DNA from: Lachnospiraceae bacterium NK4A179
GTDB taxonomy: Bacteria > Bacillota > Clostridia > Lachnospirales > Lachnospiraceae
Assembly: GCA_000421045.1 (NCBI GenBank)
Contig: ATWC01000006.1
Location: 1-64,000 of the forward strand
Length of the DNA stretch: 64,000 nt
Direction: 5' to 3'
The notes below the pieces were generated by a model, which was not told where the DNA came from, ran no database searches, and was given only the letters and a program-made list of their open reading frames with translations. Positions 1 to 64,000 of the stretch are shown here, in pieces. The first letter of the stretch is position 1. Every line of letters begins with the position of its first letter. The position numbers and the translations under genes are program-made.

Positions 1-898
1 CACCGACAGCAACACCTACGGCAACACCGACAGCTACGCCTACAGCAACACCTACGGCAACGCCGACAGCAACACCTACGGCAACACCTACAGCTACGCC
101 GACAGCAACACCTACGGCAACACCTACGGCAACACCTACGGCAACGCCGACTGCAAAACCTACGGCAACACCTACGGCAACACCGACAGTAACACCTACA
201 ACAGCGCCTACTGCTACGGCAACACCTACGGCAACGCCGACAGCAACACCTACAGCAACACCTACGGCAACGCCGACAGCAACACCTACAGCAACACCTA
301 CGCCTACGGAAGAACCTACGGCTACGCCGACAGCAACACCTACGCCTACGGAAGAACCTACGGCAACACCCACGGCTACTCCGACAGCAACACCTACACC
401 TACGGAGGAGACGATATCGGAAAATAATGCGGATGGCGGAACGCCGACAGCAACACCTACGGCTACTCCGACACCTACGGAAGAACCTACGGCAACGCCT
501 ACAGCAACACCTACGGCAACGCCGACAGCAACACCTACGGCAACACCGACAGCAACACCTACGGCAACACCGACAGCAACGCCTACAGCAACACCTAAGC
601 CTACGGAAGAGCCTACGGCAACGCCTACACCTACAGTAACACCTACTGTTACACCGATGCCTACAGATGAGCCTACGGCAACACCTACAGCTACGGTAAC
701 TCCTACACCTAAGGAGGAGTCGACATCTGAAAATAGTGCAACAGGCGGAACACCGACAGCAACACCTACGCCTACGGAAGAACCCACGGCAACTGCTACG
801 GCAACACCTACACCTACAGATGCACCTACTGCTACAGCAACACCTACAGTTGCTCCCGCAACATCAACACCTACGGCATCACCTACACCTACACCTAA
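1..898 (+). repeat. Degenerate 12/24-bp tandem repeat encoding Pro-Thr-Ala-Thr
   Basis: Near-identical 12-base units of the form ACACCTACGGCA, with Gly/Glu-coding interruptions, run through the stalk region of the wall protein. The array is in frame throughout. The high identity between units at DNA level suggests that unit number changes by recombination or slippage without breaking the frame, because units are multiples of 3. Confidence 0.9.
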
Positions 899-1376
899 GA
901 CAGTTGTTGTAGAGCCTGTTAATCCGGAGCCTGTAACAGAAACTACAGCACCTACTCCGGAGCCTGAGAAGCCGGTTGTTAAGGAAACTGTTGTAACTCC
1001 TAAGCCGACACCCAAGGCTAAGAGAAAGAAGACGGTTAAGCCTAACGATACAGTATCAACTCCTGAGAAGAAGAATTCAGAAGTTCAGTGGCAGAAGAAG
1101 TCACCTGATAGTGATACCTGGGAGAATATCCCCAATGCAACACAGAGCACTTATGTTGTTACAGAGGCTGATAAGAACACCCAGATTCGTGCGCAGATAA
1201 CTGATGACAGTGAGATAGTTTCCTACACCGAGAGTGTATGGGCAAGCGCTCCTAAGGCAAAGGCTGATGCAGTGCCTAAGACCGGAGTGAATGAAACACT
1301 TGCATTGATCCTACTCGCAATTGGTTCAGCGTCTGCAGCTGCAGTACTGATACTCAGGAAAAAGAAAGAAGACTAA
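1..1376 (+). CDS. Thr/Pro-repeat cell-wall anchored protein (5' end outside window)
   Basis: The reading frame is open from base 3 to the TAA at 1374-1376, giving 457 visible residues with the start outside the window. Roughly the first 300 residues are a monotonous Pro-Thr-Ala-Thr repeat broken by short acidic spacers such as PTEEP and SENNADGG. An Ig-like domain follows (about bases 1078-1260, with the VQWQKK...TWENI...ATQSTYVV pattern seen in many bacterial surface Ig-like domains). The end is a sortase sorting signal: VPKTG (1272-1286), a hydrophobic helix and an RKKKED tail. The repeat should form a stiff stalk spanning the wall and is a good candidate for O-glycosylation. It is separated from the downstream glycan operon by a terminator, so it is a separate transcription unit. 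Its N-terminal function cannot be seen. Confidence 0.88.
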
Positions 1377-1384
1377 GATGATCT

Positions 1385-1420
1385 AAAAGGGCTCTCCGCT
1401 TAAGCGGAGAGCCTTTTTTT
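1385..1420 (+). terminator. Rho-independent terminator after the wall protein
   Basis: A perfect 10-bp stem GGCTCTCCGC / GCGGAGAGCC (1390-1399 and 1404-1413) with a TTAA loop is followed by seven T. It is preceded by AAAA, which could extend pairing with the T run. It separates the wall-protein gene from the glycan operon. Confidence 0.96.
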
Positions 1421-1422
1421 AC

Positions 1423-1451
1423 TTTAAAAATAGTACTGTTTACAGTATAAT
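1423..1451 (+). promoter_or_regulatory. Sigma-A type promoter of the glycan operon
   Basis: TTTAAA (1423-1428, 4 of 6 to TTGACA), a 17-bp spacer and a perfect TATAAT (1446-1451). Transcription would begin around 1458, essentially at the ATG at 1459. No ribosome binding site lies between the -10 box and the ATG, so the message may be leaderless. Confidence 0.7.
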
Positions 1452-1458
1452 AGACACT

Positions 1459-2430
1459 ATGAAAACCAAAGTATTAGTGACTGCCGGAGGCACCGGCTCA
1501 GCCTGGCAGATAGCGGATACGCTGAGAAAATATTATGATGACAGAATAGAACTGTTTATCACGGATACGAATCCGTCCGAATTAGTGGCATCTGCAACTC
1601 TTGCGGATCGTTTCATTACTGTGCCTCCCGTTAAAAGTGAGGGTTACGCCTCATATATGTATAACCTTTTGAAGGCAAACGGCATAGATGCCGTGATACC
1701 TATTATTCCGTGGGAACAGGCATACTTTGCGGAAGATCTTAAGCAGTTTCATGAACTTGGCATAAAGTCAACTGCTCCTCTCGTGCGCACTTCACGCACA
1801 CTTAATCACAAGATAAGACTATATGAATACTGCAAGGCTTGCAGCATACCGACTATTCCTGTGATCCAAATGGATGAGGTGGAGGATGATGTAACATATT
1901 TTATAAAAGAGAAAAATGGTTTCGGGTCAATGGGGGCAAGGCGTATCAAAGGCTCGGATATAAAACGCATAGACAGCTCATTGCTTGACAGGATCGTTGT
2001 GCAGGAAGATTGCACCGGAAAAGGCTCCAGAGCAGATGCACTGGAGGAAGTTACGGCGGAGTGCTTCTATGACGGCATAGACTGCTCCATAGCTATCAGG
2101 GAACGTCTGGAAGCCAAGAGCGGTGTTTGTACCAAAGCAAGGTTTTTAAAAATTCCGGAAGTGGAGAAAGTGATCAAACGTTTTACGGAACTGCTTCCTT
2201 TCCCTCCGGTCTTTAATATACAATTTGTCCACAGGGGTGATGAATGGCTTGTAATGGATGTTAATCTCAGACTTGCAGCCGGAACCGGTCTTTCTGCGGC
2301 TGCGGGATTTGACACCGTGAGGGCGCTTCTTGCCTGGATACTTGGGGAACAGATCGATCCCTCTTGGCTGACTGTGGATGAAAGCGTGAAAACAGTGCTC
2401 AGAGTGTATAAGGAGGTCACAGTGAGATGA
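1459..2430 (+). CDS. ATP-grasp family ligase
   Basis: A 323-residue protein that begins MKTKVLVTAGGTGSA, a Rossmann-like pre-ATP-grasp start. The core has a glycine-rich loop near residues 150-165 (EKNGFGSMGARR), and the metal/phosphate-binding end MDVNLR lies close to the C-terminus. This layout is that of CarB-like ATP-grasp ligases, which activate a carboxylate as acyl phosphate and join it to an amine or thiol. Such genes are common in glycan loci, usually with unknown substrate. It overlaps the HAD gene by 4 bases, so the two are probably coupled. The start is fixed by the N-terminal strand; the lack of a ribosome binding site is odd. The substrate is unknown. Confidence 0.85.
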   Translation: MKTKVLVTAGGTGSAWQIADTLRKYYDDRIELFITDTNPSELVASATLADRFITVPPVKSEGYASYMYNLLKANGIDAVIPIIPWEQAYFAEDLKQFHELGIKSTAPLVRTSRTLNHKIRLYEYCKACSIPTIPVIQMDEVEDDVTYFIKEKNGFGSMGARRIKGSDIKRIDSSLLDRIVVQEDCTGKGSRADALEEVTAECFYDGIDCSIAIRERLEAKSGVCTKARFLKIPEVEKVIKRFTELLPFPPVFNIQFVHRGDEWLVMDVNLRLAAGTGLSAAAGFDTVRALLAWILGEQIDPSWLTVDESVKTVLRVYKEVTVR

Positions 2431-3101
2431 GTGAACGTACAGATCTGATGGAAAAGCGCATACTTATTATCGACCTTGACGGTACGATAATCGACAGCAG
2501 GGAAAGACATATCAGCGTTATGCAGGATGTCCTTGCCGGAATAAAGAACAACGGCTTTAACGGTGACGAGTATATGGCCTACAAGTCATTTGGCAAGAGC
2601 AGCAGGGACTATCTTGAGGAGGTGCTCCATCTTGATCGCGATGATGCGGCAAGAGCAGCAGCGATGTGGAGTGCTAAGATAGAGCTTTCGGCATATATTC
2701 ATGAGGACAGACTTTATGAAGATGCGCTTCCTTTCTTAAACAGCGTATATCCTCTTTCGGGGATCATATTCCTTACAGCAAGGAGCAATGATCTGGGCCT
2801 GAATACCGAATTGCGCGCACTTGATCTTTTCCCTTATCCGGATGCGGTGATAAAGGCCGATCCCATGAATGCGCTGGAGGAAAAACTGAAGGCTGTTGAG
2901 GCGATAAGGAAAGCATATGAGAAAGCCGAGATCACGATAATAGGCGATACCGAAAATGAGTATGAACTGGCACAGAAGACAGGTCTTAAGGCTTATATCC
3001 TTAACAGAGGCTTCAGATGCAAAGAGTTCTGGGATGCAAGGAATGTAAAGAGTTACGGAAGCCTTGAGGAGATCCTTAAGGATAAGGAGGCGAAAATATG
3101 A
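2427..3101 (+). CDS. HAD-superfamily hydrolase
   Basis: A 224-residue phosphatase-type HAD protein. Motif I is DLDGT near residue 17, motif II is LTAR in the middle and motif IV is GDTENE near residue 170; a helical cap sits between motifs I and II. A very strong AAGGAGGT (2410-2417) lies 9 bases before the ATG, and the start overlaps the stop of the ATP-grasp gene (ATGA). Together the pair may make or recycle a phosphorylated precursor for the glycan. A sugar phosphatase role is likely from the fold; the exact substrate cannot be told. Confidence 0.85.
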   Translation: MSERTDLMEKRILIIDLDGTIIDSRERHISVMQDVLAGIKNNGFNGDEYMAYKSFGKSSRDYLEEVLHLDRDDAARAAAMWSAKIELSAYIHEDRLYEDALPFLNSVYPLSGIIFLTARSNDLGLNTELRALDLFPYPDAVIKADPMNALEEKLKAVEAIRKAYEKAEITIIGDTENEYELAQKTGLKAYILNRGFRCKEFWDARNVKSYGSLEEILKDKEAKI

Positions 3102-4213
3102 AGTATGATCTTTTGCTCGTTGGAGCGGGCCTGTATTCCGGTGTTATAGCAAACAAGGCTGTAAAGTCCGGAAAAAAGGTGCTTGTGATAGAACGAAGGG
3201 ATCATATTGCCGGCAATATGTATACCGGTAAGGTCGAGAACATAAATGTTCACGTATATGGTCCGCATATCTTTCATACTTCCGACAGAAACGTATGGAA
3301 TTATATAAATCAGTTTGCCGACTTCAACAGGTTTACCAACACGCCTGTTGCAAGATACAAAGATGAGATCTACAATCTGCCGTTCAATATGAATACTTTC
3401 AGCAGAATGTGGGGAGTAAAGACACCTGATGAAGCAAGGGCAAAGATAGATGAACAGATAAAGGCAGCAGGGATCACTGAGCCGCGTAACCTTGAGGAAC
3501 AGGCTATATCACTGGTCGGCAGTGATATTTATGAAAAGCTGATCAAAGGCTATACGGAGAAACAGTGGGGCAGGAAATGCACAGAACTTCCTGCTTTCAT
3601 AATCAAGCGTCTTCCTGTCAGATTTGTTTATGATGATAATTATTTCAATGATCCTTATCAGGGCATTCCTATAGGCGGATATACAGCCATAGCTGAAAAA
3701 ATGTTTGATGGTGCGGAGATCAAGCTTAATACGGATTATTTTTCCGACAGAAAGAGCTTTGATGAATGTGCAGACAAGATAGTATTTACGGGAATGATAG
3801 ACGAATTCTTTGATTACGAACTGGGCGAACTTGAATACAGAAGTCTTCGTTTTGAAACCGAAGTGCTTGATAAGGAGAATTATCAGGGAAGTGCTATAGT
3901 CAATTATACGGAAGCTTCGGTTCCTTACACCAGAGTTATAGAGCACAAGCATTTTGAATTCGGATGTTCACAGCAGGCAGTTAAGAATCCCAAAACTGTC
4001 ATAACGCATGAGTATCCGGCTACGTGGAAGCGTGGGGATGAACCGTACTATCCGATGAATGACGAGAAGAACAACAGTCTTTATCTTGAATATACGAAGC
4101 TTGCGCAAGCGAAGCGCCCTAATGTGATATTTGGCGGAAGGTTAGGCAAGTACAAGTATCTGGATATGGATAAGGTTATCATTGAAGCGCTTGCTGATGC
4201 GGAAAGAATATGA
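3098..4213 (+). CDS. glf: UDP-galactopyranose mutase
   Basis: A 371-residue flavoprotein that interconverts UDP-galactopyranose and UDP-galactofuranose. The FAD-binding GAGLYSG lies at residues 9-15, followed by ERRDHIAGNMYTG, the ARYKDEIYNLPFN segment, EKQWGRKC, RLPVRF, and the FNDPYQGIPIGGYT loop typical of the family. Length is normal for bacterial Glf. An AAGGAGG site (3084-3090) precedes the ATG by 7 bases. The product implies galactofuranose in the polymer; the GT2 gene that follows with a 4-base overlap is the obvious galactofuranosyltransferase candidate. Confidence 0.96.
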   Translation: MKYDLLLVGAGLYSGVIANKAVKSGKKVLVIERRDHIAGNMYTGKVENINVHVYGPHIFHTSDRNVWNYINQFADFNRFTNTPVARYKDEIYNLPFNMNTFSRMWGVKTPDEARAKIDEQIKAAGITEPRNLEEQAISLVGSDIYEKLIKGYTEKQWGRKCTELPAFIIKRLPVRFVYDDNYFNDPYQGIPIGGYTAIAEKMFDGAEIKLNTDYFSDRKSFDECADKIVFTGMIDEFFDYELGELEYRSLRFETEVLDKENYQGSAIVNYTEASVPYTRVIEHKHFEFGCSQQAVKNPKTVITHEYPATWKRGDEPYYPMNDEKNNSLYLEYTKLAQAKRPNVIFGGRLGKYKYLDMDKVIIEALADAERI

Positions 4214-5256
4214 AGCTTTCGGTAATAGTTCCTGTTTACAATACAGCCCCGGAAGACCGGCTTAAACACTGCCTTGAATCGCTTGAGGCGCAGACACTTG
4301 CTGATATGGAAGTGATAGTTGTGGATGATGCTTCCACGGATGATTCGCCTGCTGTCATAAAGGAGTTCGAAGAGAGGCTTTCAAAAGAACGCCCGGGTTT
4401 TTTCAAAGCAGTTTACTGCAAAGAAAATCATAAACAGGGCGGCGCCAGAAACAGAGGCATGAAGATAGCTTCCGGAGATTGGATAGGTTTTATAGACGGT
4501 GATGATTTTGCTTCGCCGGATATGTATGAGAAGCTGCTTAGCAAAGGCGAAAAAACAGGCGCAGATGTTGTCGGATGCGACTATACCATTACAGACCGCT
4601 ATGATTACAAGCCGGGACAGAATGTGACAGTTAATACGGATGCCCAGACAGGCGTGCTTGATGATGAAAAGCATAAGAGTCTGATAGTCAGAAGCGGAAG
4701 CTGTGTTACCAAAATATACAGAAAAAGTCTCATCGATGAAAACGGACTCAGTTTTCCTGAAGGGATCTTTTACGAAGATAACTGCGCAGGTCCGCTATGG
4801 ACGGTGTATTTCAAACATTTTGAATATGTGAGGGAGCCTCTGTACCATTATCTGACGGTGGGGACTTCCACGACGCATCATGTGGATATCGCAAAATGCA
4901 GGGATCGTGTGAAAGCCGGAGAGATATTTCTTGAGGAATGCAGAAGACGTGGTATCACAGATCGTTTTCCCGATGAAGTGGAATTCCATTTTACGGAATG
5001 CGCATATGCAAACACGCTGTTTTCTTATATGTATAGCGGACAAAGCAGAAAGCCTGCTTATACGCAGAGTCTGAAGAAGATGATACTTAAGGAGTATCCT
5101 GAATTCAGAAAAAATATCTATGTAAAGAAGTATATTTCAGATGAGAACAGAAATTTCATAGACCTGCAGATGAAAAATAATCTGCTGTTCTTTATCAAAT
5201 ATGTACTGCTCTTTAAATACAGGGATATAAAAAAGGGCAGAAAAAGTAATGCTTAA
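4210..5256 (+). CDS. Family 2 glycosyltransferase
   Basis: A 348-residue GT-A fold enzyme. The N-terminus KLSVIVPVYN leads into VIVVDDASTDDS, the GGARNRG helix and the metal-binding IDGDDF (DxD region) near residue 95. The C-terminal half has the acidic EDN segment often containing the catalytic base. It uses a nucleotide sugar in the cytoplasm. Its start overlaps the glf stop (ATGA), so UDP-galactofuranose is a plausible donor, which is inference from position. Confidence 0.9.
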   Translation: MKLSVIVPVYNTAPEDRLKHCLESLEAQTLADMEVIVVDDASTDDSPAVIKEFEERLSKERPGFFKAVYCKENHKQGGARNRGMKIASGDWIGFIDGDDFASPDMYEKLLSKGEKTGADVVGCDYTITDRYDYKPGQNVTVNTDAQTGVLDDEKHKSLIVRSGSCVTKIYRKSLIDENGLSFPEGIFYEDNCAGPLWTVYFKHFEYVREPLYHYLTVGTSTTHHVDIAKCRDRVKAGEIFLEECRRRGITDRFPDEVEFHFTECAYANTLFSYMYSGQSRKPAYTQSLKKMILKEYPEFRKNIYVKKYISDENRNFIDLQMKNNLLFFIKYVLLFKYRDIKKGRKSNA

Positions 5257-5267
5257 AGGAACCTGCT

Positions 5268-7301
5268 ATGGGTCTTATACTCAGAAAGGCTAATGCCTAC
5301 GATAAAAAAATGTATCTGAACTGGGCGAATGACGGCGCTGTCAGGGCGGCGTCATTTGACAGTGTGGTGATAAAGGAAGAAGATCACGAAAAGTGGTTTA
5401 AGAAAAAGCTTGAGGATAAAAATGCCTTTCTTTTTGTATGCATGGATTTCCTGATGCCGCTTGGGCAGGTGCGTATAGAGCGTGATGAGAAGGATAAAAA
5501 GAAAGCTTTCGTAAGCTATAGTGTTGATGCTTCATACAGAGGTCGGGGCATAGGCAGGAAGATGCTTGCTCTTATGCAGTCGGAACTTCTTAAGGATAAA
5601 GAAGCAGAGGGTATAGAAACACTGTGCGCAGAAGTTAAGAATGACAATGCATCTTCGGCTGCGGTTTTTGAAAGCCTTGGTTATAAAAAAGTAAGCAGCT
5701 CTGACAGATGCATTACTTATGAGAAGAAACTGAAAGATGCGTCAGTTCCGCCTGTAAAGAAGAATATATCACGCGAGACCGGACTCGAACTGCTCCGGAT
5801 ACTTGCGATGTTCATGGTGATCACACTTCATTATCTGGGAAAGGGCGGAATGCTGCCTGATCAGAAGGGGGATCTCTCAGTAGTTTCTTCAATACCGTGG
5901 ATACTTGAAGCCGCATGTCTGGGCTGTGTGAATGTATATGTCATAATAAGCGGACTGTTTGCTGAAAAATACAGATTCAGCATAAAGCGTATTGTTATGC
6001 TCTGGCTTCAGGTTTTCTTTTACAGTGCGTTTATCTATATCATCTTTGTGACAGCGGCGATAATAAACGGAGATACGGCCTTTATTGTCGAGCAGGTAAA
6101 TGTCTACAATGTACTGTTCTTCCTGTTCCCTGTAGTAAACGGCCATTATTGGTTCGCAGGAGCATTCATAATCCTGTCTCTGTTTATGCCTTTTATTGCC
6201 AATGCCCTTAAGACAACAGATAAGAAGACTCATCTTTCTGTTGTGATAGGTCTTCTTACAGTCTACTGTGTTTCTCGTTCATGTCTTCCTTTTGAGCTTA
6301 TCGATGACAGAGGCAATGGCGTGATCTGGTTCCTCGTGCTTTATATAACAGCATCTTACATAGGCAGGTATGGTCTTGGATTTATGAAGACAAAGCTTTC
6401 GGCTTCCCTTTGGTATGTATCAGCGGTTCTTCTTACATTCCTTTCCTATCGTGTGTTTGCGGCATTGTACAGAAAGACCTGCGGTTATGAATATGGAATC
6501 ACGGTTCCCTCTGCTTACAATTTTGTTTTTGTGCTCATATCTTCCGTTGCACTTGTGATGCTTTTTAAGAAGATCGAGATAAAGAATGGTTTTATTAAAA
6601 AGATCATTCTTGGGATATCACCTTATGTGTTCGGCGTGTATCTTCTTCATGAGCATCTGCTCATACGTTACAGCTGGCTTGATTGGCTGCATGTAAATGA
6701 TAAGATGGGGATATCTGCAAGGGTGCTTAATTTCGCGGTTTCGCTTGTGGTAGTATTTACAGCGGGCGTGGCAGTGGATTTCCTACGTGCAAAGCTGTTT
6801 GTACTTTGTGAGAGATTCATGGATTCCTGCATGAAGATCTATTATGACAAAAAGGAAGGTTTTGATTATCTTATAACGGGCGGGCTTACCACAGTATTTA
6901 ACTGGGTTGCATATGTGCTCTGTGCGGATGTCATACTTACCGGTATTATCGATCAGAGCATCACGCTTTTTGCGGGCTCGCAGTTTGAACAGATCATCTC
7001 AGCGGATTATGCAAGAGACTGGATCTCAAATGTTATTGCATGGGTAGTGGCTGTTATATTTGCCTATGCGACCAATCGCGTGTTTGTATTTCACAGTGAC
7101 AAACATGGCTTTGGTCCTGTGTTTAAGGAATTTATGGCTTTTGTTACGGCAAGAGTTCTTTCGTTTGTTGTTGAACAGGTGCTGTTTACGGGAGCTATAC
7201 ACTTCATGAATGATAAGGTTGCAAAGCTTCTTATCGGAGTGGTTGTTATAATACTGAACTATATCTTCAGCAAACTCTGGATATTCAAAAAGGAAAAATA
7301 A
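5268..7301 (+). CDS. GNAT - acyltransferase 3 - GtrA triple fusion membrane protein
   Basis: A 677-residue three-part protein. Residues 1-155 are a GNAT N-acetyltransferase of the PseH type (LNWANDGAVR start; acetyl-CoA loop RGRGIGRKM; NDNASSAAVFESLGYKK). Residues about 165-515 are an acyltransferase 3 (OafA/WecH-like) membrane domain, starting GLELLRILAMFMVITLHY with the expected His, and about ten helices. Residues about 530-677 are a GtrA-like four-helix domain (YLITGGLTTVFNW, YATNRVFVF, LNYIFSKLWIFKK). GtrA domains are linked to flipping polyprenyl-phosphate sugars. The fusion would put cytoplasmic N-acylation, transmembrane O-acylation and lipid-sugar transfer in one chain. The frame is uninterrupted, so the fusion is encoded rather than inferred. 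Confidence 0.9.
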   Translation: MGLILRKANAYDKKMYLNWANDGAVRAASFDSVVIKEEDHEKWFKKKLEDKNAFLFVCMDFLMPLGQVRIERDEKDKKKAFVSYSVDASYRGRGIGRKMLALMQSELLKDKEAEGIETLCAEVKNDNASSAAVFESLGYKKVSSSDRCITYEKKLKDASVPPVKKNISRETGLELLRILAMFMVITLHYLGKGGMLPDQKGDLSVVSSIPWILEAACLGCVNVYVIISGLFAEKYRFSIKRIVMLWLQVFFYSAFIYIIFVTAAIINGDTAFIVEQVNVYNVLFFLFPVVNGHYWFAGAFIILSLFMPFIANALKTTDKKTHLSVVIGLLTVYCVSRSCLPFELIDDRGNGVIWFLVLYITASYIGRYGLGFMKTKLSASLWYVSAVLLTFLSYRVFAALYRKTCGYEYGITVPSAYNFVFVLISSVALVMLFKKIEIKNGFIKKIILGISPYVFGVYLLHEHLLIRYSWLDWLHVNDKMGISARVLNFAVSLVVVFTAGVAVDFLRAKLFVLCERFMDSCMKIYYDKKEGFDYLITGGLTTVFNWVAYVLCADVILTGIIDQSITLFAGSQFEQIISADYARDWISNVIAWVVAVIFAYATNRVFVFHSDKHGFGPVFKEFMAFVTARVLSFVVEQVLFTGAIHFMNDKVAKLLIGVVVIILNYIFSKLWIFKKEK

Positions 7302-8396
7302 ATGGACAGAATAAACCTTAACGATAAATACATACTGGTAACGGGAGCGGCAGGATTTATCGGTTCCGCACTTATAATGCGGATGATAAAAAGTGACGAG
7401 TGCTTCCACATCATCGGTGTTGACAGTTTGAATGATTATTATGATGTGAGGATAAAGGAATTCAGGCTTAAGAAGATTGAAGATGCCATAAAGGATTCTT
7501 CTTCTGACTGGAAATTCGTGAAGGGTAATATTGCCGATGCGGGACTTGTTAAGGAACTGTTTTCACAGTATCCCTTTGCATGTGTTGTAAACCTTGCGGC
7601 TCAGGCAGGCGTGCGTTATTCGATAGTGAATCCGGATGCCTATATTGAGTCAAATATCATAGGATTCTACAACCTGCTTGAAGCCTGCCGTCATTCTTAT
7701 GATGATGGAAAGACCGGAGTGGAGCATCTTGTATATGCTTCATCCTCTTCGATATACGGAAGCAGCGCAAGCATCCCTTATAAGGTTGAAGAGCCTGCAG
7801 AGCATCCGGTATCTCTCTATGCGGCCACAAAGAAATCAAACGAACTTATGGCGCATGCCTACAGCAAGCTTTATACGATACCTTCCACCGGGCTCAGATT
7901 CTTTACGGTATACGGACCTGCGGGCAGACCGGATATGGCTTATTTTGGATTTACTGACAAGCTTAAGAAAAATGAAAACATAAAGATATTCAATTACGGA
8001 AAATGCAGAAGAGACTTTACATATGTGGATGATGTGGCAGAAGGTGTGTTCCGTGTGATGCACGGCGCTCCCGAAAAACGTACCGGAGAGGATGGTCTTC
8101 CGGTACCGCCGTATTCTATTTACAACATCGGAAACAGTTCGCCTGTCGGACTTATGGATTTCATAGAGATGCTTGGAGATGAACTGAAAGACCAGGGCAT
8201 ACTAGCTAAGGATTTTGATATAAAAGCTCATGAAGAGCTGGTTCCCATGCAGCCGGGTGATGTGCCCGTGACATATGCGGATACTTCGGCGCTTGAAAGA
8301 GATTTTGGTTTCAGGCCGGATACACCGCTGAAAAAGGGATTACATGAATTTGCTGTATGGTATAAGGAGTTTTATTGCGATGAAAAAGAAGACTGA
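7302..8396 (+). CDS. NAD-dependent sugar epimerase, UDP-glucuronate 4-epimerase type
   Basis: A 364-residue extended SDR. It has the NAD-binding VTGAAGFIGS near residue 15, the active-site SLYAATKKSNE (YxxxK) and RFFTVYGPAGRPDMA. The DSLNDYYDVRIKEFRL segment after the second strand is a hallmark of UDP-glucuronate 4-epimerases, which make UDP-galacturonate. That activity would supply a uronic acid for the polymer. The start follows directly on the stop of the triple fusion. No UDP-glucose dehydrogenase is seen nearby, so UDP-glucuronate must come from elsewhere. A related UDP-hexuronate or UDP-hexose epimerase is the main alternative. Confidence 0.88.
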   Translation: MDRINLNDKYILVTGAAGFIGSALIMRMIKSDECFHIIGVDSLNDYYDVRIKEFRLKKIEDAIKDSSSDWKFVKGNIADAGLVKELFSQYPFACVVNLAAQAGVRYSIVNPDAYIESNIIGFYNLLEACRHSYDDGKTGVEHLVYASSSSIYGSSASIPYKVEEPAEHPVSLYAATKKSNELMAHAYSKLYTIPSTGLRFFTVYGPAGRPDMAYFGFTDKLKKNENIKIFNYGKCRRDFTYVDDVAEGVFRVMHGAPEKRTGEDGLPVPPYSIYNIGNSSPVGLMDFIEMLGDELKDQGILAKDFDIKAHEELVPMQPGDVPVTYADTSALERDFGFRPDTPLKKGLHEFAVWYKEFYCDEKED

Positions 8397-10233
8397 ATAT
8401 TTTTACCTTGCAGCTTTTGCAATACTTGCATTTGCGGGCGTGTGGAGGGGAGTAGATCTTTCCGATACCACATACAGTCTGGGCAATTACCGATTCATGG
8501 GAGAGCTCACAGGCAGTTTTGAGAATGCTACATTTCTATCGATACTTACAGGTGCGTTTCTGACAAAGATCTTTGGCGGAAGCATTCTTGCAATGAATAT
8601 AGTTACAAAGCTGTTTCCGTTGGCATCTGTGATCATTGTGTATTTTTCTCTCAGAAATAAAGTAAAACCATTTATCCTTTTCGTATCGGGGATGACTGCA
8701 CTCGGTCTGTGCTGGTGCCCTTCAGTTATACTTTACAATTATCTGACATATTTCCTCCTGACAGCGGCATGTATGTTTCTGTTCACGGCTTTTGAAGGTA
8801 AAAAGAAAAAGGATGTCAGATTCTTCCTTGCAGGTCTTTTGCTGGGGATCAATCTTCTGGTTCGCATCTCAAATGCAGTGGAAGTGCTGCTGATCATATT
8901 TGTTATCTGCGCCTTCATTATCAAAAAACGTAAAGGAATGTTTAAAGCGATAGGGCTCTGCATTCTCGGGTATATTGCAGGAGCTTTATCCGGGCTTGCG
9001 GTATTTTTTGCCTACGCAAAATTTTCCGGAGGAAACAGTGCGGAGAAGATAAGCTCGATGCTTGAATGGATTAAAGGTCTTCTTTCGGGAACCGGAGGAT
9101 CCGGAAGTTCAGGCTATTCGATGAAGCTTATGCTTATGACAATACTTGAAAACTACAGAGGCAATATGAGATTTGCCGGTGTTGCAGCAGTTGTTATCTT
9201 TGCCGGAGTTCTCATGTTTCTTTTTCAGCCCGTATCATCGGTTTGCTCTGAAAAGAAGGCAAAGTTGATAGTAAATATAAAGAAGGTTATCTTTATTGCC
9301 GCAATGGGACTTTTGTTTGAATATTACAGACGCAACGGAGTCTTCACATTTAAATACATGAACAACGGCAGTATATTTAATATCAGCGTTGTTTTTATAA
9401 TCATATCATTGCTTGTTTTCTTTTCAGCTATATTTCTTCCCTGGATGGAGGATCATGAAAAGCTGCTTTCGGTGATGGGGATATTGATAATACTTATAAC
9501 TCCGTTAGGTACTAACAATCATCTGTTTGCAGTGATCAATAATATGTTTGTGATAATGCCTGCTGCTGTATGCGTCATGGCAGGATATTTAAGGATTCTG
9601 AAGGATAACATCGTGCTTTTTCCTTCAAAGGCATTTGTCTGCCTGCTTACGGGGCTGGTTGCTGTTCAGGCGATGCTGTTCGGACTGGTATATTGCTTCA
9701 GGGTAGGAGACGGCCAGACTTTTGAGGTGAGACGTTTTGCCTACGGGAACAGCATACCTGTTTTAAACGGCCTGTACGGACCGAAGTATGAAAGGGATGA
9801 GCTGTGCGGACTTGCCGATGCACTGAATCAGTCTGAAAATGTTGAGGATGGTGCAAAGCTTCTTACATGGGGTAATGTTCCCGGATTCTATTATATTCTT
9901 GATATGCCGCCGGCATTGCCTACTTTGTGGCCGGACCTTGAGAGCTATCCTTATATTGAATTTTCAAAGGGGCTTAATAAACTTGATGCTGATGACACGC
10001 TTCCTGTTATAATAATGAGCGCAGAAGAAGCAGAGGGCTTTGGGGCGAATGAGGTATATTCATATTCTGCGAAAACAACTGACTCCGGACCGTCAATGCT
10101 TAAGAGACTTGCACTGATGGAGTTTATGAGTACCAATAATTACACCTGTGAATACAGCAATGACGGATATGCTTATTTTGTTCCGTATGATCTTAAAAGT
10201 ATGATGGAGGATCTGTTAAATGATCAGTTTTAA
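8380..10233 (+). CDS. Multispanning membrane protein, possible GT-C glycosyltransferase
   Basis: I chose the ATG at 8380 (617 residues) because AAGGAG (8364-8369) lies 10 bases before it. An upstream in-frame ATG at 8344 lies deeper inside the previous gene and has no site. There are about 12-13 hydrophobic helices, then a soluble C-terminal domain of roughly 150 residues. An acidic cluster right after the first helix (WRGVDLSDTTYSLGNYRF) is in the position where GT-C enzymes carry their catalytic acids in the first outer loop. GT-C enzymes use polyprenyl-phosphate sugars outside the membrane. I do not recognise a named family; the GT-C reading is inference. Confidence 0.6.
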   Translation: MKKKTEYFYLAAFAILAFAGVWRGVDLSDTTYSLGNYRFMGELTGSFENATFLSILTGAFLTKIFGGSILAMNIVTKLFPLASVIIVYFSLRNKVKPFILFVSGMTALGLCWCPSVILYNYLTYFLLTAACMFLFTAFEGKKKKDVRFFLAGLLLGINLLVRISNAVEVLLIIFVICAFIIKKRKGMFKAIGLCILGYIAGALSGLAVFFAYAKFSGGNSAEKISSMLEWIKGLLSGTGGSGSSGYSMKLMLMTILENYRGNMRFAGVAAVVIFAGVLMFLFQPVSSVCSEKKAKLIVNIKKVIFIAAMGLLFEYYRRNGVFTFKYMNNGSIFNISVVFIIISLLVFFSAIFLPWMEDHEKLLSVMGILIILITPLGTNNHLFAVINNMFVIMPAAVCVMAGYLRILKDNIVLFPSKAFVCLLTGLVAVQAMLFGLVYCFRVGDGQTFEVRRFAYGNSIPVLNGLYGPKYERDELCGLADALNQSENVEDGAKLLTWGNVPGFYYILDMPPALPTLWPDLESYPYIEFSKGLNKLDADDTLPVIIMSAEEAEGFGANEVYSYSAKTTDSGPSMLKRLALMEFMSTNNYTCEYSNDGYAYFVPYDLKSMMEDLLNDQF

Positions 10234-11353
10234 TGTGCCACCTTTTACCGGTCGTGAGATCGAATATATAAAAGACTGTGTAGAGTCCAGAAAAATATGC
10301 GGTGACGGCAAATATACCAAGAAGTGTAATGAGTGGATAGAAAAAAAGACAGGTGCGGCAAAGTGTCTTCTTACAACCTCATGCACACATGCTACGGAAA
10401 TGGCGGCGCTCCTTTCCGGTATAAAGGAAGGCGATGAAGTGATAATGCCTTCATATACTTTTGTTTCGACTGCGGATGCTTTTGTGCTGCGTGGCGCAAA
10501 GGCTGTGTTTGTTGATATCAGGCCTGATACGATGAATATAGATGAAACAAAGATAGAGGCTGCGATCACGGAAAAGACTAAAGCTATAGTTCCTGTTCAT
10601 TATGCCGGTGTAGGATGCGAGATGGATACCATAATGGATATTGCAGAACGTCATGGGCTCAAGGTGATCGAGGATGCGGCTCAGGGCATCATGTCAAAGT
10701 ATAAAGGAAAGAGTCTCGGAGCCATAGGCGATCTCGGATGTTTTTCTTTTCATGAAACAAAGAATTACAGCATGGGTGAAGGCGGAGCAATAGTCTTCAA
10801 GACACCTGAGCTTGTTGAGGAAGCAGAGATAATAAGAGAAAAGGGAACCGACAGAAGCCGTTTCTTCAGAGGCCAGGTAGATAAATATACCTGGGTCAAT
10901 TACGGCTCATCATATCTGCCGAGTGATATGAATGCTGCATATTTGTATGCGCAGCTTGAATTGGCAGATGAGATAAATGAAGCCAGAATGAAAGTATGGA
11001 ACACCTACTATAACGGGCTTAGGGATCTTGCAGAGGCTGGGAAGATCGATCTTCCCGTTGTGCCTGAAGGGTGCGAGCACAATGCACACATGTTTTATAT
11101 AAAGACAAAGGATATGGAGGAACGCACGAAGCTGATCAGTTTCCTTAAAGATAACGGCATATGCTCTGTCTTCCATTACATCCCGCTTCACACATCACCT
11201 GCCGGAAAGAAATTCGGAAGATTTAACGGAGAGGATGTCTATACAACAAGGGAGAGCGAAAGGCTCACAAGGCTTCCGATGTATTACAAACTTACTGAGG
11301 AGGATAATATGTACATAATCTCCAAGGTGAAAGAATTCTATGGCTTCTCATAA
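10220..11353 (+). CDS. wecE: dTDP-4-amino-4,6-dideoxygalactose transaminase (WecE/RffA type)
   Basis: A 377-residue PLP aminotransferase of the DegT/DnrJ/EryC1 family that converts dTDP-4-keto-6-deoxyglucose to dTDP-4-amino-4,6-dideoxy-galactose (dTDP-Fuc4N). Similarity to E. coli WecE as I recall it is extensive: GDEVIMPSYTFVSTA, GAKAVFVD, RPDTMNIDET, VPVHYAGV, EDAAQGIMS, CFSFHETKNY, FRGQVDKYTW and FHYIPLH. The Schiff-base lysine falls at K181 (FHETKN), the same number as in E. coli WecE. GGAGG (10206-10210) precedes the ATG by 9 bases. No RmlA or RmlB gene is in the window, so the substrate must come from elsewhere. A GNAT gene lies 3 kb downstream. Confidence 0.93.
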   Translation: MISFNVPPFTGREIEYIKDCVESRKICGDGKYTKKCNEWIEKKTGAAKCLLTTSCTHATEMAALLSGIKEGDEVIMPSYTFVSTADAFVLRGAKAVFVDIRPDTMNIDETKIEAAITEKTKAIVPVHYAGVGCEMDTIMDIAERHGLKVIEDAAQGIMSKYKGKSLGAIGDLGCFSFHETKNYSMGEGGAIVFKTPELVEEAEIIREKGTDRSRFFRGQVDKYTWVNYGSSYLPSDMNAAYLYAQLELADEINEARMKVWNTYYNGLRDLAEAGKIDLPVVPEGCEHNAHMFYIKTKDMEERTKLISFLKDNGICSVFHYIPLHTSPAGKKFGRFNGEDVYTTRESERLTRLPMYYKLTEEDNMYIISKVKEFYGFS

Positions 11354-12575
11354 GTCTCAAAAGGAAAATATCGCCGTTCTGGTGCAGAACGGATACGGCG
11401 GCGGAGCTGAACGCATGGCCGCCAATATGACTCTTGCGCTTTCACACTATTACAATGTTTATTATGTGCTTTTTGACGGTGAAGGGATAATCTATGAATA
11501 CGCCGGAAAAAAGGTCGATCTGCGTATCCCGCCCATAAAGGAGGGAGGCGCGTTTAAACGTGCTTCCAATACGATAAAACGAGTGGCAGCCGTAAGGAAG
11601 CTCAAAAAGGAGCTTAAACTTAAGGCTGTCATCAGTCATTTAAACGGTGCTGATCTTGTAAATGTCCTTTCGGGAAAAAGGTTTGCAGGAAACAGATGCA
11701 GGGTCATATGTGTTTTTCATTCAATGCCTTCCGTTGACGAGCCCTGCAATGCAGTTTATAAGTTTCTCCACAGATTAATAGGATCGTTTGCGGACAGATA
11801 TATCTGTGTTTCAAAGATGGCTGCCTGCGATATGAATGAGAATTTCGGAGTTAAAAAAAGAGATCTTTCAGTCATCTATAATTTTTCCGATCTTTCAAGG
11901 ATAGAGTCATTAATGAAAAAACAGCTCCCGGGTGATTTTGAGACCTTCAGGCGATCACATGGGAAACTTATCATAAATGTCGGAAGGATGGAGAAAGTAA
12001 AGCGTCAGGAGAGGCTTGTGAAGCTTCTTTTAAAACTAAGAGATAACGGCTTTGAAGATGCCGGACTTGTGATACTGGGCGATGGACCGTTAAGAACAGA
12101 ACTGGTTTCGCTTGCCTCACAGATGCATCTTTCAGATCATATTTTCATGCCCGGAAATGTTTCAAACCCGTTTATGTATATGGCGGCGTCGGATCTGTTT
12201 GTGCTGTGTTCCGATTACGAGGGACTTCCGATGGTACTCACCGAAGCTGCAGCCTGCGGACTGCCCTGCGTATCCTGTGATATGCCATCCGGTGCGCGTG
12301 AGATACTGGCTCCCGATACCGATATACATGAGCATGCAGAAGATGTTGAATATGCAAAGTACGGAGTGCTTACCAGAGCTTTCAGATATGAAGGCGGCGG
12401 AAGGCATTCGGAGGATAATGGGGATCCTGCAGGATCTTCACTTTACAAGGCGTGTGAGGATATGCTTGCGGATAAAACTAAAACAGAACGTTATATAAAA
12501 ACAGGCATGGAGTGCGCGGAAAGATTTTCTGAGAAAAAGGCGATTGGCAGATGGATAAAACTGATAGAAAACTGA
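11340..12575 (+). CDS. Family 4 glycosyltransferase (GT-B)
   Basis: A 411-residue retaining GT-B enzyme. The acceptor domain starts with QNGYGGGAERMAANM (GGAER loop). The donor domain begins around IINVGRMEKVKRQ and carries the signature FVLCSDYEGLPMVLTEAAACGLPCV with the E-x7-E motif. It overlaps the wecE stop by 14 bases. The order suggests a role with an amino-deoxy sugar or its acceptor, but the donor cannot be read from sequence. Confidence 0.9.
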   Translation: MASHKSQKENIAVLVQNGYGGGAERMAANMTLALSHYYNVYYVLFDGEGIIYEYAGKKVDLRIPPIKEGGAFKRASNTIKRVAAVRKLKKELKLKAVISHLNGADLVNVLSGKRFAGNRCRVICVFHSMPSVDEPCNAVYKFLHRLIGSFADRYICVSKMAACDMNENFGVKKRDLSVIYNFSDLSRIESLMKKQLPGDFETFRRSHGKLIINVGRMEKVKRQERLVKLLLKLRDNGFEDAGLVILGDGPLRTELVSLASQMHLSDHIFMPGNVSNPFMYMAASDLFVLCSDYEGLPMVLTEAAACGLPCVSCDMPSGAREILAPDTDIHEHAEDVEYAKYGVLTRAFRYEGGGRHSEDNGDPAGSSLYKACEDMLADKTKTERYIKTGMECAERFSEKKAIGRWIKLIEN

Positions 12576-14296
12576 AAATAAAATTGATCCTTTGCTATAT
12601 TCTTACGTTTGCTGTCGCCCTGGCTGCTTTCATGGCGGCACCGTCGGATCCGCACTTTGTGATAAACGATGATGTGATGATACGTTCTATTCTCGATGGA
12701 AGTTATGCAGGCGAGAATTCGTTTATGACAGTATATATGAGAGTTCCTCTCTCTGCTTTGCTTGCACTCATATGCAGAATATTTCCCTCGGTTTCTGTGT
12801 TTGAATTCTTTCTTCAGGCTGTGTGTCTTGCTTCGTTTGCACTTGTAGCCAAAGAACTCATTTCATCAGATAAGACAATCAAAAAAGCTGTGTTTAAGGT
12901 CGTTTTTTTGATATCGCTCTGGTTTGCGATCTATGCGATATATGCAATGCAGCTTCACTATACCGTAGTGGCAGCAGTCGCAGGCGCTGCAGGGCTTTTC
13001 CTTTTTGCAGAAGGAGTTTTTGAAAAAGAACTCAGGAAATATCCGATCGTTACCGGAATGCTTTTGATGATACTCTGTGACGAGATCAGGAAGCAGACTT
13101 TCTTTATGGTGATTCCTTTTGCATTTATAGCTGCTGCAATTTCGGTCATAGCCTCACTTAAGAATAAAGATAAGGAACGCCTGACTAAGCTGCTTAAGAT
13201 ATGTGCCGTTCCTGCTGTGCTTTTCTTATTGTTTATTGCGACAGATAAGGCGGCATATTCATCAAACGGATATGCAGAGTATATGGAATACAATGACGCC
13301 AGGACTGCATTGTATGACTATACAGGGGTTTATGATGACGCGGATGCAAAAGCGTATTATTCATCACTTGGACTTGAAGAACCGGAGATGAAGCTCATTA
13401 AAGAATATGATATAGCTCTGGATGCGGATATAGATGCAAAGCTTATGGAGCAGATGGCTGCTTATAAAGCACCTTCGGCTGACAAAGATCCGGTCACACA
13501 TATAAGAGAAACCATATGGATGCTTAGGCATGAGACTTTGACGCCTGATGGTGATAAGGGTAAGGAGTTTCCGATACTCCTGCTCATTACTGTTCTTGCG
13601 GCAGCAGCACTTATCATTTCAAGCGGAAATTTCGTATGTTTTGTGCCGCTTGCGATCGTTCTGTGTATTCATTTTGGCCTTTACGGAATGCTTTTCTGGA
13701 ACGGGAGATTTCCTGAACGTGTAGTGATAGCTCTTTATATGATAAGCACCACTGCAGTCATTTCCGTAGGCTTTTTGGCTGCACGTCATCCACGCAGGGA
13801 AAGAGACAGGCTTAATGCAGGTATCATGGCAGCGGCTGCGATCCTCATTTTGGTGATCACCGGACCAATATCTGCAGGATCCGCCCGTGATCGCAGTGAA
13901 GCGGTGGGTGATACAAACGCTGCATATGATGTGTTATACTCTTATATGGCAAAAAGGCCTGATATGCTATATCTTTCGGATGTTTATGCGGATGTGACAT
14001 CATCTTCCGTTAATCTTCCGGAAAATATGTTAAAGCTTGGCGGGTGGATAACAGAGAGCCCGCTGTATCATAAGAAACTTGAAGGTTACGGAGCAGAGGA
14101 TATGGACGGGCTTCTTAAAGGAGACAGGGAGCTTGCCTATGTCTGCAGGGAAGGCGTGGGTCTTTCTGCAGAGGACCTTAAAGCCTTCTTTGACGCCAAG
14201 TACGGGGAGGATACATTTCTTTTGAAACCTGAGGATGAGATCCGTTCCGGGAAGGAAGTTTTTCATATTTATTTGATCGAAAGAACAATAAGATAA
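12551..14296 (+). CDS. Multispanning membrane protein of unknown family, GT-C-like
   Basis: A 581-residue protein. It has one N-terminal helix and then an outer loop with the acidic pair VINDDVMIRSILDG (about residues 35-50). About eight further helices follow, with a hydrophilic insert (about residues 225-320) and a C-terminal soluble tail. The NDD motif directly after the first helix resembles the catalytic acids of GT-C transferases that use lipid-linked sugars. It overlaps the previous gene by 25 bases. I do not recognise a named family, so function stays open. Confidence 0.6.
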   Translation: MDKTDRKLKIKLILCYILTFAVALAAFMAAPSDPHFVINDDVMIRSILDGSYAGENSFMTVYMRVPLSALLALICRIFPSVSVFEFFLQAVCLASFALVAKELISSDKTIKKAVFKVVFLISLWFAIYAIYAMQLHYTVVAAVAGAAGLFLFAEGVFEKELRKYPIVTGMLLMILCDEIRKQTFFMVIPFAFIAAAISVIASLKNKDKERLTKLLKICAVPAVLFLLFIATDKAAYSSNGYAEYMEYNDARTALYDYTGVYDDADAKAYYSSLGLEEPEMKLIKEYDIALDADIDAKLMEQMAAYKAPSADKDPVTHIRETIWMLRHETLTPDGDKGKEFPILLLITVLAAAALIISSGNFVCFVPLAIVLCIHFGLYGMLFWNGRFPERVVIALYMISTTAVISVGFLAARHPRRERDRLNAGIMAAAAILILVITGPISAGSARDRSEAVGDTNAAYDVLYSYMAKRPDMLYLSDVYADVTSSSVNLPENMLKLGGWITESPLYHKKLEGYGAEDMDGLLKGDRELAYVCREGVGLSAEDLKAFFDAKYGEDTFLLKPEDEIRSGKEVFHIYLIERTIR

Positions 14297-14850
14297 TGGA
14301 TAACAAAGAAGAAAAGAAAGATATAATAGACGGCGCGCGTTTAAGATTAAGACGCATGACGGTAGAGGATACGCCGGATGTGCTCATGTGGCGCAATAAA
14401 GAATTTGTTGTAAGCCACTTTATCTATCGCAAGGAGATAACGCGCGAGGACCATTTGAATTATATAAAGTCAAAGATAGACACCGGGCTTACCGAGCAGT
14501 TCATCATGGAAGTGAAGGAAGATGGTAAGCTGCACGGTATTGGATGTGTTTATCTTCAGAATATAGACAGAGAGAATAAAAAAGCTGAGTTCGGCATTTT
14601 CATAGGTGATGAGGATGCGCTTGAGCAGGGCTATGGAACTGAAGCGCAGAAGCTTATATTGGAATACGGCAGGGAAAAGCTCGGGCTTAAGACAGTTACG
14701 TTAAAGGTGCTTGATGATAATGAGAGAGCGCTCAGGACATACGGAAGAAACGGTTTCAGTCTCCTTCCCGGCAGTGTGAGAATGACTGCTTGTGACGGAA
14801 GTGAGATCAATATCCTTACTATGGAAAAGGATATGGACGGAGGTTTATAA
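14296..14850 (+). CDS. GNAT-family N-acetyltransferase
   Basis: A 184-residue acyltransferase of the RimJ/RimL/PseH layout: RLRRMTVEDTPDVLMWRN start, the EFGIFIGDEDALEQGYGTEAQKLIL acetyl-CoA region, and NERALRTYGRNGF near the end. In a glycan locus such enzymes usually acetylate the amino group of a 4-amino-4,6-dideoxy sugar. It is therefore a good partner for the WecE-type aminotransferase 3 kb upstream, giving an Fuc4NAc-type product. The start shares its A with the preceding TAA. WecD-like function is inference. Confidence 0.85.
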   Translation: MDNKEEKKDIIDGARLRLRRMTVEDTPDVLMWRNKEFVVSHFIYRKEITREDHLNYIKSKIDTGLTEQFIMEVKEDGKLHGIGCVYLQNIDRENKKAEFGIFIGDEDALEQGYGTEAQKLILEYGREKLGLKTVTLKVLDDNERALRTYGRNGFSLLPGSVRMTACDGSEINILTMEKDMDGGL

Positions 14851-14851
14851 G

Positions 14852-16369
14852 GTGACAGACAGGAGAGATAAACAGGTTTTCATCACGGTTTTTGTTGCGG
14901 GCTTTCTTGTCCATGGTTTCCGTTTTGCAAATAAATTTTTCTGCGAAGATGCACTTCATTATCTTGATTCCATATCTGCGGCATGGTCCGCATCTCTTGG
15001 AAGATATCTTCTGGGTACCGTAGAGTATGTGAGAGGGCCGAGGGAGATCACATGGCTTCTCGGAGTGCTGTCTTTATTATGGATAGCACTTGCAGCGGTT
15101 TTTATAGTCAGGATCTTTGGCATCAGGGATAAGCACTGTGTGCTGCTTGCCTCTGTTTTACTGGTTGCGAATCCGGTCGTTACCGGAACCTTTGCGTTTT
15201 TGTATACGGCAGACGGATATTTCTTTGGAATGATGCTGTCTGTTCTGGCAGTTTTTATCCTTGAAAAGAGTAAAAAGAAGATATCCGTATTGTATGCGGC
15301 ACTTAGCATTGCAGCATCGATGGGCTTTTATCAGTCATATCTTTCCGTGACCATCGTGCTCATGATGATGATACTTATGCTCATGCTTCTTGGCGGAAGC
15401 ACTTTAAAGGAAACGGGGATGAAAGCCCTGCGCTTTTTGATGACAGGTGCGTGCGCAGTAGCAATATACTTCCCTGCAATGATCTTTACGCAGAAATATC
15501 TTGATGTGCAGATGGCTGACTATCAGGGGATAAATGGCAACAGTTCACTTGGCATCGTGGAGAGACTCGTTTCTTTTCTTAAGGGTTCATACGTGGAATT
15601 TGCAAGGTTTTTCCTTGTCAGATGGAAGTTATCATTTTATAACGTAACAAATGTGCTGCTTTTTGTTCTTATCGCTGTTTTGATATTCATGCTGCTTACA
15701 GACAAAAAGCTTAAGGAAAAGGCTGCGAGGGCAGGTCTGGTCCTGCTTCTTTTACTTCTCCTTCCGCTTGCAACACATATCTTTCTTATCATCTCAAACA
15801 GTTCTTCATATATATCGGCGAGCACAGGTTACAGCATGTGCCTGCTTTATGTGTTCCCGCTGATCCTGTATGAGAAATACAGATCGGGTACGGGTAAGGA
15901 AATAAAGAAGTTCTACGTGGGAATGAATGTATTCATTGCTCTTATCTGTTTTTGCTTTGGAGTTACAGCAGGACAGGTTTATGAGAATATGTACAGGGCA
16001 AATGTAATGCAGGAGAATGAGATCTGCAGAGTTCAGGTAAGAGCTGAAACTCTTCCCGGTTACCATGAGGATATGAAAGTTGCGGTATATGGCTGCACTT
16101 ACAAGCCTCAGGAGTATATTGCAAACTCACCGATGATGCCGGGGGCTGTTTCCGACCTGTTCATAACAGAGGACAGGACCTATGTGGCTGCCATGAACTG
16201 GTATCTTTCAACGGAATATACGGTTGCGGGTGAGGATATTAAGAAAGCGATAGTTGGCACGGATGAATTCGCCAATATGCAGATGTGGCCGGCGCAGGAT
16301 TCGGTCCGCATCATAGATGATACCCTGGTGATCTGGTTTGACGACAGAGGAATGGAAAAATACCTCTGA
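14852..16369 (+). CDS. GtrII-like membrane glucosyltransferase candidate
   Basis: I chose the GTG at 14852 (505 residues) because GGAGGT (14839-14844) lies 7 bases before it and the previous gene stops at 14850; the in-frame ATG at 14792 would overlap by 59 bases without a site. About 10-11 hydrophobic helices. The first outer loop has FCEDALHYLDSISAAWSASLGRYL: an acidic pair followed by a GR motif, as in GtrII-type O-antigen glucosyltransferases that use polyprenyl-phosphate glucose. The C-terminal 100 residues are outside the membrane. GtrB-like and GtrA-like partners are present at 18480 and 5268. Family call is moderate. Confidence 0.65.
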   Translation: MTDRRDKQVFITVFVAGFLVHGFRFANKFFCEDALHYLDSISAAWSASLGRYLLGTVEYVRGPREITWLLGVLSLLWIALAAVFIVRIFGIRDKHCVLLASVLLVANPVVTGTFAFLYTADGYFFGMMLSVLAVFILEKSKKKISVLYAALSIAASMGFYQSYLSVTIVLMMMILMLMLLGGSTLKETGMKALRFLMTGACAVAIYFPAMIFTQKYLDVQMADYQGINGNSSLGIVERLVSFLKGSYVEFARFFLVRWKLSFYNVTNVLLFVLIAVLIFMLLTDKKLKEKAARAGLVLLLLLLLPLATHIFLIISNSSSYISASTGYSMCLLYVFPLILYEKYRSGTGKEIKKFYVGMNVFIALICFCFGVTAGQVYENMYRANVMQENEICRVQVRAETLPGYHEDMKVAVYGCTYKPQEYIANSPMMPGAVSDLFITEDRTYVAAMNWYLSTEYTVAGEDIKKAIVGTDEFANMQMWPAQDSVRIIDDTLVIWFDDRGMEKYL

Positions 16370-16381
16370 AAATGGTACAAT
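16353..16381 (+). promoter_or_regulatory. Possible internal promoter before the heptose genes
   Basis: TGGAAA (16353-16358), 17 bp, then TACAAT (16376-16381) preceded by TG one base upstream, an extended -10. It sits in the 50-bp gap before hddA. Matches are modest, so this is tentative. Confidence 0.3.
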
Positions 16382-16419
16382 TTCAGAGATTACGGGGTTT
16401 TTAAGGAGCATTAAGAAAT

Positions 16420-17409
16420 ATGATCATTTCCAAGACACCGCTTCGGGCATCCTTCTTTGGAGGAGGCACTGATTTTGCGGCATATTTTCATGAGAGCAGG
16501 TTTGGCTACGGAAGCGTTATAAGCACGGCTCTCGGCATGCATGTATATATAACGGTCAACAAGAGATTTGACGGTCAGATAAGGGTTGTATACAACGGCA
16601 ATGAGCTTGTTGATCATGTTGATCAGGTTAAACACAATATAATCAGGGAAGCTTTGAAGATCACCGGCATTGAGACCGGCGTAGAGGTTGTTTACATGGC
16701 AGACCTGCCGATGACCGATCTGGGCGTGGGACTTGCTTCATCAAGCGCTCTTGCGGTAGGTGTGCTGAACGCGCTTCATGCGTACAAAGGTGAATACGTA
16801 ACTGCATCGCAGCTTGCTAAAGAAGCGATAGAGATCGAGATAGGAAGGCTTGGGCAGCAGATAGGTATTCAGGATCAGTATGCAGTGGCTGTTGGTGGTT
16901 TCAACCGTTATCTTTTCAATTCCGATGATACGGTAACTGTTACTCCTGCAGTATATGACATGAAGATAAGGGAGAAGTTATGCTCCAATCTTCTTATGTT
17001 TTATACAGGCAAGTCCAGAGATTCAAGAGCAATCTTTAAGGAGCAGAAGGAGACAACGAAGACTCACAAGGCTGATGTGCTCGATCCGCTTGTTGAAGCT
17101 ACAGATATTGCCATGAAAGCTTTAAGCAGCGGTGATCTGGATAAATGGGGACACCTTCTTAGGGATACCTGGGAGTTAAAAAAGAAATTTGCTTCGGGAG
17201 TATCAAACCCCGATATAGATGATATGTACGACAGAGCAACAGGCGCGGGTGCACTGGGTGGCAAGATCCTCGGTGCCGGCGGCGGAGGCTTTTTGCTTGT
17301 GTATGTTCCGCAGGATAAGCAGTCTGCAGTAAGGGAAGCACTTCATGATTTCAGGGAAGTTCCTTTCTCTATGGATATGCAGGGCAGCCGTATAATCTTT
17401 GCGGACTGA
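16420..17409 (+). CDS. hddA: D-glycero-D-manno-heptose 7-phosphate kinase
   Basis: A 329-residue GHMP-family kinase. It starts MIISKTPLRASFFGGGTDF, characteristic of HddA, with the ATP loop GLASSSA at residues 104-110 and the C-terminal motif GAGGGGFLL. The enzyme phosphorylates heptose 7-phosphate at C1 (alpha anomer) in the route to GDP-D-glycero-D-manno-heptose. AAGGAG (16403-16408) lies 11 bases upstream. The other three activities of the route are encoded at 19427 and 19999, which supports the assignment over a fucose or galactose kinase. Confidence 0.92.
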   Translation: MIISKTPLRASFFGGGTDFAAYFHESRFGYGSVISTALGMHVYITVNKRFDGQIRVVYNGNELVDHVDQVKHNIIREALKITGIETGVEVVYMADLPMTDLGVGLASSSALAVGVLNALHAYKGEYVTASQLAKEAIEIEIGRLGQQIGIQDQYAVAVGGFNRYLFNSDDTVTVTPAVYDMKIREKLCSNLLMFYTGKSRDSRAIFKEQKETTKTHKADVLDPLVEATDIAMKALSSGDLDKWGHLLRDTWELKKKFASGVSNPDIDDMYDRATGAGALGGKILGAGGGGFLLVYVPQDKQSAVREALHDFREVPFSMDMQGSRIIFAD

Positions 17410-17414
17410 CGGGT

Positions 17415-17445
17415 GAAGAGAAAACGTATACGCAGATTTCTCTTC
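17415..17445 (+). promoter_or_regulatory. Intercistronic hairpin before the ribosome binding site
   Basis: A perfect 9-bp stem GAAGAGAAA / TTTCTCTTC (17415-17423 and 17437-17445) has a 13-base loop that contains the palindrome CGTATACG. There is no T run after it, so it is not a terminator. It ends just before GGAGG (17448-17452) of the next gene and could stabilise or process the message. Confidence 0.6.
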
Positions 17446-17458
17446 GTGGAGGAAAAAG

Positions 17459-18487
17459 ATGAGTAAGATTCTTGTGACCGGTGCTGCCGGTTTCATAGGT
17501 TCACAGCTTTCATACAGCCTCTGGCAGAAGGGTGACGAGGTCACTCTTCTTGATGATTTTTCATATGGGCATGAGGACAATCTGATATTTGATGAACATG
17601 ATTTCAGGAATGAGATCGTCAGGATGGATTTTCGTGATGAGGCAGGAATGGATAGGCTTTTTGCGGAAAGAGGCTTTGACTATGTCTATCATCTGGGCGG
17701 AATCACTCCGCTTCCCGATTGCCAGAACAGGCCGGTCGATGCGGTGGATGTGAATGTGAAGGGTACAACGGTTGTTCTTGATAACGTAAGACGTCATGGT
17801 GTGAAGAAGATGTTCTTTGCGAGCACTTCTGCAGTATATGAAAACAATACGGATTTCCCCTCGGTTGAAGAAAAGGTGGAATTTCCGGGACTTATATATC
17901 CGAGTACAAAATACGCAGCAGAGCAGATATGCAGGGCGTTTTCAAAGGCTTACGGGATCCCTGTAGTGGTATTTCGTTTTGCAAATGTCTACGGTCCGCA
18001 TATCGACTGTCTTCGTACCACTCCTCCTGTTATGGGCTATATCATACGTGAGTTTCATGATAAAAAAAGCCCTGTGCTCCATTCAACCGGAGAGCAGAAG
18101 AGAGATTTTGTCTATGTCGATGATCTGATCAGACTGCTCATACTGGTTCAGAAGGCAGAGCATTTTGATATAGTGAATGTTTCAAGCGGTGAGGCTTATT
18201 CAATCGGAAGCATAGCCGATACCATCGCAAAGATAATGGGATGTGAGGATATTCCGATAGAGCATGCAGAAGTAGGGCATTTCTGGGCAAAGTATCCTGA
18301 GCTTTATGCTAAGCCTTATCCCATATCAGAAGAGATGCTCGGACATGAGGTTCTTAAATATACATGCCTTTCAAACAGGCATGCCAAGGAAGAGTACGGC
18401 TGGAGCCCTGAGATATCGTTAGAAGAGGGGATACGCCGTACGGTTGATTTTTCGGTGAAGGCGATAGAAAGAGCAAACAATGGATAA
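17459..18487 (+). CDS. NAD-dependent epimerase/dehydratase
   Basis: A 342-residue extended SDR: KILVTGAAGFIGSQL at the start, STSAVYENN, the active-site YPSTKYAAEQ (YxxxK) and FRFANVYGP. It resembles UDP-glucose 4-epimerase relatives, but the substrate loop (LRTTPPVMGYIIREF) does not tell the sugar. It is placed between hddA and gmhA, so modification of GDP-heptose (epimerisation or dehydration) is a reasonable guess. An ordinary UDP-hexose epimerase is the alternative. GGAGG precedes the ATG by 6 bases. Confidence 0.85.
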   Translation: MSKILVTGAAGFIGSQLSYSLWQKGDEVTLLDDFSYGHEDNLIFDEHDFRNEIVRMDFRDEAGMDRLFAERGFDYVYHLGGITPLPDCQNRPVDAVDVNVKGTTVVLDNVRRHGVKKMFFASTSAVYENNTDFPSVEEKVEFPGLIYPSTKYAAEQICRAFSKAYGIPVVVFRFANVYGPHIDCLRTTPPVMGYIIREFHDKKSPVLHSTGEQKRDFVYVDDLIRLLILVQKAEHFDIVNVSSGEAYSIGSIADTIAKIMGCEDIPIEHAEVGHFWAKYPELYAKPYPISEEMLGHEVLKYTCLSNRHAKEEYGWSPEISLEEGIRRTVDFSVKAIERANNG

Positions 18488-19424
18488 GATAACAATAATA
18501 GTACCATGCTATAACGAATCGGAATCCTTCCCCTTCCTGATACCTGCGCTGAATGACACCATGAACAAAATGAAGGAGCAGGAGTTTGAGATAATACTTG
18601 TAGATAACTGCTCGGAGGATGACACGCTTGAGTTCATGCGCAAGGCTCATGCCGATGATCCGAGATATCAGTATATTTCTTTTTCGAGAAATTTCGGAAA
18701 GGATGCATCCATGTTTGCCGGGCTTAAAAAGAGCACCGGAGACTACGTTACGGTTATGGATGCAGATCTTCAGGATCCTCTGGATATGCTTGAAGAGATG
18801 TATAAGTTCCTTAAGGAAAGCGATTATGACTGTGCAGCAGCCTACAGGAACACAAGAAAGGGTGAGCCGTGGTTAAGATCTGAACTTGCAAAGGCTTTCT
18901 ATAAATTGATGGGAAGCATATCAAGCAGTGAGATGGTAAGCGGAGCCCGTGATTTCAGACTTATGAAGAGACCAATGGTGAATGCGATACTCGAACTGGA
19001 AGAGAGTGTCCGTTTTACAAAAGGAATTTTTTCATGGGTGGGATTCAAGACGAAGTGGTTTGGCTATGAGAATAAGGAACGTGTTGCAGGTGAGACCAAG
19101 CTTCCGATGAAGAGTGCCTTCACTTATGCGATGCGCGGAATTGTTGCATTTTCAACTGTGCCGCTTGTTGCCGCATCCTTTATGGGATTCGGAGTATGTG
19201 TGGTCGCAGTTATATATCTGTTATACGTGATAATCAAACAGCTCATACTGCATGAAGCGGTGGCGGGGTATCCCTCGCTTATGTGCGTGCTGCTTTTTGG
19301 CATCGGTACCATCCTTATGGTGCTTGGTGTGATAGGGCAGTATCTGGCCCAGATGTATCTTGAGATAAAGCACAGGCCTATATACATAACAAGAGAGACC
19401 AGCATGAGTGAAAAGAAGGAGTAA
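18480..19424 (+). CDS. GtrB-like polyprenyl-phosphate sugar synthase (GT2)
   Basis: A 314-residue GT2 protein of the DPM1/GtrB type. TIIVPCYNESES starts the GT-A domain; SFSRNFGKDASMFAGL and MDADLQDP hold the nucleotide and metal-binding residues. Two C-terminal transmembrane helices (about residues 230-290) are typical of enzymes that move a sugar from a nucleotide to undecaprenyl phosphate on the inner face. Together with the GtrA domain at 5268 and the GtrII-like protein at 14852 it could form a side-branch system. It overlaps the epimerase by 8 bases. Which sugar it loads is not visible. Confidence 0.9.
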   Translation: MDKITIIVPCYNESESFPFLIPALNDTMNKMKEQEFEIILVDNCSEDDTLEFMRKAHADDPRYQYISFSRNFGKDASMFAGLKKSTGDYVTVMDADLQDPLDMLEEMYKFLKESDYDCAAAYRNTRKGEPWLRSELAKAFYKLMGSISSSEMVSGARDFRLMKRPMVNAILELEESVRFTKGIFSWVGFKTKWFGYENKERVAGETKLPMKSAFTYAMRGIVAFSTVPLVAASFMGFGVCVVAVIYLLYVIIKQLILHEAVAGYPSLMCVLLFGIGTILMVLGVIGQYLAQMYLEIKHRPIYITRETSMSEKKE

Positions 19425-19426
19425 CC

Positions 19427-20002
19427 ATGTACAGGGAATATCTGAAAAGACTTGAACAAAAGATAGAAGAAGCCGTCTATACAGGCGGCGGTGAAGAGAT
19501 CACTGATTACGAAGATATAATGAAAAAACTTGTGGACATTTTCTCTGAGGTGAAAAAGCAGGGAAAATGCCTCTTTTTTATCGGAAACGGCGGCTCTTCG
19601 GCCATTGCATCACACATGACTGCAGATTTTATGAAGAACGGCGGAATGAAGACCTACAGTCTTTATGACAGTGCAGTGACCACATGTATGGGTAATGATT
19701 ACGGTTATGAGTATGTATTCTCAAGGCCGCTTAGCTTCCTTGGAAATCGTGATGACATGCTTATTGCTGTATCCAGTTCGGGCAATTCCGAAAATATCAT
19801 ACTTGCGATCGAAGCAGCGCATGAGCGTGGAATGAAAGTACTTACGATCACAGGGTTTAAGCCTGATAACCGTGCAAGAGCAGCCGGGGATTTCAATATC
19901 TACGTTCCCTGCTGTGAATACGGACAGGTAGAGTCGATACACTGTCTTATACTTCAGCAGGTTGTTGATGAGATACTTGCAAGAGACGGAGCACAGTTAT
20001 GA
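19427..20002 (+). CDS. gmhA: Sedoheptulose 7-phosphate isomerase
   Basis: A 191-residue SIS-domain protein. GNGGSSAIASH (residues 53-63) holds the sugar-phosphate loop and the metal/catalytic His, and SSSGNSENI is the second SIS loop. Length matches GmhA. It converts sedoheptulose 7-phosphate to D-glycero-D-manno-heptose 7-phosphate, the substrate of the HddA kinase upstream. AAGGAG immediately precedes the start and the gap to the GT2 gene is 2 bases. Confidence 0.93.
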   Translation: MYREYLKRLEQKIEEAVYTGGGEEITDYEDIMKKLVDIFSEVKKQGKCLFFIGNGGSSAIASHMTADFMKNGGMKTYSLYDSAVTTCMGNDYGYEYVFSRPLSFLGNRDDMLIAVSSSGNSENIILAIEAAHERGMKVLTITGFKPDNRARAAGDFNIYVPCCEYGQVESIHCLILQQVVDEILARDGAQL

Positions 20003-21186
20003 GTGTAAAGCAGGCGGTAATACTGGCAGGAGGAAGAGGCGAGAGACTGAAGCCTTTTACCGATGAACATCCAAAGCCCATGTATCCCGTGCAGGGTGTG
20101 CCTTTCATAGACAGACTGGTATCACAGGTGAAGGGATTCGGTATAGAAAAGGTTCTCCTTCTGCTTGGCTACAAGGCAGAGCAGATAATGGAAGAACTGG
20201 GAGACGGAGAACGCTTCGGGCTTCACATAGATTATGATGTGACACCTCCCGAATATGATACGGGTGACAGGCTTTATCATGCAAAGGATATGCTTGATGA
20301 AAAGTTTATCCTTATGTACTGTGACAACTATTGTCCCATCGATTTTGACAGGCTTGTGAAGGATGCATCCGAAAATGATGCGCTGATACAGCTTTCGGTA
20401 TATTCAAACAAAGACGGATACACAAAGAATAATCTTCGCCTGTGTAAAGACTCCGAAAAAGTTGAAGTTTATGACAAGTCCAGGAAAGAAAAGGATCTTG
20501 CGGGAGTCGATATAGGCTATGCCGTGATAGACAGGAGCATAGTTGATGCTCTTTCAATGCCTGCCGGAAACTTTGCGGCAGCAGTATATGCAAAGACCTG
20601 CAATGAAGGCCGCATGTATGCGACGGTCACCGATCACAGATATTATTCCATCGGATCATTTGAACGCATGCATCTTACAGAGGAGTTTTTCTCAGGAAAG
20701 AAAGCTGCTTTTTTAGACCGTGACGGTACATTGAATGAAAGACCGCCAAGAGCATGCTATGTTGAGAAGCCTGAAGATTTCAAGTGGCTTCCGGGTGCAA
20801 TAGAAGCCGTAAAGATGCTCAATGACAGAGGGATAATAACGGTGCTTATAAGCAATCAGCCGGGTATTGCCAGAGGCAATATGACGGAAGCTGATCTTGA
20901 AGCAGTAAATGCAAAGATGCAGCGTGAGCTTGAAGCAGCAGGCGCACACATGGATCATATTTATTTCTGCCCGCACAACTGGGATGAAGGCTGCGATTGC
21001 AGGAAACCCAAACCGGGTATGCTTTATATGGCGCAGAGGGATCTGTCACTTAATCTGTCTGACTGTGTGCTTTTTGGAGATGATGACAGGGACATAGCTG
21101 CGGCGGATGCTGCGCGTGTTGAGTATCATCTTGTATCTGAGGAGTACCCGTTAATAAATGCAGTAAAGGACTGGCTTGCCAAATGA
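19999..21186 (+). CDS. hddC-gmhB: Heptose 1-phosphate guanylyltransferase fused to heptose bisphosphate phosphatase
   Basis: A 395-residue fusion. Residues 1-230 are a sugar-phosphate nucleotidyltransferase (VILAGGRGERLKPFTDEHPKP, MYCDNYCP metal site), matching HddC. Residues 235-395 are a HAD phosphatase with the nucleophile motif DRDGT at 240-244, ISNQPGIARG, the zinc-loop pattern CPHNWDEGCDCRKPKPG and FGDDDRDIAAA, matching GmhB. With hddA and gmhA this completes the route from sedoheptulose 7-phosphate to GDP-D-glycero-alpha-D-manno-heptose. The start overlaps the gmhA stop by 4 bases. The nucleotide preference (GTP) is inferred from the pathway. Confidence 0.92.
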   Translation: MSVKQAVILAGGRGERLKPFTDEHPKPMYPVQGVPFIDRLVSQVKGFGIEKVLLLLGYKAEQIMEELGDGERFGLHIDYDVTPPEYDTGDRLYHAKDMLDEKFILMYCDNYCPIDFDRLVKDASENDALIQLSVYSNKDGYTKNNLRLCKDSEKVEVYDKSRKEKDLAGVDIGYAVIDRSIVDALSMPAGNFAAAVYAKTCNEGRMYATVTDHRYYSIGSFERMHLTEEFFSGKKAAFLDRDGTLNERPPRACYVEKPEDFKWLPGAIEAVKMLNDRGIITVLISNQPGIARGNMTEADLEAVNAKMQRELEAAGAHMDHIYFCPHNWDEGCDCRKPKPGMLYMAQRDLSLNLSDCVLFGDDDRDIAAADAARVEYHLVSEEYPLINAVKDWLAK

Positions 21187-21932
21187 AGAAGATCGCAGTG
21201 AGAATCGATGATGTGACGCCGGGTATGGATCCGAACAAAATGCTCAGGTTCACAAATCTGCTTGACAGGTATCAGATAAAGCCTCTTATCGGTATCATTC
21301 CCGCCAACAGGGATGACACACCGGGTATGGCTCCCGATCCGAACGATACCATTGATTTTGAATGGATAAGAATGAAGATCGCTGAAGGTTATGTGCCTGC
21401 GATGCACGGATGCAATCATGTATATACGACTGAGGATGCCGGCATATTCCCGTTAAATCCTTTTTCTGAATTTGCCGGTGTATCTCTTTACGATCAGCTC
21501 AAGCTTATCGGTTACGGAAAGAAGCTTTTAAGAAACAAAGGCATAGATACCGATGTGTTCATGGCACCGGGACACAGTTATGATATCAATACACTGAAGG
21601 CGCTTAAACACTTTGGATTTAAATATGTTACCGACGGTTTCGGACGCAGGCCGTATACACAGGGTGGACTTACATTCCTTCCGATATCGCTGTTGCGCAG
21701 CCTGGAACTGAAGGATCCGGAGGATGGAGTGACAACATTTGTTGTGCATACATGGATGATGGATGATCCTGATTTCGAAGAATATGAGAAACTGTTTTCG
21801 GAACACAGAGAGCGCTTCATAAACTTCGATGAGCTCTTTAAGATCACACCTGTGAGACGCAGCCGCGGCAAACATTATGCGGAGTATACTGCAGCCAGGC
21901 TAAAGCGTTTTGCGGGATCGATAAAAAAGTAG
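21183..21932 (+). CDS. DUF2334-like polysaccharide deacetylase
   Basis: A 249-residue protein with the fold of carbohydrate esterase/NodB-like deacetylases. The acidic pair is RIDDVTPG (D9, D10), the metal-binding histidines are HGCNH (H75, H79), and a later FMAPGHSYD motif follows. No signal peptide is seen, so it should act in the cytoplasm on a nucleotide or lipid-linked sugar rather than on the finished wall polymer. It is coupled to the heptose fusion gene by ATGA. The target (an N-acetyl sugar or a modified heptose) is not known. Confidence 0.82.
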   Translation: MKKIAVRIDDVTPGMDPNKMLRFTNLLDRYQIKPLIGIIPANRDDTPGMAPDPNDTIDFEWIRMKIAEGYVPAMHGCNHVYTTEDAGIFPLNPFSEFAGVSLYDQLKLIGYGKKLLRNKGIDTDVFMAPGHSYDINTLKALKHFGFKYVTDGFGRRPYTQGGLTFLPISLLRSLELKDPEDGVTTFVVHTWMMDDPDFEEYEKLFSEHRERFINFDELFKITPVRRSRGKHYAEYTAARLKRFAGSIKK

Positions 21933-21941
21933 AGATAAAGT

Positions 21942-23096
21942 ATGAGAGACGGAAAGATAGTTGTCCTTCAGGTTATCGGAGGACTTTCAATGGGCGGCGC
22001 TGAAAGCCGTATCATGGATATAGCAAGACATATAGACAGATCAAAGTTTGACTTTGATTTTTTGCTTGATGAGCCCGAAGGCTATTACGAGCCTGAAGCA
22101 AAGAAGCTTGGCAGCAATATATACAGGGTGCCTCGATTCAGATTGTATAACTGGCCGCAGTATGCTTCAGCGATGAAGAAGTTTTTTTCAGAGCATAAAG
22201 AAATAGACATAGTGCAGGGAAGTCTTACGAGCACGGCATCTATCTACATGCCTATAGCAAAGAAGTGCGGCGTTCCCGTGACCATGGCATACGCAAGGTC
22301 TGCGGGTGTTGATCCCGGTCCGAAGGGTACAGTCACAAAGATGCTTAGAAAGAATCTTTGGAAGAAATGTGATCATGCTGCTGCAGTATCAAGTGAAGCA
22401 GGCGAAGCAGTCTTTGGTAAGGAACGTCTGGATCACGGCGATGTAATGATAATGCCGGGAGCTATGCCGCTTGATAAGTTCTGTTATGCAGAGCATGAAG
22501 CGGAAGGAAAAGCGATAAGAGAAAAGTTCGGACTTGGGTGTTCATTTGTGATCGGTCATGTTGGACGTTTTCATTATGCAAAGAATCATGAATTCCTGAT
22601 AGAAGTATTTAAAGAGATAAAGAAAAAGAAAACGGACGCAAAGCTTCTGCTTGCGGGAAACGGTCCTACATTTGAGGCTGTGAAGAAAAAGGCAGCAGAT
22701 GAAGGAGTTTCCGATGATGTTGTATTTGCCGGAGAGACAGGCAATCCTGCACCCATGTATATGGCAGCGGATATGCTTATATTCCCTTCACATTATGAAG
22801 GACTTCCGGGAACAGTAATTGAGGCTCAGGCTGCAGGTCTTCCCTGCCTCATATCTGATGCGATATCAAGAGAAGCAGCGGTCACCGAACTGGTGGAGCG
22901 CTTTTCACTTGATAAAAGTGCTGCAGAGTGGGCTGATGAGGCACTAAAATTATTTGGCACCATAAAAGACAGATATCCTTTAAGACAGGATATAAATATG
23001 AATCCCGCTCTGTCAGATGCGGGATTTGAGATAGTCAGTTCAACAAAGAAACTGGAAGCATTGTTTGAGAAATTGCTGAAGGACGCAAATGGCTGA
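21942..23096 (+). CDS. Family 4 glycosyltransferase, EpsF-like
   Basis: A 384-residue GT-B enzyme. It starts with VLQVIGGLSMGGAESRIMDIA, common in EpsF-type exopolysaccharide transferases; the donor domain opens at VIGHVGRFHYAKNH and ends with MLIFPSHYEGLPGTVIEAQAAGLPCL (E-x7-E). It lies 9 bases after the deacetylase gene. Donor and acceptor are not visible from sequence; closeness to the heptose genes makes GDP-heptose one candidate donor. Confidence 0.9.
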   Translation: MRDGKIVVLQVIGGLSMGGAESRIMDIARHIDRSKFDFDFLLDEPEGYYEPEAKKLGSNIYRVPRFRLYNWPQYASAMKKFFSEHKEIDIVQGSLTSTASIYMPIAKKCGVPVTMAYARSAGVDPGPKGTVTKMLRKNLWKKCDHAAAVSSEAGEAVFGKERLDHGDVMIMPGAMPLDKFCYAEHEAEGKAIREKFGLGCSFVIGHVGRFHYAKNHEFLIEVFKEIKKKKTDAKLLLAGNGPTFEAVKKKAADEGVSDDVVFAGETGNPAPMYMAADMLIFPSHYEGLPGTVIEAQAAGLPCLISDAISREAAVTELVERFSLDKSAAEWADEALKLFGTIKDRYPLRQDINMNPALSDAGFEIVSSTKKLEALFEKLLKDANG

Positions 23097-24210
23097 GATT
23101 AAAAAAGTAATGTTTCATATTAACAGTCTGGGTAAGGGCGGTGCGGAAAGAGTTGTCACCGTGCTTACACGTGAGATGCTGCGCAGAGGGCTGGAAGTGA
23201 CCATTGTTACCGAATGGTTTGATAAAAAGGCTGAGTATCCTCTTCCTGAAGGCGCTAAGCGCATAGACGCAGGGCTTAATGAGGAAGAAGAGAAAAAAAG
23301 CAGGACAGCTCAGATCCGCTTAAGGGAAGCTAAACTTCATGATGCGATCCTGTCCGAAAAGCCGGATGTGCTCTTTGCTTTCTGCAGAAATGCAAATTAC
23401 AGGGCTATACTTGCGGCAAGAGGCACCGGTGTTCCGGTCATCATTTCCGTCCGCAACGATCCAAAAGTTTATTATGCTTCCGGATTTCAGAAGATGCTTT
23501 CGGGCAGGCTTTATCCGATGGCAGCAGGTGCGGTTTTTCAGACTGAAGAGGCAAGGGATTTCTTCAAGGGTTCAGTAAAGAAAAAAGGAACAGTTATCAT
23601 GAATCCTGTTTCCGAAGAATACCTGAAGGCTGAACCGGCGGCAAAGAGACGAAAGGCAATCGTAAATTCGGCACGCTTTGCATATGCCAAGGATCATATG
23701 ACATTGATAAAGGCGTTTGAAAAAGTGCTTGTGAAGTATCCTGATTATACTCTTGAACTTTACGGTGACAAGAGCGATGACAATGAGATATTCCAGATAA
23801 AGGAATGGGTACGTTTTCATAAGCTTGAAGATAAGATCCTGTTTATGGGCAATCAGCCTGATCTGGAAAAGAAGATAATAGATGCCTCGGTGTTTGTGCT
23901 TTCTTCTGTTTATGAAGGAATGCCCAATGCATTGATGGAGGCTATGGCTATGGGCATACCCTGTGTTTCCTCAGATTGTCCATGCGGAGGGCCTGCTGCT
24001 CTTATAAGAGATGGTGAAAATGGCCTGCTTTTTAAGACCGGGGATGAAAGAGAACTTACCGCTGCGATCTGCAGAATGCTTGAGCGTCCTGAAGATGCGG
24101 AACGCACCGGCAGACAGGCGAGAGAGGATCTCAAGAAATGCACGCCTGAAAAGATCTGTGACAGGTGGCTTGAATATGCTGCAAAAATGACCGGAAAAAA
24201 TAGCAGATAA
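23089..24210 (+). CDS. Family 4 glycosyltransferase
   Basis: A 373-residue GT-B enzyme with MFHINSLGKGGAERVVTVL at the start and the donor-site signature FVLSSVYEGMPNALMEAMAMGIPCV, followed by DCPCGGPAALI. It overlaps the preceding gene by 8 bases. The last codons (KNSR) and the stop fall inside the first unit of a 14-bp tandem repeat, so the C-terminal end may have been reshaped by repeat expansion. Confidence 0.9.
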   Translation: MAEIKKVMFHINSLGKGGAERVVTVLTREMLRRGLEVTIVTEWFDKKAEYPLPEGAKRIDAGLNEEEEKKSRTAQIRLREAKLHDAILSEKPDVLFAFCRNANYRAILAARGTGVPVIISVRNDPKVYYASGFQKMLSGRLYPMAAGAVFQTEEARDFFKGSVKKKGTVIMNPVSEEYLKAEPAAKRRKAIVNSARFAYAKDHMTLIKAFEKVLVKYPDYTLELYGDKSDDNEIFQIKEWVRFHKLEDKILFMGNQPDLEKKIIDASVFVLSSVYEGMPNALMEAMAMGIPCVSSDCPCGGPAALIRDGENGLLFKTGDERELTAAICRMLERPEDAERTGRQAREDLKKCTPEKICDRWLEYAAKMTGKNSR

Positions 24211-24267
24211 GAAATAGCAGATAAGAAATTACAGAATAAGAAATTACAGATAAAAAATTACAGATAA
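24198..24267 (+). repeat. Five-copy 14-bp tandem repeat
   Basis: Two exact copies of AAATAGCAGATAAG (24198-24211, 24212-24225) are followed by three diverged copies of AAATTACAGATAA type (24226-24240, 24241-24253, 24254-24267). It starts in the last codons of the glycosyltransferase and fills most of the 84-base gap before asnB. Confidence 0.92.
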
Positions 24268-24294
24268 AATATTTCAAACAAAATTTATAGTGAT

Positions 24295-26190
24295 ATGTGC
24301 GGAATATGTGGTTTTGTTACTAAAAGAAATATAAAGGAAAATGAACTGCAGGCAATGAATGACAGTTCATACAGAAGAGGGCCCGATGATAAGGGCACTC
24401 TTGTTTTTGAGACTGCAAACGGATATACCGTGGGTTTAGGACATCGAAGACTTTCCATACAGGATCTTTCGGAGAATGGTCATCAGCCCATGTCCACATC
24501 TGACAGCCGCATAAGTCTTGTCTTTAACGGTGAGATATACAACTGTACAGAGCTCAAGGAAGAACTCTCATTCTATGATTACAAAGGTACATCTGATACG
24601 GAAGTGATACTTGCGGCATATCTTAAATGGGGCCGCGATCTGACATCCCATCTTGACGGAATGTTTGCCTTTGCACTTTTTGACAGATCAAAGGATCTGC
24701 TCATCCTGGCAAGGGACCGCGTGGGCAAGAAGCCGTTATATTTTTACAAAGAAAATGACGGGATAGTATTTGCGTCTGAACTGAAGCCCATCATGTTCTA
24801 TCCCGGTTTCAGGAAAGAGATAAACAGAAAAGTTCTTTCAAGATATCTTCTTCAGGGTTATATAAATGCACCTGAGAGCGTTTTTGAAAATGTTTTTAAG
24901 CTTGAGCCCGGCTCAGTGCTCTTTTTTGAGAACGGCAAGACTGATATCAAAAAATACTGGGATATTTATAAAACATATCACAGGAAAAGTGCAGAAAAAT
25001 GTGACTCATATGATGAGGCAAAGGACAGGTTAAAGGTCCTGCTGTTTGAGGCTGTCAAAAAAAGACTTGTATCTGATGTGCCTGTAGGAACTTTCCTGAG
25101 CGGAGGTTACGATTCCTCGCTTGTGAGTGCCATCGCATGTAAGGTTTCTGATGAGAGAGTGAAGACTTTCTGCATCGGTTTTGAAGATGAAAGATACAAT
25201 GAGGCGCCTTATGCGCGTGATGTGGCATCTTTCCTTGGAACAGATCATACTGAAAAGATCATAACGATGGATGAGATGCTTGAGGCTGTTAATGCCATAC
25301 CGCAGGCATTTGATGAACCTTTTGCTGATTCATCTCAGATCCCGACAATGCTCGTATCCAAAACAGCAAGAGAGAAGGTTACCGTTATCCTTACAGGTGA
25401 TGGTGGTGATGAATTTTTCTGCGGCTATGGTGATTACGAAAAAGTAAGACTTGCACAGCTGCTTGATATTCCGGGTGCAGCGGCTCATGCAATAGGTTCT
25501 GTAAAGATTAAAGGCTCAAGGCTTGAGAAGCGATATCCGGATAAGCTTCGCGTTATATCAAAGAATCGCGATCCGGAAACAAAGACTCAGCTTCAGGCTG
25601 ATATTTGCAGATATTATGCAAGGGAGTTTGTCCTTCGCACTGAAGGTGAGCTTCCCATGGATTACCGCATGGAGTCTGTGATCAATGAAAGCAACTGGGT
25701 GAAAAGGCGTATGCTTCTTGATATGGCTGCGTATCTGCCCGGAGATATACTCTGCAAGGTTGACCGGGCGGGCATGTATCATTCGCTTGAGGCCAGATGC
25801 CCGATACTTGATACATCAGTTATGGAATATTCTTTTTCACTTCCGCTTGAATATAAATATATAGGGAATATCAGAAAAAGGATACTTAAGGATATTGCAT
25901 ATGACCTTATACCGGAGAAGCTTTTGAACAGACCAAAGAAGGGCTTTGCAGTTCCAATGGATACATGGTTAAGAGGCCCTTTAAAGGAAGAATTGCTTAC
26001 ATTTTCCGATACGTCTCTTTTAAAAGAGCAGGGGCTTTTCAATGCGGAAAAGTTAAACTCTACGGTAAATAGATATCTTTCGGGTAATGGATCGAAGAAG
26101 GCCGGCTACAACAGTTTTGTACGCATGCTCTGGTCCTTCCTCGTGTTTGAACGGTGGTATGATACATGGATAAAAAAATACTCTTTGTAA
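24295..26190 (+). CDS. asnB: Asparagine synthase-like glutamine amidotransferase
   Basis: A 631-residue two-domain enzyme. Cys2 (MCGICGF) is the glutaminase nucleophile, so the start is certain; YRRGPDD, NGEIYN and SDTEVIL complete the glutaminase site. The synthetase domain has the PPi loop SGGYDSS (about residue 263) and LTGDGGDEFFCGY. Such proteins within O-antigen loci (WbpS-like) amidate uronic acids, and this locus makes uronic acids (30355, 31669 and perhaps 7302). Sugar amidation is therefore a reasonable inference over plain asparagine synthesis. No Shine-Dalgarno sequence is visible in the 25 bases before the ATG. Confidence 0.93.
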   Translation: MCGICGFVTKRNIKENELQAMNDSSYRRGPDDKGTLVFETANGYTVGLGHRRLSIQDLSENGHQPMSTSDSRISLVFNGEIYNCTELKEELSFYDYKGTSDTEVILAAYLKWGRDLTSHLDGMFAFALFDRSKDLLILARDRVGKKPLYFYKENDGIVFASELKPIMFYPGFRKEINRKVLSRYLLQGYINAPESVFENVFKLEPGSVLFFENGKTDIKKYWDIYKTYHRKSAEKCDSYDEAKDRLKVLLFEAVKKRLVSDVPVGTFLSGGYDSSLVSAIACKVSDERVKTFCIGFEDERYNEAPYARDVASFLGTDHTEKIITMDEMLEAVNAIPQAFDEPFADSSQIPTMLVSKTAREKVTVILTGDGGDEFFCGYGDYEKVRLAQLLDIPGAAAHAIGSVKIKGSRLEKRYPDKLRVISKNRDPETKTQLQADICRYYAREFVLRTEGELPMDYRMESVINESNWVKRRMLLDMAAYLPGDILCKVDRAGMYHSLEARCPILDTSVMEYSFSLPLEYKYIGNIRKRILKDIAYDLIPEKLLNRPKKGFAVPMDTWLRGPLKEELLTFSDTSLLKEQGLFNAEKLNSTVNRYLSGNGSKKAGYNSFVRMLWSFLVFERWYDTWIKKYSL

Positions 26191-27329
26191 GTGAGACTGT
26201 TCTTTTCCCGATGGACAGAGGCAACAGGAAAAGAAATGTAAATCTCATCGAAACTTTGAAGAAGGAAGGCTGCACCGTAGACTTCCTTTATCTTGATACC
26301 TATCCGGAAGAAGATACTTCGGAAACGGAAAAATATATCGGAGAAAATCATTTCTTCAGGATAATGAACAGGAAGAGGACTTTCCCGGTGTTTTTAAAAC
26401 GCAAGGTAAGGAAAGCTCTTGAACTGCTGCATTGTCAGTTTGCATTCAAATTCTTTTCGCTTGATGAACGCACATCTCCGGAACTTGAAAATGACATGAA
26501 AGCTTTTTTTGCGGAGCATGACTATGCACAGGTTTGGGTCAGTTGCGTATATAATTCAAAAGTTCTGCTCGCAGTTCCGGGTGGGACACTAAAGGTTCTG
26601 GATACAGTTAATGTTTCTTCGGTGAAGAGACAGGAGTATGAAGCCGTAGGATATTACAATTATGAATTTGCCCTGAAGCCGGATATTGAAAGAGAAGGGC
26701 TTAAACGCGCTGATGCCGTGATCGCGATCCAGAATGAAGAGGAAAAGTTTTTTGCGGATCTGATAGGTGACGGCAGCAGGGTATATACCATAGGCGAGAA
26801 TATGCCTGTGCATGAACCGTATGTGTCGGATTCAAAGAAGGTGCTTTTTATCGGCAGCACATATGTGATCAATGTTGACGGCGTAATGAATTTTATAAAG
26901 ATGGTCCTGCCTAAACTGAAGGAAGTATGTCCTGAAGCCGAAGTGCTGTTTGGCGGGTCTATCTGCAAGATGATACCTGACAGCGATGAGTATAAAAAAC
27001 TTGGATGGGTTGATTCTCTGGATGAGGTTTATAAAGATGCCAGAGTTGTGATCAATCCCGTGCGTCACGGAGCCGGACTCAATATAAAAATGGTTGAGGC
27101 TCTTTCATTTGCAAAGCCCGTGGTATCGGCTGTCAAAGGCATGCGCGGACTTTCCTGGAAAGAACAGGTATGCATTGCAACAGATGATCCCGAAGAATTT
27201 GCCTGTGCCGTACGCGACATCATACGGGATGATGAACTTGCAATGAAACTGTCGCAGACGGCGGTATCATTCATGAAGGAATATGAAGAGAAGAATACAG
27301 AAGCCTTAAAGGAGCTCCTTTCGTTATGA
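26166..27329 (+). CDS. Family 4-like glycosyltransferase (GT-B)
   Basis: A 387-residue protein. The N-terminus ILFVSETVLFPMDRGNRKRNVNLIETL is the PxDxGxR acceptor loop of one GT4 subgroup. The donor domain begins at KVLFIGSTYVINVDG and contains INPVRHGAGLNIKMVEALSFAKPVV, with the conserved Glu and a GxN/K donor pocket. It overlaps asnB by 25 bases. Donor unknown. Confidence 0.85.
   Translation: MDKKILFVSETVLFPMDRGNRKRNVNLIETLKKEGCTVDFLYLDTYPEEDTSETEKYIGENHFFRIMNRKRTFPVFLKRKVRKALELLHCQFAFKFFSLDERTSPELENDMKAFFAEHDYAQVWVSCVYNSKVLLAVPGGTLKVLDTVNVSSVKRQEYEAVGYYNYEFALKPDIEREGLKRADAVIAIQNEEEKFFADLIGDGSRVYTIGENMPVHEPYVSDSKKVLFIGSTYVINVDGVMNFIKMVLPKLKEVCPEAEVLFGGSICKMIPDSDEYKKLGWVDSLDEVYKDARVVINPVRHGAGLNIKMVEALSFAKPVVSAVKGMRGLSWKEQVCIATDDPEEFACAVRDIIRDDELAMKLSQTAVSFMKEYEEKNTEALKELLSL
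27308..27321 (+). promoter_or_regulatory. Ribosome binding site inside a palindrome
   Basis: AAAGGAGCTCCTTT is a perfect 14-bp palindrome that contains the AAAGGAG site of the gene starting at 27326. It can fold as a 5-bp stem with an AGCT loop, partly hiding the site. Confidence 0.5.
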
Positions 27330-28465
27330 AGCAGATAAAGAAGATTGCGGTTGTCGGTCCTGTGTATCCGTATTACAGCGGCATAGCTCATTATACGGGA
27401 TTGCTTGTGACAGCGCTTAAGAAAAAATATGAAGTTGTGACATATTCATATTCGATGCAGTATCCGAAGTTTATGTTCAAAAGAGAACAGAAGGATTACG
27501 GCAACAGAACCTTTGAGATAAAGGATGCAAAATTTAAGATAAATACAGCGCTTCCCCACAACTGGATAAGCAGCAGAAAACTTCTTCTTAAAGAGAAGCC
27601 GGATCTGATGATAGTTCAGTGGTGGCATCCATATTTTGCACCCTGTTATCAGATCATGCTTTTAGGGCTTAAGAAACATTTTCCTGTTATCTTTGTATGT
27701 CACAATGTGCTTCCACATGAGCGCTTTCCTTTTGACAGGCTGCTTTCCAAGAATACGCTTTCAAAAGGTGATTTCTGCATTCTTCATTCAAAGGAAGATG
27801 AGAAGGATCTGAAAGGACTGCTTCCTTCAATGAAGTATAAAAGGACAGTTCTTCCTACGTATAATGCTTTCAAACTTTCGGGCATAGGAAGAAAGGATGC
27901 AAGAGAGCAGCTTGGCGTGAGCGATGATGAGCAGATGATACTATTCTTTGGACTGGTGCGTAAGTATAAGGGATTAAAGTATCTGATTCTTGCAGCCGGT
28001 AAGATCGTTGAGCATCTTCCGAAGGCGAAGATATTCATTGTCGGTGATTTCGGAAGCGATAAAGATGAATATATGGAACTTATAGAAAAAAGCGGAGTAA
28101 AGGATCATTTTGTGATAAGGGACGGATACGTTCCCGATAAAGAGGTGGAGCCTTACTTTGCGGCGGCAGATGTAAATGTCTGCCCGTATATATCTGCGAC
28201 ACAGTCTGCGATAGTGCAGATCGCTTTCGGTTTTGAAATGCCTGTTATAGCAACGGATGTGGGTGGCCTCCCTGAGGCTGTCACGGATGGCAGGACAGGG
28301 CTCATAGTTCCGCATGCCGATCCTGATGCTTTGGCGAATGCGGTTATCAGATATTTTGATGAAGATCTGAAAACCGTATTCAGTGAGAATGTAAAGAATG
28401 AAGCAGAAAGGTTTTCCTGGGACAGGACCGTCGAGATCGTAGAGGAGTTTTATGACAGGTACTGA
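27326..28465 (+). CDS. Family 4 glycosyltransferase
   Basis: A 379-residue GT-B enzyme. KIAVVGPVYPYYSGIAHYTGLL opens the acceptor domain; a VCHNVLPHE segment is characteristic of a GT4 subgroup. The donor half starts at MILFFGLVRKYKGLKYL and ends YISATQSAIVQIAFGFEMPVIATDVGGLPE. Its start overlaps the upstream stop by 4 bases. The sugar cannot be told. Confidence 0.9.
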   Translation: MKQIKKIAVVGPVYPYYSGIAHYTGLLVTALKKKYEVVTYSYSMQYPKFMFKREQKDYGNRTFEIKDAKFKINTALPHNWISSRKLLLKEKPDLMIVQWWHPYFAPCYQIMLLGLKKHFPVIFVCHNVLPHERFPFDRLLSKNTLSKGDFCILHSKEDEKDLKGLLPSMKYKRTVLPTYNAFKLSGIGRKDAREQLGVSDDEQMILFFGLVRKYKGLKYLILAAGKIVEHLPKAKIFIVGDFGSDKDEYMELIEKSGVKDHFVIRDGYVPDKEVEPYFAAADVNVCPYISATQSAIVQIAFGFEMPVIATDVGGLPEAVTDGRTGLIVPHADPDALANAVIRYFDEDLKTVFSENVKNEAERFSWDRTVEIVEEFYDRY

Positions 28466-29222
28466 TACAAATCAATACGCGGTGATAATACCTGCATATA
28501 AGAAGTGCTTCGATGCAGACGAGTGCGCTGCCGTTGATGCATATTTCAAAGTGCTTACGGGCGATATGTTTTTTGTCATACCGCAGAACTTTGATGCATC
28601 ATGGTATGAGGAAAGATATAAAAAAGCGCATTTCACGCGCTTTCCCGATAAATACTTCAAGGGCACGGATGGCTACAATATACTTATGCTAAGTGACGGT
28701 TTCTATGCGGCATTTGCAAAATATGAGTATATACTGATCGCGCAGCCGGATGCAGCACTTCTTTCTGATGAGGACAGGATACCCTCATTTATCAAAAAGG
28801 GGTATGATTATATCGGTGCGCCTTGGGAACCGGAAAGAAACATCTGGGAATGGACATTTTCCAAGAAGCATTTTGGAGTCAAATGCCTTAAGAAAAAGGG
28901 CAACGGCATTGTTATGGGTAACGGCGGTTTCTCATTGCGCAATATAAAGAAGTGTCGTGCACTCCTTAAGGAATTTGCATGGAGAAAGCTTTACTGGTAC
29001 AGAAGCGAGGATATATTCTTCGGAGTATTTGGCCCGGATAATCGTTCCGGCTTCATTCCTGCAGATAAAAAGACAGGAAGGGAATTTTCTCTTGAGTATG
29101 GGATAAAAGAAGCGGTACAGGCCGGTGAAGCACCTTTTGCAGTGCACGGCTGGTCTAAGGAATTTGCGGACTATAATGAAATGAGATCCTTTATGGAAAA
29201 GCACGGAGTGCATATCTGGTAG
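28452..29222 (+). CDS. DUF5672-like glycosyltransferase
   Basis: A 256-residue protein. The order VIIPAYKK, MFFVIPQNFD, YILIAQPDAAL (acidic site), YDYIGAPW and NGIVMGNGGFSLRN, then YRSEDIFFGV, matches the DUF5672 proteins found in O-antigen loci, which look like GT-A transferases. AGAGGAG lies just upstream and the start overlaps the previous gene by 14 bases. Glycosyltransferase activity for this family is generally assumed; the sugar is unknown. Confidence 0.8.
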   Translation: MTGTDTNQYAVIIPAYKKCFDADECAAVDAYFKVLTGDMFFVIPQNFDASWYEERYKKAHFTRFPDKYFKGTDGYNILMLSDGFYAAFAKYEYILIAQPDAALLSDEDRIPSFIKKGYDYIGAPWEPERNIWEWTFSKKHFGVKCLKKKGNGIVMGNGGFSLRNIKKCRALLKEFAWRKLYWYRSEDIFFGVFGPDNRSGFIPADKKTGREFSLEYGIKEAVQAGEAPFAVHGWSKEFADYNEMRSFMEKHGVHIW

Positions 29223-29238
29223 AAAAGAGGTGGGATCA

Positions 29239-30318
29239 ATGGGTGAAAAGATCAGCGTTATCATTCCTGTTTACAACAAGGCTGAATATATTAAGGATTG
29301 CGTTGAGAGTTTAAAGGTACAGACGGATGGTAATTTTAATATAGTGATCATCGATGACGGCTCGACAGATGATTCTCCATCCATTTGCAGAGAGCTTGCC
29401 GAGTCTGATGAAAGGATAAGATATTACAGGACCGAGAATGGGGGAGCAGCTGCGGCCAGAAACTATGGTCTGACCAAAGCAGAGGGAAAGTATATCGCAT
29501 TTGTCGATGCCGATGATACCGTTAAACCCGATTACCTTGCTTACTTAAGAAATAATATGGAAAACAGTGAGGCACAGATATCCGTATGCGCTCATGAAAA
29601 TGTATATCCTGACAGAGTGACGGATGAGACTGACGGAGTGAAGGGCTCTGTAAGGAATGCAGCCGATGTGGCAGGTGGTGCTGCAAAGAAGGCTGCAGAC
29701 TATATTGACTCGGAAGTTTTCGGAAACGGTCCGTCAGGATCTAAACTGTATTATTTTTCGGGAAACAGCGCGCTTAAGGAACTGCTTTATCAGAGAAGGT
29801 TCATGTCTGTTCCCTGGGGAATGCTCACAGACCGCAAGCTCTGGGAACAGGTACGTTTCCCTGAAGGGACTGAAGCTGAAGATATGGGAACCATATACAG
29901 GCTTTTTGCAATAGCTGACGGAGTTGTATATGGAGAGCAGAAACTCTATGAATACAAACAGCGCAGATCCAATACCATGAACTCAACGATATGCACGCGC
30001 AATGCGGCATATTATAAGCACAGCAGAGAAATGTTGAAGTATATAAAGACTGAATTTCCTGCTTATTATCCCGCTGCGCTTTCTAGACATTTTTCATGCT
30101 GCTGCCAGATACTTGCAGAGATGCCGGAAGGCGAGAAGCCTATGGTCATAGCTCATGTAAGGGATGATATAAGCGTGATGGCACCTAAGATAATGAAGGA
30201 TGGTGAGGCAGGTGCAAGAAACCGCTCTGCTGCATCACTGGCCCTTGTGAGTGTGGATGCACTCAAAGGATCGCTTAAGGTTTACGACAAAGGCAGAAGG
30301 TTATATCTGGATCTTTGA
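29239..30318 (+). CDS. Family 2 glycosyltransferase
   Basis: I use the ATG at 29239 (359 residues), which AAGAGG (29225-29230) precedes by 8 bases; a GTG at 29230 is also in frame but would sit on the site itself. KISVIIPVYNKAEYI, VIIDDGSTDDS, GGAAAARNYG and FVDADDT give a standard GT-A nucleotide and metal site. The C-terminal half is helical. Donor unknown. Confidence 0.9.
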   Translation: MGEKISVIIPVYNKAEYIKDCVESLKVQTDGNFNIVIIDDGSTDDSPSICRELAESDERIRYYRTENGGAAAARNYGLTKAEGKYIAFVDADDTVKPDYLAYLRNNMENSEAQISVCAHENVYPDRVTDETDGVKGSVRNAADVAGGAAKKAADYIDSEVFGNGPSGSKLYYFSGNSALKELLYQRRFMSVPWGMLTDRKLWEQVRFPEGTEAEDMGTIYRLFAIADGVVYGEQKLYEYKQRRSNTMNSTICTRNAAYYKHSREMLKYIKTEFPAYYPAALSRHFSCCCQILAEMPEGEKPMVIAHVRDDISVMAPKIMKDGEAGARNRSAASLALVSVDALKGSLKVYDKGRRLYLDL

Positions 30319-30354
30319 TATTTCATCTTTAATTAATTCAAGGAGAATCTTTCA

Positions 30355-31668
30355 ATGGTTACTGCCAGGGAACTTAAGGATAAAGAGGCAAAACTTTCTT
30401 TAGTCGGGCTCGGTTATGTGGGAATGCCCATAGCGGTCGAGTTTGCAAAGAGAGGCATATCCGTGATAGGTTTTGACCTCAATGAAAAAAAGATAGAACT
30501 CTATAATGAAGGCAAGGATCCGACTCATGAAGTCGGTGATGATGCGATAAAGAATTCGGGCGTTGAATTTACGGCTGATGAGGAGAGACTTAAGGATGCA
30601 CTGTTCCATATAGTTGCCGTACCTACTCCGGTAAATGATGATCATACGCCTGATCTTGGTCCTGTTGAAGGTGCATCGCATATACTCGGAAGGAATCTTA
30701 CGAAGGGATCGATAGTTGTTTTTGAATCTACTGTATATCCCGGAGTTACAGAGGATGTGTGCCTTCCGATCCTTGAAAAGGAATCGGGACTTAAGTGCGG
30801 CATAGATTTTAAGATCGCTTATTCTCCGGAGCGTATCAATCCCGGAGATAAGGAGCATCGTCTGAATACTATAAAGAAGATAGTATCGGGAATGGATGAA
30901 GAGACACTTGCTACGGTTGCGGAAGTATATGAGATAGTTGTCGATGCAGGAGTTCACAGAGCCGAGTCGATCAAAGTTGCCGAAGCCGCAAAGGTTATCG
31001 AGAACAGCCAGAGGGATATAAATATTGCCTTCATGAATGAGCTTTCCATCATCTTCAACAAGATGGGGATCGATACACTTAGTGTGCTTAAGGCTGCCGG
31101 AACAAAGTGGAATTTCCTTCCTTTCAGACCGGGACTTGTAGGCGGTCACTGCATAGGAGTAGATCCTTATTATCTTACATACAAGGCAGAACAGTTAGGC
31201 TATCACTCACAGGTGATACTTGCAGGACGCCGCATAAATGATGATATGGGTAAGTATGTTGCCGAGAATTGTGTAAAGCAGCTGATCGCGATCGATAAGT
31301 CCGTGAAGTGTGCAAGGGTCGGAATACTTGGCTTCACATTCAAGGAAAACTGTCCCGACACCAGAAACAGTAAGGTCTTTGATATAGTTAAGGAACTCAG
31401 GGAATACGGCATAGAACCTCTGATAGCCGATCCCGAGGCAGATGCTCCGGAAGCGGAAAGGCTTTACGGAGTGAAGATGACGGACGTGGATTCGTTTACG
31501 GATATGGATGCGATAATCCTTGCCGTGGCACATAAAGAGTTTTCTGCTATGAGCAGGGAGCGATTTGATAAGATGTACGGAGACGGCACCCGCCTCCTGC
31601 TGGATATTAAAGGCATTAAAGACAGGCCTGAGTTTGAAGCGGCCGGATACAGATACTGGAGATTATAA
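30355..31668 (+). CDS. tviB: UDP-N-acetylhexosamine 6-dehydrogenase, TviB/WbpO type
   Basis: A 437-residue UDP-sugar dehydrogenase. The Rossmann loop GLGYVGMPIA is near residue 18, AVPTPVN and STVYPGVTED follow, and YSPERINPGD with GGHCIGVDPYY carries the catalytic Cys. The sequence style matches the TviB/WbpO/WbpA group, which oxidises UDP-GalNAc or UDP-GlcNAc to the uronate in two NAD-dependent steps, rather than UDP-glucose dehydrogenase. The next gene is the matching C4 epimerase, as in the Vi and Pseudomonas O6 loci. AAGGAG lies about 9 bases upstream. Confidence 0.92.
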   Translation: MVTARELKDKEAKLSLVGLGYVGMPIAVEFAKRGISVIGFDLNEKKIELYNEGKDPTHEVGDDAIKNSGVEFTADEERLKDALFHIVAVPTPVNDDHTPDLGPVEGASHILGRNLTKGSIVVFESTVYPGVTEDVCLPILEKESGLKCGIDFKIAYSPERINPGDKEHRLNTIKKIVSGMDEETLATVAEVYEIVVDAGVHRAESIKVAEAAKVIENSQRDINIAFMNELSIIFNKMGIDTLSVLKAAGTKWNFLPFRPGLVGGHCIGVDPYYLTYKAEQLGYHSQVILAGRRINDDMGKYVAENCVKQLIAIDKSVKCARVGILGFTFKENCPDTRNSKVFDIVKELREYGIEPLIADPEADAPEAERLYGVKMTDVDSFTDMDAIILAVAHKEFSAMSRERFDKMYGDGTRLLLDIKGIKDRPEFEAAGYRYWRL

Positions 31669-32655
31669 ATGGGATACAAGAATCTGACATTTCCTGAGGG
31701 TTCACTTTTCCTGGTTACGGGAGGAGCGGGCTTTATAGGATCAAATCTTTGCGAAGCGATACTTAAACTAGGTTACAGGGTAAGATGCCTTGATGATCTG
31801 TCTACGGGCAAGCAGAGAAACGTGGACATGTTCATCGACGATCCGAATTATGAATTCATAAAAGGCGATATCAAGGATATCGATACGTGCATGAAGGCAT
31901 GTGAAGGCGTGGATTATATCATGCATGAGGCTGCATGGGGATCTGTTCCGCGTTCGATAGAGATGCCGGTTTTTTACTGTATGAATAATATAGTCGGCTT
32001 TGTTAATATGTGCGAAGCAGCAAGGCAGAACAAGGTAAAGAAGTTTGTGTATGCTTCAAGCTCGAGCGTATATGGTGATGAACCCGTGCTTCCAAAGAAA
32101 GAGGGACGTGAGGGCAATCTCCTTTCTCCTTATGCGCTTTCAAAGCGTGCTGATGAGGAATGGGCAAAGCAGTATACAAGACATTACGGCCTTGATACCT
32201 ATGGCCTCAGATATTTCAATGTTTTCGGAAGACGTCAGGATCCTGACGGTGCATATGCTGCAGTCATTCCCAAGTTTATCCGACAGCTTCTTTCAGGTGA
32301 GACTCCGGTGATAAACGGAGACGGAAAGCAGAGCCGTGATTTCACATATATTGAGAATGTCATAGAGGCAAATCTTAAGGCCTGTCTCGCACCCTCAGAA
32401 GCTGCGGGAGAAGCTTTTAATGTAGCTTTCGGCGGCAGGGAATATCTGATAGATATCTATTACGGACTCGCAAAAGCTCTGGAAATAGACAGAGAACCGC
32501 TCTACGGTCCTGACAGGGCAGGTGATATAAAGCATTCCAATGCGGATATTTCCAAAGCAAAGGAACTGCTCGGATATGATCCGGACTGGAGTTTTGAAAA
32601 GGGTATCAAGGAGGCCATTGCATGGTACAGGGAAGACCTCGCACCGAAGGCATGA
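31669..32655 (+). CDS. tviC: UDP-N-acetylhexosamine(uronate) 4-epimerase, TviC/WbpP type
   Basis: A 328-residue extended SDR. LVTGGAGFIGSNLCEAIL, DDLSTGKQRNVD, HEAAWGSVPRSIEMP, YASSSSVYGDEP, SPYALSKRADEEWA (YxxxK) and FNVFGRRQDPDGAYAAVIPKF match WbpP/TviC, the epimerases that prefer N-acetylated UDP-hexosamines. With the dehydrogenase directly upstream it should yield UDP-GalNAc uronate. The start follows directly on the upstream stop. Confidence 0.92.
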   Translation: MGYKNLTFPEGSLFLVTGGAGFIGSNLCEAILKLGYRVRCLDDLSTGKQRNVDMFIDDPNYEFIKGDIKDIDTCMKACEGVDYIMHEAAWGSVPRSIEMPVFYCMNNIVGFVNMCEAARQNKVKKFVYASSSSVYGDEPVLPKKEGREGNLLSPYALSKRADEEWAKQYTRHYGLDTYGLRYFNVFGRRQDPDGAYAAVIPKFIRQLLSGETPVINGDGKQSRDFTYIENVIEANLKACLAPSEAAGEAFNVAFGGREYLIDIYYGLAKALEIDREPLYGPDRAGDIKHSNADISKAKELLGYDPDWSFEKGIKEAIAWYREDLAPKA

Positions 32656-33782
32656 ACAGCCGCTCAAAACTGACAGTATGCGAGTACCAGGGCAGGTGTG
32701 ATGCGAAAGGGAATGCTGTGGGGCATGCCCCCAAGGTGCTTTCCGAGTATGTCTCTTATGTAAGGGACGATTTTGACGTTACTGTATATGCGCCCGAAAC
32801 GATCCTTAAAGCCTCCGAATTAAAAGGCATAAAAAGAAAAGTACTGAATGACTTTATAGTGATGGAAGGAAATTCTTCCTTCTTTTCCAAGATATTCAAT
32901 AAATTCAGAATGTTCAGAAATATCTCATCCGCGCTTAAATATTCCGAAGCGGATAAGATATGGTTTTTTAATACAGAATTTTATCTGATGCTTTACCTTG
33001 CTCTTTTCGGGAACCGGGGTAAGGAAATCTACATCACAACCTTCATGGAAGGTTTTCTTGCCGGAAAGAACGGACCTTTTGCAAAGATAAAACAGAAGAT
33101 CTTTGAAAAAGCCCAGAAGAAGATAAAACTCATAATCTCGGCAGGGCCGGCGTTCTCATTTAAGAATGCTCCGAGTGTTTTTATCCCTGATTATGCCTGC
33201 GATCCCGCTGTTTTTGACATACCGGAAGGACATGTACCGGAAGATGCGGATATCGCAGAATTTGTTGCTGATCATAAGAAAGACGGATTTGCGGTGTGTT
33301 TAGGGACCATGAATCCCGAAAAACAGTTAGAGGAGATGACTGAAGCATTTAAATGCACGGGCTATCCTCTGCTCATTGCCGGACGTTTTTATGATCCCGA
33401 GCGTCTGACTGCTCTAAAAAAATCTGCCGGCAGGGAAACTCTTGTCAAAAATACATATCTTTCAAAGGAAGATTATGCATGGCTTTTAAAAAATGCGTTT
33501 ATGGTCGTGCTTCCATATGCTAAGGATCAGTATTCGGCTCAGACATCCGGCGTGATGCAGGAGGCGGTCTTTGCAGGTTCCCCTGTCATGGCCTATGAAG
33601 AAGTCCTTTGGGGGAACAGAGTGCCCGGTATAGGCATAAGATCGTTCGATTCGTTAAAAGATAGCTTCAAAGTCCCTTCACAGGCGGATCTTGAGGTGAT
33701 AAAAGAAAGCTATTCAGAGCTTCGCAGGACCAGATATTCCCGCGAGATCATAAAAAAATCCCTTATAAAGGCTTTGTATTAA
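32652..33782 (+). CDS. Family 4-like glycosyltransferase
   Basis: I use the ATG at 32652 (376 residues), which overlaps the epimerase stop as ATGA with AAGG just before; an ATG 30 bases upstream is possible but lies inside the epimerase. The N-terminus KLTVCEYQGRCDAKGNAVGHAPKVL and donor-domain segments VCLGTMNPEKQLEEM, LPYAKDQYSAQTSGVMQEAVFAGSPV suggest a GT-B fold in which the usual EGxP motif is replaced by SAQTSG. Similar proteins occur in glycan loci. Substrate unknown. Confidence 0.75.
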   Translation: MNSRSKLTVCEYQGRCDAKGNAVGHAPKVLSEYVSYVRDDFDVTVYAPETILKASELKGIKRKVLNDFIVMEGNSSFFSKIFNKFRMFRNISSALKYSEADKIWFFNTEFYLMLYLALFGNRGKEIYITTFMEGFLAGKNGPFAKIKQKIFEKAQKKIKLIISAGPAFSFKNAPSVFIPDYACDPAVFDIPEGHVPEDADIAEFVADHKKDGFAVCLGTMNPEKQLEEMTEAFKCTGYPLLIAGRFYDPERLTALKKSAGRETLVKNTYLSKEDYAWLLKNAFMVVLPYAKDQYSAQTSGVMQEAVFAGSPVMAYEEVLWGNRVPGIGIRSFDSLKDSFKVPSQADLEVIKESYSELRRTRYSREIIKKSLIKALY

Positions 33783-33786
33783 AAAA

Positions 33787-33803
33787 TACCACAAGATGTG
33801 GTA
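33787..33803 (+). promoter_or_regulatory. Inverted repeat overlapping a possible -10 box
   Basis: TACCACA-AGA-TGTGGTA is a perfect 7-bp stem. Its right end runs into TAAAAT (33802-33807), which is preceded by TG one base upstream, an extended -10; TTAAAA (33779-33784) lies 17 bases before. The next ATG (33817) is 9 bases after the box and has no Shine-Dalgarno sequence. There is no T run on the + strand; on the - strand six T follow the stem. Confidence 0.45.
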
Positions 33804-33816
33804 AAATCTATCCCGT

Positions 33817-34374
33817 ATGGAAAGAGCGCTTAAGGAACTCATAGCATCTGACATCAAAAGAGTCAGTGCTCATCCTCTTACATTAAAGGAGCGTTTAAGC
33901 CTCCCGCCCCAGCTTAAGTATCAGATACTGTGGCGAAAGGCTGCTTTTTATTACAAAAAAGGCGGTTTCTTACGAAAATGGTACGGCCTTTTATTAGACC
34001 GTGCCCAGGAGAAGACGCAGATAACACTTCCAAGGGAGACAGAAGCAGGCCCGGGGCTTTATATAGGCCACTACGGGCGTCTTATCGTGAGCCCTGATGC
34101 GAAGATCGGAAAGAATGTGAATCTTTCCACCGGAATAACCATAGGAGCTGTAAACAGAGGTTCAAAAAAGGGAGCGCCTGTTATAGGCGATGAAGTCTGG
34201 ATCGGTACCAACGCGGTCATAGTAGGACATGTGACCATAGGCAACGATGTAATGATCGCTCCGGGAGCCTTTGTTAATTTTGATGTCCCGGCGCATTCTG
34301 TTGTGGTCGGTAACCCCGGCGTGATACATGCAAAAGAGAATGCCACAGAGGGTTATATAAACGGAAAAGTCTGA
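33817..34374 (+). CDS. Serine acetyltransferase-like hexapeptide O-acetyltransferase
   Basis: A 185-residue protein with a short helical N-terminus (RALKELIASDIKRV) and a left-handed beta-helix (about residues 80-165): IGHYGRLIVSPDAKIGKNVNLSTGITIG, then GAPVIGDEVWIGTNAVIVGHVTIG and APGAFVNFDVPAHSVVVGNPG. The fold is that of CysE-type trimers. In sugar loci such proteins O-acetylate a sugar (WcaB/EpsH-like) rather than serine, and here they could act on a dideoxy amino sugar. No ribosome binding site precedes the ATG. Confidence 0.85.
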   Translation: MERALKELIASDIKRVSAHPLTLKERLSLPPQLKYQILWRKAAFYYKKGGFLRKWYGLLLDRAQEKTQITLPRETEAGPGLYIGHYGRLIVSPDAKIGKNVNLSTGITIGAVNRGSKKGAPVIGDEVWIGTNAVIVGHVTIGNDVMIAPGAFVNFDVPAHSVVVGNPGVIHAKENATEGYINGKV

Positions 34375-34379
34375 CTGTT

Positions 34380-36116
34380 ATGAATGTATACCGCAGGTTA
34401 AAGACACTGCTTAACGGAAAACAAAAGAGGGATTTTATCCTCCTGCTTGTGCTTATAATAATAAGCGCTTTTTTGGAGACCCTCGGAGTTTCGGTGATCC
34501 TTCCCATAATCACCGCAGTAGCGGATCCGGATGCGGTACTTGGCAATGAATATGTAATGGCAGTCATGAATATGATGGGGCTGGAACTTACGGGACTTAG
34601 TTTTGCAAAGCTTGTCCTGATAGCAGCCATCATCATTTATGCGGTAAAGAACCTGTATCTGCTTTTTCTTTATTATATACAGGCTGCATATGTTTCGAAG
34701 CTTGAGAGCGGTACATCATCAAGACTTCTTAATGATTACCTGAACAGGCCTTATGAGTTCTACCTGAATGCGGACGTGAATGCGATATTCCAGACTGTGA
34801 ATAAGGATATACCGCATGTTTTCATACTCCTGCAGGAAGTGCTGCTTACACTTACGGAAATGGCTGTGGTCGTGTGTCTTTGCATTGTGCTGTTTATAGT
34901 CAATATAAAGATGACACTCATAAGCTCACTCTTTATAGGTGTGCTGCTTTTGATCGTGGTATTTGCCGCAAAGCCAAAGCTTGGCCGCCTAGGCACACAG
35001 AGGCTTGAGAAACAGGTTTCAACGATGAAGTGGATGCAGCAGGCTGTATTTGGCATTAAGGATGTGAAGGCTGCAGACAGGAAGGATTATTTCCTCAGAT
35101 GCTTTGCCGATTCCTATGACGATCTTGCCAATGCAAACAGAAAGTATACTGTGCTTTCGGCGCTGCCAAGGCTTCTTCTGGAATTCTGCTGCATGGCAGG
35201 CGCACTGGGCTTTCTGCTTGTATGTGTATTAAACGGCGTGGATATGATGCCGATGCTTCCGACCATAGGAGTATTTGCCGCATCGGCCATAAGACTGCTT
35301 CAGAGCGTTAACCGTATATCAACACACCTCTCGTCCATAGCATATTATGAGACGAGCTTAAACTTTGTCTGTGACAATATAGATGTTACCGGACTTAAAG
35401 GTATAGACAGGAATGAGTCACGCTCTAAAGAACGCATCAGCATAAAGAAGGGCGTGGAAGTAAAGGATATAACCTACAGATATCCCGGCACGGAAAAGAA
35501 GATATTCGATCATGCATCGATGAGCATACCTGTGGGAAAGAGCATAGGTGTTGTGGGTGTGAGCGGTGCCGGAAAAACAACCGTCATAGATATTTTATTA
35601 GGGCTTTTAAAACCGGAAGAGGGCAGCGTCTATGCTGACGGCAAAGATATACATGATGATCTGCCTGCTTATCTGCATGACACAGGTTATATAGCTCAGA
35701 ATATCTACATGCTTGATGCGACAATACGTGAGAATGTTGCATTCGGTGAGAAAAGGGAAGACATCTCCGATGAAAGAGTATGGGAAGCTCTCAGGGAAGC
35801 TCAGCTGGAGGACTTTGTAAAGAGCCTTCCGGATGGTCTTGATACACAGACAGGTGACAGGGGCGTGCGCATATCCGGCGGACAGAGGCAGAGGATAGGA
35901 ATTGCAAGGGCTCTTTATAATGATCCCGAGCTCCTTATATTTGATGAAGCTACCAGCGCTTTGGATAATGATACCGAGGCTGCGATAATGGAAGCCATTA
36001 ATGCATTAAAGGGAAGGAAGACAATGGTCATCATAGCCCACAGGCTTGGGACTATTGAGAACTGCGATATAATCTACAGGGTTGAAAATGGAAAGATCGA
36101 AACCACGAAAATATAA
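34380..36116 (+). CDS. ABC transporter, PglK-type lipid-linked glycan flippase (first copy)
   Basis: A 578-residue half-transporter: six helices (residues 1-320) then an ATPase domain. Walker A is GVSGAGKTT, the signature is ISGGQRQRIGIARAL, Walker B is LLIFDEATSALD and the H-loop is IIAHR. The N-terminal NGKQKRDFILLLVLIIISAFLETLGVS is typical of PglK-like flippases that move undecaprenyl-diphosphate oligosaccharides outward. A second such gene lies at 43816. No Wzx/MATE-type flippase was seen in the window, so these are the likely export step. Confidence 0.9.
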   Translation: MNVYRRLKTLLNGKQKRDFILLLVLIIISAFLETLGVSVILPIITAVADPDAVLGNEYVMAVMNMMGLELTGLSFAKLVLIAAIIIYAVKNLYLLFLYYIQAAYVSKLESGTSSRLLNDYLNRPYEFYLNADVNAIFQTVNKDIPHVFILLQEVLLTLTEMAVVVCLCIVLFIVNIKMTLISSLFIGVLLLIVVFAAKPKLGRLGTQRLEKQVSTMKWMQQAVFGIKDVKAADRKDYFLRCFADSYDDLANANRKYTVLSALPRLLLEFCCMAGALGFLLVCVLNGVDMMPMLPTIGVFAASAIRLLQSVNRISTHLSSIAYYETSLNFVCDNIDVTGLKGIDRNESRSKERISIKKGVEVKDITYRYPGTEKKIFDHASMSIPVGKSIGVVGVSGAGKTTVIDILLGLLKPEEGSVYADGKDIHDDLPAYLHDTGYIAQNIYMLDATIRENVAFGEKREDISDERVWEALREAQLEDFVKSLPDGLDTQTGDRGVRISGGQRQRIGIARALYNDPELLIFDEATSALDNDTEAAIMEAINALKGRKTMVIIAHRLGTIENCDIIYRVENGKIETTKI

Positions 36117-37236
36117 GATAGCGATAATCCTGCCGCATTTTTATCCTTATGTGGGCGGCGCGGAGAAGATGTTCTATGATCTGGCCGTGAAGCTTGCATC
36201 TGCAGGTCATCGTGTTCATGTGGTCGCCGAGAAGGTCGATGATGAGCATGACGGACGCATGGAGTTTGACGGGATAAAAGTATGGTACTGCAGATGGGCC
36301 TCGGCATTCGGGCATCCCATTCCAAGGCAGAAGGATATAGAGCGACATATCAAGTGGTGCAACATAGTACATACTTCGATATTTACGACTGCGCCTGTTG
36401 TTAGCCGCCTTGCGGAAAGATATCACAAGCCTTCGGTGCTTACAGTTTATGAGATGAGAGGCTTCAAATGGTTTTTCACCGATTCATGGTACAGGGCAGG
36501 CATTTATTTTCTTGTTGAGCAGTACAGCTGCAGACAGAAGTTTGATGCATATCATGCAATATCAGATGCAACGGCTGCGGATATGAAAAAGTATGCGCAG
36601 AAGAAGGATGTGCACAGAGTATATCTTGCAAATGAGCTGGGAAATGAAACTCAGGCGACATCCTCATTTTCACTCAGAGAGTATTTCGGACTTAAGGATG
36701 AATTTATATTCCTTTATTATGGCAGACCCGGTAAGACAAAAGGCGTGCAGGTTTATGAAAAAGCTCTTGAGATACTTAAAAAGAGAGGCGCGCTTTCAAG
36801 AAAGATAAGATACTGTTTCATACTTGGAAAGGAGCCTGCGGGTCCGAGGAAGGATTTCTTAAGGAGTCTTAAGAAGGCAGGGCTTTCCGGTTATGTTCTG
36901 ATAAGAGGTTCCGTTGAAAGGGAAGATCTTGCAGAGGCTATCAAACAGGCCGACTGTGTGGTCGTACCTTCGCTTACGGAAGGATTCGGTTTTTCGGCGC
37001 TTGAAGCCTGCCAGTCAGGTGCGCGCTTAATATGCAGTGATGCAGGTTCGCTCCCTGAGGTCGTATACGGAGACTGTGCGGTTTTTAAGAACCGTGATGC
37101 CAAAGACCTCGCCGATAAGCTTGAAGCAGCGGCAGCGGGAGATAAAGATATATTCAGGAAGATACCTGAAAAGAAATTTACTTATGATGCAATGTTTGAC
37201 GGCATCATGGAGATATATGAGGGAATTATAAAATGA
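36088..37236 (+). CDS. Family 4 glycosyltransferase
   Basis: I use the ATG at 36088 (382 residues) with AGGG 6 bases upstream; a TTG two codons earlier is in frame. It overlaps the ABC gene by 29 bases. IAIILPHFYPYVGGAEKMFYDLA is the GGAE acceptor loop; the donor half starts FIFLYYGRPGKTKGVQV and holds CVVVPSLTEGFGFSALEACQSGARLI with the E-x7-E signature. Donor unknown. Confidence 0.9.
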   Translation: MERSKPRKYKIAIILPHFYPYVGGAEKMFYDLAVKLASAGHRVHVVAEKVDDEHDGRMEFDGIKVWYCRWASAFGHPIPRQKDIERHIKWCNIVHTSIFTTAPVVSRLAERYHKPSVLTVYEMRGFKWFFTDSWYRAGIYFLVEQYSCRQKFDAYHAISDATAADMKKYAQKKDVHRVYLANELGNETQATSSFSLREYFGLKDEFIFLYYGRPGKTKGVQVYEKALEILKKRGALSRKIRYCFILGKEPAGPRKDFLRSLKKAGLSGYVLIRGSVEREDLAEAIKQADCVVVPSLTEGFGFSALEACQSGARLICSDAGSLPEVVYGDCAVFKNRDAKDLADKLEAAAAGDKDIFRKIPEKKFTYDAMFDGIMEIYEGIIK

Positions 37237-39302
37237 CAGCTTTCTGGTTTTTTGCAGGTGAGATGGCAGCGATAGTCATGATGGCTGCGCTGTACAGAAG
37301 GACAGATATATTCAAGCTTCTGATAGGAGGTCTCGGACTTTATTTTGCAAATTACATTCTTATATCGGGCGTGCTCATATGGGCAGACGGTTTTTCAATA
37401 GACAGGGCGGCACTGTGGACATTTATAGTATGTGCCGTAACGGCAGCAGCGCTGCTCTTTACATGGACAAAGGGTATGCCGCATATCAGATTCATTTTTA
37501 AGCCGTACATACCTTTGTTTGTCATAATGATAGTATGCGGCCTGCTTTCTGCCAACAAGGCCGGTCTTTACAGCATGGGTCAGGATTCAGGCGTGTATCA
37601 GGCCAGAGCCATGTTTTATATGGCAGGTTACAACGACAGTCATATAAAGCTTGATGAGATACAGGATGTAAACAGTGAATGGGGACGTACGCTTTACCTT
37701 AACAGTATAAAGGATCTGGACGGGTTTTATCTTGATACGGATATAGATTCATTTTCGGACCCTGCAGATATTAAGGAAATCGACGGTGTGCTTCACGGAG
37801 TTGCAACTTATCCCGCACTCCTTGCACTGTTTTCCATGGTATTTGGCTTTAAGGGTATGCTTGGAGTCAACTCGGTTGCATATCTTTTACTGATTGCAAA
37901 TGTATGGTTTGTATGTACCAATATGAAATTCAGACCGGTATATAAGACTGTTGCAACAGCACTTGCTGCACTTTCACCGATAGTCCTCTGGGGTGCGCAG
38001 AATACACTGCCAGATCTTATCATCGCGCTGCTCTTCTGTGCATTCATGAGTTTTCTTTCGGAGGGAACAAAGAAGAGAGTGACTTTTGTTTCGGCTATAC
38101 CGCTTGCAGCAATGTGTTTCTTCCATGTGCAGATATCGATATTTATGCCGATGTTCGTGATCATCTATCTTATGAATTACTTACGGACAAAGCATAAGGG
38201 ATATCTTAGTGCACTTATCATGCTGCTGATCGCATATCCGTGCGGAATGATGATGATGCTTAAGACTGCCACAAGGTATGTGGACAGCAACCTTGGAAAC
38301 CTTTACGCCAAAACAGGAAATATCCTTAATGCAGATAATCTGCTGGGAATAGTCATTACCGTATCTGCCGTGTGCGCAGTCATTGCGGTGCTGCTCCTGA
38401 TGATCGGAAAGAAGGCTTCTGTCATAAGGATATCAAGAAAGCTTAAGAAGAGCGCAGCTGCCGGAAGGACGGCAAAAACAGTGCTCTGCATAGTGACTGC
38501 TGCTTTTGTGCTGCTCTTTGCAAGAGAGATATTCAATCTTCAAAGGAACGGACTGCAGTTTGTAAGGATCACATTTGCCGCAGTGCTTCAGATGTCTGCA
38601 TATGTGATGCTGCCTCTTGCTTTTGTGGCTATCATCTACAAAGGCAAGTCTTGGTTTAAGGACAGATTTTTTGCAACATTAAGTTTTACATTTATGTATC
38701 TGCTGTTTATGTATTGTGTTGTGGTAATGCCGCAGATATATTATTTCTACTACTCGGCAAGGTATCTTTCATTTCTTGTGATACTGCCGATACTGATCGC
38801 AGGATACATGCTCGATAAGATAAGAGTTTCTTATACGCTGCCTCTTGTTGCAGCAGGAGCTATACCCATGTTACTGCTGAATACTCTTCTTGTTACTGAT
38901 AAGGATCTTACCTACAGTCAGTTTGAACTCCTTGATGGACTTGAATCCTGCATCACTGACAAGGATGCGGTACTGATCAATTCGCAGGGATACAAAGAGT
39001 ATCAGGTATACTGGATGCCTCTCAAGGCGCTTACAGGCGCAGACATATATTTCGTTGAGGATGGAAAACTTGATACGCAGGCAAGACGTCTCGGAAAGAC
39101 TCATGAGAATGTGTTTGTACTTTCTTATGATGCTGCAACGATAACGGGTGAGACAGAGGATTTCCGTGAGGTGTATAAAGGCACTGCACACGGATCCGTT
39201 TATGAGGATTTCTACAGATATGCAACACCTTATCCGAGAAATGCCGTAAAACTGGATACACCAATGACGCTTTTCATAGCGGAAGAGAAAAAAGACAGAT
39301 GA
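37233..39302 (+). CDS. Large multispanning membrane protein, GT-C glycosyltransferase candidate
   Basis: A 689-residue protein with about 14 hydrophobic helices and a C-terminal soluble part. The outer loop after the fourth helix contains LYSMGQDSGVYQARAMFYMAG, an acidic residue in a Q-D-x-G-x-Y context like that of ArnT/PMT-related GT-C enzymes, and a long acidic segment follows (residues 150-190). Such enzymes transfer sugar from polyprenyl phosphate outside the membrane. It overlaps the upstream gene (ATGA) and is followed by a DPM1-like synthase that could make its donor. Confidence 0.68.
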   Translation: MTAFWFFAGEMAAIVMMAALYRRTDIFKLLIGGLGLYFANYILISGVLIWADGFSIDRAALWTFIVCAVTAAALLFTWTKGMPHIRFIFKPYIPLFVIMIVCGLLSANKAGLYSMGQDSGVYQARAMFYMAGYNDSHIKLDEIQDVNSEWGRTLYLNSIKDLDGFYLDTDIDSFSDPADIKEIDGVLHGVATYPALLALFSMVFGFKGMLGVNSVAYLLLIANVWFVCTNMKFRPVYKTVATALAALSPIVLWGAQNTLPDLIIALLFCAFMSFLSEGTKKRVTFVSAIPLAAMCFFHVQISIFMPMFVIIYLMNYLRTKHKGYLSALIMLLIAYPCGMMMMLKTATRYVDSNLGNLYAKTGNILNADNLLGIVITVSAVCAVIAVLLLMIGKKASVIRISRKLKKSAAAGRTAKTVLCIVTAAFVLLFAREIFNLQRNGLQFVRITFAAVLQMSAYVMLPLAFVAIIYKGKSWFKDRFFATLSFTFMYLLFMYCVVVMPQIYYFYYSARYLSFLVILPILIAGYMLDKIRVSYTLPLVAAGAIPMLLLNTLLVTDKDLTYSQFELLDGLESCITDKDAVLINSQGYKEYQVYWMPLKALTGADIYFVEDGKLDTQARRLGKTHENVFVLSYDAATITGETEDFREVYKGTAHGSVYEDFYRYATPYPRNAVKLDTPMTLFIAEEKKDR

Positions 39303-40357
39303 ACAAGATGGATAGGAAAAAAAAGGTAAAGCTGATCATTCAGATCCCCTGCTATAACGAGGCGGATACGCTTGAGATAGCATTAAATGATCTGCCGAAG
39401 CAAATAGACGGCATAGATGAGATAGAGTATCTGATCATCGATGACGGAAGCACGGATAAGACTGTTGAAGTGGCAGTCAACTGGGGCGTCCATCATGTGG
39501 TCAGCTTTACAAGGAACAAGGGGCTTGCAAAAGGCTTCATGGCGGGCATAGAAGCTGCGCTTTCCTATGGGGCTGATATCATAGTCAATACTGATGCTGA
39601 CAATCAGTATTGCGGAGAAGATATAGAAAAGCTCATTCGTCCCATACTTAACGGAGAGGCTGATATCGTGATAGGTGAAAGACCTATCGATAAGACACCT
39701 CATTTCTCATGGATAAAAAAGAAACTCCAGCATTTTGGAAGCTTTGTTGTGAGAAAGGCATCAAAGACTAACATACCGGATGCGCCTTCGGGTTTCAGGG
39801 CATTCTCAAGAGAAGCTGCAATGCATCTGAATGTTGTGAACGAATATACATATACACTTGAGACTATCGTGCAGGCCGGAAGAAACAAGATGGCGATAAC
39901 TTCCGTGCCCATAAGGACCAATCCGGAGCTCAGGAAATCAAGGCTTTTCAACAGCATGGGTTCCTATGTAAAGAAATCGATGCTTACTATACTCAGAGCT
40001 CTGCTCATGTACAGATCGCTGATGGTACTTTCCGTAATGGGATCGATACCTTTCCTTATAGGCTTCAGTATTGGCGTGCGTTTCCTTGTGTACTATTTCC
40101 AGCATCAGGCGGGCGGTCATATTCAGTCGCTGATACTTGCTTGTACGCTCATGATCATAGGTTTCATGACATTTATTATAGGTATGCTGGCCGATGTGCT
40201 TTCTGCAAACAGAAAACTTATCGAGGATGTGCAGTATCATGTGAGAAAGCTCACATATGATGAATCCAATGCCGAAGTGTGGCAGGAGGCAGGAAACCGC
40301 AAGGTCTTGAAAGAAGAAGAAGCAGCAGAGGGTTCCGATTATGCCTCGGATGACTGA
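39299..40357 (+). CDS. DPM1-like polyprenyl-phosphate sugar synthase (GT2)
   Basis: A 352-residue GT2 protein: LIIQIPCYNEADTLEIAL, YLIIDDGSTDKT, SFTRNKGLAKGFMAGI, NTDADNQYCGEDI and APSGFRAFSREA place it with dolichol/polyprenyl-phosphate sugar synthases. Two C-terminal helices (about residues 240-305) anchor it. It is coupled to the GT-C-like gene before it (ATGA). A run of eight A (39317-39324) near the start codon is slippage-prone. Confidence 0.88.
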   Translation: MNKMDRKKKVKLIIQIPCYNEADTLEIALNDLPKQIDGIDEIEYLIIDDGSTDKTVEVAVNWGVHHVVSFTRNKGLAKGFMAGIEAALSYGADIIVNTDADNQYCGEDIEKLIRPILNGEADIVIGERPIDKTPHFSWIKKKLQHFGSFVVRKASKTNIPDAPSGFRAFSREAAMHLNVVNEYTYTLETIVQAGRNKMAITSVPIRTNPELRKSRLFNSMGSYVKKSMLTILRALLMYRSLMVLSVMGSIPFLIGFSIGVRFLVYYFQHQAGGHIQSLILACTLMIIGFMTFIIGMLADVLSANRKLIEDVQYHVRKLTYDESNAEVWQEAGNRKVLKEEEAAEGSDYASDD

Positions 40358-41141
40358 AAAGCCCATAGTCACTGTCAGGGTGATGATATATAACAATGCA
40401 TCCAAGCTGCATGAGACGATAGATTCGATAATGTTGCAGGACTATGATGCGATAGAAGTCATCATCAGTGATGACGGTTCTACAGATCCTGACAGGGAAC
40501 TGCTTGAAAAGGAAAGACAGAGAGCCGCGGAAAAATGTCTTGACGCGATATTGCTTCCGGCTCATGAGAATATGGGCACTGTTGCCCACTTAAACCTTAT
40601 TAATTCAAAAGCAAGCGGCAGGTATCTGATGAGCTGCTGTCCCGGAGATGTGCTTAATGATGCGCATACCGTCAGCAGTATTGTTGAAGCCTTTGAAAAA
40701 ACAGGCTGCAGATATCTCACATCCAGAAGGCTTGATGTATATGATGATCATACTAAGGTACGCCCTTATGCATTTACAGGCTTGCTGCTTTCGTGCATGC
40801 CGGGACGCCTTATGAATCATATGATAAAGAACCGTAATCTTATAAGCGGCTGTTCAAGCTTTGAACGTAAAGATATATTTGAGACCTACGGACCATACGA
40901 TGAAGATTATCGTCTGCTTGAGGATTTTCCTTTTGTGGTAAAGCTCCTGCAGAAGAAGGAGAAGATAGGATTCTTAAATAAGGTTACGGTCAGGCACGGT
41001 ATGGGTAGCGGTGTATCCACAGGAGAGATACATCCGGATATATATAAGGATCTGCTGACAATGAGGAAAAAACTGCTTGCGGATCCTGAGGGGCTCTATC
41101 AGAGCACCGTGGATTTTCTTAAGATGAATATCGAGGAATGA
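40341..41141 (+). CDS. Family 2 glycosyltransferase
   Basis: A 266-residue GT-A enzyme: PIVTVRVMIYNNASKLHETI, VIISDDGSTDPD and MSCCPGDVLND in place of the usual DxD, a variant of the metal-binding loop. It overlaps the previous gene by 17 bases. An ATG three codons in is also possible. The short length and C-terminal EDFPF segment are typical of EpsE/WfaP-like enzymes. Donor unknown. Confidence 0.85.
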   Translation: MPRMTEKPIVTVRVMIYNNASKLHETIDSIMLQDYDAIEVIISDDGSTDPDRELLEKERQRAAEKCLDAILLPAHENMGTVAHLNLINSKASGRYLMSCCPGDVLNDAHTVSSIVEAFEKTGCRYLTSRRLDVYDDHTKVRPYAFTGLLLSCMPGRLMNHMIKNRNLISGCSSFERKDIFETYGPYDEDYRLLEDFPFVVKLLQKKEKIGFLNKVTVRHGMGSGVSTGEIHPDIYKDLLTMRKKLLADPEGLYQSTVDFLKMNIEE

Positions 41142-41147
41142 CAGAAG

Positions 41148-41549
41148 ATGGAGATAAAGACATACAAACTGCAGAGGCATGGAGATTACAGGGGAAGCCT
41201 TGTGGCTCTTGAAGAGATGAAAGATGTCCCTTTTGAGGTAAAGAGAGTCTATTATGCCTTTGATACAAAGCCCGGCGTTGTGAGAGGCAATCATGCGCAC
41301 AAATCGCTTGAACAGCTGATGGTATGTGTGAAAGGTTCGTTGAAGCTTACGCTTGATGATGGCACGGACAGACAGAGTATAGTGCTCGATAATCCTTATG
41401 AAGGAGTATATATATCCAATAATATGTGGAGGGAAATGTCTGATTTCTCAGAAGACTGTGTGATGATGGTGTTTGCTTCCGAGTATTATGATGAAAACGA
41501 TTATATAAGGGACTATGATGAGTTCCTCAAATTTGTGGGTAAGAAGTGA
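41148..41549 (+). CDS. fdtA: dTDP-4-oxo-6-deoxyglucose 3,4-oxoisomerase, FdtA type
   Basis: A 133-residue single cupin. GDYRGSLVALEE, PFEVKRVYYAFD and VRGNHAHKSLEQLMVCVKGS carry the His pair (HAH) that is the active-site hallmark of FdtA/WxcM-type 3,4-ketoisomerases. The enzyme turns dTDP-4-keto-6-deoxyglucose into the 3-keto sugar, normally followed by a 3-aminotransferase (FdtB) and an acetyltransferase to give dTDP-Fuc3NAc. No FdtB-like gene is in the window; the only aminotransferase is the WecE-type protein at 10220. Confidence 0.92.
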   Translation: MEIKTYKLQRHGDYRGSLVALEEMKDVPFEVKRVYYAFDTKPGVVRGNHAHKSLEQLMVCVKGSLKLTLDDGTDRQSIVLDNPYEGVYISNNMWREMSDFSEDCVMMVFASEYYDENDYIRDYDEFLKFVGKK

Positions 41550-41550
41550 T

Positions 41551-42486
41551 ATGGATAAGATAGCTGTCCTCATTCCCTGTTACAACGAGGAAAAGACAAT
41601 TGAAAAAGTTGTGAAGGATTCCTTTGCCGCTCTTCCGAATGCAAAGGTTTATGTTTATGACAACAATTCCACTGACAGGACAGCAGAACTGGCAGAGAAA
41701 GCCGGAGCCATAGTACGACGTGAACCCAGGCAGGGAAAAGGCTATGTGCTTCGCAGGATGTTTCGTGAGATAGATGCGCTTTGCTATATCTGCGTTGACG
41801 GAGATGATACATATCCGATGGATAAGGCTCCGGAGATGGCGAGAAAGGTGCTTGAGGAAAATGTTGATATGGTAGTGGGCGACAGACTTTCCTCTACATA
41901 TTTCAAAGAAAATAAGAGACCTTTCCACAATGCCGGAAACTCCATGGTCCGCAAGACGATAAACAGACTCTTTGATTGTGAGATAAAAGATATCATGACA
42001 GGTTTCCGCGCACTGTCATATGAATTTGTGAAAAGCTATCCCGTGCTTTCAAGAGGCTTTGAGATAGAGACAGAGATGACCATACATGCCGTTTTCAATG
42101 AGATGGTGATAGATAATGTGGTCGTTGATTACAGAGACAGGCCGGATGGAAGCGACAGTAAGCTTAATACCTATTCCGACGGTGCAAAGGTTATCGTTAC
42201 CATAGTAAAGCTATATAAGAATTATAAGCCGTTTGAATTCTTCACATCTCTTTCTCTTGTGCTGATAGTGCTTGCAGCAGTTGCCTTCGGCTGGGTATTT
42301 GCAAGATTCCTTACGACACATCTGGTCGAGAATATGCCTACACTTGTGGTGAGCGGATTTACGGTGCTCGCTGCGATCCAGAGTTTTTTCTCGGGGCTCA
42401 TCCTTTCGGATATGGTTACTGCATCGAGACGCAGCACGGAACTTGAACTTAACAGGATCAGTGAAAGAAAGAGAGACCTGCAATGA
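41551..42486 (+). CDS. DPM1-like polyprenyl-phosphate sugar synthase (GT2)
   Basis: I use the ATG at 41551 (311 residues), just after the fdtA stop, since homology-like sequence begins there (MDKIAVLIPCYNEEKTIEKV); an ATG 36 bases upstream lies inside fdtA. VYDNNSTDRT, GKGYVLRRM, VDGDDTYP and MTGFRALSYEFV follow. Two C-terminal helices (about 230-290) complete the DPM1/GtrB pattern. It is coupled to the membrane gene downstream (ATGA), again pairing a lipid-sugar synthase with a GT-C-like protein. Confidence 0.88.
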   Translation: MDKIAVLIPCYNEEKTIEKVVKDSFAALPNAKVYVYDNNSTDRTAELAEKAGAIVRREPRQGKGYVLRRMFREIDALCYICVDGDDTYPMDKAPEMARKVLEENVDMVVGDRLSSTYFKENKRPFHNAGNSMVRKTINRLFDCEIKDIMTGFRALSYEFVKSYPVLSRGFEIETEMTIHAVFNEMVIDNVVVDYRDRPDGSDSKLNTYSDGAKVIVTIVKLYKNYKPFEFFTSLSLVLIVLAAVAFGWVFARFLTTHLVENMPTLVVSGFTVLAAIQSFFSGLILSDMVTASRRSTELELNRISERKRDLQ

Positions 42487-43850
42487 AGAAAGCGGTGCGC
42501 CTTGCAGCATGCGTAATATTTTATCTGCTCTTTCTTTTGGCTGACGGTGCGGTGCTTGGAGCTGACAGCAGAGGCTATATAGAGATGATCGCGGCCAGGG
42601 AGCCGGTCTATCCTCTTTTCCTTGCGGCTTTCAGATGTCTGTTTAATAACGGTGCAGAACTCTTTGCTGCCGCATTCATACAGTCGCTGCTGCAGGGATT
42701 AGCTGTGTTTTTAACTGTTGATTATGTAAGAGAAAAGTTTCAGGTGTCTCTTGTTCCGGAGATACTTATGTATCTTACACATGCGGGAGCTGCACTGCTC
42801 ATACGCTTTGCATCGGAGAGAGGAGCTGTCTTTTCGACGATGATAATGACAGAGGGAATAACAATGTCTCTCTGGCTGATCTTTATGGTACTGCTATTTA
42901 AAGCAGTGTATTCGGAAAAGTACCGTGATCTTTACCGGGTGCCGTTATTGCTTGCTATCATGTTCGATACAAGGAAGCAGATGGCAGCAGGATATGTGAT
43001 ATTTGTGATCGTTATTTTTTTCACGGGTATCAGGCGTTTTGAAAAAAAGAAATGGCTTAAGAGAACTGCTCTTGCTCTCGGGCTTTCGATGCTAAGCATC
43101 ATTGTGGCTGTTGCGGGTACAAGGCTTTACAATCTGATGCTTCGCGGTGAGTTTGCACAGAACACAAGAGACATGAACCTTGTGCTCACAACCACTCTTT
43201 ATGTCGCAGATGAAGATGACGGAAGGCTTATCGATGATCCTGCTGCAAAAGAGGTCTTTGATGAAACGGTTAAAAGCCTCAAGTCAAGCGAGAGCAACAT
43301 AAGCTTTGCTCCCTCTGATCTTTCCGGGCTTGCAGAGCATTATGAAGAACATTACGACGTGATAACGATAGATACCACCAAGGATCTGTTTGAAGATAAT
43401 GCCGTAAAAAGAGGCTTTGCACCGGGAATGGAAGCACAGAAGGAAGCCGACAGGATGTCTGCAGTGATAGTTAAAAGTCTTATGGCAGATAATCTGACCA
43501 AATATATGAAGATATATGCGGCATCGCTTCTTACCGGCTTTGTGAATACGATCGCACACAGGAACAGGTTTTTGAATATTGTGGCATTTGCATTATATGC
43601 GGCATATATATTTATGCTGATAAAGTGCTATAGGAAAAAAGAATTAAGGGATACAGCCGATACAGCGCTTACGGTGCTCATTGCGATCGCAGTGAATACC
43701 GGAGTTACTGCGGCGGTGATATTCTGTCAGTCGCGTTATATGATTTACAACATGGCGATCTTTTACATGTTGTTTATACTGATGGGATTTAATTTGTGGG
43801 GATCCGGGTTTAAAAATGAAGGCATTAAAAGACATAATAAAAAAGCTTGA
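42483..43850 (+). CDS. Multispanning membrane protein, GT-C glycosyltransferase candidate
   Basis: A 455-residue protein with about ten helices. The first outer loop, VLGADSRGYIEMIAAREPVYPLFL, has the D-S-x-x-Y and R-x-P-x-YP pattern that is common in GT-C enzymes of polysaccharide loci. A hydrophilic loop of about 120 residues lies before the last helices. Its start overlaps the preceding DPM1-like gene (ATGA), so that enzyme probably makes its lipid-linked donor. Confidence 0.7.
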   Translation: MKKAVRLAACVIFYLLFLLADGAVLGADSRGYIEMIAAREPVYPLFLAAFRCLFNNGAELFAAAFIQSLLQGLAVFLTVDYVREKFQVSLVPEILMYLTHAGAALLIRFASERGAVFSTMIMTEGITMSLWLIFMVLLFKAVYSEKYRDLYRVPLLLAIMFDTRKQMAAGYVIFVIVIFFTGIRRFEKKKWLKRTALALGLSMLSIIVAVAGTRLYNLMLRGEFAQNTRDMNLVLTTTLYVADEDDGRLIDDPAAKEVFDETVKSLKSSESNISFAPSDLSGLAEHYEEHYDVITIDTTKDLFEDNAVKRGFAPGMEAQKEADRMSAVIVKSLMADNLTKYMKIYAASLLTGFVNTIAHRNRFLNIVAFALYAAYIFMLIKCYRKKELRDTADTALTVLIAIAVNTGVTAAVIFCQSRYMIYNMAIFYMLFILMGFNLWGSGFKNEGIKRHNKKA

Positions 43851-45606
43851 TTATATATTGAATGCAAAACAGAAGAGGCAGTATTTCCTCGTTATGGCTA
43901 TCGCTCTCATCGGCTCCTTCTGGGAGCTTTTAGGTGTTTCTGCGGTATTCCCGTTTATAGAATCACTCATGCAGCCTGACAAAGTTTCAAAGGCATGGTA
44001 CTATCCGTTTCTTGAAAAATATTTCGGAGTGCAGGCTTCCGATACGCTTCAGATAATAACCATACTCGGTATAATGCTTATTCTTATCTATGTGGTAAAG
44101 AATGTTTATCTCTGCGGCTCGGCATATCTGCAGTCCTGGTATTCCACCAGTGTACAGAGAGATATCTCCATTAAGATGGAAAAAGCGTATCTCGGCAGTT
44201 CATATGTATTCCATCTGGGCGTGAATTCGGCTCTGCTCTTAAGAAGCATAATGCAGGATGCGGCAGGCGTGTTCGCTGTGTTTGTTCACATATTCAGGAT
44301 TTTTGCAGAAGGTTTTACCGTTCTTGTCATCACGCTTTTCCTGATAACGCTCGATCCCGTGATAGCACTTTCTCTTGCGGCTCTGCTTGGCAGCTGCATG
44401 CTCATCGTATTCTTCGGACTCAAAGGCCTTGTAAAGAAGTTCGGAAAGATAGGGACCGAGTACGATATGAAGATGTACAAGTATCTGAATGAGGCATTTA
44501 ACGGTATAAAAGAGATCATGGTAATGAACCGCCGTGAATACTTCTCAAAGAATTATGAGGAAGCCAGCGTCATAAGCACCAGAGCAGGAAGAAGAAACGG
44601 TTTCTTAAACAGCATCCCCACATACATTTACGAAGTGGCCTGCATAGGCGGTCTTATAGGAGTGGTCATCCTGAGGATAAACTCTTCGGAAGATATTGCT
44701 TCAGTCATTACAAAAGTGGCCGTGATAGCTGCTTCTTCATTTAAGCTTTTTCCTTCTGTAGGAAGACTTACCAATGCACTTAATCAGGTGATATATCACA
44801 GGCCGCGTCTCGATGCTACCTATGACATGCTTAAGCTCATCGAAGAAAATGCGGATTATCATGTTAAGAAGATAGACAGTACAAATGATGTGCCGCTTAC
44901 ATTTGAAAAGGAATTAAAGATCGAGGATGTGTGCATGAAGTATCCTGAAGGCGAGGAGAACGTCCTTGATCACTTAAGCCTTACGGTTAAGAAGGGGGAG
45001 TCGGTCGCACTTATAGGACCCTCAGGAGCAGGAAAGACAACGCTTGCGGATGTTATACTCGGACTCTTAAAACCTCAGTCAGGTCATGTGCTTACGGACG
45101 GTAAGGATGTTTATGAAAATCTTCCCAGATGGGCTAAGATAATCGGTTATGTACCTCAGAGTGTTTATCTTACCGATGATACCATCAGGAACAATGTTGC
45201 CTTCGGTATTTATGAGGATCAGATAGATGAGGATAAGGTCTGGCATGCGCTTGAACAGGCACAGCTTGCTGATTTTGTAAAGAGTCTTCCGGAAGGCCTT
45301 GATACGATGGCGGGAGAGAGAGGTGTGCGTCTTTCGGGTGGACAGCGGCAGAGGATCGCAATCGCCAGAGCTCTTTACGAGGATCCGCCCATACTTGTGC
45401 TTGATGAAGCAACAAGCGCTCTCGATACAGAAACAGAGACGGCTGTTATGGAATCCATAGATTCACTTCACGGACAGAAGACAATGATAATAGTTGCTCA
45501 CAGGCTAAGCACCATAAGAAACTGCGATGCGGTATTTCAGGTAAATGCCGGAAAGGCCACAAAGCGTGATAAAGACGAAGTGATGAAAGAGGCACTCCCT
45601 AAATGA
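43816..45606 (+). CDS. ABC transporter, PglK-type lipid-linked glycan flippase (second copy)
   Basis: A 596-residue half-transporter with six helices and an ATPase domain: Walker A GPSGAGKTT, signature LSGGQRQRIAIARAL, Walker B ILVLDEATSALD, H-loop IVAHR. The opening LNAKQKRQYFLVMAIALIGSFWELLGVS is clearly related to the protein at 34380. The two share block-wise likeness but differ enough not to be a recent copy. It overlaps the membrane gene before it by 35 bases. Two flippases in one locus suggest two lipid-linked products. Confidence 0.9.
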   Translation: MKALKDIIKKLDYILNAKQKRQYFLVMAIALIGSFWELLGVSAVFPFIESLMQPDKVSKAWYYPFLEKYFGVQASDTLQIITILGIMLILIYVVKNVYLCGSAYLQSWYSTSVQRDISIKMEKAYLGSSYVFHLGVNSALLLRSIMQDAAGVFAVFVHIFRIFAEGFTVLVITLFLITLDPVIALSLAALLGSCMLIVFFGLKGLVKKFGKIGTEYDMKMYKYLNEAFNGIKEIMVMNRREYFSKNYEEASVISTRAGRRNGFLNSIPTYIYEVACIGGLIGVVILRINSSEDIASVITKVAVIAASSFKLFPSVGRLTNALNQVIYHRPRLDATYDMLKLIEENADYHVKKIDSTNDVPLTFEKELKIEDVCMKYPEGEENVLDHLSLTVKKGESVALIGPSGAGKTTLADVILGLLKPQSGHVLTDGKDVYENLPRWAKIIGYVPQSVYLTDDTIRNNVAFGIYEDQIDEDKVWHALEQAQLADFVKSLPEGLDTMAGERGVRLSGGQRQRIAIARALYEDPPILVLDEATSALDTETETAVMESIDSLHGQKTMIIVAHRLSTIRNCDAVFQVNAGKATKRDKDEVMKEALPK

Positions 45607-46736
45607 AGAAGATCCTGTTTATCACCCACTATGACAATCTGTATGGCGCAAACAGGGCGTTGCTCACTCTTGTAAAAAAGCTTAAGAGTGAAGGCCGTTA
45701 TGAGCCCATGGTTGTGATACCTGCCAAAGGTCTCTTTACCGATGAGCTAGATGCGATAAAGGTTCCGTATCTTGTTTGCTCCATAACACAGTGGATGGCG
45801 ATTTACAGGGAACCGGTAAGTTTTGCGATCAAAAGAAGAAAAAGGCTTAAGGCTATTGAAGATGAACTGAAGATAATGGAAGAGAGATTTAAGGATGAGA
45901 ATATTGCTCTTATCCATTCCAATTCTTCGGTCATACCGCATGGAGCTTTTCTTGCCAAGAGACTTGGCTGCAGGCATGTGTGGCATGTGAGGGAATTCCC
46001 GAAAGAACATTATGGAATGAGACCGTTTCTTAAAGAGGAACAGGTCAGAAAAGCATTCAATGCTGCCGACAGGCTTATCGCCATCTCTGATGCGGTGAAG
46101 GAAAATCTGCAGGAGAAGTATCCCGCTGCAAAGGTGATGAGGATATATGACGGCATAGATACCTGCGTAAACGATCAGACAGATCATAAGGATCATGATG
46201 GCGTGACTTTCTTATATACCGCATATCTGTTTCCTGCAAAGCATCAGATGGATGTGTGCATGGCTGCTTCGGAACTTAAGAAAGAAGGTATCGCGGATTT
46301 TAAAGTGATATTTGCCGGAGACGGTGATAAGCATTACAGAAAAAAGATAGAAGATTTCATAGCTGCTCAGGGGCTTGATAAAAATGTGATGATCAAGGGT
46401 TTCGTCGAAGACATGGACAGTCTTTTGAATGAAGCTGATGCAGGTATCATCGCGTCTGAGTATGAAGGCTTTGGGTTAGCAACCGTAGAATATATGCGTA
46501 CCGGTCTTCCTGTAATAGGAAGAAGATCCGGTGCCACTCCCGAGATCGTTAAGGATGAAGAAACAGGTCTTCTTTATGATGATATTCAGGGGCTGGTGAC
46601 ATGTATGAAAAAGCTTATATCGGATGCGGCTCTCAGGGAACGCATGGGAATGGAAGGAAAAGAAAGAGTCAAAGAGTATTTTACATCTGATATAAATGCA
46701 GAAAAAATTCTTTCGATGTATGACGGGTTATTTTAA
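45603..46736 (+). CDS. Family 4 glycosyltransferase
   Basis: A 377-residue GT-B enzyme: ILFITHYDNLYGANRALLTL opens the acceptor domain (GANRAL instead of GGAER), HVWHVREFPKEHYGM follows, and the donor site has IIASEYEGFGLATVEYMRTGLPVI. ATGA overlap with the ABC gene. Donor unknown. Confidence 0.9.
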   Translation: MKKILFITHYDNLYGANRALLTLVKKLKSEGRYEPMVVIPAKGLFTDELDAIKVPYLVCSITQWMAIYREPVSFAIKRRKRLKAIEDELKIMEERFKDENIALIHSNSSVIPHGAFLAKRLGCRHVWHVREFPKEHYGMRPFLKEEQVRKAFNAADRLIAISDAVKENLQEKYPAAKVMRIYDGIDTCVNDQTDHKDHDGVTFLYTAYLFPAKHQMDVCMAASELKKEGIADFKVIFAGDGDKHYRKKIEDFIAAQGLDKNVMIKGFVEDMDSLLNEADAGIIASEYEGFGLATVEYMRTGLPVIGRRSGATPEIVKDEETGLLYDDIQGLVTCMKKLISDAALRERMGMEGKERVKEYFTSDINAEKILSMYDGLF

Positions 46737-46747
46737 GGCTTTTATTA

Positions 46748-47692
46748 ATGGGATTTAAATGGACTTATAAAAGAGCATACTGGAAGGTCAGGAGTTTTTT
46801 GAGCACGCATTTGGGCGTGAGCATTAAGCACAGCTGTTACAATGGCCGGCAGATAATGAGCATAGAAGATACAGGTGCTTATGTTAAAGAAAAACTGCTT
46901 TCAGGTGAGAAGTTTGCGGCAGGACGCATAGGCGGCAGTGAGCTCAAGGTAATGATCTCATTCCAGAGTGAGAATAAAGATATGAAGCTCAGGGAAAAGT
47001 ATCACAATCTTTTGATGCTGCTTTCCGGGTTTTTCGGTGATATGAACGATCTGGAGGATTTTGACCGTCTGATGGAACGTTCTATCGGAAGTATGGATCT
47101 GATGGGTGTATGGTTCAATCAGATGGAGGATGTGATGCTTGAAAGATACGGGGCACCTCATCTGAAATACGGGTTTCTTGAAGGCCTTGAACCCTGGTAT
47201 TGCCCGGACAATCCGTGGAGTGCCGCCCTGAAAGGTAAAAAGGTCCTTGTGATACATCCTTATGCTGAAAGTATAGAGAAACAATACAGGGAAAACCGGG
47301 AGAAGATATTTCCTGGAACAGATATATTGCCTGAGTTTGAACTGCAGACCATCAAGGCAGTACAGACGCTTTATCTGGAGAAGGATGAGCGTTTTGCAAA
47401 ATGGACGGATGCGCTCTATTACATGTGCAAGGAAGCAATGAAAAGAGAGTTCGATGTGGCTCTTGTGGGATGCGGTGCATACGGACTTCCGCTTGCGGCA
47501 TTTCTTGCCGATAACGGAAAGAGCGTGATACATATGGGCGGATCGCTGCAGCTGCTTTTCGGTATAAGAGGAAAGCGATGGGATGAGATGGAACTCTTAA
47601 AGCCCTACTACAGTGATGCGTGGATAAGGCCCTCGGAAAGTGAGAATCTGGGAGGCCGGGAGAAGAATGTTGAAAACGGCTGCTACTGGTAA
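46748..47692 (+). CDS. GT-D fold-like glycosyltransferase
   Basis: A 314-residue protein. FAAGRIGGSELKVM near residue 55 takes the place of the RxGDGE-type motif of GT-D enzymes, and DVALVGCGAYGLPLAAFL followed by VIHMGGSLQLLFGIRGKRW at the C-terminus matches the conserved end of that family (DUF1792-related). These were first described as third-sugar transferases in adhesin glycosylation and are also found in polysaccharide loci. The metal-binding Asp of DGE appears changed here, which is noted as a divergence. Confidence 0.75.
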   Translation: MGFKWTYKRAYWKVRSFLSTHLGVSIKHSCYNGRQIMSIEDTGAYVKEKLLSGEKFAAGRIGGSELKVMISFQSENKDMKLREKYHNLLMLLSGFFGDMNDLEDFDRLMERSIGSMDLMGVWFNQMEDVMLERYGAPHLKYGFLEGLEPWYCPDNPWSAALKGKKVLVIHPYAESIEKQYRENREKIFPGTDILPEFELQTIKAVQTLYLEKDERFAKWTDALYYMCKEAMKREFDVALVGCGAYGLPLAAFLADNGKSVIHMGGSLQLLFGIRGKRWDEMELLKPYYSDAWIRPSESENLGGREKNVENGCYW

Positions 47693-49835
47693 TATCTTTT
47701 CAAAGATTTCTGATATATTCTTCATCCTGGGCATACTCTGCGAATTATACGTGATGCCATCCGGCTATGCGTTTGGGTGGTATCATGAGAAAACATTTAT
47801 CGCAGCGGGTATGGCTTGTTTTTGCGTATCCATAATTTTCTCGATGAATCTGAAAAAGGATTTCCCGGTCTTTGCACTGTTGGCGGCTTATGGCGCCGTA
47901 TGCTACAGATACCAGGGCACGGCACTGGTGCTGCGCATCATACTTGCATTGCTTGCGGGGCGCGACAAGAACAGGGATCGCACTGTGAAGATGTTTTTTG
48001 CGGGAAGTATGTTTGTGATCGTGCTTGCCGCAGTGCTTTCGCTATTAGGCATACACAATTCAGTCATGCAGACTGGAAACACAAGAAGCTTCACCGAGAC
48101 AAGACTCACACTGGGCTTCTATAATCCAAACGGCTTTGCACTCTTTGTATTCAGGACCTATGTGCTGGCAGTGTTCCTTTTGATCACTGCACTTAAGGAT
48201 AAAAAGAAGGGTGTGTTTATAGCTGCTGCAGTTTCGCTTCCGTTCCTGATACTGATACTGTTAAGTCATTCAAAGATGGCGGCTGCGGCTTTTGTGGCAG
48301 TTTTTATTCTTACGATGATATGCATCGGGGTAAAGGGGAAGGCTGCTGATATCACAGCATATGCGGCTTCGCTTGGCGCGGTCATCCTGCAGGTGGTGTT
48401 ACTCATAGTATTCAGATTTCAGCTGCTACCGAAGATGCGCTTTGGAAAGAATGATACTTTTTTTGAAAAGATCAATTCGCTTACAACAGGCCGTCTTATG
48501 ATGACGAAGGCGCTTTTTAAGTCGGCGGTGCCAAGGCCGTTTGGAAGACCTCAGGGTGAGATGGCTCTTACCGAGATGGGATTTGAGAATTCTGCTTTTG
48601 CACAGGGGTATATATTTATTCTGCTTCTGTTGGCATGCATCTTCTGGCTGAGCATCAGGTTTTACAGGAAGAAAGACAGGGCAGGGCTCGTGGTACTTTC
48701 AGCCACAACTCTTTATGCGTTGGCCGAAAGCTATCTTGCATATTTTAACAAGAACTCTATATGGCTTATGATGATAGGTATTTGCGCGGCAGGGGCTGCA
48801 TGCAGGGAAAGGAATGAAATGGGAAAAGACGGAAAGAAAAAGATAAGGATAGATTTTGCCGGCTTCTGGCCTGACTTCAAGAAGGATGACAATTACTTTT
48901 ACAACAGACTGAAGCTTTATTATGATCCCGAGATATGTGACGATCCCGACTATGTGTTCTGCAGCGGTTTTTCGGATGAGCATTTTAAATATATGGACTG
49001 CGTGAAGATATTCTTCACGGGTGAAAATATCATGCCGGATTTTAATCTCTTTGATTATGCGCTGGGTTTTCATTACATAGATTTTGAAGACAGATACTTA
49101 AGGCTCCCGTTATATGCCCTGTATGATAAGGAGAAGATAATAATACCTGCACTTAAGAAGCATACACATGAAGATGAATACTATCTTTCCAAAAAGAAAT
49201 TCTGCAACCGTGTGGTATCCAATCCTTTCGGAGCAGGGGAGAGGGATGAGATGTTTGATAAGCTCTCCGCTTATAAGCAGGTTGATTCCGGAGGACGCTA
49301 CAGGAACAATGTGGGCGGCCCTGTTGATGATAAGATAGCTTTTGAGAGGGATTATAAGTTTACGCTTGCTTTTGAGAATTCTTCGATGAGCGGATACACA
49401 ACAGAAAAGATACTCGAAGCATTTGCGGGTGACACCATACCTGTATATTTCGGAAGCCCAAGGATCAAAGAGGAATTCAATCCGGAATCATTTATAGATG
49501 CGTCTTCCTTTGATTCGTTTGATGAAGTGGTCGAGGAGATAAAGAAGATTGATAATGATGATGAGCTCTATCTTAAGATGATGAAGGCTCCGGCGGTACT
49601 TCCCGAGTCCCAGTCAAAGCCTGTCCTTGAGGATGATTATATAGATGCTTTCCTTAAGAATATATTTGATCAGGATCTTTCAACCGCTAAGAGACGCAAC
49701 ATGGTCTATATAGGGCATGATTATCAGAAAAAATTAAAGGATGCCAATGCGCTGAAGAGAGTTCTTGATGTGGTCAAGAGACCTGTTCATCTGATGCACA
49801 AGATCAAATGGCAGATAACAAGTAAGGATAAATAA
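47667..49835 (+). CDS. Wzy-like polymerase fused to GT10 glycosyltransferase
   Basis: I use the ATG at 47667 (722 residues) with GGGAG just upstream; a GTG at 47640 is also in frame. Residues 1 to about 372 hold about eleven helices in O-antigen polymerase style (ETRLTLGFYNPNGFALFVF, with a long loop before the last helices). Residues 385-722 are a GT10 (fucosyltransferase family) domain: VVSNPFG, the signature YKFTLAFENSSMSGYTTEKI and IPVYFGSP. There is no stop between the parts. An internal ATG (48819) with AAAGGA 5 bases upstream begins exactly at the GT10 domain, so a free GT10 may also be made. Confidence 0.88.
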   Translation: MLKTAATGNIFSKISDIFFILGILCELYVMPSGYAFGWYHEKTFIAAGMACFCVSIIFSMNLKKDFPVFALLAAYGAVCYRYQGTALVLRIILALLAGRDKNRDRTVKMFFAGSMFVIVLAAVLSLLGIHNSVMQTGNTRSFTETRLTLGFYNPNGFALFVFRTYVLAVFLLITALKDKKKGVFIAAAVSLPFLILILLSHSKMAAAAFVAVFILTMICIGVKGKAADITAYAASLGAVILQVVLLIVFRFQLLPKMRFGKNDTFFEKINSLTTGRLMMTKALFKSAVPRPFGRPQGEMALTEMGFENSAFAQGYIFILLLLACIFWLSIRFYRKKDRAGLVVLSATTLYALAESYLAYFNKNSIWLMMIGICAAGAACRERNEMGKDGKKKIRIDFAGFWPDFKKDDNYFYNRLKLYYDPEICDDPDYVFCSGFSDEHFKYMDCVKIFFTGENIMPDFNLFDYALGFHYIDFEDRYLRLPLYALYDKEKIIIPALKKHTHEDEYYLSKKKFCNRVVSNPFGAGERDEMFDKLSAYKQVDSGGRYRNNVGGPVDDKIAFERDYKFTLAFENSSMSGYTTEKILEAFAGDTIPVYFGSPRIKEEFNPESFIDASSFDSFDEVVEEIKKIDNDDELYLKMMKAPAVLPESQSKPVLEDDYIDAFLKNIFDQDLSTAKRRNMVYIGHDYQKKLKDANALKRVLDVVKRPVHLMHKIKWQITSKDK
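48808..48821 (+). promoter_or_regulatory. Internal ribosome binding site and ATG at the GT10 domain
   Basis: AAAGGA (48808-48813) lies 5 bases before an in-frame ATG at 48819 (codon 385 of the fusion). The residues after it (MGKDGKKKIRIDFAGFWPDF) look like a natural GT10 N-terminus, suggesting a remnant or a working start of a once separate gene. Confidence 0.5.
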
Positions 49836-51215
49836 ATGGCTGAAATGATTAAAGAAAAAAAGGAAACTGACCGCAGACTGATAATGCTTGCAATAACGGC
49901 ATTGTTCTTTTTCCTTATGCATCTGACATTTGTGGGATTCACAAATGATGATTATTACTTCAGGATAATGAAGGCGGATCACGGTTCCGTCCTTCAGACT
50001 GTCATATACAGGTACCAGACCGACACCTCGAGGGTGCTTTCGGAAGCTCTGCTTTTCTGCTTTATAGAGCTTCCGTTCATCACATGGCAGATCGCGGATA
50101 CACTAATATGTGTGCTTACCGCTTATGCATCATCTGTCATATTCGGACTTAAGAAGGATGATAAGAGAAATTATCTTATCTTTCTTTTGCTTGCTTGCTA
50201 TCCGTATATGCATATGGGTTCAGCAGGATGGATATGCACGACACTTAATTATATCTGGCCGCTTGCGGCATTCCTATATGGTCTGTCGGTTGTGATGAGG
50301 CGTTACAGGAATGAAAAAGTATCTGGCAATACATACAGGTTTGCACTTATCTGTTTACTGTTTGCTGTTAACTGTGAGCAGTCTGCTGCAGTAGTGACGT
50401 TTGCATTTATACTGGCTTCGGTATTCGCTATCCTGGATAAGAAGAATGCATGGTATGAGATAACAGGTGCCTGCATAGGTATCTTCGGTATCGTATTCGC
50501 ACTTACTTCTCCCGGAAACGGAGCTCGCACCGAGATGGAAGCGGCAAACTGGATGCCGCAGTTTTTCGACCTTACACTCATCGAAAAAGCAAGGTTGTGC
50601 GGGGTGTTCGTATTTGAACACTTTGTCATGGTGCCGTGTGTGATCTTTGCTCTGTTTACGGCAGTGCTCATGTTTGCGGGCTTTGAAAAAGCAAAGGAGA
50701 CTTCCGATAAGAAGAAGCTTCTGTACTTTACTTCTTCGGTTCCTGCAGTGATCGATGTGGCATTTACATCAATGTATTTTGTTAAGGATTTCATCATCGG
50801 GCATAAAAGGAATTATGACTTTACCTTCCCTCCAGTATATATGGATAATCCGCGTGAGGTGTTTGTCCAGCTTTCGGAGATAGCAGCGCTCATTATTTAT
50901 ATCGTTGCCGCATGCTACACTCTCTGGAGGATATTCCCTGAGGTAAGACAGAAGATATGTGCTATATATATGCTTGGTGTGGGCTTTGCCGTGAGGATGG
51001 CACTCATGCTTTCACCGACCATGTTTGCTTCATGGCACAGGGTAATGATATTCCTGTACTTTGCATTTTTGGGAGATTCATATCTGCTTATAGATCTGCT
51101 TCTTAAGAGAAAGAAGAAATGGCAGAAGATCGTCATCATATTAATAATTGCTGCAGGCATAATTGCCAACCTGATACTTACTGTCGGGCTACAGATAAGA
51201 AAACGCGGGATGTAA
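49836..51215 (+). CDS. DUF6056-like multispanning membrane protein
   Basis: A 459-residue protein with about eleven helices. The first outer loop has FTNDDYYFRIM followed by TSRVLSEALLF, then GWICTTLNYIWPLAAF, NCEQSA and TSPGNGAR, an order I associate with DUF6056 membrane proteins of polysaccharide loci. The acidic NDD after helix one is in the GT-C catalytic position, so it may be a lipid-sugar dependent transferase. It starts one base after the previous stop. A run of seven A (49855-49861) is near the start. Confidence 0.68.
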   Translation: MAEMIKEKKETDRRLIMLAITALFFFLMHLTFVGFTNDDYYFRIMKADHGSVLQTVIYRYQTDTSRVLSEALLFCFIELPFITWQIADTLICVLTAYASSVIFGLKKDDKRNYLIFLLLACYPYMHMGSAGWICTTLNYIWPLAAFLYGLSVVMRRYRNEKVSGNTYRFALICLLFAVNCEQSAAVVTFAFILASVFAILDKKNAWYEITGACIGIFGIVFALTSPGNGARTEMEAANWMPQFFDLTLIEKARLCGVFVFEHFVMVPCVIFALFTAVLMFAGFEKAKETSDKKKLLYFTSSVPAVIDVAFTSMYFVKDFIIGHKRNYDFTFPPVYMDNPREVFVQLSEIAALIIYIVAACYTLWRIFPEVRQKICAIYMLGVGFAVRMALMLSPTMFASWHRVMIFLYFAFLGDSYLLIDLLLKRKKKWQKIVIILIIAAGIIANLILTVGLQIRKRGM

Positions 51216-51216
51216 T

Positions 51217-52650
51217 ATGTTATTTACTACACTGGAATATGCATATTTTTTTGCGGCGGTATTTCTGATCTATCATCTGATACCTGAACGCTTCAAATGG
51301 GTCGTACTCTGTGCGGCTTCCGGATATTTTTACTTTAAGGCCGGAGTATATGCTTTTGTATTATTGGCTGCGATATCGCTTGTTTCCTATGCTGGGGCTC
51401 TGCTCATAGACAGGTACAGGAAAAAGAGCGGCATACTGCTTACTGCTTCGGTCCTTATAATCCTTCTTACAATGGCCCTTATGAGGCTTCCGTTTGTTTC
51501 ATTCATCATGCCTCTAGGTTATTCATTTTATGCGCTGCAGTGCATCGCATACATGACTGAAGTGCAGAGAGAAGGCATAGAGGTGATGAAGAATCCTCTG
51601 AAGGTATTCCTGTATGTTTCTTATTTCCCTCATGTGCTGCAGGGACCTTTTGAAGATCCGTCGGAATATATGACAGAATTGTTTGCAGGGCATGGCTTCT
51701 CGTATGAAAAAGCAAGAGAAGGAATGTTAAGGATTCTCTGGGGGCTTTTAAAGAAGCTTGTTATTGCTGACAGGATAGGTTATATCGTTGATCCTGCTTT
51801 TGAGGATCCCGCAGGCTGCACCGGTTTCAGAGTGTTGTATGTTATGGCGCTCTATACCATACAGCTTTATGCTGATTTTTCCGGTTACATGGATATGGCT
51901 ATCGGTTCATCAAAGATGCTTGGCATAGAGATCAGAGAAAACTTTAATGTGCCGTATCTTTCAAAATCCATGGCGGAATTCTGGCGCAGATGGCACATGT
52001 CGCTTGGCCTGTGGTTTAAAGCCTATGTTTTTTATCCGGTGCTCAGGACAAAGCCATGCGCAGCACTACGCACACATTTTAAGAAAAAGAAAAACAGATA
52101 TCTGATGAACACACTGCCCACGGCTGTGGCACTCACAGTCAACTGGACGCTTATCGGGCTGTGGCATGGTTTTGATGCCAACTATCTTGCCTATGACTGG
52201 TTCTGCGGTGCAGTGATCATTCTTTCCGAGTTTCTAAAACCTGTTTATGACAAGATCAACTCTTCATCAAAGTTTTTTAAGAGCAGCTTCTGCGACGGAC
52301 TCAGAGTCATCCGTAATTTTGTTCTTGTTATGTTTTCGTTCATGTTTTTCAGACCTGCAACTTTGCAGGATTCATTCACGCTTATGGGCAATGCATTCCA
52401 TGGAATGAATCTCATGCAATGTCTGCAGATGGCTTATAATGTGAACAGCTATGATCTGTTTCTGATAGTGGTGCCGCTTATTATGCTGATAGTGGCTGAT
52501 GTGCTTAAGTACAAAGGGAAAGATCCTGTCACACTTAGCGCAAAGGCACCCACAGCAGTCAGATGGGCGGTTTATATCATTCTCATACTTATGATTTATA
52601 TCGGAAAAGGCGACAGAAGCGTTCCGGGACCTGCATATATCGTCTTTTAG
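51217..52650 (+). CDS. MBOAT-family membrane O-acyltransferase
   Basis: A 477-residue protein with about eleven helices: LFTTLEYAYFFAAVFLIYHLIP start, SFYALQCIAYMTEVQ, YFPHVLQGPFEDPSEY, ADFSGYMDMAIG, FWRRWHMSLGLWFKAYVFYP and LIGLWHGFDANYLAYDW with the active-site His at 317. It belongs to the AlgI/DltB group, which passes an acyl group across the membrane to an outside acceptor. DltB takes its acyl group from a carrier protein, and the genes downstream (FkbH-like, ACP) suggest that this one may do the same with a different acyl group. Confidence 0.93.
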   Translation: MLFTTLEYAYFFAAVFLIYHLIPERFKWVVLCAASGYFYFKAGVYAFVLLAAISLVSYAGALLIDRYRKKSGILLTASVLIILLTMALMRLPFVSFIMPLGYSFYALQCIAYMTEVQREGIEVMKNPLKVFLYVSYFPHVLQGPFEDPSEYMTELFAGHGFSYEKAREGMLRILWGLLKKLVIADRIGYIVDPAFEDPAGCTGFRVLYVMALYTIQLYADFSGYMDMAIGSSKMLGIEIRENFNVPYLSKSMAEFWRRWHMSLGLWFKAYVFYPVLRTKPCAALRTHFKKKKNRYLMNTLPTAVALTVNWTLIGLWHGFDANYLAYDWFCGAVIILSEFLKPVYDKINSSSKFFKSSFCDGLRVIRNFVLVMFSFMFFRPATLQDSFTLMGNAFHGMNLMQCLQMAYNVNSYDLFLIVVPLIMLIVADVLKYKGKDPVTLSAKAPTAVRWAVYIILILMIYIGKGDRSVPGPAYIVF

Positions 52651-52659
52651 GGAGGTATG

Positions 52660-54378
52660 ATGGCAACTTTTCTTGAACTGAAAAAGAATCTGAAAAAAGA
52701 TATGACAGGGCTTAAGCCTTTTAAGATGGCTGTGCTCGGTGACTGTGCAACGCAGCACTTAAGCCAGGCACTTCGTGGTGAAGCATATGAAAGAGGTATC
52801 GCACTTTCTGTTTATGATGCCGATTATGATGAGATAATGGCGCAGATAACAGATCCCTCATCGGAGCTTTATGACTTCGCTCCTGAAGCTGTGCTTATTG
52901 TCATGTGCACGGAGAGGCTTTATTCGGATTATTGCAGAACTGAGCTTGCAGAGAGAAAGAACTTTGCCGATAACAGGATAAAGCTTATCACCTCGCTTTG
53001 GGACAGGCTTCTTTCAGTTAAAGGGATTAAGGTGCTTCAGCCTGATCTTCCTGAAGCAGATGACGGTATATACGGAAATTTCGGACTCAAATATGAAGAT
53101 TCATTTATCTATCAACAGCGCAGATTAAACTTCCTGCTTATGCAGGAGAGTGCGGCGCGCGCATCCGTATCGCTAATTAATCTGAGCATAATAAAGTCAG
53201 AACTTGGAAATGCATTCAGGGATGACAAGATGTATTTTGCGGCAAGGATGCCATTTTCCATGGAAGCACTGCCGCGCATAGCAGCGTCTGTAATGAATAC
53301 GGTCGACAGTGCACTGGGACGCATAAGGAAGTGTGTTGTGCTAGATCTGGACAATACCTTATGGGGTGGCGTGATAGGAGATGACGGACTCTCCGGTATC
53401 GAAGTGGGAGAGCTCGGTACGGGCAGAGCTTTTCATGAGTTTCAGACCTGGCTTAAGGAACTTAAGAACAGAGGCATCATACTTGCAGTATGCAGCAAGA
53501 ATAATGAGGATACTGCAAAGGAACCTTTTGAGAAGCATCCCGAGATGGTCCTTAAACTTGATGACATTGCATGCTTCATTGCCAACTGGGATGATAAGGC
53601 AACTAATATCAGAAAGATTCAGAGCATACTGAACATAGGCATGGACAGTCTTGTGTTCATTGATGACAACAGATTCGAACGTGAACTGGTTCGCAGTATG
53701 ATACCTGAGATAACAGTGCCTGATATGCCGGAGGATCCTTCTTCCTATGTACCTTATCTTAAGAGCCTTGGACTTTTTGAAACTACGGGTATCAGTGCAG
53801 AAGATGCCGGCAGGACAGAGAAATACAGGGCTGAGGCAGAGCGTGTTAAAGCAATGGACAGCTTTGCGGATTACAGCGAGTATCTTAAAAGCCTGGAAAT
53901 GAAGGCTGTTGCCGCACCGTTTGATGAGTTTCATTTCCCGAGGATCGCGGAACTGTCACAGCGGTCCAATCAGTTTAATCTTAGGACTGTGCGTTATCAG
54001 ACCGGAGACATAGAAAAGATGTCTTCGGATGATTCTTATATCACTCTGTATTTTACACTTAAGGATCGCTTTGGCGACCATGGCCTTATCAGCGCAGTGA
54101 TCATGAAAAAGCTGGAGGACAGGGTATTCGTTGATACATGGTTTATGAGCTGCAGGGTGCTCAAGCGCACGATGGAAGAGTATATCATCAATTCCATGGT
54201 AAAAGCTGCAGCTGATGCCGGCTATGACCTGATTGAAGCAGAGTATATACCCACAGCCAAAAACAAAATGGTCGCCGACATCTATCCAAAGATGGGCTTT
54301 AAAGAAATGCAGGATGAGCCCGGTCATTATCTTGTGAAGCCGTCAGAATTTAAACCGCTGGTGACTTATATAAGCTGA
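52660..54378 (+). CDS. FkbH-like HAD-IIIC protein (glyceryl-ACP synthase type)
   Basis: A 572-residue protein; ATG 52660 is preferred over the adjacent ATG 52657 because GGGAGG (52650-52655) would otherwise touch it. N-terminal domain with an SGNH-like AVLGDCATQHLSQAL; HAD domain with DLDNT at residues 229-233 (VVLDLDNTLWGGVIGDDG), AVCSKNN and FIDDN; C-terminal GNAT-like domain ending YIPTAKNKMVADIYPKMGF. FkbH proteins load 1,3-bisphosphoglycerate as a glyceryl group onto a stand-alone acyl carrier protein. An ACP gene lies 1.5 kb downstream beyond the LysR gene, and the MBOAT just before could use the product. Confidence 0.93.
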   Translation: MATFLELKKNLKKDMTGLKPFKMAVLGDCATQHLSQALRGEAYERGIALSVYDADYDEIMAQITDPSSELYDFAPEAVLIVMCTERLYSDYCRTELAERKNFADNRIKLITSLWDRLLSVKGIKVLQPDLPEADDGIYGNFGLKYEDSFIYQQRRLNFLLMQESAARASVSLINLSIIKSELGNAFRDDKMYFAARMPFSMEALPRIAASVMNTVDSALGRIRKCVVLDLDNTLWGGVIGDDGLSGIEVGELGTGRAFHEFQTWLKELKNRGIILAVCSKNNEDTAKEPFEKHPEMVLKLDDIACFIANWDDKATNIRKIQSILNIGMDSLVFIDDNRFERELVRSMIPEITVPDMPEDPSSYVPYLKSLGLFETTGISAEDAGRTEKYRAEAERVKAMDSFADYSEYLKSLEMKAVAAPFDEFHFPRIAELSQRSNQFNLRTVRYQTGDIEKMSSDDSYITLYFTLKDRFGDHGLISAVIMKKLEDRVFVDTWFMSCRVLKRTMEEYIINSMVKAAADAGYDLIEAEYIPTAKNKMVADIYPKMGFKEMQDEPGHYLVKPSEFKPLVTYIS

Positions 54379-54409
54379 GTGATCAAAGAAATTCTCCAAA
54401 GTTTTTTTG

Positions 54410-54438
54410 TTGACTAAAAATATATATAAAAGTATAAT
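54410..54438 (+). promoter_or_regulatory. Promoter of the LysR gene
   Basis: TTGACT (54410-54415), a 17-bp spacer and TATAAT (54433-54438): an almost perfect sigma-A promoter. Transcription should begin near 54445, giving a leader of about 47 bases with AAAGGAG (54475-54481) before the ATG at 54492. A run of seven T (54402-54408) lies just upstream but without a clear stem. Confidence 0.88.
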
Positions 54439-54491
54439 CGCCTTATTTTACAGACGACCCAATTTCACACTCTGAAAGGAGAATTTGACCG

Positions 54492-55427
54492 ATGACTATT
54501 TTGCAGCTTAAGTATGTGATAACCATTTCAGAAACCGGGTCATTAAATAAGGCATCAGAGATACTGTATGTGTCGCAGCCTTCACTTACAAGTTCTGTAA
54601 GAGAGCTTGAGAGTGAACTTGGTATAACCATTTTTATCAGGACCGGCAGAGGTGTGACCCTTACCAATGACGGACAGGAATTTATCCAATATGCCAGACA
54701 GCTGATATATCAGTATGATGTGCTTCTGGATAAATACGGTGAAAAGGGTAAATATAAAAAGAAATTCGGAGTGTCTACGCAGCATTATTCTTTTGCTGTG
54801 AAATCCTTTGTTGAAACGATCAAACATTTCGGGACCGATGAGTATGAATTTGCGATCCGCGAAACAAGAACTAAAGAAGTGATCGATGATGTGGCTAATG
54901 GAAGAAGTGAGATAGGCATACTCTATCTGAATGATTTTAACAGAAAAGCCATAACCAAGTTTTTGAAATCAAAGGATTTGGAATTCTATCATCTTTGCAA
55001 TTGCGGTGCATATGTCTTTCTGTGGAAAGGGCATCCCTTAGCCGGTTACGACAAGATCACATTTGAGGATCTTAAGGATTATCCCTGCCTTTCATTCGAA
55101 CAGGGTGCCGAAGGATCATTTTATCTGGCGGAGGAAATATTAAGTACCGCAGAGTATCCGCAGGTCATCAAGGCAAACGACAGGGCTACAATGCTCAATC
55201 TTGCGGCAGGTGTGAATGGCTATACATTATGCTCCGGCATAGTCTGCGAGGAATTAAACGGCGATGATTATATGGCCATCCCTTTTGATGCCGGAAGTGA
55301 CGCAGTGGGCAGCAGCATGGAGATCGGATACATCGTTAAGAAAAACATGATACTTAGCAACGTGGGAAGGTTATATACCCAGGAGTTAAACAAGTATCTT
55401 AAAGAAAGCGGCAAAACTGACGTATAG
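54492..55427 (+). CDS. LysR-family transcriptional regulator
   Basis: A 311-residue LTTR. The winged helix-turn-helix is at residues 1-60 (TILQLKYVITISETGSLNKASEILYVSQPSLTSSVRELE), followed by a linker helix and two periplasmic-binding-protein-like subdomains (about 90-300). It has its own strong promoter and is oriented with the glycan genes instead of divergently. A T-N11-A dyad at its 3' end sits at the usual distance from a downstream promoter, so it probably controls the small gene and perhaps the ACP module after it. Inducer unknown. Confidence 0.95.
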   Translation: MTILQLKYVITISETGSLNKASEILYVSQPSLTSSVRELESELGITIFIRTGRGVTLTNDGQEFIQYARQLIYQYDVLLDKYGEKGKYKKKFGVSTQHYSFAVKSFVETIKHFGTDEYEFAIRETRTKEVIDDVANGRSEIGILYLNDFNRKAITKFLKSKDLEFYHLCNCGAYVFLWKGHPLAGYDKITFEDLKDYPCLSFEQGAEGSFYLAEEILSTAEYPQVIKANDRATMLNLAAGVNGYTLCSGIVCEELNGDDYMAIPFDAGSDAVGSSMEIGYIVKKNMILSNVGRLYTQELNKYLKESGKTDV

Positions 55428-55438
55428 TCTGAAACTAT
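55424..55438 (+). promoter_or_regulatory. LysR-type operator (T-N11-A dyad)
   Basis: ATAGT-CTGAA-ACTAT is a perfect dyad of the LTTR T-N11-A form, overlapping the LysR stop codon. Its centre (55431) is 66 bases upstream of the predicted start (about 55497) of the promoter at 55462-55490, the classical recognition-site position for LTTR activators. Confidence 0.65.
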
Positions 55439-55461
55439 AACTGAATATATATCGGGATTAT

Positions 55462-55490
55462 TGGACAAAGCCATAGGCGGTTAGCATAAT
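55462..55490 (+). promoter_or_regulatory. Promoter downstream of the LysR gene
   Basis: TGGACA (55462-55467, 5 of 6), a 17-bp spacer and CATAAT (55485-55490, 5 of 6). It reads towards the small frameshifted gene at 55536, whose AAGGAG site is at 55522-55527. Confidence 0.65.
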
Positions 55491-55535
55491 TAGCTCATAA
55501 AAAACGGCGATAAGCTTCTTGAAGGAGATAAGAAA

Positions 55536-55753
55536 ATGAGCGAAGAATTGGCAACCAGACTGGCACGCGAAGCGGAAAAAGTTACGGATTTATCGCTTCT
55601 CTTATCAAATGCAGCGTATATATATATTTCGGCAAGAAAGAAGAGGCTATGAACCTGTTAAATTCGGTTAAGCCCATGGCATCATCACCTGTCTATAAGC
55701 CGCAATACAGGATGTGTGAGGAAGAATACAGGAGAAAATTCGGGGATATTTAA
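55536..55753 (+). pseudogene. Small gene (about 71 residues if repaired) with a TA-repeat frameshift
   Basis: AAGGAG (55522-55527) lies 8 bases before ATG 55536. The first frame reads MSEELATRLAREAEKVTDLS and on through NAAYIYI, then leaves frame and stops at 55650-55652 after 38 residues. A second frame continues smoothly from YFGKKEEAMNLLNSVKPM to RRKFGDI and the TAA at 55751-55753. The switch falls in a (TA)5 run (about 55608-55617). Removing one TA restores a single 71-residue protein with a charged, helical look. I do not recognise it. It may be a recent pseudogene, a phase-variable gene or a sequencing error. Confidence 0.65.
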
Positions 55754-55790
55754 GAACGTCCCTGTGGCCTAAAATATGCACATTGGATGT

Positions 55791-55813
55791 GGGACTGTCG
55801 ATGCGACAGTCCC
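55791..55813 (+). terminator. Strong hairpin, terminator-like, before the ACP operon
   Basis: A perfect 10-bp stem GGGACTGTCG / CGACAGTCCC with an ATG loop, followed by TATTATTT, a T-rich but imperfect tail. It would end or attenuate the transcript of the small gene. Its right arm overlaps the -35 region of the next promoter. Confidence 0.65.
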
Positions 55814-55831
55814 TATTATTTATGGTATAAT
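55803..55831 (+). promoter_or_regulatory. Promoter of the ACP operon
   Basis: GCGACA (55803-55808, 4 of 6), 17 bp, then TATAAT (55826-55831) preceded by TG one base upstream (extended -10). Predicted start about 55838, with GGAGGT (55860-55865) before the ATG at 55870. Confidence 0.75.
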
Positions 55832-55869
55832 AATGCAGTTAAGGATTTAGTAAGTTTGCGGAGGTGAAA

Positions 55870-56112
55870 ATGAGCAGGGAAGAAATACTCGAAAAGGTCA
55901 ATGAAGTGTTCAGGGAAGTGTTTGAGGATGACAGTATCATCGTTAAAGATGAGACTACTGCCGATGACATAGAAGACTGGGATTCCCTTATGCATATTAC
56001 GCTTGTTTCCGAGATAGAAAATGCCTTCGGTTTCAAGTTCAAGATGAAAGATGTAGTGGGCATGAAGAATGTCGGTGAAATGCTGGATATCATCAAGGAG
56101 GCAGTCGGATGA
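55870..56112 (+). CDS. Acyl carrier protein
   Basis: An 80-residue four-helix ACP starting at the ATG at 55870, with GGAGGT 4 bases upstream (a GTG two codons earlier is in frame but overlaps the site). The phosphopantetheine attachment motif is EDWDSLMH, with Ser39 in DSL. The protein is strongly acidic, as usual. It overlaps the MaoC gene by 4 bases. A dedicated ACP in a glycan locus, near FkbH-like, MaoC, SDR and MBOAT genes, argues for a carrier-bound acyl group made for glycan decoration, not for fatty acid synthesis. A phosphopantetheinyl transferase is not in the window. Confidence 0.93.
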   Translation: MSREEILEKVNEVFREVFEDDSIIVKDETTADDIEDWDSLMHITLVSEIENAFGFKFKMKDVVGMKNVGEMLDIIKEAVG

Positions 56113-56525
56113 ACCACTACACTATCGATGAACTTAAGATAGGTATGACTGAATCCTTCACTGTTCAGGTGACAGAGGATATGCAGGAAAAGTTCACTGA
56201 GGTGAGCGGCGATACCAATCCCATGCATATCGATGAGGAATATGCCAAAAAACATGGCTTTGACGGCAGGCTTGTTTATGGCATGCTCACAGGGTCGCTT
56301 TATTCAAGGCTTGCAGGCGTTTATCTTCCCGGGGAGCATTGTGTGCTTCAGGAAGTGAGAGCACGTTTTCACGCTCCCGTATATATAGGAGAAACTCTTA
56401 CGGTGATGGGCACTGTGGAGGAACAACATGAAGCAGTACGTACCATAAAGATCAAAGCCGTGATCATTAACGAAAACGGAAAGAAAGTTTCCAGTGCCAC
56501 GATCACAGCACTGGTGAATGAATGA
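56109..56525 (+). CDS. MaoC-family (R)-specific enoyl hydratase/dehydratase
   Basis: A 138-residue single hot-dog protein. The hydratase motif FTEVSGDTNPMHIDEEYAKKHGF carries the catalytic Asp35 and His40 (D-x4-H), as in PhaJ-type (R)-hydratases, and VYGMLTGSLYSRL follows. It should add or remove water on an acyl thioester, here most likely held by the ACP encoded just before it. It sits between ACP and SDR genes, with 4-base overlaps on both sides, so all three are probably made in step. Confidence 0.93.
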   Translation: MNHYTIDELKIGMTESFTVQVTEDMQEKFTEVSGDTNPMHIDEEYAKKHGFDGRLVYGMLTGSLYSRLAGVYLPGEHCVLQEVRARFHAPVYIGETLTVMGTVEEQHEAVRTIKIKAVIINENGKKVSSATITALVNE

Positions 56526-57247
56526 TGGAAAAGCAGACATGGCTTATCATAGGCGCATCTTCGGATGTGGGAGTCTCATATATCAGACACCTGGCAGATA
56601 AGGGCACTGACGGGCTTACTATCTATGCTCATTGCAACAGCAGGGTGTCACGTTTTGATGAGATAAAAAAGGATCATCCGGGCCTTGATATAAAGACGCT
56701 TAAGGCTGATCTTAAACTCAAGTCAGACCGTGAAAGGCTTATGGATGAAGTGTCAGACATAGAGCCTAACAGATTCGTATTTCTTCCGGCAGCGGGATTT
56801 GAGTATATGAGATTAAAGGATCTGGATACTGTAAGGCTTGAGGACGGATTTTCAGTTCAGGCAGAGAGTTTTCTGATGCTTTCTTCAAAAGTGCTTCCTG
56901 CCATGAAGAAGACGGGATTTGGAAGAGTGGCTGTAATGCTTACGGAATATACTACAGATGATCTTCCACCGAAATTTATGGCTGATTATATAACCGCAAA
57001 GTATGCGCTTCTTGGGGCCATGAAGGCCTGCGCTGCTGAATACGGCGGAGATAAGGTAAAGATAAACGGTATTTCTCCGTCCATGATGGACACATCGTTT
57101 ATAAACGCACTGGATGAGAAGATAAAGGAGTTAAACAGGATGAAGGCAGGCAGACTGCTTGAACCTTCCGATCTGTTTCCTGTGCTCGATGAGTTATTAT
57201 CTGCGGAATGTGATAAGAACGGCTGCAACATAAGGATCACGGCATGA
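56522..57247 (+). CDS. SDR-family oxidoreductase (ketoreductase-like)
   Basis: A 241-residue short-chain dehydrogenase: WLIIGASSDVGVSYIRHL is the nucleotide loop, FLPAAGFEYM replaces the NNAG motif, and DYITAKYALLGAMKA has the catalytic Tyr and Lys. The usual catalytic Ser before it is not obvious (MLTEYTTDD, where Thr may serve). C-terminal INGISPSMMDT is standard. A FabG-like role on an ACP-bound beta-keto or hydroxy acyl group fits the neighbours; a nucleotide-sugar or other small-molecule reductase is the alternative. Confidence 0.88.
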   Translation: MMEKQTWLIIGASSDVGVSYIRHLADKGTDGLTIYAHCNSRVSRFDEIKKDHPGLDIKTLKADLKLKSDRERLMDEVSDIEPNRFVFLPAAGFEYMRLKDLDTVRLEDGFSVQAESFLMLSSKVLPAMKKTGFGRVAVMLTEYTTDDLPPKFMADYITAKYALLGAMKACAAEYGGDKVKINGISPSMMDTSFINALDEKIKELNRMKAGRLLEPSDLFPVLDELLSAECDKNGCNIRITA

Positions 57248-58476
57248 CAAAGGCTGCATTTTTATTCAATGAACCGGAAGCATCAGGCATGGACCTGAGT
57301 GCTCCCGAGAATGGAAATCCGGGCGCGGGCGGCACTGCCCTCTGCTTTGCTTATGTTATCAAAGGTCTTGATGCAGATTCTGATATAAAGGTTTATGCCA
57401 TGCAGGATACAAAGCTTTCCTGCAGAAATATCATGAGAGTAAAGGATGAGGCTGAAGCCTTTGCCGATGCGGAAAAGAACGGCTATAGCGTTTTTATCTT
57501 AAGAGGCCATCAGAAGCCTGAAGTAATAAATGAACTTCAAAAATATGACCTTAGATATATCTTCTGGATGCACAACAGACTTACTTATGAGGAGATATGT
57601 TTTTTCAGAAGCTGTGAAAAAGTAAGACGTGTGCTGGCTGTGGGTCGTGAGATGTATGACTTCTACATCGATGACAATGTATCTGACAAGCTTGATTATG
57701 TGACAAACCCTTTTGTTCCGTCACCGGAGATGAAGGCTATAAAGCTTTCGGGCGAGAAGGGCATATGCTTTGTGGGCTCTCTTATCCCGGATAAGAATTT
57801 CCATATGCTTGCAGAAGCCTGGCCACAGATAAAAAAAGAAGTTCCCGATGCAAGGCTTCATGTGATAGGAAACGGAAAGCTTTATGACAGGGATGCACAT
57901 CTTGGTCCTTATGGTCTGGCAGAGAGTGGATATGAAGCTTCTTTCATGAAGTATCTTACCGATGATGAAGGTAAGATCGATAAGGCTGTAGTTTTTCACG
58001 GGATAATGGGCAGCGAGAAAACGGATGTTTTCAGGCAGTGCGCAGTGGGCGTCATAAACCCTATGGGTACGGAAACTTTCGGGCTGGCAGCTGTCGAGAT
58101 GGAAGCATGCGGGCTTCCCGTTGTAAGCCGCATGAAGCTTGGGCTTCCTGATGCAGTCATTTCAGGAAAGACGGGAATACTTATCAGGAAACCGGCTGAA
58201 CTTGCAGGAGCGCTGATACTGCTTCTTACAGATGATGCCGGAAGGAAGAAGCTTTCATTAAATGCAGTTAAATATGCATCTGAAGCATTTCTTCCGGAAA
58301 AAGCCGTTAAGGGATTTAAACGTGTGATAGGTGAAGTTGAAGAAGACAAACCTGCAGCGTACAAAAAGCCTGTTGGAAATATGGGCAACAATAATAAACG
58401 TGTGAGACGGATATTTCACGGACTTCATAAAGCCGTGAAAAAATTACCTTCCGTTCATGATATTCAGAAAAAGTAA
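57244..58476 (+). CDS. Family 4 glycosyltransferase
   Basis: A 410-residue GT-B enzyme. The acceptor domain contains PGAGGTALCFAYVI and YIFWMHNRLTYEE; the donor half opens ICFVGSLIPDKNFHML and has VGVINPMGTETFGLAAVEMEACGLPVVSR. A basic C-terminal tail (KKPVGNMGNNNKRVRRIFHGLH) may bind the membrane. ATGA overlap with the SDR gene. Confidence 0.88.
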   Translation: MTKAAFLFNEPEASGMDLSAPENGNPGAGGTALCFAYVIKGLDADSDIKVYAMQDTKLSCRNIMRVKDEAEAFADAEKNGYSVFILRGHQKPEVINELQKYDLRYIFWMHNRLTYEEICFFRSCEKVRRVLAVGREMYDFYIDDNVSDKLDYVTNPFVPSPEMKAIKLSGEKGICFVGSLIPDKNFHMLAEAWPQIKKEVPDARLHVIGNGKLYDRDAHLGPYGLAESGYEASFMKYLTDDEGKIDKAVVFHGIMGSEKTDVFRQCAVGVINPMGTETFGLAAVEMEACGLPVVSRMKLGLPDAVISGKTGILIRKPAELAGALILLLTDDAGRKKLSLNAVKYASEAFLPEKAVKGFKRVIGEVEEDKPAAYKKPVGNMGNNNKRVRRIFHGLHKAVKKLPSVHDIQKK

Positions 58477-58477
58477 T

Positions 58478-59473
58478 ATGAGCGAAAATGCAGTAATAAG
58501 CGTACTCATAACAGCATACAATATAGAGGATTACATCGGACAGACCCTTCAGAGTGTTCTCCTTCAGGAAAGTCTTTATCCGTTTGAGATACTGGTAGGG
58601 GATGACGGTTCCGATGACAGGACAGTAGATATAATCAACAGCTATATCAAGGATAATCCCGGCAGGATAAAGCTTTTTCAGATGCCGCGTGAAAAAGGCG
58701 TGGAATACAACCGCGTGGAAAGATCCAGTGCAAACCGTCTGAACCTTCTGAAAAATGCGACAGGAAGATATTGTTCATTCCTTGACGGTGATGATATCTA
58801 CACTGATAAGAAACGTCTTGAAAAAATGGCTGACAAGCTTGAAGCCATGAAGAACAGGGATTGCATAGCCTGTGCGCATAACCTTGATATGCTTTATGAA
58901 GATGGCAGACGAAAGCCTCTCTGCTCGGCGAGACGTGAGCGTAAGATAAGCTTAAAGGACTACTGGACACAGATGTTCCTTCAGTCCGATGCATTCATGT
59001 TCAGGAATATTTATAGAGAGCATGAGCCTAAAGGAAGACTTAAGAGTCTTTTTGATGACAACAATATAACATTCTGGTTCCTTCGCTACGGAAAAATCTA
59101 TTATCTGCCGGAAGCGATGGCTGCCTACAGGCAGGTGGGCGGCTCCTCATGGAATGCGATCGATGATCTGAAGCGTGCTGCTTCAAACATGATCGGATAT
59201 TCGATGGAAAGAGAGCTTGCACCGGAATTAAAGAAATACAGCGATGCAAGACATTACAAGGATCTTAAGTATCTTGCAAAGCATAAAAAAGATCTGAAGC
59301 GTGAAAATCTTGAGCCGTTTTATACGACTGCGGAAAAGCTTAAACTCCAGTATGCACTTGAAGCCTATTGCATGAATGGGCACTGGATAGAGAAAAGCCT
59401 CAAGTCGGGAAGACGCGGCATAAGGAAGGCTGCGATGAGACGGCGTATCAGAAAACTATTTGGAAGATATTGA
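58478..59473 (+). CDS. Family 2 glycosyltransferase
   Basis: I use the ATG at 58478 (331 residues), just after the upstream stop; an ATG at 58457 lies inside the previous gene. VISVLITAYNIEDYIGQTL, EILVGDDGSDDRT and SFLDGDDIY give the GT-A site; DNNITFWFLRYGKIYYLPEAMAAYRQVGGSSW is typical of the acceptor half of capsule-type GT2 enzymes. Donor unknown. Confidence 0.9.
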   Translation: MSENAVISVLITAYNIEDYIGQTLQSVLLQESLYPFEILVGDDGSDDRTVDIINSYIKDNPGRIKLFQMPREKGVEYNRVERSSANRLNLLKNATGRYCSFLDGDDIYTDKKRLEKMADKLEAMKNRDCIACAHNLDMLYEDGRRKPLCSARRERKISLKDYWTQMFLQSDAFMFRNIYREHEPKGRLKSLFDDNNITFWFLRYGKIYYLPEAMAAYRQVGGSSWNAIDDLKRAASNMIGYSMERELAPELKKYSDARHYKDLKYLAKHKKDLKRENLEPFYTTAEKLKLQYALEAYCMNGHWIEKSLKSGRRGIRKAAMRRRIRKLFGRY

Positions 59474-59476
59474 ATC

Positions 59477-60463
59477 ATGGAAGACCTGATCAGTGTAATA
59501 GTGCCCGTTTACAGGGTGGAAAAATACATAATAGACTGCGTTCGGAGCATCATCCATCAGACCTATACCAATCTGCAGATCATTCTTGTGGATGACGGTT
59601 CTGATGATAACTGTCCCGGACTCTGCGATAAATTTGCTCTTGATGACAGCCGTATCGAAGTGATACACAAAAAGAACGGCGGGCTGTCGTCGGCCAGAAA
59701 TGCCGGCATTGAGAGGGCTTATGGTGCGTGGATCCTCTTTGTTGATTCGGATGATTTCATTGCAGTAAACATGATAGAGAAGCTCGCGGATATCGTCGAT
59801 AAAACAGGTGCTGATATTGCTGTCTGTGATTATGAGCAGATACCCGAAGGCAGGAAGTTCGACATCATCAGACGTGAGGAAGTCGATGAAGTGAAAGTGC
59901 TTGGAACGTTTGATGCCGAAGCAAGATTCTATGAGCCCGGACGAATGGGACAGTGTATGGTCGCATGGAACAAGCTGTACAGGAAGAACCTCTTTGATAA
60001 AGAGGGAATCCCTGTCAGGTATCCTGTGGGTAAGATATTTGAAGACGGGTTTACGACCTATAAGCTGGTATACAATGCTTCAAAAGTGGCCTTTACGGAT
60101 GAAGTGCTTTATTTCTACAGACAGAGAGGCGACAGCATAATGAGCAGGAATGGCGGCAGAAACTATGCTGCAGCTCAGGAAGCCGGTATAGGTAAGCTGG
60201 ATTTCTTCAGAGGCAGAGGAGAGATGGAACTTTTCAAGATGCAGTTAAACTCAGAGATACACAATTGTATTCATTTTTATGAGGCTGCTTCCGAAAAGGA
60301 AGACAAACATAATATAAGACAATGGTTTAAAGTTCTGTACTGGGATTATTTCAGGAATGAAAAGTGGCCCTTCGGAAAACGTGTGAGGATGAGGGCGTTT
60401 GAACTCGGCTATCTGCCTTATAAGATAGTGAGTTCTTTTGAAGGGCTTTATAACAGGTTATGA
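59477..60463 (+). CDS. Family 2 glycosyltransferase
   Basis: A 328-residue GT-A enzyme: LISVIVPVYRVEKYIIDCVRS, IILVDDGSDDNCPGLCD, KNGGLSSARNAGIE and FVDSDDF, followed by KIFEDGFTTYKLVY with the catalytic-base segment. This is the EpsJ/WaaV-like pattern common in Firmicute exopolysaccharide loci. It overlaps the priming transferase gene by 4 bases, so it may add the second sugar, which is inference from position. Confidence 0.92.
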   Translation: MEDLISVIVPVYRVEKYIIDCVRSIIHQTYTNLQIILVDDGSDDNCPGLCDKFALDDSRIEVIHKKNGGLSSARNAGIERAYGAWILFVDSDDFIAVNMIEKLADIVDKTGADIAVCDYEQIPEGRKFDIIRREEVDEVKVLGTFDAEARFYEPGRMGQCMVAWNKLYRKNLFDKEGIPVRYPVGKIFEDGFTTYKLVYNASKVAFTDEVLYFYRQRGDSIMSRNGGRNYAAAQEAGIGKLDFFRGRGEMELFKMQLNSEIHNCIHFYEAASEKEDKHNIRQWFKVLYWDYFRNEKWPFGKRVRMRAFELGYLPYKIVSSFEGLYNRL

Positions 60464-61884
60464 ATCATATCTATAAAAAGACAAATGTGATAAAGACATA
60501 TATGCTGCTTCTTATAGAAGCGGTCACTCTTGCCCTGTCATTAACCGCAGCGGTGTTTACAAGATACGGCTGGATGAGTGCTGACGGAAACGGCGAGATC
60601 TATATCATCTTCGGCATCATGGAAGCCGGACTTATCTTTTTGTACTCAACCATAACAGACTGGAACAGGGACTTTTTTATACGCGGTTATTTCAGGGAAG
60701 CGATGGCCGTGATGAAATGTCTTGGTTCAACAAGCGCTTTCTCGGCGCTGTTCATGTACATTCTTTTAAAGGACCGGCCGATGTCACGAACCGTGTTCTT
60801 TATTTATCTGCCGCTTGTTATGGTACTCACATATATGTTCCATCTGATCTTTAAGGAATATATGCTTAAGTATTACAGGAAGGGTGTGGGCAGTGACAAG
60901 CTTATGATAGTCACCACATCAGACAGGGCGGAAAAGGTTATCGACAGGGTAAAGCATTCCAAGGAATGGAATTATGAAGTGACCAGTGTCGTTATCATGG
61001 ATAAAGACATGAAGGGCAGCACCATAGGCAACGTCCCGGTCATAGCAGGCGCTGATGATATGATAAGCGAAGCTACGAAAAATATAGTGGACAGGGTATT
61101 CATATCACTTCCTTCGGATGTGCCTATCAAGGATATAAGAAATACCATTTATGAATTTGAAAACATGGGCGTTGTCTGCCATTATGATGTGGGCCTTGAG
61201 GACTTGAAACTTGCAGGTCAGGAGGCAGGCACCTTTGCGGGCTATGCCGTGCTTTCTTTTTCGCTGCAGAATCTTGATTACAGAAGACTTATGATCAAGC
61301 GTCTTATGGATATATTGGGAAGCATCGTAGGAATGTTAATAACCATCATCATGTTTCCGTTTGTGGCGATCGCGATAAGACTTGAATCCAAAGGCCCTGT
61401 TATCTTCAAACAGGAGCGCATCGGAAGGAATGGAAGACATTTTAAGATGTACAAGTTCCGCTCGATGTATGTTGATGCGGAAGATAAGCTTTCGGATCTT
61501 AAAGATAAGAATGAAGTGAAGGGACTTATGTTCAAGATGGATGATGATCCACGTATAACCAAGGTCGGACGTTTTATCAGAAAAACGAGCATAGATGAAT
61601 TCCCGCAGTTCTTCAATATCTTTAAGGGCGATATGTCAATGGTCGGGACAAGACCGCCTACCGTTGATGAATATGAGCAGTACAATGCGCATTACAGAAG
61701 AAGGCTTGCGCTCACACCGGGACTTACGGGCCTGTGGCAGGTGAGCGGCAGAAGCGATATCACGGATTTTGACGAGGTGGTAAAGCTGGATCTTGAATAT
61801 ATAGATAACTGGTCGCTTTCACTGGATCTTAAGATACTGCTTAAAACCATTGGCGCTGTATTTACCGGAAGGGGGTCAAAGTAA
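60460..61884 (+). CDS. Polyprenyl glycosylphosphotransferase (priming enzyme)
   Basis: A 474-residue membrane enzyme. Four N-terminal helices, a central Rossmann-like domain (KLMIVTTSDRAEKVIDRV), a fifth helix (residues about 280-305) and a bacterial sugar transferase domain: PVIFKQERIGRNGRHFKMYKFRSM, KTSIDEFPQFFNIFKGDMSMVGTRPP and LTPGLTGLWQVSGRSD. It transfers a sugar 1-phosphate from a UDP-sugar to undecaprenyl phosphate, starting repeat-unit synthesis. Its place near the end of the visible locus, after about 50 genes, is unusual since priming genes often sit near the front. Confidence 0.95.
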   Translation: MNHIYKKTNVIKTYMLLLIEAVTLALSLTAAVFTRYGWMSADGNGEIYIIFGIMEAGLIFLYSTITDWNRDFFIRGYFREAMAVMKCLGSTSAFSALFMYILLKDRPMSRTVFFIYLPLVMVLTYMFHLIFKEYMLKYYRKGVGSDKLMIVTTSDRAEKVIDRVKHSKEWNYEVTSVVIMDKDMKGSTIGNVPVIAGADDMISEATKNIVDRVFISLPSDVPIKDIRNTIYEFENMGVVCHYDVGLEDLKLAGQEAGTFAGYAVLSFSLQNLDYRRLMIKRLMDILGSIVGMLITIIMFPFVAIAIRLESKGPVIFKQERIGRNGRHFKMYKFRSMYVDAEDKLSDLKDKNEVKGLMFKMDDDPRITKVGRFIRKTSIDEFPQFFNIFKGDMSMVGTRPPTVDEYEQYNAHYRRRLALTPGLTGLWQVSGRSDITDFDEVVKLDLEYIDNWSLSLDLKILLKTIGAVFTGRGSK

Positions 61885-62793
61885 ATGAGGGCGGATGTAC
61901 CTGTTGCTTTTATCATTTTCAACAGGCCTGATACCACTGCGATGGTATTTGAAGAGATAAGGAAGGCGAAACCTTCAAAGCTCTATGTTATAGCTGACGG
62001 ACCAAGGCCTGACAGAGAGGGCGAGAAGGAAAAGACCGAAGAGTGCAGAAGATATGTAGAGGAACATATCGACTGGCCGTGTACTCTTGAAAAGATCTAT
62101 TCCGATGTGAATCTGGGTTGCAAGGTGAGGGTGTATACAGGTATCACTGAGGTGCTTGAAAAAGAACCATGGACTATCATACTTGAAGATGATGTGGTAC
62201 CCACGCAGAGTTTCTTTGATTTCTGCGCTGACCTGCTTCATATGTACAGCGATGACAAAAAAGTCATGATGATCTCGGGGACCAATTATTTTGATGGTCA
62301 TGAGATAAAGGATAATTATACATTCTCATGCTTTTCGAGCATCTGGGGATGGGCTACATGGGCAAGAGCCTGGCAATATTATGATCCCGACATAAAGAGG
62401 TGGCCGGAGATACGTAAGTCAGGAAAGTTTAAGCGTGTACAGGGCGGTATAGCATATCTCTTTCTCAAGGAGCATATGGACAGTGTGTATGAGCACAGGA
62501 AAGATACCTGGGATCTGCAATGGGATTTTGCAAGACATTCGCACAGAGGACTGGGCATAGTGCCTGCAGGCAATCTTGTAAGAAACATAGGCTTTGAAAG
62601 AGAGGATGCAACGCATACCAATTCAAATGGTGCTTCGGATATGAATTTTTCATATGGCAGCGTCAGCTTTCCTCTTGAGAAAAAGGCGGAGATAAAAAGG
62701 GATGTTGATTATGATGCTGCCTTTATCAAAAAGTATTACGGAATGAAAAAGTTAATGAAGGCAGGAATGAGAAGGATGCATATCATCAAATGA
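61885..62793 (+). CDS. GNT-I-like / GT2-related glycosyltransferase
   Basis: A 302-residue protein that starts DVPVAFIIFNRPDTTAMVFEEI, has LYVIADGPRPDREGE, the DVNLGCKVRV turn and the acidic metal site IILEDDVVPTQSFFDF, and then FSSIWGWATWARAWQYYD. This is the pattern of GNT-I-like (HlpA-type) GT-A transferases in O-antigen loci. It starts immediately after the priming gene stop. Donor unknown. Confidence 0.85.
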   Translation: MRADVPVAFIIFNRPDTTAMVFEEIRKAKPSKLYVIADGPRPDREGEKEKTEECRRYVEEHIDWPCTLEKIYSDVNLGCKVRVYTGITEVLEKEPWTIILEDDVVPTQSFFDFCADLLHMYSDDKKVMMISGTNYFDGHEIKDNYTFSCFSSIWGWATWARAWQYYDPDIKRWPEIRKSGKFKRVQGGIAYLFLKEHMDSVYEHRKDTWDLQWDFARHSHRGLGIVPAGNLVRNIGFEREDATHTNSNGASDMNFSYGSVSFPLEKKAEIKRDVDYDAAFIKKYYGMKKLMKAGMRRMHIIK

Positions 62794-63614
62794 AAAGTCC
62801 CAGATTTACAGTCATAACGCCGACCTTCGAACAGGCGGCATATATAGGGGATACGATAGAGTCTGTACTCTCACAGAGTTTTAAGGACTTTGAATATATC
62901 ATAGTTGATTCCTGTTCCATGGACGGCACTAAGGAAATTGTTGAAAAGTATGCTGCCCGTGATGAGCGTATAAGATACATACGTGAAAAGGATAAGGGCC
63001 AGGCAGACGGTATAAACAAGGGCTTGAAGGCGGCAAAGGGTGAGATAGTCTGCTGGCTCAATTCAGATGATATGTATTTCGGAAACGATGTCCTTGAGAA
63101 AGTGGACAGGGCATTCAGGAAAGCAAAGGGCGCATCGCTTGTGATAGGCGATGCCTGGTACTGTGATAAGGATAAGAATCTTACTGAATACAACAATTCT
63201 GACAGAGGCGGCGGAAAGTGGCTCATAAGAAGGTGGTACTATATCGTGCAGCCGGCCTGCTTTTGGAAAAATGAACACAGACTGCTTGATACACGTTATC
63301 ATTATGTGTTTGACTGGAAGTTTTTTACGGAACGTTTTGAGGAAGGGCACGTGATCTTTACTCATGAGCCGTATGCTCTTTACAGGATGTACGAGGATAA
63401 TAAGACAGGCCTTAACAATGCAGCGCGCAGGAAAGAAGTCTACAGGCTGCAGAAAGAACTCGGTGATTCAAAGTTAAACATACTCTGGTGCAGGCATGTT
63501 TACAGAGCTTATAAAAAAGCCGAAGAGACCGGCAGGGAATCCATAAAAAAGAGAACGGACCTTTGGAGCAAGATATTGTTCCATATCAGCGGAAGACGCA
63601 TAGCGGGGTTTTAG
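62790..63614 (+). CDS. Family 2 glycosyltransferase
   Basis: A 274-residue GT-A enzyme: FTVITPTFEQAAYIGDTI, YIIVDSCSMDGTKEIVEKY, REKDKGQADGINKGLKAAKGEIVCWLNSDDMY, then QPACFWKNEHRLLDTRYHYVFDWKFF. This form (KGQADAINKG, NSDD) is a well-known GT2 subgroup in capsule loci. ATGA overlap with the upstream gene. Donor unknown. Confidence 0.92.
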   Translation: MKSPRFTVITPTFEQAAYIGDTIESVLSQSFKDFEYIIVDSCSMDGTKEIVEKYAARDERIRYIREKDKGQADGINKGLKAAKGEIVCWLNSDDMYFGNDVLEKVDRAFRKAKGASLVIGDAWYCDKDKNLTEYNNSDRGGGKWLIRRWYYIVQPACFWKNEHRLLDTRYHYVFDWKFFTERFEEGHVIFTHEPYALYRMYEDNKTGLNNAARRKEVYRLQKELGDSKLNILWCRHVYRAYKKAEETGRESIKKRTDLWSKILFHISGRRIAGF

Positions 63615-64000
63615 ATGATATATATACTTATGACCACCCACAACAGAAAAGAGAAAACACTGAACTGTGTTATGAGTCTTAAACGTGCGCTTGAAAGGCA
63701 GATCGCAAAAGGCAACAGGATAGTTCTTCTTGATGCGGATGCCGCAAGCAGCGACGGCACTCCTGAAATGCTGGAGGGACTTAAAGACAGCACTTTTGAT
63801 GTGAAGGTCATGGGCATCCCTTCGGAGAGCTACTGGAACACCGGGATGAGAGTTGCCATGAAAAAAGCAGCAAGGATGGCAGCAGATGATGATCTGATCA
63901 TGCTGGTGAATGACGATGTGATCTTCTATGACGGGGCTGCCGATAAGATGATAAAGCTGCTTAAGGAAAAGTCTGCTGATGCAGTGGTCGGAGCCTTCTG
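63615..64000 (+). CDS. Family 2 glycosyltransferase, 3' end outside window
   Basis: The frame is open from the ATG directly after the upstream TAG to the window edge (128 codons seen). It reads MIYILMTTHNRKEKTLNCVM, then IVLLDADAASSDGT, SYWNTGMRVAMKKAA and LIMLVNDDVIF, which is the GT-A order with an NDD metal site. It looks like a rhamnosyltransferase-style GT2 enzyme. The locus clearly continues to the right. Confidence 0.85.
   Translation, partial: MIYILMTTHNRKEKTLNCVMSLKRALERQIAKGNRIVLLDADAASSDGTPEMLEGLKDSTFDVKVMGIPSESYWNTGMRVAMKKAARMAADDDLIMLVNDDVIFYDGAADKMIKLLKEKSADAVVGAF

Follow-up and report, generated by a model that had tools for sequence, protein, structure and literature searches.

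Genes for an FkbH-like protein, an acyl carrier protein (ACP), a MaoC-type protein, and an SDR form a real, conserved cassette, a functional unit that in Lachnospiraceae bacterium NK4A179 (contig ATWC01000006.1) lies together with an MBOAT O-acyltransferase gene inside a polysaccharide operon. We judge the chances about even that this cassette builds a C3 acyl group, lactyl, on the ACP and that the MBOAT transfers it to the polysaccharide. The 64,000-nucleotide stretch of DNA analyzed is referred to below as the window. All genes of the locus are read on the forward strand, in the order MBOAT, FkbH, LysR, frameshifted remnant, ACP, MaoC, SDR. The five open reading frames of the original prediction lie where it placed them, every one matches its family above cut-off, and all of the expected catalytic motifs are present except the SDR serine.

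The MBOAT gene (51217-52650), proposed to encode the final transfer step, ends 6 bp before the FkbH gene (52657-54378). Its product matches PF03062 with 47.5 bits (cut-off 27) and carries His317 in a GLWHG motif, a histidine found in 12/12 aligned MBOATs. The FkbH-like protein, a putative glyceryl-ACP synthase and the genome's sole match to this family, scores 187 bits against FkbH_N model PF21211 (cut-off 27) and 294 bits against TIGR01686, well above the curated cut-off of 146.65 that defines FkbH family membership. The aspartates of its HAD-IIIC DLDNT motif (D230 and D232 of HAD DxDxT) are kept in 51 of 54 aligned sequences, and Cys499, in MSCRV, in 52 of 54, the remainder being gaps or X. 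The ACP (55870-56112) matches PF00550 with 26.2 bits (cut-off 20.8), and the serine of its DSL motif is kept in 80/80 aligned sequences; its open reading frame runs from GTG 55864, with ATG 55870, preceded by GGAGG, the more likely start as judged from the sequence. The MaoC-type (R)-hydratase/dehydratase (56109-56525; PF01575, 74.5 bits, cut-off 27) has both the Asp and the His of the G-D-x-[NS]-P-x-H signature, Asp35 in 80 and His40 in 79 of 80 aligned sequences. The SDR, a FabG-like ketoreductase (56522-57247; PF00106, 59.5 bits, cut-off 26.6), has Tyr156 and Lys160, which are found in 68 of 70 aligned sequences and gapped in two.

A complete LysR-type regulator gene (54492-55427; PF00126 and PF03466) separates FkbH from the ACP. 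Used as a query, it had no match in 40 FkbH loci or in 80 MaoC loci, and was therefore rejected as a cassette member. It is followed by the remnant, a short open reading frame that appears frameshifted on direct reading of the sequence (about 55537-55753), and then, 5' of the ACP, by a hairpin (55791-55813) and a promoter-like site (55803-55831), both weak candidates found by consensus matching. Promoter-like sites in the region number 13, against 15.6 in shuffled sequence, and terminator-like sites 9, against 5.3. The 23-base hairpin was not found in 170 loci searched, and an Rfam scan of the window gave no match.

The cassette was followed through 80 loci found with its MaoC, some on contigs that end before 8 kb. 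The ACP gene adjoins MaoC in 77 of these and the SDR gene in 67, and FkbH occurs in cis, within 4 kb, in 51. The order FkbH-ACP-MaoC-SDR extends from Lachnospiraceae as far as Gemmiger/Faecalibacterium and further named MAGs, and its retention in such distant genomes excludes chance; the view that five unrelated genes happen to be neighbors is accordingly rejected. FkbH goes with the cassette even when encoded at a distance: all 18 genomes tested among those that lack it in cis carry it elsewhere, 17 above cut-off. Across two genome families, FkbH is present above cut-off in 40/40 genomes with cassette-type MaoC versus 59/308 without, a comparison that uses a score limit for MaoC chosen after the gap in scores was visible. 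For the organism's own family (200 genomes), cassette-type MaoC occurs in 12 and FkbH in 12/12 of those versus 30/188 of the rest (Fisher p 1.8e-9); in the second family (148 genomes) the counts are 28/28 versus 29/120, with a Fisher p of 1.2e-14 that is inflated by close kinship among the genomes. Where only low-scoring MaoC is present, FkbH exceeds its cut-off in 4 of 16 genomes of the first family and 1 of 6 of the second. Distance matrices for the four proteins, computed over 24 thinned loci of 42, correlate positively (r 0.35-0.59, equaled or exceeded in no more than 14 of 2000 permutations), which could reflect shared descent.

The co-occurrence originally predicted thus holds for FkbH, ACP, MaoC, and SDR, with FkbH needed even in trans, but does not extend to the MBOAT, which lies within 8 kb in 11 of the 80 loci and was found in none of the other 69, some of whose contigs end sooner. 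At 28 loci, most of them in Gemmiger and its relatives, the cassette comes with a double-GNAT-like protein, and none of these is among the 11 MBOAT loci. The MBOAT is therefore not a fixed part of the set; it is an exchangeable last step, its place taken by the double-GNAT-like protein at those 28 loci. A model of that protein (pLDDT 92.2) gives Eis2 and N-myristoyltransferases as best Foldseek matches, with TM-scores of 0.4-0.5. Viewed from FkbH, an MBOAT lies within 3 kb in 20 of 41 FkbH loci. In a tree of 41 MBOATs, sampled with a bias in that 34 rows come from FkbH or cassette loci, the window copy forms a clade with those of L033 and L072 (support 100/100), all three beside the cassette, and falls within a 20-row group that excludes the seven other MBOATs of the genome, which encodes eight in all. 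FkbH-linked MBOATs do not make one group of the tree (11 changes, shuffled mean 12.8). In relatives such MBOATs usually adjoin an SGNH protein. A search of the window and of the 20 kb that follow gives no match to this protein, and a homologue, 45% identical, is encoded on another contig of this genome. The structural model of the SGNH partner is poor (mean pLDDT 60), and its best matches, weak at E 5e-4, include GDSL/SGNH hydrolases.

FkbH is the activity that loads glyceryl from 1,3-bisphosphoglycerate, as described in passages of PMC7489565 and PMC8949500, and a C3 acyl unit on the ACP, as first proposed, is the likely expected product of FkbH and ACP together. Inactive FkbH domains do occur; one in oocydin synthesis, according to a passage of PMC4552970, lies within a module predicted to be non-functional. 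MaoC linkage is scattered through a 40-row FkbH tree (6 changes for 7 rows, shuffled mean 6.7), so that the same unit is probably loaded by FkbH with or without MaoC and SDR.

The enzymes that would tailor this unit resemble those of fatty acid synthesis. In sequence, the solved structures that MaoC matches best are 3-hydroxyacyl-thioester dehydratase 2 and an (R)-specific enoyl-CoA hydratase, and a profile of six cassette SDRs finds 3-oxoacyl-ACP reductases as its nearest solved structures. FabG-type SDRs normally act on 3-keto rather than 2-keto thioesters. Position 142, where the catalytic Ser is usual and where 58 of 70 aligned sequences have it, is Glu in the window SDR, preceded by Thr141; the SDR of Lachnospiraceae bacterium NC2008 has Lys there. 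MaoC and SDR are naturally fused at locus L123. An aldo/keto reductase family is found near exactly four of the 80 cassettes, all four among the 13 loci counted as lacking an SDR, as if one ketoreductase substituted for another. Of these 13, four loci (L116, L130, L131, and L137) have FkbH, ACP, and ample DNA with no SDR match nearby; two (L107 and L141) have neither SDR nor FkbH in cis.

In the pathway we propose, FkbH would remove the phosphates from glycolytic 1,3-bisphosphoglycerate and load D-glyceryl onto the ACP, MaoC would eliminate the 3-hydroxyl to an enol product equivalent to pyruvyl-ACP, and the SDR would reduce the 2-keto group to give lactyl-ACP. The MBOAT would then carry the acyl group across the membrane, where the SGNH protein encoded in trans may help to place the ester on the polysaccharide of the surrounding operon. 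From the gene set we infer the substrate, the sequence of reactions, lactyl as what they yield, the part played by the SGNH protein, and the acceptor.

It is conceivable, if unlikely, that the C3 acyl-ACP is made in this way but serves as a donor within the cell, to a nucleotide sugar or a lipid-linked sugar, with the MBOAT an independent acetyltransferase of the operon. The 28 cassettes with a double-GNAT-like protein, none of which has an MBOAT, would fit such use, as would the seven other MBOATs of the genome and the lack of any match to SGNH across the window and the 20 kb beyond it. Against it stand the mere 6 bp between MBOAT and FkbH genes, the 20 of 41 FkbH loci with an MBOAT within 3 kb, the three-row MBOAT clade found wholly beside the cassette, and a scan of ten window genes (46748-58476) that found no GNAT.

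Two further readings concern the chemistry. A fatty acid ketosynthase encoded elsewhere might elongate the FkbH-loaded unit, with SDR and MaoC as beta-keto reductase and dehydratase yielding a longer hydroxyacyl or enoyl group; the likenesses of SDR to FabG and of MaoC to (R)-hydratases suit this reading, the genome has FabH and FabF, and in one cassette, L143, FkbH adjoins a FabH-like gene. It is nevertheless improbable, since searches with the FabH and FabF of this genome match no ketosynthase in 79 of the 80 cassette loci or in the window, where the original prediction likewise saw none, and only one of 41 FkbH loci (L055) has a match. This absence, with the dependence on FkbH, also led us to reject ordinary fatty acid synthesis genes. 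The remaining reading, in which the SDR acts as a dehydrogenase and the pathway stops at pyruvyl-ACP or an oxidized glyceryl derivative, we hold to be about as improbable. It has a precedent in 2-hydroxy-3-oxopropionyl-ACP of the methoxymalonyl pathway, which a passage of PMC7489565 describes as oxidizing glyceryl-ACP at its primary hydroxyl, and it would accommodate both the missing canonical Ser of the window SDR and the cassettes whose MaoC comes with no SDR match. Oxidation of the 3-hydroxyl, however, would leave MaoC with no role, yet MaoC is fused to the SDR in L123, and the loci with the aldo/keto reductase family are all among those counted as SDR-less (4/4).

Extended beyond this locus, the lactyl pathway points, tentatively and at somewhat less than even chances, to an undescribed and widespread form of glycan lactylation. 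A mobile FkbH-ACP-MaoC-SDR cassette would produce lactyl-ACP from 1,3-bisphosphoglycerate, and interchangeable transferases (MBOAT and SGNH outside, double-GNAT inside) would pass it as an ester or amide to surface glycans of gut bacteria, including Gemmiger and Faecalibacterium. Around its FkbH-ACP core the tailoring would be exchangeable: MaoC together with SDR or with an aldo/keto reductase replacing the SDR, an epimerase-like protein, or a split transketolase. If so, bacteria decorate surface glycans by an ACP-based route, fed directly by glycolysis, that is distinct from those for D-alanine and acetyl. The cassette is found in common gut genera, and because its gene set is conserved, cultured strains that carry it, such as Gemmiger formicilis and Lachnospiraceae bacterium NC2008, allow a direct test of the acyl group.

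Butyrivibrio has 1-carboxyethyl ethers; our literature search listing held nothing that ties the cassette to them, and we set the link aside because esters or amides, rather than ethers, are what an ACP thioester would yield. A search on FkbH and O-antigen returned no match in a searched set that excludes most subscription papers, a weak negative. A search on FkbH and polysaccharide, with the same coverage and judged from titles and passages, matched three papers, and only the one on Campylobacter jejuni deals with a glycan locus; passages of PMC4875605 and PMC10143770 had nothing bearing on the cassette. The flagellin glycosylation locus of C. jejuni includes cj1302, a gene with an fkbH domain, and dimethylglyceric acid derivatives of pseudaminic acid are among the products of this species, while the passages concerned (PMC7099621, PMC3958885) state no link between the two and mention no MaoC/SDR cassette.

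Teichoic acid D-alanylation by the Dlt system uses a carrier protein that hands a small acyl group to DltB, an MBOAT. The Dlt-like scheme first proposed survives as logic: there is a carrier protein with its Ser, a DltB-like MBOAT, and, in relatives, an SGNH-like protein adjoining that MBOAT. A true Dlt operon is rejected, since the MBOAT scores 154.4 bits against DltB model TIGR04091, well under the cut-off of 375; no DltA-type ligase occurs among the ten neighbors scanned (46748-58476), no DltD-type SGNH partner was found either in the window or in the 20 kb beyond it, and the acyl group would come from FkbH chemistry instead of being D-alanine. MBOAT and SGNH pairs also perform polysaccharide O-acetylation in AlgI/AlgX and PatA/PatB; the pairing is alike, whereas the donor proposed here would supply a C3 acyl group from an ACP in place of acetyl.

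In the PKS starter modules of FR901464 and bryostatin, dehydratase and ketoreductase activities would turn FkbH-loaded glyceryl into lactyl. The title of the FR901464 cluster paper, as cited in PMC7901079, names glycerate as a starter unit, and a pathway-reconstruction tool described in a passage of PMC7901079 writes FkbH loading as D-lactate-ACP, citing that paper. Tetronate and methoxymalonyl-ACP pathways likewise form glyceryl-ACP from a stand-alone FkbH and a stand-alone ACP, according to passages of PMC7489565 and PMC4979870, and continue by FabH-like condensation, or by dehydrogenases and a methyltransferase, where the present locus has MaoC, SDR, and a membrane acyltransferase. With the PKS starter modules our cassette would share a C3 unit from 1,3-bisphosphoglycerate loaded on a carrier by FkbH; it differs in that its enzymes are separate, are encoded in a polysaccharide operon that lacks a ketosynthase, and include MaoC and SDR where the modules have DH and KR domains. 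If the proposed pathway is correct, a polyketide starter-unit trick works here as separate enzymes in glycan biology.

The genome measures 3.22 Mb, and the window is part of its contig C6, which has 119,728 bases. Between 41.5 and 63.6 kb of the window the genes judged real are all on the plus strand; they include glycosyltransferases (recognized by family profile matches, others by eye), an ABC transporter (43816-45606, + strand, by eye), and an exopolysaccharide polyprenyl glycosylphosphotransferase (60460-61884, + strand, over the cut-off of TIGR03025). The MBOAT (51217-52650), FkbH (52657-54378), ACP (55870-56112), MaoC (56109-56525), and SDR (56522-57247) proteins all match their own families. 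FkbH and ACP are separated by a gene for a LysR regulator and by a frameshifted remnant (together 54492-55753). Because the locus of a same-genus relative, L033, runs from FkbH directly to ACP, MaoC, and SDR, and because the LysR protein as query found no match in 40 FkbH loci or the best 80 MaoC loci, the LysR gene is viewed as an extra of the window's genome. The same stretch encodes a 731-aa protein (47640-49835) that is apparently a polymerase fused to a transferase: its N-terminal half is of membrane type and looks Wzy/ligase-like by eye, and its C-terminal half is a GT10 fucosyltransferase (PF18025, PF00852).

Co-occurrence was counted in two sets of loci, whose counts are not additive because several loci are judged common to both (L140 is taken as L058, and L033 as L151 of Lachnospiraceae bacterium NC2008, for example). 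Of 200 genomes in the window's own family, 42 have FkbH over cut-off; the FkbH set holds 40 loci from 39 genomes, with G087 and G097 left out and the window as the 42nd. With the window added, this set has 41 loci: FkbH has ACP no more than 500 bp away in 33 of them and an MBOAT no more than 3 kb away in 20, and MaoC and a window-type SDR occur within 4 kb in 7 and 6, respectively. A pattern scan with a seven-row MaoC alignment, run over 84,980 species genomes for the MaoC set, gave 90 stretches, 82 of them relatives. In the best 80 of these 82, ACP adjoins MaoC in 77, SDR does so in 67 (including weak matches in L143, at 41 bits, and L114, cut by a contig end), FkbH lies within 4 kb in 51, and MBOAT lies within 8 kb in 11. 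All five genes occur in seven (L072, L119, L123, L125, L126, L136, and L151). The co-occurrence expected by the original prediction is borne out for FkbH-ACP-MaoC-SDR, a real, conserved, and probably functional cassette, but not for the MBOAT, whose association with it is loose. Among the 13 loci counted without SDR, the contigs of L103 and L133 stop just past MaoC, L147 carries its SDR match upstream, some 2 kb away, L073, L097, L132, and L135 have an aldo/keto reductase in its stead, L107 and L141 also lack FkbH in cis, and L116, L130, L131, and L137 have no SDR match nearby. In L107 (6422-7765, by domain scan) and L141 (6265-7590, by homology), a DUF4910/M28-like protein is encoded directly upstream of ACP-MaoC. 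The four cassette genes also occur in the same order at L150 (6052-9156), whose contig was assigned by binning to a Pacearchaeota archaeon, with ACP (47 bits) and MaoC (144 bits) below bacterial scores; misbinning is possible.

No FkbH lies within 4 kb in 29 of the 80 MaoC loci. Searches of 18 genomes drawn from these 29 found FkbH elsewhere in every one, 17 over cut-off; in the L079 genome it is in two pieces that score below cut-off. FkbH is farther off in the fetched DNA of L073 and L132, and none was found in that of L097. Within the window's own family (200 genomes, 199 genera counted), where cassette-type MaoC is set apart by a score gap (at least 160 versus at most 111 bits), FkbH is over cut-off in 12 of 12 genomes with cassette-type MaoC versus 30 of 188 others. 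In a second family, to which a Gemmiger genome belongs (148 genomes; gap 156 versus 103 bits), the figures are 28 of 28 versus 29 of 120. Where all MaoC matches of a genome are lower-scoring, FkbH is present in 4 of 16 genomes of the first family and 1 of 6 of the second. Fisher p values for the association are 1.8e-9 (own family), 1.2e-14 (Gemmiger family), and 1.5e-25 (pooled), of which the first is safer because the Gemmiger-family genomes are close kin and the score limit was set after the gap was seen.

Catalytic residues are conserved in the aligned loci: the MaoC Asp in 80 of 80 and His in 79, the ACP Ser in 80 of 80, the FkbH aspartates in 51 of 54 and Cys in 52 (the remainder gaps or X), and the SDR Tyr and Lys in 68 of 70 (two gaps). 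By reaction logic, MaoC would remove the 3-hydroxyl of glyceryl-ACP to give the enol of pyruvyl-ACP, which the SDR would reduce to lactyl-ACP. Two points count against this reading: Ser, found at one position in 58 of 70 SDRs, is replaced by Glu in the window and by Lys in the same-genus copy, and the substrates of FabG-type enzymes are usually 3-keto groups. Fusion of MaoC and SDR domains in one 389-aa protein at L123 suggests that they act in consecutive steps. An aldo/keto reductase family occurs in exactly four of the 80 MaoC loci, and each of the four is one of the 13 counted without SDR. Were the loci independent, the chance of this would be 4.5e-4, although three of them have a common operon plan and so are not. 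One ketoreductase therefore seems to replace the other. Against the reading, six loci with FkbH-ACP-MaoC or ACP-MaoC have no recognized reductase. Separately, MaoC is accompanied in L073, L097, and L132 by the aldo/keto reductase and by split transketolase genes, with an MBOAT near in all three and FkbH-ACP near in L073 and L132; a transketolase gene pair is also present at L130. The absence of a ketosynthase, noted originally for the window, extends to 79 of 80 MaoC loci queried with the genome's own FabH and FabF; the one match, a point against the reading, is in L143. We consider it highly probable that the cassette supplies a three-carbon acyl group, and regard lactyl as its product as a reading that could go either way.

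On a 40-row FkbH tree the MaoC loci are scattered (6 changes for 7 rows, versus 6.7 in shuffles); FkbH is therefore probably the same loader everywhere, with MaoC and SDR added on. A VOC protein points the same way, to a common loader with varied add-ons. In 8 of the 40 FkbH loci it is encoded at most 1 kb from FkbH (a ninth is about 2.9 kb off on the other strand), and none of these loci is a MaoC-bearing one of that set. Members at L040 (10487-10897) and L143 score 70 and 80 bits against methylmalonyl-CoA epimerase (cut-off 114.95), and the protein could invert the alpha-carbon of glyceryl-ACP as a putative glyceryl-ACP epimerase.

The window's MBOAT ends 6 bp before FkbH starts. An SGNH-like protein, the usual partner of such MBOATs, occurs in 9 of the 11 MBOAT loci (absent from L073 and L125), although 7 of the 9 contributed to the profile and match by construction, leaving L123 and L129 independent. 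Neither the window nor the 20 kb that follow it gave an SGNH match. Elsewhere in the genome, a protein 45% identical to the NC2008 SGNH is encoded beside uvrC on contig C3, where the 17 kb read show no adjacent MBOAT, and a second SGNH match adjoins another MBOAT (L158). The sensible reading of these arrangements is that the window's MBOAT would work with an SGNH partner in trans; we lean somewhat toward this MBOAT as the enzyme that transfers the cassette's acyl group. An SGNH gene of this genome also adjoins one for a 910-aa protein (L172, 8659-11391). This protein carries a YidC-like domain (PF02096), matches sulfatases/phosphodiesterases weakly, and has no full-length counterpart in G004, a genome of the same genus. 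The final transfer step differs between relatives of the cassette, few of which have an MBOAT near. At 28 of the 80 MaoC loci, mostly directly 3' of SDR, there is a protein of about 330 aa without a Pfam match, a count that may be too low because the gene finder picked an opposite-strand ORF near that place in 15 more. Its model (e.g., L095, 9156-10148; pLDDT 92.2, 23-row alignment) resembles double-GNAT acyltransferases, Eis2 and N-myristoyltransferases among them, with a best E of 1.6e-10 and TM-scores of roughly 0.4-0.5.

Among known systems, the likeness to Dlt proposed originally holds for working logic but not for membership: the locus differs in acyl supply, and it is no Dlt member because its MBOAT scores 154 bits against a DltB cut-off of 375 and no DltA-like ligase was found among ten scanned neighbours. 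No description of the cassette was found in the literature searched, most subscription papers being outside its reach. FkbH starter modules are closest in chemistry, and conversion of glyceryl to lactyl has precedent in polyketide starter modules. A table in PMC7901079 writes FkbH loading as D-lactate-ACP, and that article refers to the paper on the FR901464 cluster, the title of which gives glycerate as the starter unit; as the table stands, crediting FkbH alone with the whole conversion to lactate is a simplification. Use of FkbH in glycans may not be wholly new, since, according to PMC7099621, the C. jejuni flagellar glycosylation region includes an fkbH-domain gene, cj1302, and the species carries dimethylglyceric acid derivatives of pseudaminic acid.
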